The notes beneath the pieces are model-generated. The model had not been told where the DNA came from. It worked only from the letters and a program-made list of their open reading frames with translations, and searched no databases. This document shows, piece by piece, positions 1 to 43,196 of a stretch of DNA of 43,196 nt (positions are counted from its first letter, which is position 1; every line of letters begins with the position of its first letter). The position numbers were made by a program, and so were the translations under genes. The DNA is from Clostridiales bacterium (GTDB lineage Bacteria > Bacillota > Clostridia > Lachnospirales > Lachnospiraceae): positions 1 through 43,196 of the forward strand of contig JAAYNW010000074.1 in NCBI GenBank assembly GCA_012520655.1, given 5' to 3'.

Positions 1-445
1 AACTTTCACAAAGTGTTCTAATGAAATATTCATTCATGTTCCGGTCATTCTGTATCCATTTGATAAAATCTTCTTTTTCAATTTCCAAAAGCTTTACATT
101 TGTTTTTGCCTCTACCCTGCTGACATAAGGATGATTCCCAAACATCTCAAGCTCTCCTATATAGCAGCCCTTCCGATAAGTATTCAAGTAATACTTTTTT
201 CCGTTCTCCGCCTCTACATAGATGTCAAGCTCTCCGTCAAGCACGATATACATGGTCTGATATATTTCGTTCTGGTTTAAGACAAATTCATTGGCCTTAT
301 ATTCACGAATTTTCATTTTACGCAGCAACTCATAAGGACAGGATTTCATGATTTCATATATCTTGGCATCCCCTTCAATATTTTCACAAATCTGCGTAAT
401 ATTTGCAACATTTTCTTTTTTATTCACAGCATTATTAAGATTCAT
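1..445 (-). CDS. Cyclic nucleotide-binding domain protein (Crp/Fnr type), 3' end outside window
   Basis: The minus-strand frame is open from an ATG at 445 to the window edge, giving about 148 residues. The visible part is a cNMP-binding beta-roll: a hydrophobic helix, then IVLDGELDIYVE, a GCYIGELEMFGN segment matching the phosphate-binding-cassette position (G-E-L), and VKLLEIEKEDF. The usual Arg of the cAMP cassette is not obvious, so the ligand may differ or be absent. A purine-rich AAAAGGA lies about 10 bases upstream of the ATG. The C-terminus, where Crp/Fnr proteins carry a helix-turn-helix, is outside the window, so DNA binding cannot be confirmed. It is divergent from the 796 gene. The alternative is a stand-alone cNMP-binding sensor. 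Confidence 0.8.
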   Translation of the reverse strand, partial: MNLNNAVNKKENVANITQICENIEGDAKIYEIMKSCPYELLRKMKIREYKANEFVLNQNEIYQTMYIVLDGELDIYVEAENGKKYYLNTYRKGCYIGELEMFGNHPYVSRVEAKTNVKLLEIEKEDFIKWIQNDRNMNEYFIRTLCES

Positions 446-795
446 AGCTGCAGATTTTCCTTTTCTTTGTGTAATATGTTTTATTTTCTGTGATATGTGC
501 TTCGGTTTTTTGTTATAATTATTATAAACTTTTTAAAAAACAACTACAAGGTATTATGTCTCCAAACCGAGCTTGTTTTGTTTTTTTCCCGCAAATACAT
601 TAATTTTTCCAAGACATTTGTCCAATTTACTCAATAACACACTCATCATCAAGCCTTGCTCCGAGCCTTTCCGGCTCAAGTTGAGGATCCTCAAGTTGAG
701 GATGGACAATCTAACGATTGCATGTTAAAATATGGTTCAGTTGTAAATTATTTTTATGCTGACTAATTATAATCTGATGAGAGGAATTTCATTAT
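446..795. other. 350-base AT-rich intergenic region between divergent genes
   Basis: No convincing coding frame is visible. The region must hold promoters for both flanking genes. A TATAAT at 768-773 precedes the plus-strand gene, but no good -35 box lies 16-18 bases before it. AGAGGA at 779-785 is the likely ribosome binding site for the ATG at 796. A short hairpin (GAGCC/GGCTC, 663-677) and a two-copy direct repeat (676-705) lie just upstream of that promoter area. Confidence 0.5.
676..705. repeat. Two-copy 15-base direct repeat with central palindrome
   Basis: TCAAGTTGAGGATCC (676-690) is followed at once by TCAAGTTGAGGATGG (691-705), with 13 of 15 bases identical. The junction makes a perfect palindrome TTGAGGATCCTCAA (681-694). 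Directly before it lies the hairpin GAGCC-TTTCC-GGCTC (663-677). It could be an operator or simply a small tandem duplication. Confidence 0.6.
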
Positions 796-2391
796 ATGAA
801 GAAGGTTCTTATCATAGGTGCGGGTCCGGCAGGACTGACTGCCGCCTATGAATTACTGGCAAACAAACATCCCGGAAGCTCCGAGACGAAGGACGACTTT
901 GAAGTGGTGGTATTTGAAGAAAGTTCTGCTTTGGGCGGTATTTCCCGTACGGTAAACCATAACGGAAATCGTATGGATATGGGAGGGCACCGCTTCTTCT
1001 CCAAAGTACCCGAAGTTAATGAATGGTGGGCAAACATGTTACCCGAACAGGGAGCTCCCTCCTACGATGATATTCTGCTGAACCGTTCTATGCCGTTATC
1101 AAAAGACGGTCCCGACCCGGAAAAGGAAGATCGGGTCATGCTGAACAGAAACCGTGTATCCCGCATTTATTTTAACAGGAAGTTTTTTGATTATCCTATT
1201 TCATTTAAATTTGAAACTTTTAGAAATATGGGTTTTTGTACAACTCTTGTTGTGGGCTTCAGCTACCTCAAGTCATTGATTCATAAACGAAAAGAAGATT
1301 CCTTGGAAGATTTTTATATTAACCGTTTTGGACGTAAGCTTTACTCCATGTTTTTTGAAAACTATACGGAAAATCTCTGGGGACGCAAGCCCTGTGAAAT
1401 CGCTCCCGATTGGGGAGCTCAAAGAGTAAAGGGGCTTTCTATTATTGCAATTCTAAAGGACATCGTCGGAAAGATGCTTCCCGGAAAAGAAAACCGCAAG
1501 GTAGAAACTTCCCTCATCGAGCAATTCAAATACCCCAAGCTCGGCCCGGGACAGCTGTGGGAGGTAACCGCCGACGAAGTGGTAAAACTCGGCGGAAAAA
1601 TATTATTAAACAGCAAAGTAACCGAATTTATCAAAGATAAGAACAATCATATTACCGCTCTTACCTATGAGCACGACGGCACAGCAACCACCATGGAGGG
1701 CGATATATTCATTTCCTCCATGCCTGTAAAAGATTTAATAGGAGGGATGAACGATGTTCCTAAAGACATAGCATCCATCGCTTCGGGACTCCCTTACCGT
1801 GATTATATGACTCTCGGCGTTCTCGTCCCGAAGTTAAATTTAAAGAATCTGACAAAGATGAAAACGGTCGGAAATATAGTCCCCGATTGCTGGATATATG
1901 TACATGACAGAACCGTTAAATTGGGGCGTCTGCAAATATACAACAACTGGTCTCCGTATATGATCAAAGACCTTGCAAATACCGTATGGGTAGGGCTCGA
2001 ATATTTCTGCAATGAAGGCGACAGTTTCTGGAATATGAAGGAAGAACAGTTTACCCGTTTCGCAATAGACGAAATGGTCAAGATGAAGCTAATCGATAAC
2101 GCCTCCGATGTTCTCGATTCCCATGTGGAACGTGTGAAAAAAGCATATCCCGCTTACTTCGATACATACAAAGATATGGACAAGCTAATAGATTATCTGA
2201 ATACTATCGATAATCTTTACTGCGTAGGACGTAACGGACAGCATCGCTACAACAACATTGACCATTCCATGTGTACCTCCTTTGAAGCCGTTAAAAATAT
2301 AAAGAACGGCATAAGTGACAAAAGCAATGTTTGGAGTGTAAATACGGAAAAAGAATATCACGAGGAAACTAAAACAAACGAAATAGAATAA
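796..2391 (+). CDS. NAD(P)/FAD-dependent oxidoreductase (amine oxidase / UDP-galactopyranose mutase-like fold)
   Basis: This is a 531-residue flavoprotein. The N-terminus is a Rossmann dinucleotide-binding motif ([17 protein letters not shown]), followed by an acidic strand end (VVVFEE) and the GG-motif-like [18 protein letters not shown] and a C-terminal [14 protein letters not shown] segment, which would contact FAD, match the COG1232/HemY-like group often found in polysaccharide loci and distantly related to UDP-galactopyranose mutase. The middle of the protein has a [18 protein letters not shown] block typical of that group. The substrate is unknown; a nucleotide- or lipid-linked sugar is plausible from context. 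The start has an AGAGGA box. The gene is monocistronic and ends at a strong hairpin terminator. Confidence 0.85.
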
Positions 2392-2392
2392 A

Positions 2393-2432
2393 TTAAAAAC
2401 AGGAGATGCATTTTTGCATCTCCTGTTTTTAA
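2393..2432. terminator. Strong bidirectional intrinsic terminator
   Basis: Two perfect 18-base arms (2393-2410 and 2415-2432, containing AACAGGAGATGCA and its complement) enclose a TTTT loop. The T-run in one arm and A-run in the other give a U-tract in both directions. It lies between the convergent 796-2391 and 2488-3390 genes and can serve both. Confidence 0.92.
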
Positions 2433-2487
2433 TCCTAAGGATTTCCTCGCTCATTAAAATATTAAAATCTATTTCTCTAATCTGTTA

Positions 2488-3390
2488 TTATGAGAAAACC
2501 TCCATAATCTTATCCGCAATGAGCTTTGCTCCTTCCACATTAGGATGCGTTCCATCGCTCGTGTATTCCTGTGCGTTTTCATAAGTTATTCCGCAATTAT
2601 ATACGTCGATGAGTTTTACTTCCTTTTTCTGTGCGATTGAGGTAATCCATGCATTGTAATCCCCGGCTGTCGTGCCGTGTGCATTCACAAAAGGAAACTT
2701 TTCTCCCACATCGTTCCATCTTGACACCTCTGCAATGGTGCTGCAATAAATTTCCGCATCGGGATACCAGGCTTTCATTTTATCCAGCATAAGCGCATAA
2801 GCCTCGCTGAAGGTTTCTATATTCCCTTCCTCTACCGCCGAAACGCCGTCATAAGACCCTAAAGATATATTATTCAGCAGGTCATTGGCTCCCATCAGAA
2901 CGATAATTACGTCCGGTCGGGTTCCATCCTCACTCGCCAAATCAGCTATTCTCTTATCGCCGCAGGAATATCTTCCGTCGTGGTTATCCTGAGACTGACC
3001 GCTTACCGTACTGCCCGAATAAGAGGCATTCCGGCAAAGCTCCATCCCCGTCCGGTTTATCACCTGCATCCACCATGTATCGTTTACATCCGTAATTGCA
3101 CCGTTCTCCGGATAGTACTTACTGTAATAATCAGGAATGTAACCGGTAAACGTAGAAATGCTGTCGCCGCATATAGACACCTTCTTTTCCTTCCAAACGG
3201 AAGTTTTCTGTTTCATTACTTCCTTTCGTACTTCTTCTACGGTGAACTCCTCTTTACTCTGTATACCCCTCGACTCGGGCGCGCCTTTTTCCGTATCGAC
3301 GTTCTTTCCGCATGACGTAAACAATAGTGCAAATACAAAGATGCTTGCCGCGATATAAATACCGATATTTTTTCTATTCCCCATTTCCAT
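2488..3390 (-). CDS. SGNH/GDSL-type hydrolase, predicted lipoprotein
   Basis: This SGNH-fold esterase has about 300 residues. It starts MEMGNRKN and is followed by a hydrophobic stretch ending in the lipobox-like LLFTSC, so it is likely a membrane-anchored exported lipoprotein. SGNH blocks are visible: SICGDSIS (catalytic Ser), VLMGANDLL (Asn) and DGTHPNVEGA (Asp-His pair). A 33-residue upstream extension is possible but would place coding sequence before a clear signal peptide and overlap the radical SAM gene, so an ATG at 3390 (or 3384) is preferred. It is the last gene of the minus-strand series and sits 37 bases after the radical SAM gene. The family removes or transfers O-acyl groups on glycans; the substrate here is unknown. 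Confidence 0.85.
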   Translation of the reverse strand: MEMGNRKNIGIYIAASIFVFALLFTSCGKNVDTEKGAPESRGIQSKEEFTVEEVRKEVMKQKTSVWKEKKVSICGDSISTFTGYIPDYYSKYYPENGAITDVNDTWWMQVINRTGMELCRNASYSGSTVSGQSQDNHDGRYSCGDKRIADLASEDGTRPDVIIVLMGANDLLNNISLGSYDGVSAVEEGNIETFSEAYALMLDKMKAWYPDAEIYCSTIAEVSRWNDVGEKFPFVNAHGTTAGDYNAWITSIAQKKEVKLIDVYNCGITYENAQEYTSDGTHPNVEGAKLIADKIMEVFS

Positions 3391-3427
3391 GCCTGCTTTC
3401 CGCCCTATATCCGAAGGCTTACCGTTT

Positions 3428-4408
3428 CTATTTTTTAAACATGGACTGTCTCGCTCCATGCATCGTTCCTTTATTTTTGAGCACATCATCTACCGCATCC
3501 ATACGGAGTCCCGCATCGATGAAGTCGCAATGCTTGCAAAACGGATAGTTCTGTCTGCCTGTTCTGATTGCCTCGCGAAGCTCCTGATATTTCTTGCTGT
3601 TCCAGGCCTCCTTCAGCGGCGTCTCATGCAAATCCGCCAAGTCTGTCACTTCAAAGTTATCACAGCAGCAAATTCCCAATTTGCCGTTGGGCATGATCCA
3701 CATATCCGTATAAGGCATCAGGCAAGTTTCCGTAATTACCTTCTCTGTAGCTTTTTTATTCGGCGCGCTGCCCGCCCGGTTCGTGAGCACCTCTTTCAAA
3801 TAACGCATTTGAATGAGTATATCCACATCTTTAAACTCTTCCGGATGCTCTTTTATATACTTATATATAACCTGTATATTATCATGCAGTTTCATATCCA
3901 AACAATAATTATTGATAATAAGCTGATCCACATACGGAACAACCGATTTAACTTTATCTACATTCAGCAAAAGTCCGTTTGTAGACATGAAGATAAATGC
4001 CTCCGGAAGCTTTTCTCTGGCATATTTGTGGAATTCAACAATGCGGGTATCCAGCCATGGCTCATTATTTCCGTACATTGTCAGATGCCCCTTATATCCC
4101 CACTCTGCCAGCTGATCTATAATGCTGTAGAACAGTTCATCCTCCATGCGCTTATAGGGTCTCTTTTCCGCATTTTTATTGGCCGTACAGAACTCACAGG
4201 TGCTGTTGCAGCGGTTAATCGTCTCCAGATTTACCACTAAAGGCATGGGGACCTCTTCTTTTCCCATAAAATAATCAATATAATTTTTCTGTAATTTTCC
4301 TCTTGTTAAAAATTGAAGCTTCAAATAGCTTTCACTGGCTAACATAGGAAAATACTTCCTGGCATTCCATCCTAATCTTCCCAAAAAATTATGTACCCTT
4401 ACTGACAT
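3428..4408 (-). CDS. Radical SAM protein with SPASM-like C-terminal domain
   Basis: The 326-residue protein has a canonical radical SAM cluster motif CNSTCEFC (CX3CX2C) near residue 75, which binds the 4Fe-4S cluster and SAM. A Cys-rich C-terminal region (GICCCDNFEVTDLAD followed by FCKHCDF) resembles a SPASM/Twitch auxiliary-cluster domain. It has a strong Shine-Dalgarno (AAAGGAG) before the ATG. No precursor-peptide gene is seen nearby, so a RiPP role is not supported. Its position within a polysaccharide operon suggests modification of a sugar or lipid intermediate, which is inference. SPASM proteins of this style occur in many glycan loci without a known reaction. Confidence 0.88.
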   Translation of the reverse strand: MSVRVHNFLGRLGWNARKYFPMLASESYLKLQFLTRGKLQKNYIDYFMGKEEVPMPLVVNLETINRCNSTCEFCTANKNAEKRPYKRMEDELFYSIIDQLAEWGYKGHLTMYGNNEPWLDTRIVEFHKYAREKLPEAFIFMSTNGLLLNVDKVKSVVPYVDQLIINNYCLDMKLHDNIQVIYKYIKEHPEEFKDVDILIQMRYLKEVLTNRAGSAPNKKATEKVITETCLMPYTDMWIMPNGKLGICCCDNFEVTDLADLHETPLKEAWNSKKYQELREAIRTGRQNYPFCKHCDFIDAGLRMDAVDDVLKNKGTMHGARQSMFKK

Positions 4409-4531
4409 CTCTTTATCTCCTTTATCCGTAAACGCTCCTGCGCATTTATCTATTTATCATACCATCGTGCCCAAATGCGGTCAAGGCAAGTTCTATTTCT
4501 TCTATAGCCGTTTCAATCCGCTTCCCCACAT

Positions 4532-6010
4532 CTAAGGTATGAAAATCTTTCCGTACATGGAAAGCATATTTTCTCCCTCCAGATAATGCGGAATGAAACG
4601 GTTAAACAGACTATAGGCGAATGCAAGCATCACGTACGCCATTACTCCCAGGCACAGCATCTTGCCCAGAACTCTCCCTCCTGCATTATATGCCGCAATC
4701 CGTTCAAGCAATATACATACTTTCTGAATTCCTAAAGTTACGAGGTACATAAACGGTATCAATACCGGCAAAATATACCTTCCCTGCGGTTGAAACTCCC
4801 ATGTATACGAATAGTAAACGCTAAGAGCCACCGTGATGATGCAGAATAAGGTCATGCATGCGTAAAAAACTACTATATTCTTCCTGTCCGGTGCTCTGTC
4901 TGCCTTCCACACGGACATTCCCTCCGCTTTTATTGGTTTTATCGGCAACAGTGCTATCGCACAGGCTATAATCCATAAATATTTATAGAATAAATAAATT
5001 AAGCCGTGAGTAGGAATCCTCATCGGTCCGAACATCGCAATAAAGCTGTCTCTGAGCAGCGTAACATAACCAGTCTCAAACAGCATTTCTTTCAAAGGAA
5101 TACCGGCCTTTTGATAGGTAAAACGCGTCAGCGGATTATAGTCCGGAGCAGCGGTCTCTATGGCACATTTTAACCGGGCACTCATCGCTATGATATCTCC
5201 GTCATAAAGAACCGCATTACGGATAAACCACCAGCCTATACCAAGCAGCACGATTACGGATATGAGGCTTCCTTTTCGTACCATTTCCCGCCATTCCACC
5301 GTCAGCCTCTTTCTTTCTTCTCCTTGACCGTTTGAATACCTGGTATGCACATAATTTATGGCAAAGATAAGTATCGCTGCCAGAATGATACCGTATGCAT
5401 TGTAATAGGACATGGCGCACAGTATAATACCAATCGCCAGCAATATACAGTCCTTCTTATCATATCCGGTCTTCTGTGCATGCAAAACCGCATAGAATAT
5501 AATCGCCACAGACAGCATTGCCATGGAATCCGTATTTACATAAGAATGAATAAAAATATTCTGCGGCAGGAATACGACAAGCAGCGTAAATGTCCACTGG
5601 ATATACGGACTTTTCCATGCTTCTTTTGCAATACCCCGCACAAAATACGCCATCAGCACTCCCAAGCACACGTTAACCATCCGCGCTGCGAGCAGAAGAA
5701 TATATCCATCCGATGTAAACATACCGAGAAAACGAAGCAAGTAGCCTTGGATGATATAAGTCAATATCGGCTGAAATGCATAAGATGCTCCATAACCGCT
5801 TAATATTACCTCCGGATCCGCGCCGTGGGGCAGCCTTCCATGATTCCTGATATAATTTACCACCTTAAACCGGTTGATTTCGTCCGGAGGATCTCCATAT
5901 GTCTGAAGCATTGCAAAGCAAGCAATTGCCGCAAATACAAACAGATAAAAGATAATTTCCGCCGCCTGCTTAAGCTTTTTCTCATCTGCAGCATACACGA
6001 AACGTTTCAT
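4532..6010 (-). CDS. Polytopic membrane protein, DUF2142/GT-C-like glycosyltransferase
   Basis: The 492-residue protein has roughly 11-13 hydrophobic segments. An acidic motif in the first extracytoplasmic loop (GDPPDEINR) and the late QPQGRYILPVLIPF motif resemble DUF2142 and related GT-C proteins, which use polyprenyl-phosphate sugars outside the membrane with a loop-1 Asp/Glu as the likely base. Donor and acceptor are unknown. It lies 28 bases downstream of the next polytopic gene in the same direction, as one of three such proteins in a row. A non-catalytic translocase role cannot be excluded. Confidence 0.75.
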   Translation of the reverse strand: MKRFVYAADEKKLKQAAEIIFYLFVFAAIACFAMLQTYGDPPDEINRFKVVNYIRNHGRLPHGADPEVILSGYGASYAFQPILTYIIQGYLLRFLGMFTSDGYILLLAARMVNVCLGVLMAYFVRGIAKEAWKSPYIQWTFTLLVVFLPQNIFIHSYVNTDSMAMLSVAIIFYAVLHAQKTGYDKKDCILLAIGIILCAMSYYNAYGIILAAILIFAINYVHTRYSNGQGEERKRLTVEWREMVRKGSLISVIVLLGIGWWFIRNAVLYDGDIIAMSARLKCAIETAAPDYNPLTRFTYQKAGIPLKEMLFETGYVTLLRDSFIAMFGPMRIPTHGLIYLFYKYLWIIACAIALLPIKPIKAEGMSVWKADRAPDRKNIVVFYACMTLFCIITVALSVYYSYTWEFQPQGRYILPVLIPFMYLVTLGIQKVCILLERIAAYNAGGRVLGKMLCLGVMAYVMLAFAYSLFNRFIPHYLEGENMLSMYGKIFIP

Positions 6011-6038
6011 CTATATTTCGCTCCTTCCTATTCCGGAT

Positions 6039-7808
6039 TCATTCGCTTTCATAAAGGAAAACCACATACGGCGATCGCTCCGATGCATAGGCTTTTATAA
6101 GTGTAAGTCCCAGCTCCTCGGCATTTTCAAGCTCGATACGGGAAAAAATATACTTACCGCCCAGTTCCTTAAACGCTTCGTTATCCATGTACAGGTGTTC
6201 ATCCGTCACATACATGGTTTTCGTCGCGCTTACCACAGAAGCGTCCGTTCCCGAATATATATATGCTCTCGCACCCCAGTCATCATAATAGATTCTGCTC
6301 GCTTCTACCCGCTCAAGAGCAGGCGCTATTATTTTTCGAAAATCCTCTTTATACTGCTGGGAATAGAAACCAAGGTAACCATCCAATGTGGCGATGCCGT
6401 TATATTCCAGAACCGCCGGATGAATTCCATATGCCACAGCCCATTCTCCGTGATAATCGATATCTTGTTTTATTTCTTCAAACAAGTCTGTCGAATAAAA
6501 CTCCCCATAAGACATATCATCGATTACTTTCCCTTTGACAAGCTCCAGCGCCTTATTTTTGCAGGTCGCATACCAGTCATTATATCTGCTTGGAGTCAGA
6601 AGAATAACGGCAATCGCAGCGAGCGCCAACCCGTTTGCCAGCCATTTGAGCAGATTTCCGTTCTTATCTCTTCCGGCAATACGCATATTCTTCACATCAT
6701 ACAGCCTCTGCAACACGAGAAAGAAAGAAGCATACCAGAGAAACGGGCTGAAAAATACCGTACTGTTAAACTGAAAGCCCTTAAGCGGCGGCAGAAGAGT
6801 TTCCACAAGGCTACGAAAGCCTCCCCAATTATATATTCCGTATATAATGCTGTTAAACAGAATTACAAGCATCTGGAAATTGTATATATCATGGAAAATA
6901 TTTTTCCAGTTCCCCTCTTTTATATATTTACCGTTTATATATATAAAATACAGGACACATACGGGAAGCACCAGCTTTGTATGCACGCTTTCCGCATGGA
7001 ACATGCCGTTCTTCCATACATCCGCAATCTGTCTCACAATCTCTCCAGCCGTCAGATCCGCTTCCACCATAGTAGAACGAATCGTTTCCGTATCGCTCAA
7101 AAGTATCACGCCAAATAAACGATATTCAAACGCCACATAGCCTGCTGCCAGCACCAGTACCGCAAGAAACAAAGGCTTGCAGAACTTCTTGTCTCGAATG
7201 CTGAGCCAGATAACGGCAACCGTAAGGTAAGCGAGAATAAAAAATCCAAAATATGAAAAATAGGACAGGAAGGGATAACAAAAAAGTGCAAGGTACAGCC
7301 AAAAAGAAGGCTTTTTATATATTCTGCGCAACAGATAAATAACAAGAGGCACGGACGCAAAGGGAATTCCGAATGCAGGAAACATATTCAAAATCCCATA
7401 GGCAAAACCGAGCATTGCCACAAGCGGCTTATACTCGCTCGCTTTTTTACCGTACCAGTCCCTCGCCAACAGCCATACCGAAGCCATTGCAACGGTTATC
7501 TTCAAAAAATATCCCGTTATGTAAGCTGCAAAGGAAGGCAGTGCCATATACAGCAACGTATAAAGTGAAAATTCCGAAGGAAGATTATCCCGGCTGATCC
7601 CTCCCAAAAAGGGAATCTCCGCATTATGTGAGAAATAGCTTCCCGTGTTCTTCAGCATCTGAAACTGCGCCACGAACAAGTCCAGATTATCGTGAACCGC
7701 AATATAGCTGTCCTCTCCGAAACAAGCATATACAGCTGCAGTAAACAAGATAAATGAGCCAATAATAACAAAATACCAATATTTAATAATTTTTTTAATC
7801 GCCGCCAA
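6039..7808 (-). CDS. Large polytopic membrane protein (possibly DUF6044/YkoS-like)
   Basis: The 589-residue protein has about 10-12 hydrophobic segments and a soluble C-terminal part after about residue 400. The first outer loop contains AVHDNLDLFVAQF, with acidic residues where GT-C enzymes have their catalytic base. The overall plan recalls the DUF6044 group, but this is recollection, not an alignment. The start is a TTG preceded by GGAGAG at a six-base spacing (TTGGCGGCG), and no better ATG lies close by. It is co-directional with 29- and 41-base gaps to its neighbours, so it is likely in the same transcript as the glycosyltransferase upstream. Confidence 0.7.
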   Translation of the reverse strand: MAAIKKIIKYWYFVIIGSFILFTAAVYACFGEDSYIAVHDNLDLFVAQFQMLKNTGSYFSHNAEIPFLGGISRDNLPSEFSLYTLLYMALPSFAAYITGYFLKITVAMASVWLLARDWYGKKASEYKPLVAMLGFAYGILNMFPAFGIPFASVPLVIYLLRRIYKKPSFWLYLALFCYPFLSYFSYFGFFILAYLTVAVIWLSIRDKKFCKPLFLAVLVLAAGYVAFEYRLFGVILLSDTETIRSTMVEADLTAGEIVRQIADVWKNGMFHAESVHTKLVLPVCVLYFIYINGKYIKEGNWKNIFHDIYNFQMLVILFNSIIYGIYNWGGFRSLVETLLPPLKGFQFNSTVFFSPFLWYASFFLVLQRLYDVKNMRIAGRDKNGNLLKWLANGLALAAIAVILLTPSRYNDWYATCKNKALELVKGKVIDDMSYGEFYSTDLFEEIKQDIDYHGEWAVAYGIHPAVLEYNGIATLDGYLGFYSQQYKEDFRKIIAPALERVEASRIYYDDWGARAYIYSGTDASVVSATKTMYVTDEHLYMDNEAFKELGGKYIFSRIELENAEELGLTLIKAYASERSPYVVFLYESE

Positions 7809-7849
7809 CTCTTACTCTCCACCTTCAACTTCGCATCTATTTCCCGCGC

Positions 7850-9271
7850 TTACTTTCTTCCGTATTTCCGCTTCTTTATTCCGGGAGGCAGCAGATCATA
7901 GAGAAGCACGGACAAGGCCGTGTAAAACAGTCCCATATTATAAATCATGTAACGGGGCTGTGTGAATATCATTGCGCCTACCACAATGGAGTTCACAATA
8001 ATTCCCCCCAAAACAATCTCCGCCAAAGTCAGCGTACTTTCCGGTTCCATCCATTTCTTATGCCTTCCGGACGCTGTCTTATATAAATAATACAGATATA
8101 CGAAAAGATAAAGCACATATGCTAATATTGCATAGATATTCAGATAGCTGTTTACTCTGGCAATAGAATTTACAAAGCCTTTCCATATATTTGCCGCAAG
8201 CACCTCAGACAAACCGCCCTTATCCTGCAAAAGCAGAGTTTTTGCCATAGCACTGCAATATTCATCATATTTAAGCACCGCATCGATTTCCGAATATTCG
8301 AAATTTTCGGCGATATATCCTTGTATCAACGGATTTATAATGCCATAGCCTATGGCATCGTAGCTGTCCGCATAATGCGTGGATAAGTCCACCCACCCTT
8401 CCGGAGCATATGCTATCCGAAGCCTCTGCTCTTCTGCCTGCGCAAGAATCTCTTCATATAAGTTGCGCACTTGTGCATCTTCGAACAAGGAGACATCCTT
8501 CTCCTGAGAGGTGTAGATCAAAGTGCACAGCATCCCCATAGAATTGCCGGAATGCTCGATCCACGCTCCTCGAACGCAGTAGTTATAAAAACGATCCGTA
8601 AGCTTGCTCGCCACGAATAAGCATATAATCAGTCCGAATAGCAGCAGCAGCTTTTTCAGTTTCCTTTTCTTTATAAGATAATATAAGGAAAACACCGCCG
8701 CCATCAAAGCGAATGCAATTAGCATCTGCTTGCGCAGATTCACTAGCAGAAACGCAAAGCCGGCTGATCCGATCAGGTTCATTTTCTTTTCTTCCAAAAT
8801 ATATTTATATAACTGGACGATAAAAAGCACATATAAAGACAATCCCAGCCCCTCGGTCATTATGCTGTTGATATACGAAGAACCTCTGATTGCCACGAAA
8901 CGACAAAGAAATGTTACTCCGAACTGAAAGCCTATAGATAAAAGTGCTAAAAGCCTGCTGTTATTTTTATATCCCTTTACAGTTAAGGCCAGCTTCCATG
9001 ACGCGTATGCCGCAAGAATGCTTTGAGCAAGCACTACCGGCATCAAGTAACCGTCTTCGCCGAAAAGGCTGCGGAATATCCAAAGAAACGTCGGATATAA
9101 CGGCTCTCTCGTAATGTTCATCGTAGCATAGCTGGAAGAATCCTTACACCACACCGGTCCGTCATAAAACGGAAAAAAGAGATAGAAGCCCAAGCATACG
9201 ATAAGCAGACCTATATCCCATTTTTCAAAAGATGTAATGTATTTTTTTATTTTATTAATCCACGTCATCAT
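7850..9271 (-). CDS. Polytopic membrane protein, GT-C-like
   Basis: The 473-residue protein has about 10 transmembrane segments. Its first outer loop, CKDSSSYATMNITREPLYP, follows the pattern of GT-C or O-antigen-type membrane glycosyltransferases (D-S-x-x-Y then R-x-P-x-Y-P). No named family is recognised with certainty. Its 5' end overlaps the upstream GT2 gene by 17 bases, suggesting translational coupling. A pairing of a GtrB-like GT2 that charges undecaprenyl phosphate with a GtrC-like transferase is plausible. Confidence 0.7.
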   Translation of the reverse strand: MMTWINKIKKYITSFEKWDIGLLIVCLGFYLFFPFYDGPVWCKDSSSYATMNITREPLYPTFLWIFRSLFGEDGYLMPVVLAQSILAAYASWKLALTVKGYKNNSRLLALLSIGFQFGVTFLCRFVAIRGSSYINSIMTEGLGLSLYVLFIVQLYKYILEEKKMNLIGSAGFAFLLVNLRKQMLIAFALMAAVFSLYYLIKKRKLKKLLLLFGLIICLFVASKLTDRFYNYCVRGAWIEHSGNSMGMLCTLIYTSQEKDVSLFEDAQVRNLYEEILAQAEEQRLRIAYAPEGWVDLSTHYADSYDAIGYGIINPLIQGYIAENFEYSEIDAVLKYDEYCSAMAKTLLLQDKGGLSEVLAANIWKGFVNSIARVNSYLNIYAILAYVLYLFVYLYYLYKTASGRHKKWMEPESTLTLAEIVLGGIIVNSIVVGAMIFTQPRYMIYNMGLFYTALSVLLYDLLPPGIKKRKYGRK

Positions 9272-10196
9272 TTTTTATTTTCCCCTGAATCATATTCAAA
9301 CGGAATTCGAAGTCCCTTCTGTTCTTAAGAGCCATGTTGGATAGAATCATACCTGAAAAAAAGGCTTGAACCGCCGCAAGCATAACGAAGCAACAGACAA
9401 ATAAGGTAGGAAATTTATCCACTACACCCGTTCTAATAAAGTCTATCAGTATCGGTATGAAGAACGCAATGGCAACTACCGCGAGAACAAGCGCAAGCAA
9501 GGAGAAAAAGCCGAATGGCTTGTAATCCTTATACAGCCTGCCGATCGTTCCAAGCACCCTTATACCATCCGAATAAGTATTCAGCTTCGACTCGCTGCCC
9601 TCGGGTCTGTCTCTGTAATCCACAATAACATTTTCAATCTGCATATTGTTAAAAACCGCATGAATGGTCATCTCTGTCTCTATCTCAAAGCCCTTGGACA
9701 GCACAGGGAAGGTCTTGACAAAGCCATAACTAAATGCCCGAAAACCCGTCATAATATCCTTGATCTCGCATCCGAACAGGTGATTGATCGTTGCTCTCAC
9801 AAGGCTGTTTCCCACATTGTGAAAAGGTCTTTTATTCTCAGTAAAATAGGTAGAGGAAAGCCTGTCCCCCACTACCATATCCGCATGGTGGTTTAGTACT
9901 TTATCCACCATCTCGGGCGCATATTCCATAGGATAAGTATCATCCCCATCCACCATAACATAACACTGCGCGTCTATCTCGCGGAACATCCTGCGTATTA
10001 CATTGCCTTTTCCCTGCATATATTCATACTGCACCACAGCTCCCGCCTCTGTGGCAAGCTCCACGGTACGGTCTGTAGAATTATTGTCATACACATAAAC
10101 CACTGCCTCCGGCAGTGCTTTTTTTGTGTCGGATATTACTTTTGCAATCGTCTTCTCTTCGTTATAACATGGTATTAAAACCGCAATTTTATCCAT
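9255..10196 (-). CDS. GT2 glycosyltransferase, polyprenyl-phosphate sugar synthase type
   Basis: The 313-residue protein starts MDKIAVLIPCYNEEKT, a classic GT2/GT-A nucleotide-binding start, with the metal-binding DGDD motif near residue 82. The DIMTGFRAFSYGF and GFEIETEM segments are shared with dolichyl-phosphate mannosyltransferase/GtrB-like enzymes. Two hydrophobic segments at the C-terminus anchor it in the membrane. The ATG at 10196 has GGAGAG about eight bases upstream. An earlier ATG at 10226 has a poorly spaced site and was not used. Its likely role is to transfer a sugar from a nucleotide donor to undecaprenyl phosphate for the downstream GT-C-like proteins. Confidence 0.88.
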   Translation of the reverse strand: MDKIAVLIPCYNEEKTIAKVISDTKKALPEAVVYVYDNNSTDRTVELATEAGAVVQYEYMQGKGNVIRRMFREIDAQCYVMVDGDDTYPMEYAPEMVDKVLNHHADMVVGDRLSSTYFTENKRPFHNVGNSLVRATINHLFGCEIKDIMTGFRAFSYGFVKTFPVLSKGFEIETEMTIHAVFNNMQIENVIVDYRDRPEGSESKLNTYSDGIRVLGTIGRLYKDYKPFGFFSLLALVLAVVAIAFFIPILIDFIRTGVVDKFPTLFVCCFVMLAAVQAFFSGMILSNMALKNRRDFEFRLNMIQGKIKNDDVD

Positions 10197-10316
10197 CTTA
10201 CTTCTCTCCGATGTCCTTCCTGTCATTTCCTTTATTCTATGTCCTGATAAAATTTATTCTAGCAGAATATCCTCCATCCGTCTATCAAAATCAGCTAACC
10301 TCGTCCCCCGGGTATA

Positions 10317-11852
10317 CTAGAATCCCTGATAAATAAACTCCGCCGCACTGTAGCCCGGACCGTAATTTCCAAGCAATATCGTATAAAATAAAAGCGCATA
10401 CCAAATCATCCACCTTATGGGAAGCTTCTTTTTCTCTATCCTCTCTCGTACGCTTTCCTTCTGCTGCATAACGGATACCGAAAGCAAAATAAGCAAGGAT
10501 CCTGCAGCTATTGTAAATTCTATGAAATCCAACCCCAAAGTAAATACGGACCCGTCGAACAATATTCCCGCATTCCATACGCTTACTGCTCCCTTCAGCA
10601 TATGAAAAGCATCCGCCGTGCTGTCCGCCCGGAAGAATACAAAGCCGATATTGACAAGGAAAAACGTTCGCAGTATGCGAAAAATATTCACCAAGCGTTT
10701 CTTCGGGTCGATACGGAATCGGGCCATAAATTTATCGAAAAAGGGCGTCAAAAGCTCCCCGGACACGATGTAAAACCAATGAAGCAGACCTGAACCGATG
10801 ACATACTTCCAATTTCCCCCGTGCCATATGCCCACCGCAAACCAAAGTGCAAACATCGCAAGAAACGTAGTGAACTGTTTACCGCGTTTCTTGCCGAATC
10901 TCTCTCTCATTTTCTTGGATAGACGCGTAAACGTTCCGGTTCTAAGCAGCGGATAAAACACATATTCTTTCATCCACACGCCCAGGGTAATATGCCACTT
11001 CCTCCAGTACTCCGAGATATTTTTGGCAAAAAAAGGAGTTTCAAAATTCTCGGGAAGCCGAATTCCGAATGTCTGAGACATTCCGAGTACGATATCCATA
11101 CAGCCGGAGAAATTCGTATACAGCTGGAAAGCATAGCATACTGTGGCCAGCCATATGTATGCGCCGGGATAATCCCCGTAATTTCCGTAAACCGTATCCA
11201 CAACAAGACGCATCCTTTCGGAAATTACCAATGTCTTAAAAAAGCCCCATACCATCCTCTGCAATCCGAAAGTCACTTCCCGATAGTTAAAAGGATGCGG
11301 TGTAAAAAACTGTTCCCCGTCCTCTCTGTACCGCAAGATGGGCCCTGACAAAATAGACGGGAAATACATGCCGTATAATGCCAGTTTAAAAAAATTCCTC
11401 TGAGGTACGGCGATACCGTTATATACATCAATGACAAAACCGAGTACCGAAAATGTATAGAAAGAAATTCCGAGCGGCACCATAAACTTTAGTCCGCCAA
11501 GAACAGCAGCCTCTGCCCCGAACAAGCCTGCTATCCCGTTTATCGTATTGATGCCGAAGTTCACATACTTCAGCACGAACAACGACCCGATAAGCAGTAA
11601 AACCACCCCTGCCATAGCAGCTCTTTTTCCCTTCACGCTCTCCGTCCTGTCCATAATGCATATACCTATATAGGCCGCAAGACAAGCGCCCACCGGATAT
11701 AAGATAAGTATTCCGTTTCCGGAAAGCAGATAGTATGCAATACCGGATAAAAGCAAAAATACCCATTGCGTTTTTCGGGGAATCAGATAATATATAATTA
11801 ATATACATGCATAAAAGCACAAAAAGTAAAAGGATGTAAACGTAGCTCCCAT
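10317..11852 (-). CDS. MBOAT-family membrane O-acyltransferase
   Basis: This protein of about 511 residues has 10-12 membrane segments. It carries the MBOAT signatures MVPLGISFYTFSVLGF, NFETPFFAKNISEYWRKWHITLG and the His motif ALWFAVGIWHGGNW. DltB, PatA and AlgI use this fold to pass an acyl group across the membrane to an extracellular acceptor. It is unusual that the same operon encodes an ACP and an FkbH-like loader upstream, which points to a carrier-protein thioester donor as for DltB. The start at 11852 (MGATFTSFY) was chosen because the upstream extension is hydrophilic. Other possible ATGs lie at 11891 and 11906. Confidence 0.88.
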   Translation of the reverse strand: MGATFTSFYFLCFYACILIIYYLIPRKTQWVFLLLSGIAYYLLSGNGILILYPVGACLAAYIGICIMDRTESVKGKRAAMAGVVLLLIGSLFVLKYVNFGINTINGIAGLFGAEAAVLGGLKFMVPLGISFYTFSVLGFVIDVYNGIAVPQRNFFKLALYGMYFPSILSGPILRYREDGEQFFTPHPFNYREVTFGLQRMVWGFFKTLVISERMRLVVDTVYGNYGDYPGAYIWLATVCYAFQLYTNFSGCMDIVLGMSQTFGIRLPENFETPFFAKNISEYWRKWHITLGVWMKEYVFYPLLRTGTFTRLSKKMRERFGKKRGKQFTTFLAMFALWFAVGIWHGGNWKYVIGSGLLHWFYIVSGELLTPFFDKFMARFRIDPKKRLVNIFRILRTFFLVNIGFVFFRADSTADAFHMLKGAVSVWNAGILFDGSVFTLGLDFIEFTIAAGSLLILLSVSVMQQKESVRERIEKKKLPIRWMIWYALLFYTILLGNYGPGYSAAEFIYQGF

Positions 11853-11946
11853 AAAAAAGAGATCCTTTCCGGGCTTGCTATGGTCAGACATTTTCCTTAC
11901 AAGCACATCATCTACCGATATAAAAGCAGGAGGACTAATAATTACG

Positions 11947-12351
11947 ATGCTTAACTTAAAAGTACACCATATCGGATATTTAGTAAAAAAAATAAATGCG
12001 GCAATATCAGAATTCCAGCATCTGGGATATGTGATCCTTCAGGACATCGTTTATGATGACAGCCGCAAAGTAAATATTTGTTTTATGGAGAAGGACGGAT
12101 ACACAGTAGAGTTAGTCTCTCCCGCCACCCCCGACTCCGTCGTTGCCGGACTCTTGAAAAAATACAAAAATTCACCTTACCATTTCTGTTATGAATCCAC
12201 CGATTTCGAAAACGATCTTGCCGCCCTTACGAAAGACGGGTATACTGCCATAGATATGCCCACGCCCGCTCCCGCTCTCGGAAACAGCCGCGTGACATTT
12301 TTAATGAACGCAAATCTTGGCATGATCGAGCTTCTGGAGGTTCGCTCCTGA
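11947..12351 (+). CDS. VOC-fold protein (glyoxalase / methylmalonyl-CoA epimerase-like)
   Basis: The 134-residue protein has two beta-alpha-beta-beta-beta modules. All four expected metal ligands appear to be present: His8 (KVHHIGYLV), Glu55 (YTVELVSP), His79 (SPYHFCYE) and Glu128 (GMIELLEV). This fits a functional metalloenzyme such as an epimerase, lyase or glyoxalase. AGGAGG at 11928-11933 precedes the ATG at a rather long 13-base spacing. It is encoded opposite to, and between, the MBOAT and ACP genes. A role in making or detoxifying the C3 acyl unit used by the FkbH/ACP pair is attractive but unproven. Confidence 0.8.
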   Translation: MLNLKVHHIGYLVKKINAAISEFQHLGYVILQDIVYDDSRKVNICFMEKDGYTVELVSPATPDSVVAGLLKKYKNSPYHFCYESTDFENDLAALTKDGYTAIDMPTPAPALGNSRVTFLMNANLGMIELLEVRS

Positions 12352-12379
12352 TTTTTACGAGCTTATAGTTTCGACCGGG

Positions 12380-12619
12380 TTATATCTGGCTCATAATGAT
12401 GTCAGCCATCTCACCCACATTCTTCATCGTAACAACCTGCCCCATGGTAAACTTCACGCCGAACTCCTGCTCCACAGCGGCAATCAGATTAATATGCTCC
12501 AGAGAATCCCAATCCTCTATATCATCTGAAGTTGTCGCCTCGTTTACCATAATGGATTCATCATCAAACACATCTCGAAATACTTCATTTAAAGTATCAA
12601 AAACTTCTTCTCTGCTCAT
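12380..12619 (-). CDS. Acyl carrier protein
   Basis: The 79-residue acidic protein has the phosphopantetheine motif WDSLEHINLI, with Ser39 as the attachment site. The four-helix ACP pattern (FDTLNEVFRDVF, VEQEFGVKF, VGEMADII) is clear. It lies 19 bases downstream of the FkbH-like gene in the same direction, with an AAAGGA site before the ATG. It is a dedicated carrier rather than the fatty-acid ACP, since no fab genes are nearby. It probably holds the acyl unit loaded by the FkbH-like protein. Confidence 0.93.
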   Translation of the reverse strand: MSREEVFDTLNEVFRDVFDDESIMVNEATTSDDIEDWDSLEHINLIAAVEQEFGVKFTMGQVVTMKNVGEMADIIMSQI

Positions 12620-12638
12620 AGCTATTTCCTTTCATCTC

Positions 12639-14414
12639 TCAAACATCGATTACCTTATTCTTATTTTCATAATTATCGGGTATCTCATATTCCCATATAG
12701 TATTGCCTGCAGTATCCTCTTCTATCTTATGAAATCCCTGCAGCTCATAGAAATTACTTACCATTTGGTTTTTTGCTGTCGGATAATAGTATCCTCTTAT
12801 CCTGCTCAGCCCTTCCTTGCGGCACTCTCTCACAAGGCAATCCATCATGGCGTATTCCATATCCCTTTTTAGTACACGACAGCTCATAATCCATAAATCT
12901 ATATGAACAACTTCCGCATCCTTCTTTCCGATAACGACGGAAACTATTCCGTTATCCCCGAATTTATCCTCCAGCTTTCCATAGAGATCAATATATTCCG
13001 GAGATTTCGCTGTCTGCTCAATCTCACTTTGCGTATACCTTTTCGTTGTCAGGTTGAACTGATTGCTTTTATTGGTAAGCTGGGCAATTCTGGACATATA
13101 CATAGGCTCAAAGGGTTTTATCGTCGCGTGCATCTTAAGCGAACGGAGATATTCGGCATAGTCCGCAAAGCCCGCCTGCTGCTTTTCGCGCAGGATATTG
13201 GCCTTGTACATATCGTTTCTCTTTCTGTCGTCCTCCGAAAGTCCCGTCACCTCAAAGAACCCCGAACGATCCAGCACGTGTATATACTGTTCCGGTGTTC
13301 TGATGTCAGGTACCGCCACTCCCGGAACATGAGCTCTCACGATTTCTCTCTCTGCCGGATTATCGTCCACAAACACAAGACTGTCCGGCAAGACATTGAG
13401 CTCCGAAGCAATCGCTTCGATATTTATACTCTTCGGCTCCCAATTGGCTTTTATCAGAATAAAATCCTCCGGCTTCAAGATCCCTTCCGGATGATTTAAA
13501 CCTGCCAGAGCATTTACCTCTTCATTTTTCGAATTGACATTGAGCATGATGCCAATTTCCTTCTGCGCCTTTATATAGCTTTGAAATTCCGAATAAACTT
13601 GTCCGAGGGATGTCTCTTGACCGATTTCCAGATTCTCTGCACCGTCATCACCGACAACTCCTCCCCACAGCGTATTATCCAAGTCCAGTACCAGTGCTTT
13701 TTTATTTTTTCCGAAAACCGCCTTGATTATATTGGATAAGTTAAACGCGAATTCAGGAATCGCCTGCATGCACATACAGTACTTATACATATGCCAATAA
13801 AAAGGATCCGACCATTTGTCGAGCCCGTACGCTGCTGCCATATAGTTTATATCATTAATATAAAAGTTCTCATGACTTTCCGCATAGTTATAAAAACGTT
13901 CATTTATTTTCGTTATAAAGCGGATCCGCCCGTGGATATCGCTGGCATCTTTGTTTCCGAGCAGACGGTAAAAAGGATATTCAAAATTATTCTGTATAAT
14001 AGGGCAATGATACGTCTCCCCAAGCTTGTCCCACACGGCTGCAAAATGCTCGTACTGCGAATCTAACAGGGCTTCTATTTGCTCCCTGCTATCCCCTACC
14101 TGCGGATATGCGGTAATATTCCTGTTGCTCGTATGAAGAAAAATGATATCCGGCGCAAAGGAAGATAGTTCGGCATTCGCGAACATGGCCTCTTGAAAAT
14201 ACTGTCCATATTCCGACTCGTAGAACTCCGGCTCGATTCCCTGATCCAGAAGAAACAATTCCAGCATACGGACGATATCATGAGTGGTGCTTCCGCCGAG
14301 CACCGCTATCTTTTTCTTAAGACGCGGTATACCCTTTTCTAAAAGTTCCCTCTTTAGCTTTTTGGACTTTTTTAAAATATACTCACTGTCAAAAGGATAT
14401 TCTAATTCTTTCAC
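12639..14414 (-). CDS. FkbH-like HAD-IIIC family protein with C-terminal GNAT-like domain
   Basis: The 591-residue protein has three parts. The N-terminal domain holds an LGGSTTHDIVRML nucleotide-like loop (residues 39-51). The central HAD domain has DLDNTLWGG (Asp244, Asp246, Thr248) and a late VDDNPAER acidic motif (about 349-356). The C-terminal half (about 420-585) looks GNAT-like, with LTNKSNQFNLTTKR typical of FkbH. Known FkbH/OzmB-type enzymes dephosphorylate 1,3-bisphosphoglycerate and load glyceryl onto an ACP. The ACP gene directly follows, supporting that role here. The start codon is GTG, with GGGAGAG six bases upstream. A terminator separates it from the SGNH gene upstream. Confidence 0.9.
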   Translation of the reverse strand: MKELEYPFDSEYILKKSKKLKRELLEKGIPRLKKKIAVLGGSTTHDIVRMLELFLLDQGIEPEFYESEYGQYFQEAMFANAELSSFAPDIIFLHTSNRNITAYPQVGDSREQIEALLDSQYEHFAAVWDKLGETYHCPIIQNNFEYPFYRLLGNKDASDIHGRIRFITKINERFYNYAESHENFYINDINYMAAAYGLDKWSDPFYWHMYKYCMCMQAIPEFAFNLSNIIKAVFGKNKKALVLDLDNTLWGGVVGDDGAENLEIGQETSLGQVYSEFQSYIKAQKEIGIMLNVNSKNEEVNALAGLNHPEGILKPEDFILIKANWEPKSINIEAIASELNVLPDSLVFVDDNPAEREIVRAHVPGVAVPDIRTPEQYIHVLDRSGFFEVTGLSEDDRKRNDMYKANILREKQQAGFADYAEYLRSLKMHATIKPFEPMYMSRIAQLTNKSNQFNLTTKRYTQSEIEQTAKSPEYIDLYGKLEDKFGDNGIVSVVIGKKDAEVVHIDLWIMSCRVLKRDMEYAMMDCLVRECRKEGLSRIRGYYYPTAKNQMVSNFYELQGFHKIEEDTAGNTIWEYEIPDNYENKNKVIDV

Positions 14415-14486
14415 TTTAGCTCTCCCACAAATTCTTCACTCTTTAAATCAAGAAAATACACGCCTTTTCTTTTCTTATTTTATGTT

Positions 14487-14522
14487 AATACAAGGCGGAT
14501 GCTGTAACATCCGCCTTGTATT
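14487..14522 (-). terminator. Intrinsic terminator of the 14567-15619 gene
   Basis: Perfect 15-base arms (AATACAAGGCGGATG, 14487-14501, and its complement, 14508-14522) flank a six-base loop. It lies 45 bases past the stop of the SGNH gene on the minus strand and before the FkbH-like gene. The trailing U-tract on the minus strand is weak (ATTAACATAAAA), so termination efficiency is uncertain. Confidence 0.75.
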
Positions 14523-14566
14523 TTAACATATTTTACTATTTGCCGCAATCTAACATTGTATGCGTT

Positions 14567-15619
14567 CTAATTATTCCTTGTTGTCTCATAATTTAAAATA
14601 ATTTCCGAAAGCTTCTCCGCATATTTCCTGCGGCCTTTTTCCGATAGATGAATACCGTCTTCCAAATACTCATCCGCCGTATAAGTATCTAATCCGATTC
14701 CTTCATATGCATTCAGAAACAACGTATTCTCGTCTGCCGAAACATTGCCGCACACACGATAATAAGCAGCAAGGGTACCGCCCCCGTTATCTACCATATT
14801 GCCATCTCCCAGATAAGCGCCGTCTTTTCCCCAGAACTGCGCATAGTTAGGCGAGCATAGTACGATTTCCGCCTCCGGGAAGCTTCCTCTCAGCCTATTA
14901 ATTGCATTTCTCAAGGCGCCTACATAAGTATATTCCTGATTCGTATTGGAGTCGTTATTTATCGGAATCGCACTAAGGAAATCATTCATTCCGTATTCAA
15001 TGACGAAGTAATCTGTCTTGTCGAAGTCACAAGATGCGAACACTTCTCCTGCCCTGAATCCGTCCAAAATGCCTGCATCGATATTTCCGCAAATTGCATT
15101 TACCACTCCCTGCAGCCCGCGGGAACTCCATGTCTCAAATACCGCACTTTCATACTTGCTAAGCGCGGCAGTAGTTCCTCCCATAGCCAGATTATATACA
15201 TCGGCATTGCACAATTCTCCCGTAATAGCAGCTATTCCCGTTTCATTTCTATAACCATCGAGAATACTGTCACCCAGAAAAACTATCTGGAGACGGCTTT
15301 CATCCGCCTGCTCCGGCACCGCTTCCGTCACTGCTTGTTCTTCAATCTCCGGTTCGTTTAAATCCTCCGGTGAGACAACTACAGTGCTCTCATTGACCTG
15401 CTCCTCCTTCTGAGCATTTTCATTTTCCTTATTCATTTCTTCCGTCGCCTGGGGAACTTCCTGTACTACTATCGCATCTCCCGATGCCTCTCCCCCCATA
15501 TCCCGGTCTTTCTCGACTTTCCCGCAGCCCGCGATAAACAGAAACATAGCCAGTAAAACAAAAGCTGACATTATATTTCTTTTTGCATACAATACTGTTT
15601 TTTTCATTTTTCTCCTCAT
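14567..15619 (-). CDS. SGNH/GDSL hydrolase lipoprotein with acidic linker
   Basis: The 350-residue protein has a hydrophobic signal ending at a FIAGC lipobox (Cys32). An acidic, low-complexity Glu/Gln/Val-rich linker (about 35-108) then holds the enzyme away from the membrane. The SGNH domain shows FLGDSILDGY (Ser), VIEYGMNDFL (Asn) and LEDGIHLSEKG (Asp-His). GGGAGG seven bases before ATG 15619 supports this start. A second ATG at 15607 also has a good site, GAGGAG. It has its own extended -10 promoter and terminator. The extracytoplasmic location and position beside the FkbH-ACP-MBOAT genes suggest a role in adding or removing acyl groups on surface glycan. Confidence 0.87.
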   Translation of the reverse strand: MRRKMKKTVLYAKRNIMSAFVLLAMFLFIAGCGKVEKDRDMGGEASGDAIVVQEVPQATEEMNKENENAQKEEQVNESTVVVSPEDLNEPEIEEQAVTEAVPEQADESRLQIVFLGDSILDGYRNETGIAAITGELCNADVYNLAMGGTTAALSKYESAVFETWSSRGLQGVVNAICGNIDAGILDGFRAGEVFASCDFDKTDYFVIEYGMNDFLSAIPINNDSNTNQEYTYVGALRNAINRLRGSFPEAEIVLCSPNYAQFWGKDGAYLGDGNMVDNGGGTLAAYYRVCGNVSADENTLFLNAYEGIGLDTYTADEYLEDGIHLSEKGRRKYAEKLSEIILNYETTRNN

Positions 15620-15694
15620 GATGATTCCTCCCGGAATTTATTTATATTTTTAATTCCTTTCGTTTTGCTTCGCTCATTTTATGTCCACACTGAA

Positions 15695-15703
15695 ATTATA
15701 GCA
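15695..15703 (-). promoter_or_regulatory. Extended -10 promoter element for the 14567-15619 gene
   Basis: On the minus strand this reads TGCTATAAT, a TG-n-TATAAT extended -10. No good -35 is present, which is common for extended -10 promoters. It lies about 76 bases upstream of the ATG at 15619. Confidence 0.6.
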
Positions 15704-15797
15704 TACTTTTTTACGAATGGACTTATATACCGCATAATTAAGGAATTATTCCTATCAACTTAAAAAAAACTTAATAATTATTTGCTTTAATAAAAAT

Positions 15798-15806
15798 TGA
15801 TATAAT
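15798..15806 (+). promoter_or_regulatory. Extended -10 promoter element for the 15915 MBOAT gene
   Basis: TGATATAAT (15798-15806) matches TG-n-TATAAT in a very AT-rich leader. TTGCTT at 15782-15787 is only 13 bases upstream and so is a poor -35. It would leave a 5' leader of about 100 bases before the ATG at 15915. Confidence 0.55.
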
Positions 15807-15914
15807 ATAGGTTAATATTCAATAATTTTTGATGTTATATGATAATTGCCATAACTCTTAAAATCAACTATAATATGTTGTTAATATTATTTACGGAAAG
15901 TTCTGAGGTCGCTT

Positions 15915-17366
15915 ATGCTATTTAATTCTATGGCTTTTGCCATATTTTTGCCTATTGTTTTTTTATTATACTGGATATGTCCTTCCAGATACCGCTATAT
16001 ATTTCTGTTAGCTGTCAGCTATTATTTTTATATGAGCCTCGACATAAAGTACGTATTTCTCTTACTGTTTACCACGGCTGTTTCATATCTGACCGCAAGA
16101 AGCTTTGAAAAAGCCCAAAGTCTGTTTTCAAAAAGAATCGGCTTGCTCGCGGGTATTCTTGCACTGACAGGAGTCCTTTTCCTATATAAATACTTAGGAT
16201 TTTTCTTCGAGATTATTAATGCTGTCACGCAGGCATTTTCAATCCCTATACAGACCCCTACTGTAAAGCTTATGCTGCCTGTGGGAATTTCATTCTACAC
16301 ATTCCAGACTCTGGGCTATTTAATCGATGTATATATGGGAAAATATCCGGCAGAGAAGCATTACGGTTATTACAGTCTGTTTGTTTCCTTTTTTCCTCAG
16401 CTACTATCCGGTCCTATCGGACGAGGGGAGCTGCTGCTTCCTCAGTTCAAAAAAGTACGGATTTTCGATTCCACCAAGGCTGCTTATGGCTTAAAGCTTA
16501 TGGCTGTCGGTTACTTTAAGAAGCTGGTGGTAGCAAACCTCCTCGTCTCCAGCGTAGATTCCGTGTATGATAATGTGAATAGCTATATCGGCCTTGTTTA
16601 TATTATTGTTACCCTTATGTTTTCCATTCAGATTTACTGTGATTTCTCCGGTTATACGGATATCGCCGTAGGAACCGCCATGCTGTTCGGCATCGAGCTT
16701 ACGCAGAACTTCAAGAGTCCTTATTTTTCCCATAGCATTAAGGAATTCTGGAGTCGCTGGCATATATCCCTCTCTACCTGGTTCAGGGATTACGTATACA
16801 TTCCTCTGGGTGGGAATAGAGTAGGCAAAGTAAGGCATGCATTGAATCTGATGATTACGTTTCTGGTAAGCGGGCTTTGGCACGGTGCCGGCCTGACATA
16901 CCTTGTATGGGGTTTTTTGCACGGTTTTTATCAGGTTGCGGAGAGTTTCTGTCTCCGCGGCAGGAAACGCTGCAGCGATTCTAACCGCAAAGGGCTTCCA
17001 GGATTCTTATCCTTTGTTCTTACTTTCTTCCTTGTCTGCTTCGCATGGATCTTTTTCCGTGCAAACAGCCTTGCGGATGCATGGAGAATGATAAGCTTAA
17101 GCTTTTTCCTGATTGGAGACTTGAGTGAATATTTAAAGACAGCCGTCATTTGTCTGGATATGACCTATACTCATATGGTCTATATTTGTATCCCTGTCAT
17201 TTTACTCGGTATATATGATTATGCTTCTCTCAAAACAGACTTTATCGCTTATATATCCTCGAAAAAAATCTGGGTACGCTACCCTGTTTATATCTTGTTT
17301 TTACTTATCATTCTATTGTTTTCGGAGAAAGGAGTATCGACTGAATTCTATTATTTTCAGTTCTGA
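15915..17366 (+). CDS. MBOAT-family O-acyltransferase (AlgI type)
   Basis: The 483-residue protein has 11-12 transmembrane segments and a textbook AlgI/DltB-family sequence. Signatures are MLPVGISFYTFQTLGYLID, FKSPYFSHSIKEFWSRWHIS and the catalytic-His motif VSGLWHGAGLTYLVWG. It is followed after nine bases by an SGNH/AlgJ-like gene, the usual partner in alginate- and exopolysaccharide-acetylation systems. The likely reaction is O-acetylation of an exported polysaccharide, with the acyl group moved across the membrane. It is divergent from the SGNH lipoprotein gene at 14567-15619. Confidence 0.92.
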   Translation: MLFNSMAFAIFLPIVFLLYWICPSRYRYIFLLAVSYYFYMSLDIKYVFLLLFTTAVSYLTARSFEKAQSLFSKRIGLLAGILALTGVLFLYKYLGFFFEIINAVTQAFSIPIQTPTVKLMLPVGISFYTFQTLGYLIDVYMGKYPAEKHYGYYSLFVSFFPQLLSGPIGRGELLLPQFKKVRIFDSTKAAYGLKLMAVGYFKKLVVANLLVSSVDSVYDNVNSYIGLVYIIVTLMFSIQIYCDFSGYTDIAVGTAMLFGIELTQNFKSPYFSHSIKEFWSRWHISLSTWFRDYVYIPLGGNRVGKVRHALNLMITFLVSGLWHGAGLTYLVWGFLHGFYQVAESFCLRGRKRCSDSNRKGLPGFLSFVLTFFLVCFAWIFFRANSLADAWRMISLSFFLIGDLSEYLKTAVICLDMTYTHMVYICIPVILLGIYDYASLKTDFIAYISSKKIWVRYPVYILFLLIILLFSEKGVSTEFYYFQF

Positions 17367-17375
17367 TAAAATCTG

Positions 17376-18395
17376 ATGAAGGAAAAAAGAAAAATGAGGC
17401 CTTATTTGAATTTTATATTGAAATGTATTGCGGTAAGCGGCATTGCACTTATACTTCTGCTTTTGCTGAATTACCGCTATGAGCAGGTAATGGAGGATCC
17501 ATATGCCGATGCACACAAGTTCGACTTTATGGATTCCACCTATAATAATATTCAGATTTGCAATATAGGAAGTTCTCACGGCGAATATGCTTTTTATTAT
17601 GAGGAATTAGCGAAGCAGGACGGCTACGAATGCTTCAACTTCGCCATGGCAAGTCAGACTTATAACTACGACCTTGCCATACTGTCCATGTACCGGGAAC
17701 ATTTTGCCGACAACAGCCTCATGTTCATTCCGGTTTCTTACTTTTCTTTTAACAACGAAGTAATTAACGAAGCAGAGCAGGAATCCTTGAATGCCAAGTA
17801 TTATACCTTCCTGTCTCCAGGGTATATTCCCGATTACAGTCCCTATGTGGATCTGGTAACCCATAGACTGCCTGTACTGTCTGCCGGAGAGGATATCATT
17901 AAGATCTTTCCCTCCTTATCCATAAAAGCATTAGCTGCGGACAACGACGTTCCTGCTTCTGAGGAATTCTATGAAAAAGCTCTGAACCGCTATCAACGGC
18001 ATATGGAAAATAAAGAAGATTATTTCCTGCAGGAACGCATCGATAATCTGTATGATATTTTAAACTTCTGCAAGAATAACGGTATTACTCCCATATTAAT
18101 TACGACACCCTATACTTCTTATTATACCGATATGGTCTCCGGAGAGTTTAAGACGGAGTTTTACAATACTATCAGTACCATCGCAAGCGCCACGCGCACT
18201 CCTTATTATGATTATTCGGAGGATACGCGCTTTTCCGCCCATTTGGAGTATTTTGCCGACGCCGACCATTTGAATACGGAAGGTGCCGTACTCTTCATGG
18301 ATACAATAAAAGAAGAAATCCCCGAATATAGGGAATTTCTTCTGAATAATATACCTATTCATAACGGAGACCCCGGCTGGCAGCCTCCCTATTAA
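17376..18395 (+). CDS. AlgJ/DltD-like SGNH-fold membrane-anchored protein
   Basis: The 339-residue protein has a single N-terminal hydrophobic anchor and an extracytoplasmic SGNH-like domain. The Ser block reads ICNIGSSHGEYAFYYE, and the Asp-His pair is in DADHLNTEGAVLF near the C-terminus. DltD, AlgJ and AlgX have this form and partner MBOAT proteins. It sits nine bases after the MBOAT stop, so the pair is one operon. Its stop codon overlaps that of the convergent aminotransferase gene by four bases. Confidence 0.82.
   Translation: MKEKRKMRPYLNFILKCIAVSGIALILLLLLNYRYEQVMEDPYADAHKFDFMDSTYNNIQICNIGSSHGEYAFYYEELAKQDGYECFNFAMASQTYNYDLAILSMYREHFADNSLMFIPVSYFSFNNEVINEAEQESLNAKYYTFLSPGYIPDYSPYVDLVTHRLPVLSAGEDIIKIFPSLSIKALAADNDVPASEEFYEKALNRYQRHMENKEDYFLQERIDNLYDILNFCKNNGITPILITTPYTSYYTDMVSGEFKTEFYNTISTIASATRTPYYDYSEDTRFSAHLEYFADADHLNTEGAVLFMDTIKEEIPEYREFLLNNIPIHNGDPGWQPPY
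18301..18343 (-). terminator. Candidate terminator of the minus-strand operon, inside the 3' end of an opposing gene
   Basis: Read on the minus strand, AGAAGAAATTCCC (18343-18331), an eight-base loop and GGGATTTCTTCT (18322-18311) form a 12-bp stem with one bulged base. TTTATTGTAT follows. It lies about 50 bases past the aminotransferase stop codon, within coding sequence of the plus-strand SGNH gene. Confidence 0.45.
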
Positions 18396-19489
18396 TATCT
18401 ATATTCATTACATGCATTTATAACCAGCTGAATTTCTTCTTCCGTCATCTCCGGAAACATAGGCAGCGTGATGCAGTGTTCCGCCAAATATTCTGCATTC
18501 GGACAATCGCCTTTTCGATAATTCAAATGTGCATATGCTCTCTGTAGATGGCAGGGCACCGGATAATGCCTGTTGCACTCGATCCCTTTCTCCTCCATAA
18601 AGTGCAGGAACGCTTCCGCATCCGGTACGGTAATAACAAATAAATGGAACACCGGCTCCGTATTGTCCGGATGTGCCTGCATCCTGATCAGAGGATTAAC
18701 TATCTCACGCATATAACGCCATCCGATATCCTGTCTGCGGCAGGTCCACTCCTTCAGATACTTCAGACTGACGCTGAGGACAGCTCCCTGTATTCCCTCC
18801 ATACGCATATTGTAACCTACTACGTCATGATAATATCTTACCTTACACCCCTGATTCTTCAGAATATTTATATAGTCGATGTAATCTTTGTTATTCGAGG
18901 TCACACTGCCCGCTTCCCCGAAGGCATAGAGGTTCTTACCCGGATAAAAGCTGAAACATCCTATATCCCCAAGGCCCCCCACCATTTTCCCTTCATACCT
19001 GGCATTGTGAGCCTGTGCGCAATCCTCTACTACGTACAAGCCATGCTTATCCGCTATTTCTTTTACTTTTCCGAACTCAAAAGGCTGTCCGTAAAGGTGT
19101 ACACCGATGATTGCCTTCGTTTTTTTTGTAATCTTCTTCTCAATAACTTCCGGATCAATTTCCCATGTATCTTCTGTACAATCTACAAAAACCGGAGTTG
19201 CCCCCGTATAAGTAACCCCCCAGGCGCTGGCAATGTAAGTATTGGCCGGAACGATTACCTCGTCTCCCTCCCCGATGCCTAGAGCGAGCATGGCAAGCTG
19301 AATGGCAGATGTTCCGTTATCCACTCCGGAAGCCGCTTTAACTCCTATGTATTCAGCAAATTCCTTATCGAACCTGTCCGCAAACTTACCGCCCGAGAAA
19401 GCCGTTTCCTCACAGACTTCCTCAATCGCCCTCATATATTCTTCTTTATGGTTTCTGTAATTTCTTCCTAAATCAATTCTTTTTAGCAT
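18392..19489 (-). CDS. DegT/DnrJ/EryC1/StrS-family PLP sugar aminotransferase
   Basis: The 365-residue protein is of full length. The catalytic lysine is Lys185 in CFSFYPGKNLYAFGEAG, and the PLP-contacting Asp is in LYVVEDCAQAH (Asp156). The PGKNL-type motif is typical of 3-keto-sugar aminotransferases such as FdtB/QdtB-like enzymes acting on dTDP-3-keto-6-deoxyhexose. That finer call is inference, since no RmlA/RmlB genes are in the window. It overlaps the upstream GT2 gene by 17 bases. The product would be a nucleotide-linked amino sugar for the surface glycan. Confidence 0.93.
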   Translation of the reverse strand: MLKRIDLGRNYRNHKEEYMRAIEEVCEETAFSGGKFADRFDKEFAEYIGVKAASGVDNGTSAIQLAMLALGIGEGDEVIVPANTYIASAWGVTYTGATPVFVDCTEDTWEIDPEVIEKKITKKTKAIIGVHLYGQPFEFGKVKEIADKHGLYVVEDCAQAHNARYEGKMVGGLGDIGCFSFYPGKNLYAFGEAGSVTSNNKDYIDYINILKNQGCKVRYYHDVVGYNMRMEGIQGAVLSVSLKYLKEWTCRRQDIGWRYMREIVNPLIRMQAHPDNTEPVFHLFVITVPDAEAFLHFMEEKGIECNRHYPVPCHLQRAYAHLNYRKGDCPNAEYLAEHCITLPMFPEMTEEEIQLVINACNEYRY

Positions 19490-20213
19490 CTGCTTTATCC
19501 TCTTCTCTGAATTGCCTATGAAGCCTTCTTATTTGTATCATATAATTCTTTACCGTTTTAATAATCTTTACGGTCGTATTATAATCTTCCTGCCATTCCA
19601 CCGGCATATCCAATATGCGCACTCCCATGCGTTCTGCCCGAAGCAGCATTTCGATTGTATAAAACCACCCGTTCTCATTCCCCGACACTTCCACGAGCTT
19701 GTCCGCTATATTCTTGCGCATAAAAGTAAATCCGCAGACCGCATCGGTAGACTTCATGCCTAATACCGTCTTTAAAAGTACGAGCAACCCCTTGGAGGTA
19801 ACTTTCCGATACCATTTTCTTCCCTGCGTATCCGATTCCCTGCTGAATCTCGTACCATTGATATACTCTATATCCTCTCTGTTCTCAAATATGCGGATAG
19901 CCTCTCCCAAATGTCTGATATTCGTGGATAGATCGATATCCATGTATCCTACAATATCGCTCGTATTCCGCTTGATACCTTCTCTGAAAGCTACGCCAAC
20001 ACCCCGCTCCTCTACTCTGACATAAACCGCTTCCTCATATTCTTTGCACAAATCTTGAGCTATTTGAGGAGTTTCATCCGTAGAGCCATTATCAAGAATC
20101 ATCAACTTATAAGGTATGCTGCAATTCTTACGCAGATACTCAGCTGTTGTTACAATACCCTTTTTCAGCCTGAGTTTCTCATTTAATACCGGAAATAAAA
20201 TTGTAATGTCCAT
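19473..20213 (-). CDS. GT2 glycosyltransferase (dolichyl-phosphate mannosyltransferase-like)
   Basis: The 246-residue protein is a soluble-type GT2 domain starting MDITILFPVLNEKLRL. The nucleotide-binding DNGSTDET follows, and the metal motif is DIDLST (GYMDIDLS). TDAVCGFTFMRK and NENGWFYTIEMLLRAE are typical of the polyprenyl-phosphate glycosyltransferase branch. It lacks the C-terminal membrane segments found on the next GT2 gene. It is in the middle of a tightly packed minus-strand operon, 21 bases after its upstream neighbour. Confidence 0.9.
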   Translation of the reverse strand: MDITILFPVLNEKLRLKKGIVTTAEYLRKNCSIPYKLMILDNGSTDETPQIAQDLCKEYEEAVYVRVEERGVGVAFREGIKRNTSDIVGYMDIDLSTNIRHLGEAIRIFENREDIEYINGTRFSRESDTQGRKWYRKVTSKGLLVLLKTVLGMKSTDAVCGFTFMRKNIADKLVEVSGNENGWFYTIEMLLRAERMGVRILDMPVEWQEDYNTTVKIIKTVKNYMIQIRRLHRQFREEDKADAKKN

Positions 20214-20234
20214 TTTCCGCTCCCATCATAATTC

Positions 20235-21182
20235 TTATCTTCTTGAAATCTTTTCCACATTTTCCACTAAATATCGTTGATGCTTAAATATAAGATTCAA
20301 AAGTACCGACAGATATTTCAAAATAATTGTAAGCAGGGTAAATACACCAAAAAATCCAAATGCCAAAAATCCCATGGTAGACACCCAACCTTCTACCGGC
20401 TTACTCGTGCTGAAGAAGGAGCTGATAATATAAATCACTACACCTACGGAAAAAACCAGGAATGCTCCGCTTATGATAAGCGCTGTTTTCTCCAGTACGT
20501 TTGTAAAATATATAAACGAATCCATTGCAAGACTTGTACGTTCATTCCTATTCGTTTTTCTCCTCCGTCTTCCGTCTCTATGATTGCTCTCATAATATAT
20601 CGTATCTGTTTTCAATCCGCAGTTCATATATACTGCTTTCCTATAAGGAATATATGTATCAAGGGATTTCACCCGGTTAATTGCCCGTCTGGACAAAATA
20701 CGAAAAGTTTCCGGACCGATTTTATTTTTCGACCAACTGGTTAAATTATAGAAGAAATAAAAAACCTTTGATGTCAGTTTGACTCTGTCTCTGCAACTGG
20801 TCGAAACGATGTCATAGCCACTCAACAATTTATCATATGCCCGCACTATAATCTCAGAATCGTAATCGCAATTTATATCGTCAAATTCATATACAAAATC
20901 GCCGATTGCAAGATCCCTTCCCGCGTTCATGGAAGCTTCCAATCCCTGAAAATAGCTCATGTAAACAATATTTATTATATTATTCTCTTCGCAGCCGGCA
21001 AAATGCTCCTTCAGCACTTCCACACTATCATCCGTAGATGCATCGTCCACACAAATAATTTCGTATTTCTCGAAAGTATCCATAAATACCGGCAATACTC
21101 GCTCAAAAAAGTTAACTATATTTGAACCTCCATTATGCAGATACACAACAATGGATATAAATTTACTTTCCTTTTTTTCCAT
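20235..21182 (-). CDS. GT2 glycosyltransferase with two C-terminal membrane segments
   Basis: The 315-residue protein has a GT2 start (ISIVVYLHNGGSNI), ICVDDASTDDS, and an acidic YEFDDINCD where the metal motif is expected. That motif differs from the usual DxD, so activity or donor may be atypical. Two hydrophobic segments near residues 230-290 anchor it, as in GtrB. The ATG overlaps the stop of the upstream flavoprotein gene (TAATG), indicating translational coupling. A basic patch (DGRRRRKTNR) precedes the membrane segments. Confidence 0.86.
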   Translation of the reverse strand: MEKKESKFISIVVYLHNGGSNIVNFFERVLPVFMDTFEKYEIICVDDASTDDSVEVLKEHFAGCEENNIINIVYMSYFQGLEASMNAGRDLAIGDFVYEFDDINCDYDSEIIVRAYDKLLSGYDIVSTSCRDRVKLTSKVFYFFYNLTSWSKNKIGPETFRILSRRAINRVKSLDTYIPYRKAVYMNCGLKTDTIYYESNHRDGRRRRKTNRNERTSLAMDSFIYFTNVLEKTALIISGAFLVFSVGVVIYIISSFFSTSKPVEGWVSTMGFLAFGFFGVFTLLTIILKYLSVLLNLIFKHQRYLVENVEKISRR

Positions 21183-22312
21183 TATAAAAACTCCTCCAGA
21201 TCATACACTGTATTGATTTTTCCTGACAATACACTAATAAAATACGGTTTTTCCGAATCGATCCTGATCCTCGTAGGTCTGGAATCATCCACCTCGGAGG
21301 ATTTTAATATCGGCTTCATGGAAAATAGGGAATTCACATATTCATACCGGTATTCCTCCTTTAAATACTTTTTCACAAGGTGATTCATGTACTGCCAGGC
21401 AGAAGGCGGCTTGTTCGGACACTCATTACAATTCTGCAATTGCCCTGCTCCGCATTCTACACCATTTTGGCAAGCGAAGTCTGGCAGCTTTCCATAACTG
21501 GTTACATGCGGTGTAAAAGTCACCGAGGTCAACGAATGATACCCTGTTTTTCCGAAAGGCATAATGGAGAAAAAAGGCCCATCCATTACCGTTATCCCGA
21601 TATCTTTTAAGTTATCTCCCGCCTCACAGATGATAAGCTCGCATAATTCGTATTTTATATCAAAAAAGTCTCTGTCTTTCTCTTCCTTCTCCATCAATTG
21701 CAGAATCTGGTTGGTAGACGCATAAGACGCATTTAATACGAACTCTGTTTCAAAACATTCATGATTTTTAAGGCTTATTATAAACTTTGCATCAGACTTA
21801 TTAATTTTCTCTATCCTTGCGCCGTATATAACCGTAACATTGTCAAAACCGGACAACTCTTTCAGATAGAAATCCCTTAAGAGCATGGCATCATAAGTAT
21901 ATTCTTCCGTCAAAAATGCTCCGTCACACTGCCCTTGCTTAAAATATTTGGACACCGGCATTTCCTCGCAGCGTATACCTGCAGCTTCGCAAAACCCGGC
22001 AAACTGCTTTGCATTGGTCCACGAATATTGCTCCGATGTGGCATAAATCTGCTGGAAAGAAGAATAAATACAGAAATCAAATTCTTCCGCAAACCGTTTG
22101 AAGTATCCCGCCGATTTTGCCGCGGTAGAAATACTCCTCGGATAATGATATCCCATATGGACTCTGGCTTGATTAATATACGTAGCCCTTTTAAACGGAG
22201 CATCTTCATACTCCAGTACTAAGACGCGCTCTCCCTTTTTGGCACAATACAGAGCGGCGTACATTCCGTACAGCCCTGCCCCTATGATAATCTTATCATA
22301 TGCCTTTTTCAT
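21182..22312 (-). CDS. FAD-dependent oxidoreductase (DAO family)
   Basis: This flavoprotein of about 376 residues starts MKKAYDKIIIGAGLYGMYAAL, a Rossmann motif with GxGxxG, then VLVLEYEDAP and RVHMGYHYPRS, a DAO-family pattern. A cluster of four cysteines (about 315-335: CQNGVECGAGQLQNCNECP) could bind a metal and is unusual for the family. The ATG at 22312 is preferred over an upstream TTG at 22375, which would overlap the preceding gene. AAAGGAG lies about 13 bases before it. It is coupled to the downstream GT2 gene. The substrate is not predictable; oxidation of a nucleotide- or lipid-linked sugar fits the context. Confidence 0.8.
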   Translation of the reverse strand: MKKAYDKIIIGAGLYGMYAALYCAKKGERVLVLEYEDAPFKRATYINQARVHMGYHYPRSISTAAKSAGYFKRFAEEFDFCIYSSFQQIYATSEQYSWTNAKQFAGFCEAAGIRCEEMPVSKYFKQGQCDGAFLTEEYTYDAMLLRDFYLKELSGFDNVTVIYGARIEKINKSDAKFIISLKNHECFETEFVLNASYASTNQILQLMEKEEKDRDFFDIKYELCELIICEAGDNLKDIGITVMDGPFFSIMPFGKTGYHSLTSVTFTPHVTSYGKLPDFACQNGVECGAGQLQNCNECPNKPPSAWQYMNHLVKKYLKEEYRYEYVNSLFSMKPILKSSEVDDSRPTRIRIDSEKPYFISVLSGKINTVYDLEEFL

Positions 22313-22361
22313 TTTTATAAGGATACTCCTTTCAACTTTATCGGTTTGTAGCAATACCTTT

Positions 22362-24401
22362 CTATTCCTTTTCAATCACAATGCCGGATACTACAATGTC
22401 GCTCCCTCCGGTATTCCATAAAGCAAATTCCAAATCTCCGGCATATTCGGTAAGCTCCACTTCACAGGTCACATGATTTTCTCCGATGACAATATTCTGC
22501 GGCTGAAGGTTAACGTCTCCTCCGTTATAATAGCACTTTACCTCCACCTCGTTCAGATTGCTTCCCGTTACCGTGACCTTATATTTTCCTGCTTCCGCAC
22601 TCAGATACGGCCCATATGTATTTCCATAGGGGTGAATGTTCCATGTGCCGTCCACGACCTCACCATTGTTCATATATTGACCATCGGAAAGTTCATAACG
22701 GTATGTAGTAAGAGCCTTTTTATCAAGAGGAACCATATCTCCCAGCGGCTCGCTGCATCCGACAATCAGTCCGTCTATATCATAATAGTTCATCTTATAA
22801 TTCAGGCATTTCTGTGCCTCGTTTCTAAAAAAGATAAAAACAGTGTCCGAAGGAAGCGCGCGCAAAGCTTCATCTCTTGCAATTATCTCCTTATCCCCTA
22901 TGGAACGAGCAAAATAAAAATTGCTTAAAGTCAACCCGTAATCCGACGCATAATCGCCAAAAGAAAACAATAACTTCCTGCTGTTCGCCACATCCGACAC
23001 AAAGCAAATATGTTCTACATCCGTTTCCTGTGCAAGCATGAGCCAATTCTCTGAGGGAAGTAAAGTCTGATAAGTATCTATCTTATTATATACGTTATTC
23101 TTCTGTACAAGCGCTCCTTTTATATCCGCAATCTGTAAAAGCAGGCACAGGGTTAATAGAATTCCCTTCGTGCGCTTATTTATCAGCCTTCCGTCCATAC
23201 ATACTGCACCAAACACTATCAGATATACAACAGGCCATATCAGACGTCCCGTAGCTCTGAATATGCTCCACAGCTTATACACAGAGCCGGGAATCGGTAT
23301 CTCGTACAACACCTTATCATCGTACATTACGATATTGGAAGCCGCCAGAATAACGATAGCCACAACAATAAAGGCATATGCGACTTCTCTAATGTGCTCT
23401 TTTATCCACAAGGATAGCCGTGTCTTTTTCACGGCTATGTTTCCAAGCCATAAGATAAACGCTACTGCAAATAGTACCAGAACTCCAAGGCCCAAATAGC
23501 CAAAGCCCTCGTATTGGCTGTCCGTACAGGGCATATCTTTCAGATATCCCGACCAGCCTTGCGGATTATAGAAGCCGTTCAAGTTAAAGCTGTAATATCC
23601 TACCCCATCGTTACCCGCTTTCATTCCGGAGCCAAAGCCACCCAGGAGAAAAACGACAGCTGCTGCTGTTCCCACGTAAGAAGCGAGAGGTAGCAATACT
23701 TTCCACTTCTTTTCTCCCTTTACCAAGTCGATCAGCAGAAAGCCAAGAAGAATCACGCCGCACATAGGCAGAAAATAGATATGGATGCCGGCACACAAAG
23801 CTCCCAATATGCTCCAGCCAATTACCGCATTGGAGGTTTTCCTGAATATATCGTCATAATATACAATAAACAACAACGCTATCAGACATAAAAATTGTGC
23901 CGCAAGCGAAGTCATCCAATACATTCTGTCGATAAATACAGGGCTTAAAACAAAAAACATACCTCCGATTACAACAGAAAAATCATTCTTTATATATTTC
24001 TTTACGAGAATTGCTCCTACGCCTCCTTGCAGCATAAAGCACAAAAGCCCAAACCATCCGAAATATTGGAATTCCGCCGGAAGAAGAAAACGAAAGACCT
24101 TAAAAAACAAAGCAAAAAAAGGTATGGAATCGGTAAAAATAACCGATGTCATATTCGGGTATGCCAATGTATCTATGAGTCCAAGAGGAAACCTCCATGG
24201 AGCATGACGGAAAAACTTCCATCCTAAATAATGCTGCGTCAAGTCTCCGTCCTCACTGGTTAAGAGCCAGTCCGTATAACAAGGGTTCAAAATATGTATT
24301 CCGTAAATCATCACAAATACTGCCGCTCCCAGCAGGGTGCAAATCCATACCGGCTTATTTTTCAAAAGCATCGTTTTCATGCGTCCAACTAAATTCTTCA
24401 T
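22362..24401 (-). CDS. DUF6311-like polytopic membrane protein (GT-C-like)
   Basis: The 679-residue protein has about 11-12 membrane segments and a C-terminal beta-rich extracytoplasmic domain (about 575-679). The first outer loop, TSEDGDLTQHYLGWKFFR, and the PLGLIDTLAYPNMTSVIF block are characteristic of the DUF6311 group as recalled. The acidic pair in loop 1 matches the catalytic position of GT-C glycosyltransferases. A strong sigma-A-type promoter lies just upstream on the minus strand, so this gene can start the 24401-18392 operon. Confidence 0.85.
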   Translation of the reverse strand: MKNLVGRMKTMLLKNKPVWICTLLGAAVFVMIYGIHILNPCYTDWLLTSEDGDLTQHYLGWKFFRHAPWRFPLGLIDTLAYPNMTSVIFTDSIPFFALFFKVFRFLLPAEFQYFGWFGLLCFMLQGGVGAILVKKYIKNDFSVVIGGMFFVLSPVFIDRMYWMTSLAAQFLCLIALLFIVYYDDIFRKTSNAVIGWSILGALCAGIHIYFLPMCGVILLGFLLIDLVKGEKKWKVLLPLASYVGTAAAVVFLLGGFGSGMKAGNDGVGYYSFNLNGFYNPQGWSGYLKDMPCTDSQYEGFGYLGLGVLVLFAVAFILWLGNIAVKKTRLSLWIKEHIREVAYAFIVVAIVILAASNIVMYDDKVLYEIPIPGSVYKLWSIFRATGRLIWPVVYLIVFGAVCMDGRLINKRTKGILLTLCLLLQIADIKGALVQKNNVYNKIDTYQTLLPSENWLMLAQETDVEHICFVSDVANSRKLLFSFGDYASDYGLTLSNFYFARSIGDKEIIARDEALRALPSDTVFIFFRNEAQKCLNYKMNYYDIDGLIVGCSEPLGDMVPLDKKALTTYRYELSDGQYMNNGEVVDGTWNIHPYGNTYGPYLSAEAGKYKVTVTGSNLNEVEVKCYYNGGDVNLQPQNIVIGENHVTCEVELTEYAGDLEFALWNTGGSDIVVSGIVIEKE

Positions 24402-24442
24402 TAATATAACTACTTTTCCTTCCCTCTTGTTTTTCTTTTACC

Positions 24443-24471
24443 ATATTAATACATCCTACCGTTAAAGTCAA
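24443..24471 (-). promoter_or_regulatory. Sigma-A-type promoter for the 24401-18392 operon
   Basis: On the minus strand TTGACT (24471-24466) and TAATAT (24448-24443) are separated by 17 bases. The predicted start is about 35 bases before the ATG at 24401. It is back-to-back with the plus-strand promoter at 24498. Confidence 0.72.
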
Positions 24472-24497
24472 AAAATTCCATTCATTATTAAACGGAA

Positions 24498-24526
24498 TTG
24501 TCAAACGCAATAAGGTATGTTACAGT
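24498..24526 (+). promoter_or_regulatory. Sigma-A-type promoter for the nested 24555 gene
   Basis: TTGTCA (24498-24503) and TACAGT (24521-24526) are 17 bases apart. The -10 is extended by a TG (TGTTACAGT). Transcription would start about 20 bases before the ATG at 24555, leaving just enough room for the GGAGG site. Confidence 0.6.
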
Positions 24527-24554
24527 TATTTTTATAAATTACCGGAGGTATAAC

Positions 24555-25808
24555 ATGAAAATCAGTACAAGAGTTAAGGATTTTATTCATAAATTTTTAT
24601 TAAAGTGCTATTTATTCCGAAGGGAAGGTTGTATTTTTTCCGCTTTATTTCTGACTTTTCTTTGCTCGGTGCCTTCCTCGCTTCACAATTGGAACAGCAG
24701 TTGGTATGTCATGGACTATTCTCTCGGCTTCGATTCAAGACTTCTTATCGGCTCCCTTTTGCGCTTATTCCATCCGGACTATTTGCCGGCCGAACATGCA
24801 TATACCTTTGTGTTCATCTCCATCCTCGTGCTTTTGCTTCTGCTGTCCTATGTACTCGGATTTGCACTCAGAAAGACAGATAATCAGCCGGCCGGAGCGG
24901 GTCTACTCCTTCTCACTTCGCTTTATCTGCTTAGTCCCGGCTCGCCTGCTTATCTTTGGACCGGTGAAAATATGGGGCGTTTTGATCTATATCTCATTAT
25001 ACTGACTGTTTTTGCCGCTATCCTTTATATCAAAATACCCGACTCGGTCATACGGCTAATCGCATTTACTGTTATCGGACTCACAGCACTTTGCATCCAT
25101 CAGGTATTTATGTTCATTTTCTTTCCGCTACTATTGGCAATGTATGCGGATACCGCCTGGGAAAAGGGAAAAAAATCACACTTTGTCCTAGGCGGTATCT
25201 GTTTGTTTCTTTTATGTATCGCTTTTATTTATTTACAGCTTTTTTCACATTTGAATATTGATTCGCCGGAAAACCTTATTGCCCTATTATCTTCCAGAAC
25301 GGATTTGAACATAAATGAAACTGCCCTTCGTTATGAATACTTCGCTACCATCGACACAGCTTTCCGAGAGCTTATGCTGAATCAGCTTTCAGAACGTATC
25401 CGTTATGGTATAGTGACCGTATTCCTCCTATCGCCTTTGCTCTTCATCTATGGCTATCTATGGCATCATATATTAAGAGCCGGCAGGGGTATAAGATTCA
25501 AATATCTTCTAATATTACTCAGTCAGCTTTCCTTCGTTCCAGCCTTTTTATTGGCCATCGACTGGGGAAGGTGGTTCGGCGCATTTATAACGGTTCAGGC
25601 ATTACAAGTAGTCATTTTAGCAGCAAGAAAAGATGCGGCGGTTCTGGCAGGCCTGGCCAGACTAAGCATCTGTCTTCGCAAACATCCTTATCTCTTTATT
25701 GCAGCCGGCATCTGGATGGCTTCCTTAAGCAAGTTTCAGGCGACTCTCCTGCCCGATGCCCCGGTATTTTTCGGTTCCTTGTATAAGCTCTATCAAACAA
25801 TATTTTAA
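24555..25808 (+). CDS. Polytopic membrane protein of unknown function, encoded opposite to flanking genes
   Basis: The 418-residue protein has about 9-10 hydrophobic segments. GGAGG six bases before ATG 24555 fixes the start; a TTG at 24498 lies within the promoter and was not used. An outer loop MDYSLGFDSRLLIGSLLRLF and the motif WTGENMGRFDLYLII (acidic and aromatic residues in loops) suggest a GT-C or polysaccharide-related membrane protein, but no family is recognised. It is flanked by minus-strand genes on both sides, has its own promoter, and is convergent with the next gene only 19 bases away. Confidence 0.75.
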   Translation: MKISTRVKDFIHKFLLKCYLFRREGCIFSALFLTFLCSVPSSLHNWNSSWYVMDYSLGFDSRLLIGSLLRLFHPDYLPAEHAYTFVFISILVLLLLLSYVLGFALRKTDNQPAGAGLLLLTSLYLLSPGSPAYLWTGENMGRFDLYLIILTVFAAILYIKIPDSVIRLIAFTVIGLTALCIHQVFMFIFFPLLLAMYADTAWEKGKKSHFVLGGICLFLLCIAFIYLQLFSHLNIDSPENLIALLSSRTDLNINETALRYEYFATIDTAFRELMLNQLSERIRYGIVTVFLLSPLLFIYGYLWHHILRAGRGIRFKYLLILLSQLSFVPAFLLAIDWGRWFGAFITVQALQVVILAARKDAAVLAGLARLSICLRKHPYLFIAAGIWMASLSKFQATLLPDAPVFFGSLYKLYQTIF

Positions 25809-25838
25809 CGACACACCCATTGGGCAATCACTGTGTCG
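25809..25838. terminator. Possible shared hairpin between convergent genes
   Basis: CGACACA (25809-25815) and TGTGTCG (25832-25838) form a seven-base stem spanning the 19-base gap and the last codons of the minus-strand gene. There is no clear U-tract in either direction, so this is a weak terminator candidate. Confidence 0.35.
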
Positions 25839-27207
25839 CTTCCAGCAACATCTCCCATTCGTCGCGGGGAACCGCGGTGATGCTGTTTACTTCATAGTAA
25901 GTAGCGTATGCGACATTTATCCAGTAACCGCTGTCTTCGCTGAGTTCAGAATTATATGCGTCGCTGTACTCCGTCTCAAATGCCGGGCGGAGTAGCGGCA
26001 CTGTAATATCCATATTGCCTGCCGCTTTCTGTTCTTCTATATAGGCAATGCGTTCCTTGCTCTCGCGGTATATTCTCATTAGATTCGCCCCACTGTCCAT
26101 ATATGTGAAAATAAACGAAAGGCTAAAAATAGCGGTAATGCTGATTTTCATTGCTTTCAAATACAAATCCTTGTCGGACACATCCACAATTCCCTGAATG
26201 CAACTAATCATAAGAAAAATTCCCGCTCCGAAATAAGCTCTTGCCATAGGCTCCGGTGTCAGCACAAGCGCATAACAGGTTGCAATAAAAACAAAGAAAA
26301 ATACAAGCATGTTTTTACTTCGTTCCCACTGAGTCTGCTGTAATCTGACGAGCACAAACACCACTATGCATATTGCCAGCAAGATAAAGAAATGGTTTCT
26401 GATTGCCAGATTGCATTTCAGCCATCGGGATACGATTGCCAGAAGTCCTGTATGCTCCTCTTCCATATACTGCTGCCTGTTAGCATTTCCCGGTGCCAAT
26501 ATCATAAAAAGAAAACCAATTATATTTCCGGCTACGCCGCTCAGCATCCAGAGGCGTACTTTTTTATTCTTCCATGCGTATAAACCAATCCATATCAGCG
26601 TCAATAGGATACAACCGCCCGAAGTGTTCTCATTACACCAGCCGGCAGTAATTCCCATCAAAAACAATCCGATTGCCGGTGCGGTCTGCGACGCGCCCCT
26701 GTAATTCTTCTTCAGGCAATAACGGAAAGCCGAAATATAGCCAAGGATAATCGTACTTCCCCACAAATAATTGCAGGCCCCCGTTTCCCATAGTACCGTC
26801 TGAGCAAAAGACACCGAAAAGGTCCATACAAACAGATTGATAAGCAAATAGACGAAAACATCATATTTTTTCTTATTCTCAATATTGTAATACATAAAAA
26901 GAGTAAGAGCCACAAACGCCATGCTGTTAAATATGTTAAAAATCCATTTATCCCCCGACAAAAAGCAGCGGAGAATCATATGGTTGACACTTCTGCCTGT
27001 CCATGTAGCATACTGGTACATCTCCTGTCTGATTAAATCAAGAAAGGAATTAGCCTCCGCTACAATTTTTCCATAGGATAAATCATCGGTCATAGCCGGC
27101 GTGAACGTATTGTATATGAAAATCATAAGAAAAGAAATAATAAGCAGCGCATAAAAAATTATGCGCCTGAAATTCTCATTTTTTATATCAAAAGCATCAC
27201 GGTTCAT
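25828..27207 (-). CDS. DUF6056-like polytopic membrane protein
   Basis: The protein of about 459 residues has 10-11 membrane segments. The first outer loop has PAMTDDLSYGKI, followed by ATWTGRSVNHMI, a T-D-D-x-x-Y and W-x-G-R pattern recalled as typical of the DUF6056 group. The acidic loop-1 motif again fits a GT-C-type transferase. The ATG at 27207 is used; an ATG at 27219 sits directly against the AAAGGA box and is less likely. The gene overlaps the end of the upstream flavoprotein gene by 11 bases, so it belongs to the 30418-25828 transcript. Confidence 0.78.
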   Translation of the reverse strand: MNRDAFDIKNENFRRIIFYALLIISFLMIFIYNTFTPAMTDDLSYGKIVAEANSFLDLIRQEMYQYATWTGRSVNHMILRCFLSGDKWIFNIFNSMAFVALTLFMYYNIENKKKYDVFVYLLINLFVWTFSVSFAQTVLWETGACNYLWGSTIILGYISAFRYCLKKNYRGASQTAPAIGLFLMGITAGWCNENTSGGCILLTLIWIGLYAWKNKKVRLWMLSGVAGNIIGFLFMILAPGNANRQQYMEEEHTGLLAIVSRWLKCNLAIRNHFFILLAICIVVFVLVRLQQTQWERSKNMLVFFFVFIATCYALVLTPEPMARAYFGAGIFLMISCIQGIVDVSDKDLYLKAMKISITAIFSLSFIFTYMDSGANLMRIYRESKERIAYIEEQKAAGNMDITVPLLRPAFETEYSDAYNSELSEDSGYWINVAYATYYEVNSITAVPRDEWEMLLEATQ

Positions 27208-28432
27208 ATGAATTGTCATTCCTTTCTAAAAGCCTGTCGGCCAGCCTCATGGCGAGCTCCACCACTGCGTCCGAGTTGTAATGCTCATGCTCCCCCCATC
27301 TGCCAAGCCCGTACACACGCTGCCTCTTGGCATGACCGAGCAGCCGTTTCATAATCGCAGGCTTGTCCGTAGTGTTCAGGGGATAAGCATATTCATTCAT
27401 GTACAGGAAATGCCCGTTAGGAGCTTCTATTCTGTCCTTGTTCGTTTCCGTCCAGTAACCTGCGGCACCGGGACAGAAATTATGGCGCACCAATATCCTG
27501 TGATAGGAAATTTCTCTTTGCGGATAATAAATCCAATGCGCCCGGGTATCCAGATTCTCCGGAACATATTCTATCTGTACGGAACTATATTTCAGCCTCT
27601 TTATACCTTCTCTTATTTCTTCGGGTATACCCTCTATATGTGCGAATTCCATCCACGGTATTGTTGTTATGATATTCTCTGCAGAATAAAGGCTGCCATC
27701 CGCACAAGTCACTGTCCTCTTGGTCAGATCTAACTTCTTCACTGTCCGGCAGAATAATATGTTTTCTCGTATCGCTTCCTGCATTCTAAGCCAAAGCTCT
27801 CCGTACCCATACTTTTTAGGATAATAAAACCGGGCATGTCCAGGCTGTTCTCCATAAGCCTTCTTTCTCTCACAGCTCAGCTTCGTCTCTTCGTAAGAAA
27901 CATTGGGTAGCTTCGCCAGCCAATAGGTTCCCAAGGCATTCAGATTACTTCCGAACATTTTTTCATTATACGGAAGCATATAATCCTCCGCAATTTTCTT
28001 CCCGAACTTCCAATAGATCCAGTCCACAAACTCCTCCGGCTTCTCTTCGCCCTTATTGCAGCCCGCTTCTGCGATAGAATCCAGATACTCTTTTTGCTTC
28101 TCCGGCTTCATCTCCCATATGTTCGCCTCAAAAGGATGGTGAATATAGCCTCCGTCAAAAGAAATTCTTGAATCCCGCTCATATTCATCCCACTCTTCTT
28201 CGGGCATAAAACCGAATAAAAATTCAACTACCTCAGGTCTGCGCACATCGAGAAAATGTCCCCCGCCGATATCTAAAGGAGCGCCGCCCGCATCCCGGCT
28301 GCGGCAGAGGCCGCCGGCCTCTTCTTCCTTCTCCAGCACGAGAAATGATTCCTCACCCTTTTGTTTTAAGCGGTTTGCCAAAGCCAAACCTGCAGGTCCC
28401 GCACCCAGTATCAAATATTTTACTTTTTTCAT
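27197..28432 (-). CDS. NAD(P)/FAD-dependent oxidoreductase, UDP-galactopyranose mutase-like fold
   Basis: The 411-residue flavoprotein starts MKKVKYLILGAGPAGLALANRL (Rossmann GxGxxG), then FLVLEKEEEAGGLCRS and DIGGGHFLD, typical of the Glf/HemY-like superfamily. It has a central block YWKFGKKIAEDYMLPYNEKMFG and a C-terminal FAD-contact segment YGLGRWGEHEHYNSD. It is not a confident UDP-galactopyranose mutase, because the hallmark Arg-rich substrate blocks were not recognised. It overlaps the GtrA gene by four bases (ATGA), a coupled operon arrangement. Its substrate is unknown. Confidence 0.83.
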   Translation of the reverse strand: MKKVKYLILGAGPAGLALANRLKQKGEESFLVLEKEEEAGGLCRSRDAGGAPLDIGGGHFLDVRRPEVVEFLFGFMPEEEWDEYERDSRISFDGGYIHHPFEANIWEMKPEKQKEYLDSIAEAGCNKGEEKPEEFVDWIYWKFGKKIAEDYMLPYNEKMFGSNLNALGTYWLAKLPNVSYEETKLSCERKKAYGEQPGHARFYYPKKYGYGELWLRMQEAIRENILFCRTVKKLDLTKRTVTCADGSLYSAENIITTIPWMEFAHIEGIPEEIREGIKRLKYSSVQIEYVPENLDTRAHWIYYPQREISYHRILVRHNFCPGAAGYWTETNKDRIEAPNGHFLYMNEYAYPLNTTDKPAIMKRLLGHAKRQRVYGLGRWGEHEHYNSDAVVELAMRLADRLLERNDNSYEP

Positions 28433-28857
28433 CGTTCTTCCATTCCATTATCTTTATTTCTGAAGACAAAAAACTTCTGTCCTATAAAATTCAAAACAAT
28501 GAATATTCCCATTCCCATTACAATCGCCACATTCTCTACGATTGTCCGGGAATACCCGCCCAGCACGCTTCTCACCAGAGGTCTGGCAATACCGTAAGCG
28601 ATAAAGTAGCATACCGCAATATTAATCGCAAACCTTACAGCATACGTTCTGCTTGTCTCTTCCACCTTAAAGGTGAGCTTTTTATTCGCAAAATAGGAAA
28701 AAATACTGCCTATAATATAGGAAGTCGCACTCGCTACCCAGTAATTTAAATGCATGACATTATAAAAGACCATAACAAGGACGAATCCAAGCAAAGTATT
28801 GAATACCCCTATTATGCCAAAATGAAGTACTTCACCAAATAACTTCTTAATATCCAT
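28429..28857 (-). CDS. GtrA-family membrane protein
   Basis: The 142-residue protein has four transmembrane helices. The family pattern is clear: FGIIGVFNTLLGFVLV at the first helix, then SYIIGSIFSYFANKKLTF at the loop after helix 2, and FIGQKFFVFRN at the C-terminus. GtrA-like proteins are thought to move undecaprenyl-phosphate sugars across the membrane for GT-C transferases. The ATG at 28857 has AAGGAG five bases upstream. It lies between the double GT26 gene and the flavoprotein gene, and is stop-start coupled to the latter. Confidence 0.93.
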   Translation of the reverse strand: MDIKKLFGEVLHFGIIGVFNTLLGFVLVMVFYNVMHLNYWVASATSYIIGSIFSYFANKKLTFKVEETSRTYAVRFAINIAVCYFIAYGIARPLVRSVLGGYSRTIVENVAIVMGMGIFIVLNFIGQKFFVFRNKDNGMEER

Positions 28858-28909
28858 AATACTCCTTACCATTCCGTAAAAGCACAGCCTATATACGGAA
28901 TCTTATCTA

Positions 28910-30418
28910 TCAGTGTCCCGTAAGAATCAACCAAATAAACTGTATATTGGAACGGACATATCTCTTTAATAAGCGTCTCGGGTCTTGAATGAGACGATAC
29001 AGCCACTCCAGATAGAATTCCTGCACCCATTTGGGCGCGCGTTTAGCCGTTCCGGCATGAAAATCAAATGCCGCACCGACCCCCAGCATAACCGCATTTA
29101 TTTCTCCTTTATGCTCATACATCCATCTTTCCTGTTTGGGAGCTCCAAGCCCCACCCATAGGAAATCAGGTTCAGTCTTACTTATTTCTTCAATGATTCT
29201 CGCATCCTCTTCCGCCGTCATCTTCCTGAAAGGGGGTGAATATGTTCCCACAATTTTTAACCGAGGATAACGTTTCCTAAGGTTCGCTTCGAGAGATTGT
29301 AACGTCTCTTCCGTGCTTCCGTAAAAATAATGGCGGTATCCTTTTTCCTCCGATAGTTTTAATATCTCAGGCATTAAATCGGGGCCTGCCACACGTTGCG
29401 CATCTTTGAAGCCACGCAGCCTGCATATAAGCGATAACGGTTTCCCGTCAGGAATGGCAATTGCCGCATCGTTCTGAATCTTGCGGTATGTCTCATCGTT
29501 ATACGCCAAAACCGTCGTATGCACATTGGATACGCATACGTACTCTCCCCGCAGCCGCTCCAGGTTCTTCGTCAGATAACCTATGACAGACCGCATATTG
29601 GTTACTGCAATGTCCACCCCGAGTATATTGCATGTCTCCGGCTGGTCCATACAAATTTTATTCCCGCTGCCGTATTTTCTGTATTTTAGAAAAATAGGAA
29701 AAATTTCTACGTCTTCCAGCAAGTACCGTCTGTATAATCGTTTCGGTTCTTTTATAAGCCGATAGAACCATTCAAGCCCTATATAGCTAACCCACTTCGG
29801 AGCGCGTTTTACTACACCTGCTTCAAAATCAATGGTCGCACCTATGTGTAATGTAAGCGGCACTTTTAACTGCTCTCTATAGCGGTAATAGAACTTCTCC
29901 TGCTTCGGTGTCCCCAGTCCAATACAAAGTATATCCGGCTTTGCCGCGTTAATTTTCCTTATAATATAAGAGATTTCTTCTACATCGTTTTCAAATGCAT
30001 AGCTGGGAGAATAAACCCCCGCAATCTTCAGATTCTTATATTTTTTCATGAGATTAATGGCCGCTTTCTTGGCCACTCCCTCGGCCGCTCCCAGCAAAAA
30101 GACAGAAAAGCCTTCTTTTGCAGCCATGTCGCACACTTCCGGAAAGTAATCGGAACCCGATATCTTCTCTTTAATCGGAGTACCCATCCATCTGGACATC
30201 CAAATAAGAGGCTTACCGTCCGTCAGCACCAAATCAGCTTTTTCATATATATCGCGAAAAAGTCCATCATGTTCTATTTTCACTATATGATCCACATTCG
30301 GTGTGACAACATAACTGTTTCTGCCTTCCAAAATAAGCCGTTTGGCTTCCCGCACCGCTTCTTCCATCGTTAAATTGTCGACATGTGTATTCAAAAATTT
30401 TATTCTCTTCTCACTCAT
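28910..30418 (-). CDS. Tandem two-domain WecG/TagA/CpsF (GT26) glycosyltransferase
   Basis: The 502-residue polypeptide contains two complete GT26 domains, where the family is normally a single domain of about 240-250 residues. Domain 1 (about 6-246) has TPNVDHIV, LTDGKPLIW (Asp67), CIGLGTPKQE and VKRAPKWVSYIGLEWFYRL. Domain 2 (about 262-502) repeats these as VSNVHTTVLA, IPDGKPLSL (Asp324), WVGLGAPKQE and AKRAPKWVQEFYLEWLYRL. Both keep the Asp equivalent to the TagA catalytic residue and the basic C-terminal appendage. GT26 enzymes add ManNAc or related sugars to lipid-linked GlcNAc. Two active domains could add two successive sugars. The frame is uninterrupted, with AGAGG nine bases before the ATG. 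Confidence 0.92.
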   Translation of the reverse strand: MSEKRIKFLNTHVDNLTMEEAVREAKRLILEGRNSYVVTPNVDHIVKIEHDGLFRDIYEKADLVLTDGKPLIWMSRWMGTPIKEKISGSDYFPEVCDMAAKEGFSVFLLGAAEGVAKKAAINLMKKYKNLKIAGVYSPSYAFENDVEEISYIIRKINAAKPDILCIGLGTPKQEKFYYRYREQLKVPLTLHIGATIDFEAGVVKRAPKWVSYIGLEWFYRLIKEPKRLYRRYLLEDVEIFPIFLKYRKYGSGNKICMDQPETCNILGVDIAVTNMRSVIGYLTKNLERLRGEYVCVSNVHTTVLAYNDETYRKIQNDAAIAIPDGKPLSLICRLRGFKDAQRVAGPDLMPEILKLSEEKGYRHYFYGSTEETLQSLEANLRKRYPRLKIVGTYSPPFRKMTAEEDARIIEEISKTEPDFLWVGLGAPKQERWMYEHKGEINAVMLGVGAAFDFHAGTAKRAPKWVQEFYLEWLYRLIQDPRRLLKRYVRSNIQFIWLILTGH

Positions 30419-30724
30419 AGAAGGAAACCTCTTTAAAAGTCATAATATAATACTTTACCATTATTATATCTTTTTTTCAAATATTATTAGAATAATAAAA
30501 AATAATAATAGATTTTGCATTGTTTAATCGGTCCCTATACTATTTGATTTTTTCTTATCTTTTTCTCCTTTTTTCATTGTTTTTCGCCTGTTCCCGGTTG
30601 ACATAATGATTTTGGTATAATATAGTATATTTAACATAATAGGCCATTATCAGTACCTAACATCAATATTTTGCAAATATCATTTTACAAACATTATTTT
30701 ACAAAAGACGCAGGGAGATAGAAA
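30419..30724. other. 306-base intergenic region between divergent genes
   Basis: The region is AT-rich with no credible coding frame. It carries the promoter of the plus-strand hydrolase (30598-30626). A TATAAT on the minus strand near 30465 may belong to the GT26 gene, but lacks a good -35. The GCAGGGAGATAG sequence before 30725 is the hydrolase ribosome binding site. Confidence 0.5.
30598..30626 (+). promoter_or_regulatory. Sigma-A-type promoter for the wall hydrolase gene
   Basis: A consensus TTGACA (30598-30603) is followed after 17 bases by TATAGT (30621-30626). An overlapping extended -10, TGGTATAAT, ends at 30621. The leader is about 90 bases. Confidence 0.75.
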
Positions 30725-33700
30725 ATGAAATTCAAGCGAAAAAAACTCAAAAATTCTGTTCTTATTATGACACTGATTGCCTTACTGGGAAATTCACTGC
30801 CTGTTTATGCCGCAGAGGCTGCTGCGTCGGGAACGCCTCCTCTCATCACATCTTTTGTGGAAATTCCCTCCGATGTCTCGAACCTTTCTTTCGATGACAG
30901 ACCGGATCTATCAGCCATAACTGCCGGTCTGCCGCAGAATTTATCTGTTTATCTGGATGCCTCGGAAGCCTCCACGGATATTCCTGTCACATGGGCATGT
31001 ACTTCCGATTATGATAACACTGATTATGAAACCTATGACTTTATTCCTTCTTGGGACAATACTTTATACCCATTATCTCCTTCACTGGACGCCTCAAAGG
31101 ATGTTCCGCATATTTCGGTTAGTGTAAATGCAGAAAAATCTTCTGTCTATCTGTCAGACCCGGAAAATGCCAAAAATGAACTGGATACGATTGTACAGAG
31201 CAAGGCGGTTCTCGCTCTCGTCTACCTTTGTGATTCTTACGATATCAAGCAAAATCCGTACAGCCGTTCCGCTTCCGCCGTTACCGTCTACAGCGGACAA
31301 TCTGTACAGATTACCGGTGTAAGCGAAGACAGCCGGAAAAATATCTGGTATAAGGTGTCTCTTGACGTTCAAGGCACTTCATACAGCGGGTATGTAGAGC
31401 GCGAGTTTCTCGCTTATTCCGACGAGGATTTACTTGCCTGGGAATCCCAATATGTCACTACGAAAAAACTGCTTAAAGCAAGGGCTTTCAGCTTACAAAG
31501 CTTTTCTGCTTCTACAGTTTCCGAAGAAATAAGCAAATTCCCCGAGTCCTATCAATCCGCGCTTTCCACGCTGAAAGCGGTGCATCCGAACTGGATATTC
31601 GTAAAAATGGACACCGGTCTGGATTGGAGCAGTGCAATAGCGAACGAAAATATAAAAGACCGAAGCTTGATTTCCTCCTCAGCCAATGTTGCCTGGAAGA
31701 CTGCAAGCTATGACAAGAACTGGGCTTACCCTACCGACGGGATTCTCGCATATTACATGGACCCAAGAAACTTCTTGACCGACAAGTATATCTTCCAATT
31801 TGAATTATTGAGTTATAATGCTACTTACCACACAGAGACTGCCGTACAAAGTATGCTCGACGGTACTTTTATGTCAGGAATAATCCCGGAGGACAGCCGT
31901 ACTTACTCTCAGGCTTTTACCAATATCGGTCAAACCTTAAATGTCAGCCCGTTTCATCTCGCTTCCAGAGTTCGTCAGGAACAGGGAGCCGGTAATTCGG
32001 CCCTGATATCGGGTAACTATCCCGGTTATGAAGGGTTATATAATTATTTCAATATCGGCGCCACGGGAAAAGGCGATCAGCAAGTGATTGAAAGCGGACT
32101 TGCAAAAGCCAGAGAATATGGATGGACAAGCCGTTATCTTTCCTTATACGGCGGTTCCGACATTATATCCAAAAACTATATTCGAAAAGGGCAGGATACG
32201 CTGTATCTGCAGAAATTTAATGTTAATTCCAAAAGTACCTATGGTCTTTTCAATCATCAATACATGCAGAATATCGCAGCGCCTTCCTCAGAGGCAGTAA
32301 GTGTCAAAAATGCTTATGCTTCTGCAGGTTCCGTAGATAAGCCCTTTGTATTCAAAATACCGGTATATGACAATATGCCCGGCACTGCCTGCAAGCAGCC
32401 ATCCACTTTAAAGGAAGTGACCTTAGACAAGACATCTCTTAGCTTGGCGGTAGATGCTACTTCTACTTTGACTGCTTTTGCGGACGGCAGTAAGGTCTCT
32501 GCTTCCGGCGTTACTTTCGCCAGTGCGGATTCCTCCATTGCCACTGTTGATGCTAACGGGACTGTTACTGCTATATACCCCGGTACGACGACGATTACCG
32601 CTACCGTATCCGGCGGTTCCACAGCTTCCTGCACTATAACCGTGTTGAAAGTAGATCCGGCATATACTATACCAGCCTTAAGCGGTATAACTTATAGTCC
32701 GAGCCAAACTTTAAGCAATATCCCTCTTCCGTCCGGTTGGACTTGGGATTCTCCGGCCACGATACCTACCGTTACGAACTCCGGGTACCCCGCTACTTTC
32801 ACTCCCTCCGATGCGGGAAAATATAATACGATAAATAAAATACTTACTTTAACAGTTTCCAAGGGCACTCCTGCATATACGGTACCTACCGGTCTACAGA
32901 CCGTAGTCGGCAACACATTGGCCTCTATCACACTTCCGGCAGGGTTTACATGGGAAGTTCCTTCAACAGTTCTAAGCAAGGAAGGCTCTGCCGCCTATAA
33001 GGCCTCATATAACCCGGATACGGCAAATTACAACACAGTAACGGGGATCGACATTACGATTACCATTAATGCGAAGGCTTCCACTCCTTGCGCTACCCAT
33101 ATCTTCGGCGAATGGGAGCATATTACGGCAGCTACCTGCACTACGGCCGGTTCGGACTCTCGTTCCTGCCATGTGTGCGGTTATAAAGAGACAAGAACGG
33201 TTGCTGCTCTGGGACATGTTTATACCTCTACCGTAACGAAACAGGCGACGGAAGCAGAGACGGGCATCCGCACCTATACGTGCAGCATATGCGGTGACAA
33301 ATACACGGAAGTCATCGATAAGCTCCCGGTCAGCCATAAGCATAGCTACACTTCCGCAATTACAAAAGAGGCTTCTTGTACGGAGAAGGGTATGAAAACC
33401 TACACTTGTTCCTGCGGCAGTACATATACGGAGGATATTCCCGCGTTGGGCCACAGCTACACCTCCAAGGTAACGAAGGAAGCTACGGAAAAGGAAACCG
33501 GCATCCGTACCTATACGTGTGTCAGATGCAGCGATTCCTATACGGAAATTATTGCTAAGCTGCCTTCCAACCATACCCACAGCTATACATCGGCAGTAAC
33601 TAAAGAAGCTACCTGCACGGAAAAGGGCGTAAAGACTTATACCTGTTCCTGCGGCAGTACATATACGGAAGATATCTCCGCACTGGGCCACAACATGACA

Positions 33701-34867
33701 AACGGAAAATGTACGCGCTGCGGTTATACCGAATCGCAGAGCAGTTCGGGAAGTACCTCTTCCTCCGGTAATACTATCTCTGCGGCTTCATCCGGAACAG
33801 CTTCGTCGGGAACAGCCTCAAACGGAAGTAGTACGGATACTTCTTTAGCAAGCGGCACACCCGCTGCTAATGCATCAAATCCGCAAGCCGACGGTCCCTC
33901 GGGCACAACGACATCCTCTAAAGGCAGCAGCTCTTCCAAAAGAAACAACTCCTCCGATAAAGGAAAAGCCGTAAGCGGCCATGCAACTATCGATATGAAG
34001 GAAAATACTGTGTTATACGAGGAAGCCTTGACTTCTATCCGGGGAAAAGATGTAGATGTAGTATTGAGTATGGGTAACAGTATCAGCTGGACCATTAACG
34101 GCAGCAATATCGTAGCTGATGAAGCAAACGGCATCGACATGGGCATAACGGTCAATGCCGGAAATATACCTTCCGGTCTGCTAGCTGCTGCCAAGGGCGA
34201 TAACGAAAACAATACAATTATTGAACTGTCTCTGGCTCATGACGGAACCTTTGATTTCGCTCCGGTACTTACCATTAATACCGCAAAGGATAATGCCGGA
34301 CGAATGGCTAACCTTTTCTATTACAATCCGGATACCAATGAGTTAGAGTTTATAGATGCAGTAGAGGTCTCGGAAACAGGAGATATTTCCTTTACCTTCT
34401 CTCACGCTTCCGATTACGCCGTAATTATCAGTGATACCTCCATGGCAGAGCTGACAGTTATCAAAGAAGCCGCCGCCGATGGCGAACTTTCCGGCGATGC
34501 GGAAGCAGAAGATGTCTCGGCTACCGATACGCTTGATAATGGGGCCTCAACGGGAAATAACATTTTAAACCCGAGAATCATCGCTATTATTGTTATAATC
34601 ATTCTTGTATGCGTTGCGGTAGGCGTTACTGTATTCTTCCTGTTTAGAAAGAAGGACGATGAGGATGATGAGGACTTCGAGGAAGAATCAACCGCCGAAG
34701 ATGAGGATGATGACGATAAAGATTTTGTCGATGATTACTATGAGCCGGAGGTTAATACGAAGAAAACCGGCAAAGTAATATCGATGAAGAAGCTAAAAGC
34801 AGAAGAAAAAAATGCTACAGCTAAGCAAACGGATCCGGAAGATGACGAATTCGATGGATTTGAATAG
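30725..34867 (+). CDS. Secreted multidomain N-acetylglucosaminidase with C-terminal membrane anchor
   Basis: The 1380-residue protein has a signal peptide (about 1-29, ending PVYAA). An SH3-like region (about 160-235) follows. The glucosaminidase domain (about 270-540) contains RVRQEQGAGN, with Glu419 as the likely catalytic acid, and YPGYEGLYNYFNIGA, as in LytD/Auto-like peptidoglycan hydrolases. Next come a bacterial Ig-like (Big_2) domain (about 560-640), two related beta modules (about 643-785), alternating His/Cys repeats (about 795-1005), a Ser/Thr-rich linker, a further beta domain, a transmembrane helix (about 1285-1307) and a very acidic cytoplasmic tail. A transmembrane anchor instead of an LPXTG signal is notable. 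It has its own promoter and terminator, and probably remodels the wall that carries the glycan. Confidence 0.88.
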   Translation: MKFKRKKLKNSVLIMTLIALLGNSLPVYAAEAAASGTPPLITSFVEIPSDVSNLSFDDRPDLSAITAGLPQNLSVYLDASEASTDIPVTWACTSDYDNTDYETYDFIPSWDNTLYPLSPSLDASKDVPHISVSVNAEKSSVYLSDPENAKNELDTIVQSKAVLALVYLCDSYDIKQNPYSRSASAVTVYSGQSVQITGVSEDSRKNIWYKVSLDVQGTSYSGYVEREFLAYSDEDLLAWESQYVTTKKLLKARAFSLQSFSASTVSEEISKFPESYQSALSTLKAVHPNWIFVKMDTGLDWSSAIANENIKDRSLISSSANVAWKTASYDKNWAYPTDGILAYYMDPRNFLTDKYIFQFELLSYNATYHTETAVQSMLDGTFMSGIIPEDSRTYSQAFTNIGQTLNVSPFHLASRVRQEQGAGNSALISGNYPGYEGLYNYFNIGATGKGDQQVIESGLAKAREYGWTSRYLSLYGGSDIISKNYIRKGQDTLYLQKFNVNSKSTYGLFNHQYMQNIAAPSSEAVSVKNAYASAGSVDKPFVFKIPVYDNMPGTACKQPSTLKEVTLDKTSLSLAVDATSTLTAFADGSKVSASGVTFASADSSIATVDANGTVTAIYPGTTTITATVSGGSTASCTITVLKVDPAYTIPALSGITYSPSQTLSNIPLPSGWTWDSPATIPTVTNSGYPATFTPSDAGKYNTINKILTLTVSKGTPAYTVPTGLQTVVGNTLASITLPAGFTWEVPSTVLSKEGSAAYKASYNPDTANYNTVTGIDITITINAKASTPCATHIFGEWEHITAATCTTAGSDSRSCHVCGYKETRTVAALGHVYTSTVTKQATEAETGIRTYTCSICGDKYTEVIDKLPVSHKHSYTSAITKEASCTEKGMKTYTCSCGSTYTEDIPALGHSYTSKVTKEATEKETGIRTYTCVRCSDSYTEIIAKLPSNHTHSYTSAVTKEATCTEKGVKTYTCSCGSTYTEDISALGHNMTNGKCTRCGYTESQSSSGSTSSSGNTISAASSGTASSGTASNGSSTDTSLASGTPAANASNPQADGPSGTTTSSKGSSSSKRNNSSDKGKAVSGHATIDMKENTVLYEEALTSIRGKDVDVVLSMGNSISWTINGSNIVADEANGIDMGITVNAGNIPSGLLAAAKGDNENNTIIELSLAHDGTFDFAPVLTINTAKDNAGRMANLFYYNPDTNELEFIDAVEVSETGDISFTFSHASDYAVIISDTSMAELTVIKEAAADGELSGDAEAEDVSATDTLDNGASTGNNILNPRIIAIIVIIILVCVAVGVTVFFLFRKKDDEDDEDFEEESTAEDEDDDDKDFVDDYYEPEVNTKKTGKVISMKKLKAEEKNATAKQTDPEDDEFDGFE
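33215..33688 (+). repeat. Two copies of a 237-base coding repeat (79 residues) in the hydrolase
   Basis: Residues 831-909 and 910-988 are near-copies. Each is a 42-residue unit (H-x-YTSxVTK...TGIRTYTC-x-x-C) and a 37-residue unit (HSYTSAxTKEA-x-CTEKG-x-KTYTCSCG). A partial copy with CTRCGY follows from residue 989. CxxC and CxC pairs with conserved His suggest small zinc-ribbon-like modules. DNA identity between copies is high in the second unit. Confidence 0.8.
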
Positions 34868-34883
34868 AGAATAATAAACAGCA

Positions 34884-34926
34884 CCCCCTTGCGACAGCTT
34901 TTGCAAATGAAACTGCCGCAAGGGGG
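34884..34926 (+). terminator. Intrinsic terminator of the wall hydrolase gene
   Basis: CCCCCTTGCG (34884-34893) pairs with CGCAAGGGGG (34917-34926). After one mismatch the stem continues with CAG/CTG. CTTATATTTTATTT follows as the U-rich tail. It lies 17 bases past the stop. Confidence 0.88.
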
Positions 34927-34972
34927 CTTATATTTTATTTGGAAAATCAGATAAATAATATGATTATTCCCG

Positions 34973-35000
34973 TTGCATTTGTCCCCAAAAGTGCTATAAT
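34973..35000 (+). promoter_or_regulatory. Promoter of the tRNA-Ala gene
   Basis: TTGCAT (34973-34978) and a consensus TATAAT (34995-35000) are 16 bases apart and end 13 bases before the tRNA. Confidence 0.7.
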
Positions 35001-35013
35001 TATTCTCAAATAT

Positions 35014-35086
35014 GGGGATATAGCTCAGTTGGGAGAGCGGTACGTTCGCAACGTACAGGTCACGAGTTCGAGTCTCGCTATCTCCA
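35014..35086 (+). tRNA. tRNA-Ala (anticodon CGC)
   Basis: The 73-base cloverleaf has acceptor GGGGATA/TATCTCC with the alanine identity pair G3-U70. The D arm is GCTC/GAGC, and the anticodon stem GTACG/CGTAC encloses loop TTCGCAA, giving anticodon CGC. The T loop is TTCGAGT. The first T-stem pair is an A-C mismatch. The discriminator is A and CCA is not encoded. It ends eight bases from the convergent ManC-ManA gene. Confidence 0.93.
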
Positions 35087-35094
35087 TTTTATAT

Positions 35095-37443
35095 TTATAC
35101 TCTCGTGATAAGTATTTCGCACTTTCCTTTAATTCTACAAATCTTATCGGATTTCGGGAGAAAGATACTTTCTCCGTCCTTAAAATACATGGCCGGATAC
35201 TCCAAATCATCAGTTTCAATACTTCCGCTTCCTGTTATACAGATCAAAGACATAAAGGATTCTTCCGTCAATGGAATTTCCATGCTTCCCTCTATCGTAT
35301 ATTTTATACATTCGAAATATTTACAGCTGCAAAGCAATCTGGATTCATACTCTTCCGTTTTCTCCACTCCGGCTTCGAATCGCTGCGGCATATACGGCTT
35401 ATAATCTATTACATCCAATGCCTTCTCAATGTGCAGTTCACGATAATTCCCAAACCGGTCTTTACGGTTATAATCATATAAACGGTATGTACAGGAGGAG
35501 CTTTGCTGAACCTCGCATACTAACAATCCGTCACCAATCGCATGTACCGTTCCGGCCGGAATAAAATATACCTCTCCCTTTTTGACGGGAACCTTATTCA
35601 ATATGTCCAATATCGTATTAGTCCGTATCCGCTCTTCCACGTCTTCTCTGGATACTTCTTTTACAAATCCACAATAGATAAAAGCATCTTTTCCGGCATC
35701 TACAATATACCACATTTCATTTTTTCCATATTCGCCCTCCACTTCCAACGCATATTCATCGTCGGGATGCACCTGAATCGAAAGTGGTGCACTGGCATCG
35801 ATAAACTTAATCAATATAGGAAAACGCGGCAAGGACTGACATTTCCAGCCAAGGCTTTCCTTCCCTACCTTCTCCAGATATTCGGCAAACAGCATTCCCT
35901 TATGGCGACCGCTTGCAACCGTACTCTGTCCGTCGGTATGGGCTGATAATTCCCAGCTCTCCGCAATAATATCATAATCACAATTTTTATGATAAATTTC
36001 CTTCAGCCTCGTTCCTCCCCATAAATAGTCCTTATAGGACGGCTGTAGCTTGACATAAGGCTCCAGGCGGTAGCCTAAATCAATCTCTGTAAGATCCCGG
36101 CTGTCGATGGAAATCATATCCTCTTCCGATACGTTTTCGCCTACGGATACCTCTATGATGATGAGCGGAACGATTCCTACATTGGACACCTGATGCACCA
36201 TATCCCTACTAACATCAATGACATCATTCATATTGAAGATTCCGCTGACTCCGTTCAATTCAATCTTAGCCGTCCCTGACACCACGGACCAATGTTCGCT
36301 GCGGTATTTGTGGCTATGTGCATAAATAGTTTTCCCCGGATAGATGATAATCTTCTTGACACGATAAGTCATCTCATCCACAAGCAACTCATAGCTTCCC
36401 CATGCACGATATACTGTTCTGCCACAATTTACAAATTCCTTGATTTGGGGGGATTCCCTTATAATGCTCTTGAGCTCGTCCGATTTCCCCTTTTTTCCGA
36501 CGTAAACAGCGTCCGGCGTATTGACAATCAATATGTCCTTCAATTCGTTGGCTACTACCGTACTCCTGCTGCATTGATTGATAATCTCCGTATTGTCGCA
36601 ATGATAAGCAACCTGTTTGCTTACCTTCTCGGTTTCTAATTCCGTTGCCTTTAAATCCTCCAGACTCCCGATATCTTTCCAGCGAAAAGCGCAGTGAACC
36701 ACCTTAGCGCGTTTCGTATGCTCGAATACCGACTTCTCTATAGCTACAGCCGGTATCTCTTTTAATATATCCTCCGTATAAAGCATATGGCTTTTTATGT
36801 GCTTTCTAGCCTTATATGCCCTGCGGCACGCCTGATCCAGTTCAGGGGAATACGCTTTGAGTTCCTGAAGCATATCGCCCACACGAAACATAAATGTCCC
36901 GCTATTTACCAGATATTCTTTACTCTTCTGATATTCCAACGCTTCCACACGGTCCGGCTTCTCTGTAAACTGGAGCACATCTTCCCCTCGGAAACGAATA
37001 TAGCCAAAGCGTTCTTCCGGCTCTTCGATCTGCATTCCAAAGGTTACAAGATATCCCTCCTTGCTCAATTCCTTCCCTCGAAGAATCGCTTCCTTATATT
37101 CCTCTCCTTCAATCAGCTGATCGGTGGGCACCACGAGCACCGTCTCAGACATCGGGAATTGGAGGCAGGCAAGAATGATGGCCGCCGTTGTTTTACGGCC
37201 TAATTCTTCAAAAATACAGCTTTCCGTCAACCCTTGAAAAACGCTCAACTGGTTTTCAATGATAAACTGATATTCCTTATTCGTCACCACTACAAATTCA
37301 TCACAAAAAGGAAGGTTTCTGGCTATTGTTTCCTGAAACATCGAGTGGGTTTTCTGAAGCTTAATAAACTGCTTCGGATAGCTTTTTCTGGATAAAGGCC
37401 AAAGACGGTCTCCCCGTCCGCCTGCAAGTACAATACATTTCAT
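35095..37443 (-). CDS. ManC-ManA fusion: mannose-1-phosphate guanylyltransferase, cupin and mannose-6-phosphate isomerase
   Basis: The 782-residue protein has three parts. The guanylyltransferase (about 1-335) has IVLAGGRGDRLWPLSRKSYPKQF-type signature residues at 4-26, with Asp where Thr is usual (GD for GT), and QFTEKP at 158-163. A type II PMI-like cupin (about 345-435) has RAWGSYELL and AHSHKYRSEHW. A full class I mannose-6-phosphate isomerase (about 463-782) has metal-ligand motifs SIQVHPDDEY (Gln557, His559), KNEMWYI (Glu576) and PAGTVHAIGDG (His634). Together they could convert fructose-6-phosphate to mannose-6-phosphate and mannose-1-phosphate to GDP-mannose; a phosphomannomutase would be needed from elsewhere. 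It has its own promoter and an AAAGGA site before the ATG. Confidence 0.92.
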   Translation of the reverse strand: MKCIVLAGGRGDRLWPLSRKSYPKQFIKLQKTHSMFQETIARNLPFCDEFVVVTNKEYQFIIENQLSVFQGLTESCIFEELGRKTTAAIILACLQFPMSETVLVVPTDQLIEGEEYKEAILRGKELSKEGYLVTFGMQIEEPEERFGYIRFRGEDVLQFTEKPDRVEALEYQKSKEYLVNSGTFMFRVGDMLQELKAYSPELDQACRRAYKARKHIKSHMLYTEDILKEIPAVAIEKSVFEHTKRAKVVHCAFRWKDIGSLEDLKATELETEKVSKQVAYHCDNTEIINQCSRSTVVANELKDILIVNTPDAVYVGKKGKSDELKSIIRESPQIKEFVNCGRTVYRAWGSYELLVDEMTYRVKKIIIYPGKTIYAHSHKYRSEHWSVVSGTAKIELNGVSGIFNMNDVIDVSRDMVHQVSNVGIVPLIIIEVSVGENVSEEDMISIDSRDLTEIDLGYRLEPYVKLQPSYKDYLWGGTRLKEIYHKNCDYDIIAESWELSAHTDGQSTVASGRHKGMLFAEYLEKVGKESLGWKCQSLPRFPILIKFIDASAPLSIQVHPDDEYALEVEGEYGKNEMWYIVDAGKDAFIYCGFVKEVSREDVEERIRTNTILDILNKVPVKKGEVYFIPAGTVHAIGDGLLVCEVQQSSSCTYRLYDYNRKDRFGNYRELHIEKALDVIDYKPYMPQRFEAGVEKTEEYESRLLCSCKYFECIKYTIEGSMEIPLTEESFMSLICITGSGSIETDDLEYPAMYFKDGESIFLPKSDKICRIKGKCEILITRV

Positions 37444-37516
37444 TATTATGTTCCTTTATCAGTAAATTTTAGTGCAAATGAATATCTTCAAATTTTATTT
37501 ACAGATTAATAGTTAC

Positions 37517-37545
37517 ATTATATTCTATATTCCTATCTTCAGCAA
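37517..37545 (-). promoter_or_regulatory. Promoter of the ManC-ManA gene
   Basis: On the minus strand TTGCTG (37545-37540) and a consensus TATAAT (37522-37517) are separated by 17 bases. The leader to the ATG at 37443 is about 65 bases. Confidence 0.72.
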
Positions 37546-37612
37546 TCAAAAGGCACCATAAAAACATTTATTCTTCATAGGCTCGGAACTGCCTTTGCCG
37601 GCTATTCGCAAT

Positions 37613-38572
37613 TCATTCATCCCCTCTGTTTTTATCTCTACGAATAAATTTAACCGTAGAAAGCAGATAACCTAATATATCCCCCAATATTCCAAATAAT
37701 CTTTGAATCACAACTGCAATTAATATATTGCTATCTCCCATTATTGTCTCTGCTAGCAAAATAAGCACAAACTCTCTAACACCAATTCCTCCCGGTGCTC
37801 CAGGAATACAATAGCCGGCTAACCATGCCAATATATAGCATGAAATTAGATAACCGAACATTTTAACGCTTAAACTTATTCCAAATATATAGGAACCTAT
37901 TAGCGCAAAACAAAATCCATATGAAAACAAAACGGCAGCATATAATAACAATATCTTAAGTACCGTAAAAATAAATTTTCGTGTTGAATATTTTTGTTCT
38001 TTTATCTCTTTCCATAGTATAATTACTTTTTCTTTGTTAAATAAACAAATGCAAAAAATAAGTATGCTCAGTACACCAAATATAACTAGTAAATAAATAA
38101 ATTTTATATTTAAAACATTTATAAGCACAATAAAAATCTTATCATTTAAAAAAATAAATGACATTATTAATGCTGTTATAACAATTAATACTATTTCTAG
38201 GATTGAACCTGCTGCAATTAGTATCTGACTCAACCCTATCCCAGATGCAAAAAGATTTCTTTCTATATAGTGCATAACGTTTCCGGGCAAATATTTTCCA
38301 ATATTGGCTTTCATATAAATAGGCCAGATATCTTCATAATCTATCTTAGTATTTCCCAAATACTCCAAGGCAACTTTCCATGCAAAGCTCAGAATAAACA
38401 AGCTAAATAATGCTATTATACTCCCTATAGCAGCAATTATAATTAACTCTTTATCAATCTTTCCTATACTTATATTAGTTTTTTTAATTGCAATAAAAAG
38501 ATAAAAAGTAGTAAGCAGCGTAAGTGCTTTCCCAATATATTTTATTATCTTACTATATTTGCCCACCTTCAT
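37613..38572 (-). CDS. Flippase-like membrane protein (LPG synthase transmembrane-domain / UPF0104 family)
   Basis: The 319-residue protein has about eight transmembrane helices. The family hallmark YLPGNVMHYIERN lies near residue 95, and the late AGYCIPGAPGGIGVREFVLI block is diagnostic of the AglD/MprF-type membrane domain. It lacks the MprF catalytic domain, so it is probably a lipid or lipid-sugar translocase. It starts three bases after the methyltransferase stop codon, in one operon. It is the last gene of the AT-rich minus-strand series. Confidence 0.88.
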   Translation of the reverse strand: MKVGKYSKIIKYIGKALTLLTTFYLFIAIKKTNISIGKIDKELIIIAAIGSIIALFSLFILSFAWKVALEYLGNTKIDYEDIWPIYMKANIGKYLPGNVMHYIERNLFASGIGLSQILIAAGSILEIVLIVITALIMSFIFLNDKIFIVLINVLNIKFIYLLVIFGVLSILIFCICLFNKEKVIILWKEIKEQKYSTRKFIFTVLKILLLYAAVLFSYGFCFALIGSYIFGISLSVKMFGYLISCYILAWLAGYCIPGAPGGIGVREFVLILLAETIMGDSNILIAVVIQRLFGILGDILGYLLSTVKFIRRDKNRGDE

Positions 38573-38575
38573 TTT

Positions 38576-39307
38576 CTATTGTTCCTTTATTTTTTCCAAT
38601 ATTATTATTTCAGATAAGCCCACTTTGGGGGGAAATATTTTTTCTATCGGCTCTAAAATTTTTGTGGCCACGTTATATATTCTGGAATTAGTTTCGTTTA
38701 AATCAGATGAAAAACTTCCTCCTTTATCCTTAGAAAATTTCCCTTTAAGATAGTAAGGAATAATACCCCAAAAATTAAAATAATTATTTTTTACTATCTT
38801 CATACCACTTTGGATTGCAAGTTTTCTTAAATCACCGTTATCATATCTTCTATGGTGACCCACATTTTTATCCATGTGGAAATATAATTTACTCCATGCA
38901 GGTACCAAAATTATTATCTTCCCATGCAACGGCAAAATCTTCTTCATTCTTAAAATAGCTTCTAAATCATTTTCCAAATGTTCTAACACATTAATACATA
39001 TAACCGTGTCAAAAGAGTATTCACTTAACGTTTCAATATTATCTTCCAATATATTAAAATTAATTGCTTTAAAGTTATTATACTTTTTGAACCGGTTATT
39101 CATCATATTAATCTGTTTGTCAAATATATCGGTCGCAACTACATATCTACATCTATCCACCAAAAATCTAGTTAAATTTCCAACGCCGGCACCTATGTCC
39201 AAAACGTAATCTCCTACATAATCCATATATATATGGTACATCCATTGTGAATATCTTCCCAGCTTATTCCATTGCTCCAAATTACTTGAGATATCATTTT
39301 GCTCCAT
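38576..39307 (-). CDS. Class I SAM-dependent methyltransferase
   Basis: The protein of about 243 residues has motif I VLDIGAGVGNLTRFL, an acidic strand end VVATDIFD, motif IV-like FDTVICINVLEHLEND, and IIILVPAWSKLYFHMDKNVGHHRRY, a pattern common in glycan-locus methyltransferases. GGAGGAG eight bases before the ATG at 39307 supports this start over one at 39313. The probable target is a lipid-linked sugar or glycan end, which is inference from context. Confidence 0.88.
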   Translation of the reverse strand: MEQNDISSNLEQWNKLGRYSQWMYHIYMDYVGDYVLDIGAGVGNLTRFLVDRCRYVVATDIFDKQINMMNNRFKKYNNFKAINFNILEDNIETLSEYSFDTVICINVLEHLENDLEAILRMKKILPLHGKIIILVPAWSKLYFHMDKNVGHHRRYDNGDLRKLAIQSGMKIVKNNYFNFWGIIPYYLKGKFSKDKGGSFSSDLNETNSRIYNVATKILEPIEKIFPPKVGLSEIIILEKIKEQ

Positions 39308-39445
39308 TGTCATTCTCCTCCAACTACCAATAACATTCGTTGATTATTTTATGCTTATCTAATCTTCTATTGTTGAGTTTTTCTTATGTCGTTTTATCAG
39401 CGCTTCAAAAAAATGAAAGTCATCTGATGAAAAACGGGATTTTTA

Positions 39446-40078
39446 TTAATCAAATTCGTTCATCCCAATAGCAATATTCCACGGAAAGCTTTTCCCAAAC
39501 GAAAAAATAAATTCCTCAGCAGAAGATAAAATAAATTTACGAAACTTAAATGAAGTCCAATGATTGATATGATCCTGTGGATTACCTAATCTTCTTATGT
39601 TTTTTAATACTAAAAGATTACCGAGGCAAAACCAAGGCTCATTTGGTACCGTAATAATAACTCCCTTACTCGCCACTCTAATTATTTCTTTCAAAGCCTT
39701 ATCCGGCTCTTGTAAATGTTCTAACACTTCTGTACAAATTACTAAATCAAAAGCATCTTTATTAAAGTCTAAGTTATAAATATCGCCTTGATAAAATGTT
39801 ATATCTGGATTTAAATTCCGTGCAACCTCAAGCACCTCTATTGAATATTCAATACCTACGATTTGATTACCTGGAATTCTATCCTTGACCATCCTAGATA
39901 TAAAGCCTTCACCGCATCCTACATCCAAAATACTAATACTCTCCAAATTTCTTTTCTCTTTTAAATCCAATATGGAGTTAATAATGCTTTCATTTAGTTT
40001 GTTTACCATAAGCTTCTTTAACTTATTTTTCGTCATATATTTATCATAGTTTCCGGTGTTATATGAAGCTTTTTCCAT
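39446..40078 (-). CDS. Class I SAM-dependent methyltransferase (UbiG-like)
   Basis: The 210-residue protein has motif I ISILDVGCGEGFISRMV, then IVGIEYSIEVLE, YQGDIYNLDF and FDLVICTEVLEHLQEPDKAL, all typical of Methyltransf_11/UbiG-like enzymes. It lies between the broken GT2 gene and the second methyltransferase, with a 138-base AT-rich gap downstream in which no gene is seen. The target is unknown; terminal methylation of a glycan, or of a lipid-linked precursor, fits the locus. Confidence 0.88.
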   Translation of the reverse strand: MEKASYNTGNYDKYMTKNKLKKLMVNKLNESIINSILDLKEKRNLESISILDVGCGEGFISRMVKDRIPGNQIVGIEYSIEVLEVARNLNPDITFYQGDIYNLDFNKDAFDLVICTEVLEHLQEPDKALKEIIRVASKGVIITVPNEPWFCLGNLLVLKNIRRLGNPQDHINHWTSFKFRKFILSSAEEFIFSFGKSFPWNIAIGMNEFD

Positions 40079-40126
40079 TTTAAACTCTCCTCAAACTTGA
40101 TTCTTAATCAGAGAAAAACTTCTCTA

Positions 40127-41061
40127 TTATATTTTCTCCTCAATATGGCTCTCATCATATCTTTTCCTATAGGTTGCATCTACCAACATATCTCCGATGA
40201 ATCCTACTGAAAAGAACTGAACTCCAAGAAGAATCATTAAAACACCTAATAACAGTAGCGGCCTTGTTCCTATTGAATTTCCTATAAACCATTCACATGA
40301 TAAATACAGACATATAAAGAAACCAACAAAAAAGTAATTAATCCCAATCTCCCGAAGAAATACATTGGTCTATCATAAAACTTAGAAATAAACGATACAG
40401 AAATTGAATCAAACAGTCCTCGCAGATATCGTTCTATGCCATACTTTGATTTACCAAATTCTCGCTTGTTATGATGCACAATAATCTCGGTAATACTGAA
40501 TCCCTTTCTGCTAGCCAATACCGGAATATACCTATGAAGTTCACCATATATATCAATATTATCTGTAACTTCTCTTCTATAAGCCTTAAACCCACAATTA
40601 AAATCATGTATTTTAACACCCGACAGCATAGAAGTAACTCGATTAAATAGTTTAGATGGCAATCTCTTTTCTAATGGATCCTTTCGATTATACTTCCAAC
40701 CGGATACTAAATCATATCCCTCTTCAATCTTATTAATAAAATTGGGAATCTCTATGGGATCATCTTGCAAATCTGCATCCATAGTAATTATAATATCACC
40801 ACTAACATTACGAAAAGCAGTCTCTAACACCATTGCTTTACCAAAATTTCTCCTAAATGAAATTAAGCGAATATTTCTATCATTCATGGATAATTTTTTT
40901 ATAATAGCAACGGAACCATCTGAGGAACCATCATTCACAAAAATAATCTCATAATTCTCTAACTTGTTGTTAATCAACACATCTTTTATCTGAGTATAGA
41001 GTTTCTCCAAGGACTCCTCTTCGTTATAAACGGGAATAACAATTGATATTTTTTTATTCAT
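40127..41061 (-). pseudogene. GtrB-type GT2 glycosyltransferase disrupted by a one-base frameshift
   Basis: The intact frame starts [18 protein letters not shown] at 41061 and runs through GT2 motifs (VNDGSSDGS, MDADLQDDP, DFNCGFKAYRREV) into the first C-terminal membrane helix. It then stops at 40282, about 259 residues on. From 40330 the next frame continues in family-typical fashion (FICLYLSCEWFIG, then LLLLGVLMILLGVQFFSVGFIGD and DATYRKRYDESHIEEKI) to a stop at 40127. Restoring one T in the T6 run (A6 at 40328-40333 on the plus strand) joins them into about 311 residues, the usual length. The start codon overlaps the upstream gene's stop (ATGAATAA). It may be a real mutation, slippage-based switching or a sequencing error. 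Confidence 0.85.
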
Positions 41062-43060
41062 CTTCACAAAGCTCCAATCTATATATTGCAAAACTCAAGT
41101 CTCTAGTGTCTTGTACTCCTTCCCCTTTTAGAGCATTACAATTAAAACTAACAATATTTTCTCCCGGATGTAACTCCAACGGAATATTTATGCTGCTCAA
41201 TGAATTCGAGATATTATACTTAATTATCCGATTACCTACGGCTACCTGTAGTTCACTCTTTCCTTCACAAACTGCGAGCAAATCAATACAAAGATTTTTA
41301 TTAATTACAGAGTCTGAAGCATTATAAATTGTAACAGAACTAATAGGCTCCGACCAATTCCATTCAACTCCATTTCCTGTCTCGGTATCATAAAAACCAG
41401 AATCAAAGGATATACCACAATGAGCAGTAGTATCTAGAACTGCAAAATCCGTAATTCGAATACTTAATTCTCTATCATCAATTAGTTCCTCTGGTTTCAC
41501 TGCATTCGATTTGATTTGAACAGTATTTACTCCCGGAACTAAGCTTGTTTCGAAATAAATATCACTATTTTCTGTAGAAATGTTAAAAGTATGTTCATCT
41601 TCATTTACACTAATAATAACAATATTATTATTTGATATTGAAGAAACTGGCAATTTTATAATAACGCTTTTCTCTTGCATGTTATTATATATAGAGAGAT
41701 TCGCAGTTCTTTTTGCCCAACGCCATTCATCATTTTCGCTCTTTTCTAATGGATAAAATCCATCTCCATATGATATCGCGTATGGTACAAACTTAATAAT
41801 CCTCTCTTCTAGTTCTCTTTTACTTGATAGATCAAAATAAAGTAAAGTTCCAGTGTCATCAATAACATCAGGTTCTCCAAGAAAATTTTCCAAATCCTCT
41901 ACCAAAGTGCTACCCTCTTCAAGCATGAATGTGTCAATATATATTCCTGCATATCCCATTTTTATTGCATTAGGAATTACAGCAGCCACAGGCTCTACAT
42001 TAAAATTTTTCTCGATTTCTTCATATGCTTTTGTACCGTTAAGAGCCCCATAACTCCACTTTAAATTATCAGTTAACAGATATCCTTTGAATAAGTAATT
42101 GCAATTTCCCACACCATTAACCGAGTTTTCAAAGCCTTGAATATGCGGGAGCTCCAAAATCATATTCCCAGGATTATTTAACTCCTGTATCTTTGAAAAA
42201 AATTCCTTATCTTTATTAAATTTAGTCTTTGTAGCTTTATAATCTAATATTATCCCATCTCTACTCAATGACCAAGAAGATGTATCTATTAAAGTTATTA
42301 TTAAAATCAGACTCAATATTCCAGCTTTAAAGCTATTTATTATTTTGAACTTGTCACAAAAATATTCCAATAAAAGTATCGAAGATATGATTGAAAAAAA
42401 TAATATATACACAAAAACTCTGGTATAAGTACGAATCCTTTTGGTAATCAACAAGGCGATTACGAACCCTATTCCACCCGAAGTACAAAGCATGATTAAA
42501 AAGATATTGATGATGGAGATTGACCTAATCAAAGCAAAGCGAGTGCCAATTTGCTTTGATGGCATTAACAACACAAAGAATTCGAGAGCAAATCCCACTA
42601 GACCTACGATTCCCAAATAATTATAAAAACTTTCCCCTCCCAATTGCTGACTTATGGGATCAGTATAGAAAATATTTGTTATAAAACTCAACATATTTTT
42701 GCTTCCAGAACCTGGCATAATCAAGCTTTCAATAATTAACCCAAACTGAAAAGCATCATATGTGGAGCGATTTAACGAAGAATTGATACCGCCTTCTTGC
42801 AAGATATGAAAAATTGATGGCGAAAGAAATAGTGCTGTCATAAGAATCAACACAATAATAATACTAAAACTATATAGAACTGCTTTATATTTTTTTCGTA
42901 TTAGCATGGTAAAACCGATAATCAATAATATAAAACAACCAAAAAAAGTATAAAACATATCCGTAGAAGCTATTAAAAAGCACATGATTAACGCTTCAGT
43001 TATTCTTAATTTTATCTGTTTTTTTTCTTCATAAGTCACAATTAAGGCCGCGAATAGCAA
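41054..43060 (-). CDS. Polytopic membrane protein with two extracytoplasmic beta domains, 5'-truncated
   Basis: The readable frame has about 668 residues and no convincing start; it opens at a TTG within the junction to unrelated sequence. Seven to eight membrane segments (to about residue 265) are followed by a soluble part with [15 protein letters not shown]. Two homologous beta domains end the protein, at about 431-543 and 552-665. Each has a G-F-Y start, a W-x-W motif (446-448 and 567-569), SIYNN/TIYNA and a closing [18 protein letters not shown]. The first outer loop of the GT-C core, expected upstream, is missing, so the gene is broken or mis-joined at about 43030-43060. The 3' end overlaps the GT2 start. 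A glycosyltransferase role is likely from architecture only. Confidence 0.7.
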
Positions 43061-43196
43061 GGTTCATTCGAGCCAATTTGTAGGTCTTATCATTTGCTTC
43101 CTGCCCATATATTGTAATATCTTTCTTATTTCCCTTATGATTTTTAATAAATTCTGCTGATTGCACAAACATACCACCAGAACCACAACAAGGATC
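43029..43196 (-). CDS. HsdM (type I restriction-modification N6-adenine methylase) fragment
   Basis: Read inward from the right edge, a 55-residue frame starts [16 protein letters not shown], continues [10 protein letters not shown] and [15 protein letters not shown], then hits a TGA at 43029-43031. DPxxGSGGMF is the SAM-binding motif I of HsdM, and the MNLAIRG segment follows at the normal family distance. The homology stops abruptly after GLNCDL, where HsdM proteins normally continue. There is no relation to the polysaccharide genes. It overlaps the nominal 5' end of the polytopic gene in another frame. Confidence 0.85.

Follow-up and report, generated by a model that had tools for sequence, protein, structure and literature searches.

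The window, the whole 43,196-nucleotide stretch of DNA analysed here, is a surface-sugar gene cluster of a gut bacterium (Lachnospiraceae; source genome 94.6% complete), and an FkbH gene set lies inside it (Table 1). In the open reading frame (ORF) list of the window, the order is SGNH lipoprotein, FkbH, acyl carrier protein (ACP) and MBOAT; all of these genes look intact, and 19 bases separate ACP from FkbH. The five reading frames named in a preliminary description of this DNA are present where it placed them, the SGNH frame at 2488 being listed as 2488–3489 with the earlier, shorter start inside it. Its gene set holds for the listed genes, although a VOC gene between ACP and MBOAT was overlooked. 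Likewise, the MBOAT at 10317 was correctly placed, but the picture of a single MBOAT missed a second one and its DltD-like partner. Promoter-like sites in the window were at the level of shuffled sequence (22 found vs. 23.3 expected), and a megablast search of positions 10317–14414 against E. coli gave no match.

Table 1. Genes of the window discussed in the text, with proposed roles and family assignments
Feature	Position	Strand	Family
FkbH; N-terminal domain, HAD-IIIC phosphatase and GNAT-fold C-domain; proposed C3-acyl loader	12639..14414	-	TIGR01686
Acyl carrier protein; Ser39 in WDSL	12380..12619	-	PF00550
VOC protein; fold as in glyoxalase I and methylmalonyl-CoA epimerase; opposite strand	11947..12351	+	PF13669
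MBOAT 1; His344 in WHG; proposed to pass acyl groups across the membrane	10317..11852	-	PF03062
SGNH/GDSL lipoprotein encoded upstream of FkbH; may transfer or trim acyl groups outside the cell in the manner of DltD	14567..15619	-	PF13472
GT2; AglJ-like relative of polyprenyl-phosphate sugar synthases (sub-cut-off); adjoins MBOAT 1	9255..10226	-	TIGR04182
MBOAT 2; divergent pair with 17376-18395	15915..17366	+	PF03062
DltD-like SGNH partner of MBOAT 2	17376..18395	+	PF04914
Second SGNH/GDSL lipoprotein; candidate member of the set	2488..3390	-	PF13472 (on ORF 2488-3489)
WecG/TagA/CpsF glycosyltransferase; surface-glycan context marker	28910..30418	-	PF03808 (425.6 bits)
DegT aminotransferase	18392..19489		

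The proposed loader matches the FkbH family model TIGR01686 (278.5 bits vs. a cut-off of 146.65) over model positions 3–320 of 323. Residues D244, D246, K328, D350, D351 and C512 are kept in 65 of 65 relatives and S295 in 64 of 65; the roles assigned to the HAD residues and the C-domain cysteine are presumed from family knowledge. The predicted model (pLDDT 87.7) resembles PDB 3slr (TM 0.89 by target), and its C-domain resembles GNAT folds. Loss of a catalytic cysteine was considered and rejected. The residue preceding SKN is Asn here and Cys in 3slr, but this position is variable (Cys in 20/65 relatives) while the SCR cysteine is invariant, and the Asn is therefore not read as a defect. By analogy with other FkbH proteins, the cargo here would be glyceryl. 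FkbH also occurs in two phage records, full length at 64% identity in a fecal phage and partial in the other. The carrier protein (PF00550, 26.6 bits vs. 20.8) has its attachment serine in WDSL, and each of the 129 FkbH-proximal ACPs from the loci surveyed also has a serine at the Ser39 position, in keeping with the functional ACP serine on which the preliminary description depended.

MBOAT 1 scores 52.9 bits against PF03062 (cut-off 27), and its His344 is kept in all 109 ungapped MBOATs near FkbH. DltB is its nearest solved structure, both by sequence and by fold (TM 0.73–0.76 by target). Because its score against the DltB equivalog TIGR04091 (140.4 bits) is under the cut-off of 375, we regard it as a DltB-like MBOAT and not as DltB. 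The tree places MBOAT 2 (PF03062, 107.1 bits) apart from MBOAT 1, and linkage favours the latter as the partner of FkbH and ACP. The SGNH lipoprotein upstream of FkbH has a lipobox read by eye as FIAGC and matches PF13472 (49.1 bits; 63.8 bits for the gene at 2488; cut-off 32.9), with no DltD match; the DltD-like gene (PF04914, 29.4 bits vs. 22.7) pairs with MBOAT 2. A GDSL gene occupies the equivalent place in relatives L111 and L112. In relatives L174 and L165, in which the DHHW/ALGX partner was read, MBOAT, AlgX/DHHW, FkbH and ACP stand in a run. The SGNH genes of the window could also be unrelated esterases. The GT2 scores 207.2 bits against TIGR04182 (cut-off 325), and its homologue also adjoins MBOAT 1 in relatives L069 and L097.

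Linkage was evaluated in 66 FkbH neighbourhoods of the window's own family, picked regardless of linkage and some with flanks shorter than 8 kb. Within 8 kb of FkbH, ACP was found in 59 of 66 loci and MBOAT in 31 of 66 (24/41 where flanks were nearly full), compared with about 3% MBOAT linkage predicted by the frequency of MBOAT genes in the genome that holds the window. A cultured carrier of FkbH, ACP and MBOAT is Eisenbergiella tayi DSM 26961 (L125). Positional counts were made on these loci plus the window (67), with distant positions as the internal control. ACP lies at +1 from FkbH in 53/65 and MBOAT at +2 in 13/63 and at -1 in 8/65, while MBOAT occurs at +4 to +7 in 0 to 2 of 50–58. A search of 299 genomes for MBOAT 1 gave 14 top matches, counting that of the window itself; in 10 of them FkbH is no more than 8 kb away, and all nine MBOATs of at least 480 bits are FkbH-linked, a cut-off chosen after the list had been viewed. 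Genome G224 contains a well-scoring MBOAT 1 relative (380 bits) but no FkbH, and in three others (G190, G233, G262) the MBOAT 1 relative and FkbH are on different contigs. The queries used to draw an 80-locus set were MBOAT-linked, and P values in this study disregard tree structure. The FkbH–ACP–MBOAT architecture recurs across genera and in Alphaproteobacteria, and its linkage across genomes, which the preliminary description proposed as a check, is above chance.

No MBOAT was found within 8 kb in 35 of the 66 FkbH loci, some of which have short flanks, and some FkbH loci adjoin NeuB, GNAT or MaoC/SDR genes (NeuB in 8/66). Such loci imply that FkbH and ACP can also feed other pathways, and they fit an alternative in which the C3-acyl-ACP is spent in the cytoplasm, N- or O-acylating a nucleotide sugar, maybe as in flagellar nonulosonic acids, with the MBOAT being an ordinary O-acetyltransferase. 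A relative with FkbH–ACP–MaoC–SDR (L222), a Maritalea FkbH locus with pseB and a neuB-like gene, Campylobacter cj1302 and the DegT aminotransferase of the window also speak for this reading. However, a Pfam scan of 30 window proteins found no GNAT, LbetaH or WcbI-type acyltransferase, and MBOAT is tied to ACP and FkbH by position and rank, which is not expected of a generic acetyltransferase. We consider cytoplasmic use unlikely.

The VOC protein has the VOC superfamily fold (PF13669, 63.8 bits vs. 27), scores 46.1 bits against the methylmalonyl-CoA epimerase model TIGR03081, under the cut-off of 114.95 for membership, and has glyoxalase I as its nearest PDB entries (2qh0/3hdp, E 3e-31). H8 is kept in 26/26 ungapped sequences and E55, H79 and E128 in 27/27, which we take to be the metal-ligand positions. 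Among the 33 genomes in which VOC finds a match, FkbH is present in 28, vs. 63 of 299 overall (P 4e-17, tree structure ignored), the remaining five having no FkbH above the cut-off; at E 1e-20 FkbH is present in 23/23 genomes, with the cut-off chosen after viewing the list. Against membership of VOC in the set, the gene is on the opposite strand in the window, and the close relatives G003 and G107 have the set but a VOC gene about 110 and 91 kb distant, respectively. Some FkbH sets include MaoC, often with SDR, and others VOC, and the two were not found together in 146 loci (P 0.0014, tree structure ignored), a pattern pointing to alternative ways of modifying the C3 unit; neither lies within 8 kb in 53 of 93 FkbH–MBOAT loci. 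The VOC protein may epimerise or isomerise the acyl-ACP at C2, and the presence of VOC or MaoC/SDR in these sets leaves room for acyl groups other than plain D-glyceryl.

The Dlt-like route could be kept with an acyl group other than glyceryl, VOC or another enzyme yielding a lactyl, enol-derived or other C3 unit. The nearest PDB neighbour of VOC, glyoxalase I, makes S-lactoyl thioesters, and sister loci have MaoC, SDR or a transketolase pair alongside MBOAT. However, no reductase or dehydratase adjoins FkbH in the window, and VOC chemistry alone would explain epimerisation more simply. A non-glyceryl product appears quite unlikely, and we retain glyceryl as the predicted cargo.

Characterised FkbH proteins are known from polyketide, tetronate and NRPS pathways (excerpts of PMC7489565 and PMC8949500), and a small-molecule pathway of polyketide or tetronate-like type might lie in the glycan cluster by chance. 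FkbH loci of this type occur in Methylosinus and Pseudalkalibacillus, and one FkbH of G437 lies within a 2141-aa frame. However, no PKS was found in the genome, where ketosynthase matches to PF00109 were limited to a long one and one of 44 residues, and no KASIII was found in the 30 window proteins scanned. As far as the flanks reach, none of the 146 relatives whose FkbH ORF exceeds 1300 bases has an ORF >1500 aa within 8 kb; L093, outside the 146 by its short FkbH ORF, has a 1540-aa ORF. The ketosynthase matches and the flank survey led us to reject a polyketide context for this locus, in agreement with the earlier claim that polyketide genes are absent, and the small-molecule reading is highly improbable.

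The earlier framing of FkbH proteins as known for polyketides, in contrast, needs revision. The Campylobacter jejuni flagellar glycan locus contains the fkbH-domain gene cj1302 (excerpt of PMC7099621), and on the flagellin of C. jejuni a Pse derivative carries di-O-methylglyceric acid as a minor component (excerpt of PMC3958885), a modification to which cj1302 may be linked. Glycan contexts extend to other lineages. An FkbH–ACP–MBOAT–VOC set with an SGNH-like protein is located on Sinorhizobium meliloti pSymB near rkp capsule export genes, and an equivalent set with an SGNH-like protein on a Rhodobacteraceae plasmid near capsule-export genes, these Alphaproteobacterial partners being called by motif alone with no relevant Pfam match. 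The S. meliloti FkbH frame is broken into two ORFs in the record of strain 1021 and open in 2011. Titles and abstract openings of the open-licence PMC articles found in searches contained no description of an FkbH–ACP–MBOAT set. No article in that library paired FkbH with O-antigen, and none brought MBOAT and polysaccharide together with DltD and an acyl carrier protein; three paired FkbH with polysaccharide, and the two pairing FkbH with MBOAT were on suomilide and aeruginosin.

Taken together, we favour Dlt-like acylation of a cell-surface glycan fed from glycolysis through FkbH, ACP, VOC and MBOAT/SGNH, with a probability of roughly two in three; the reactions, acyl group and acceptor are deduced from family resemblance. 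The best match to DltA in the genome scores 69.9 bits, with none above the cut-off of 559.85. A Dlt-like logic in which FkbH stands in for DltA, as first proposed, is well supported by comparative evidence, namely linkage, kept residues, DltB likeness, the lack of a DltA match above the cut-off and the AlgX/DHHW runs. From family chemistry, FkbH would take the D-glyceryl of 1,3-bisphosphoglycerate, its HAD domain would remove the phosphate, and the acyl would be held on the invariant cysteine of the GNAT-fold domain before passing to the phosphopantetheine arm of ACP. The VOC metalloenzyme would probably invert or isomerise C2 of the alpha-hydroxyacyl thioester, from D- to L-glyceryl. As in the Dlt system, ACP would hand the acyl to the DltB-like MBOAT on the inner side of the membrane, and outside the SGNH lipoprotein would put it on the glycan or edit it there.

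More broadly, FkbH–ACP–MBOAT sets might form a widespread family of modular systems for acylating surface glycans, from Lachnospiraceae to the S. meliloti capsule locus, that draws on glycolytic 1,3-bisphosphoglycerate without ATP-driven adenylation. Its tailoring would be interchangeable (VOC giving L-glyceryl, MaoC/SDR or transketolase pairs giving other C3-derived acyls), with placement outside by a DltB-like MBOAT and SGNH/AlgX; we give this generalisation even odds. If true, the proposed route would add an acyl-donor pathway to extracellular polymer chemistry, from glycolytic acyl phosphate to carrier protein to MBOAT. It would also offer an enzymology for the glycerate substituents of bacterial polysaccharides, chemically known in gellan, and propose a job for glyoxalase-like VOC genes otherwise annotated as detoxification enzymes. 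S. meliloti would be a tractable model beside gut Lachnospiraceae.

Non-polyketide FkbH is already known from the Campylobacter flagellar glycan locus, and the FkbH-loaded route probably differs from the D-alanine system in its loading enzyme. Like DltABCD D-alanylation of teichoic acids, the set combines a carrier-protein donor, a DltB-near MBOAT, an SGNH gene and a surface polymer context; unlike it, FkbH replaces the adenylating DltA, the MBOAT is under the DltB cut-off, the acyl is predicted to be a hydroxy acid and VOC is present. AlgI/AlgX-type polysaccharide acetylation also uses MBOAT and SGNH proteins, and relatives L174 and L165 pair MBOAT with an ALGX/DHHW protein, but here ACP and a loader adjoin the MBOAT. 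In polyketide pathways, FkbH and OzmB carry out glyceryl loading. FkbH/ACP loading in polyketide and tetronate pathways (Mad7/Mad14, excerpt of PMC7489565) involves the same FkbH family and an adjacent ACP. Unlike those pathways, no PKS or KASIII was found here, and the acyl is predicted to exit via MBOAT. We know of no MBOAT role in the C. jejuni flagellar glycan locus. According to the excerpts cited above, that locus also has FkbH among glycan genes, and a sugar there bears a glycerate-derived acyl, but the sugar is a nonulosonic acid on flagellin. The predicted product resembles the L-glyceryl ester of gellan, a bacterial exopolysaccharide that carries ester-linked L-glycerate (excerpt of PMC9104527).

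By gene content, the window, contig C42 of a 2.85 Mb genome (94.6% complete), is a surface-glycan cluster. Its FkbH, the proposed C3-acyl loader, has its closest named relatives in Lachnospiraceae. Besides the features tabulated, the window holds more GT2 genes, GtrA, DUF2142/6044/6056/6311 membrane proteins, WecG/TagA, a nucleotidyltransferase/mannose-6-phosphate isomerase gene and methyltransferases. Judging by the polyprenyl-sugar GT2 and the multi-pass membrane proteins, the glycan may be completed outside the cell, which is the site where MBOAT would act. The 1380-aa Big_2-domain protein adjoins the glycan genes and may be a surface protein that they carry or modify.

Features of the window around FkbH and its acyl carrier protein (ACP)
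Feature	Position	Strand	Remark
GT2 related to polyprenyl-phosphate sugar synthases	9255-10226	-	next after MBOAT 1
MBOAT 1	10317-11852	-	
VOC (glyoxalase/methylmalonyl-CoA-epimerase fold)	11947-12351	+	between ACP and MBOAT 1
ACP	12380-12619	-	
FkbH	12639-14414	-	TIGR01686
SGNH/GDSL lipoprotein	14567-15619	-	same strand as FkbH, ACP, MBOAT 1
MBOAT 2 and DltD-like gene	15915-18395	+	divergent, upstream of the minus-strand set
Big_2-domain protein	30725-34867		

FkbH, ACP and MBOAT recur together across genomes at fixed positions, a co-occurrence that the preliminary description had put forward as a check. FkbH was above cut-off in 63 of 299 Lachnospiraceae genomes, sampled at one per genus; a sample of the phylum had it in 14 of 398. 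From the family, 69 FkbH regions were taken, leaving out the over-cut-off matches G251:C118, G226:C90 and G097:C108 (genome:contig); three loci with a short FkbH ORF (L077, L093 and L100) were excluded from the counts. Within 8 kb of FkbH, the resulting 66 loci, many with flanks shorter than 8 kb, held ACP in 59, MBOAT in 31, VOC in 13, MaoC in 12 and NeuB in 8. MBOAT was that near in 24 of the 41 loci with nearly full flanks; the expected share of genes, calculated from the five MBOATs of the window's genome, is about 3%. Because polysaccharide loci could be MBOAT-rich anyway, the position profile inside the same loci (the 66 plus the window) is a fairer control. Relative to FkbH, ACP occupied gene position +1 in 53/65 loci, and MBOAT occupied +2 in 13/63, +3 in 5/61, -1 in 8/65 and -2 in 5/64, with 0 to 2 per position at +4 to +7 (50–58 loci each). 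In the reverse direction, 10 of the 14 best MBOAT 1 matches in the 299 genomes (the window's own included) lay within 8 kb of FkbH. All nine genomes with an MBOAT 1 match of at least 480 bits, a threshold picked after the list was seen, have FkbH above cut-off (P 5e-7; P 2e-6 minus the window's own genome). A second set of named loci contained MBOAT in 62/80; as the best 80 of 589 relatives, drawn with MBOAT-linked queries, they show arrangement, not frequency. On FkbH and MBOAT trees, clustering by linkage exceeds that of shuffled labels (0/500 shuffles as low), and the many switches indicate that the association was repeatedly gained or lost.

With 278.5 bits, the window FkbH clears the TIGR01686 cut-off of 146.65. 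Across 65 aligned proteins, the window's and 64 from Lachnospiraceae, D244, D246, K328, D350, D351 and C512 (SCR motif) are invariant (65/65), and S295 is kept in 64. Residue 294 (window 13533-13535), preceding the SKN motif, is Cys in 20/65, Asn in 15/65 and Asp in 10/65, and is perhaps a subfamily marker. The predicted FkbH model (mean pLDDT 87.7) best matches 3slr, the Bacteroides fragilis BF1531 HAD structure (TM 0.89 by target), followed by GNAT folds, which fits a loader that carries an acyl-transfer domain. The attachment serine proposed earlier for the ACP (Ser39) is borne out, being present in 129/129 ACPs near FkbH. Similarly, His344 is found in 109/109 ungapped MBOATs near FkbH, five further ones being gapped there. 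DltB is the best solved-structure match of MBOAT 1 by sequence (E 3e-19) and, for its predicted model (pLDDT 85.4), by fold (TM 0.73-0.76 by target), ahead of HHAT, PORCN and LPCAT3.

The VOC gene, absent from the preliminary description, belongs to the FkbH set. FkbH is above cut-off in 28 of the 33 family genomes with a VOC match, versus 63/299 overall (P 4e-17, genera treated as independent); the other five are G021, G115, G224, G230 and G292. The distance between VOC and FkbH is no more than 8 kb in 18 of the 33; in three FkbH-bearing genomes VOC is farther off (~110 kb in G003, ~91 kb in G107, another contig in G190). Of the solved structures, those nearest the window VOC are 2qh0 and 3hdp, whose deposited names are lactoylglutathione lyase and glyoxalase I. 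H8 (26/26 ungapped), E55, H79 and E128 (27/27 each), which we take to be metal-binding positions, are conserved, and invariant too in three Alphaproteobacterial VOCs at 18–25% identity. Among VOC enzymes, methylmalonyl-CoA epimerase moves a proton at the carbon adjoining the thioester carbonyl, and glyoxalase I forms alpha-hydroxyacyl thioesters through an enediolate. Because of this known chemistry, C2 inversion of D-glyceryl-S-ACP would be the simplest proposal for VOC. VOC (25 loci) and MaoC (31 loci) occur together in 0/146 loci (P 0.0014), and VOC and MaoC/SDR are read as alternative tailoring steps. None of VOC, MaoC and NeuB is within 8 kb in 52/93 FkbH-MBOAT loci; there, the acyl group would be transferred unmodified or the tailoring gene would lie elsewhere. 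At locus L119 (10791-12973), the genes after FkbH are a transketolase divided into N and C parts, MaoC, ACP and MBOAT; the Pfam reading is from L119 only, with size-matched genes in L132, L143 and L158, and such loci perhaps build a different acyl group on the FkbH-loaded unit.

Beyond the family, a plasmid search found FkbH relatives in 117 records. The neighbourhoods of 11 hits were examined, of which S. meliloti 1021 and Subdoligranulum lack annotation; S. meliloti 2011, likewise unannotated, was added as a twelfth. The order on S. meliloti ml47 pSymB is VOC (a short ORF, 36 bits), MBOAT, a 409-aa protein, ACP and FkbH, with capsule genes including ABC export and RkpR ~4 kb past FkbH; the VOC ORF at the same place in 1021 and 2011 is longer (203 aa). 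The FkbH frame, single and open in 2011 and ml47, is split over two ORFs in 1021 (L227 7311-9373), which reflects either divergence between strains or an error in the sequence. In several further S. meliloti records, the FkbH match is broken into two or three segments. Rhodobacteraceae SC52 has, in order, ACP, FkbH, MBOAT, a 358-aa protein and VOC. A Pfam scan of the 409- and 358-aa proteins gave no significant match; their motifs (GGSTT...DPGH and GSS...DAAH, respectively) appear SGNH-like by eye. The 409-aa protein between MBOAT and ACP (L221 6977-8206, S. meliloti pSymB) is annotated as a TonB-dependent receptor, probably a misannotation of an SGNH-type acyltransferase-like protein, judging by motif.

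Other neighbourhoods are ACP-FkbH-methyltransferase-VOC in Paroceanicella (no MBOAT annotated in that stretch), FkbH-ACP-MaoC-SDR in Subdoligranulum, and, in Erwinia, a cluster containing MaoC, SDR and ACP that looks broken. The loci of Pseudalkalibacillus and Methylosinus are polyketide-like, and those of Niveispirillum, Maritalea and Aquisphaera are WcbI-, nonulosonate- and glycan-linked, respectively. Among 13 FkbH regions of the phylum sample, MBOAT occurs in one (L254), and VOC, MaoC or NeuB in some; genome G437 has polyketide-sized neighbours. FkbH-ACP therefore looks like a portable module for C3-acyl groups that has several outlets, of which the MBOAT outlet, found in two phyla, is one. 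At L122 (5698-8614), FkbH is in a run with phosphofructokinase and a DnaX-like gene, with no MBOAT seen near, either a glycolysis link or chance; the Pfam reading is from L122 only, L126, L131, L138 and L160 having similar sizes (ACP in 4/5). The FkbH in a fecal bacteriophage record (MT835480.1 71374-73143) shares 64% identity with that of the window and is either a cargo gene or bacterial DNA within the record.

In the mechanism that we infer from this conserved gene set, with a putative acyl group, VOC reaction and acceptor, FkbH would convert 1,3-bisphosphoglycerate into glyceryl-S-ACP, as described for the family in excerpts of PMC7489565; FkbH stands in for adenylation domains in NRPS (PMC8949500, in excerpt). 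VOC may then invert C2, MBOAT may, like DltB, carry the acyl group across the membrane, and the SGNH lipoprotein, by analogy with DltD, may put it on the glycan or edit it there. Such a substituent occurs in nature as L-glycerate on gellan (PMC9104527, in excerpt), and L- instead of D-glycerate would need an inversion such as the VOC step.

The Dlt-like logic proposed in the preliminary description holds in that the set would work likewise and DltB is the nearest solved MBOAT; yet this is no Dlt system, as no DltA above cut-off was found in the genome and MBOAT 1 is under the DltB equivalog cut-off (140.4 vs 375 bits). All four Dlt roles occur in one gene run in relatives' MBOAT-DHHW-FkbH-ACP loci (domains assigned by Pfam in L174 and L165 only). 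The C. jejuni flagellar glycan locus places FkbH in a glycan setting, as in the window: excerpts describe cj1302, a gene with an fkbH domain (PMC7099621), and di-O-methylglyceric acid on flagellin (PMC3958885). FkbH in glycan loci is already known; an FkbH-ACP feeding MBOAT and a VOC partner of FkbH, neither found in print in the open-licence PMC literature, are new as far as that literature shows.
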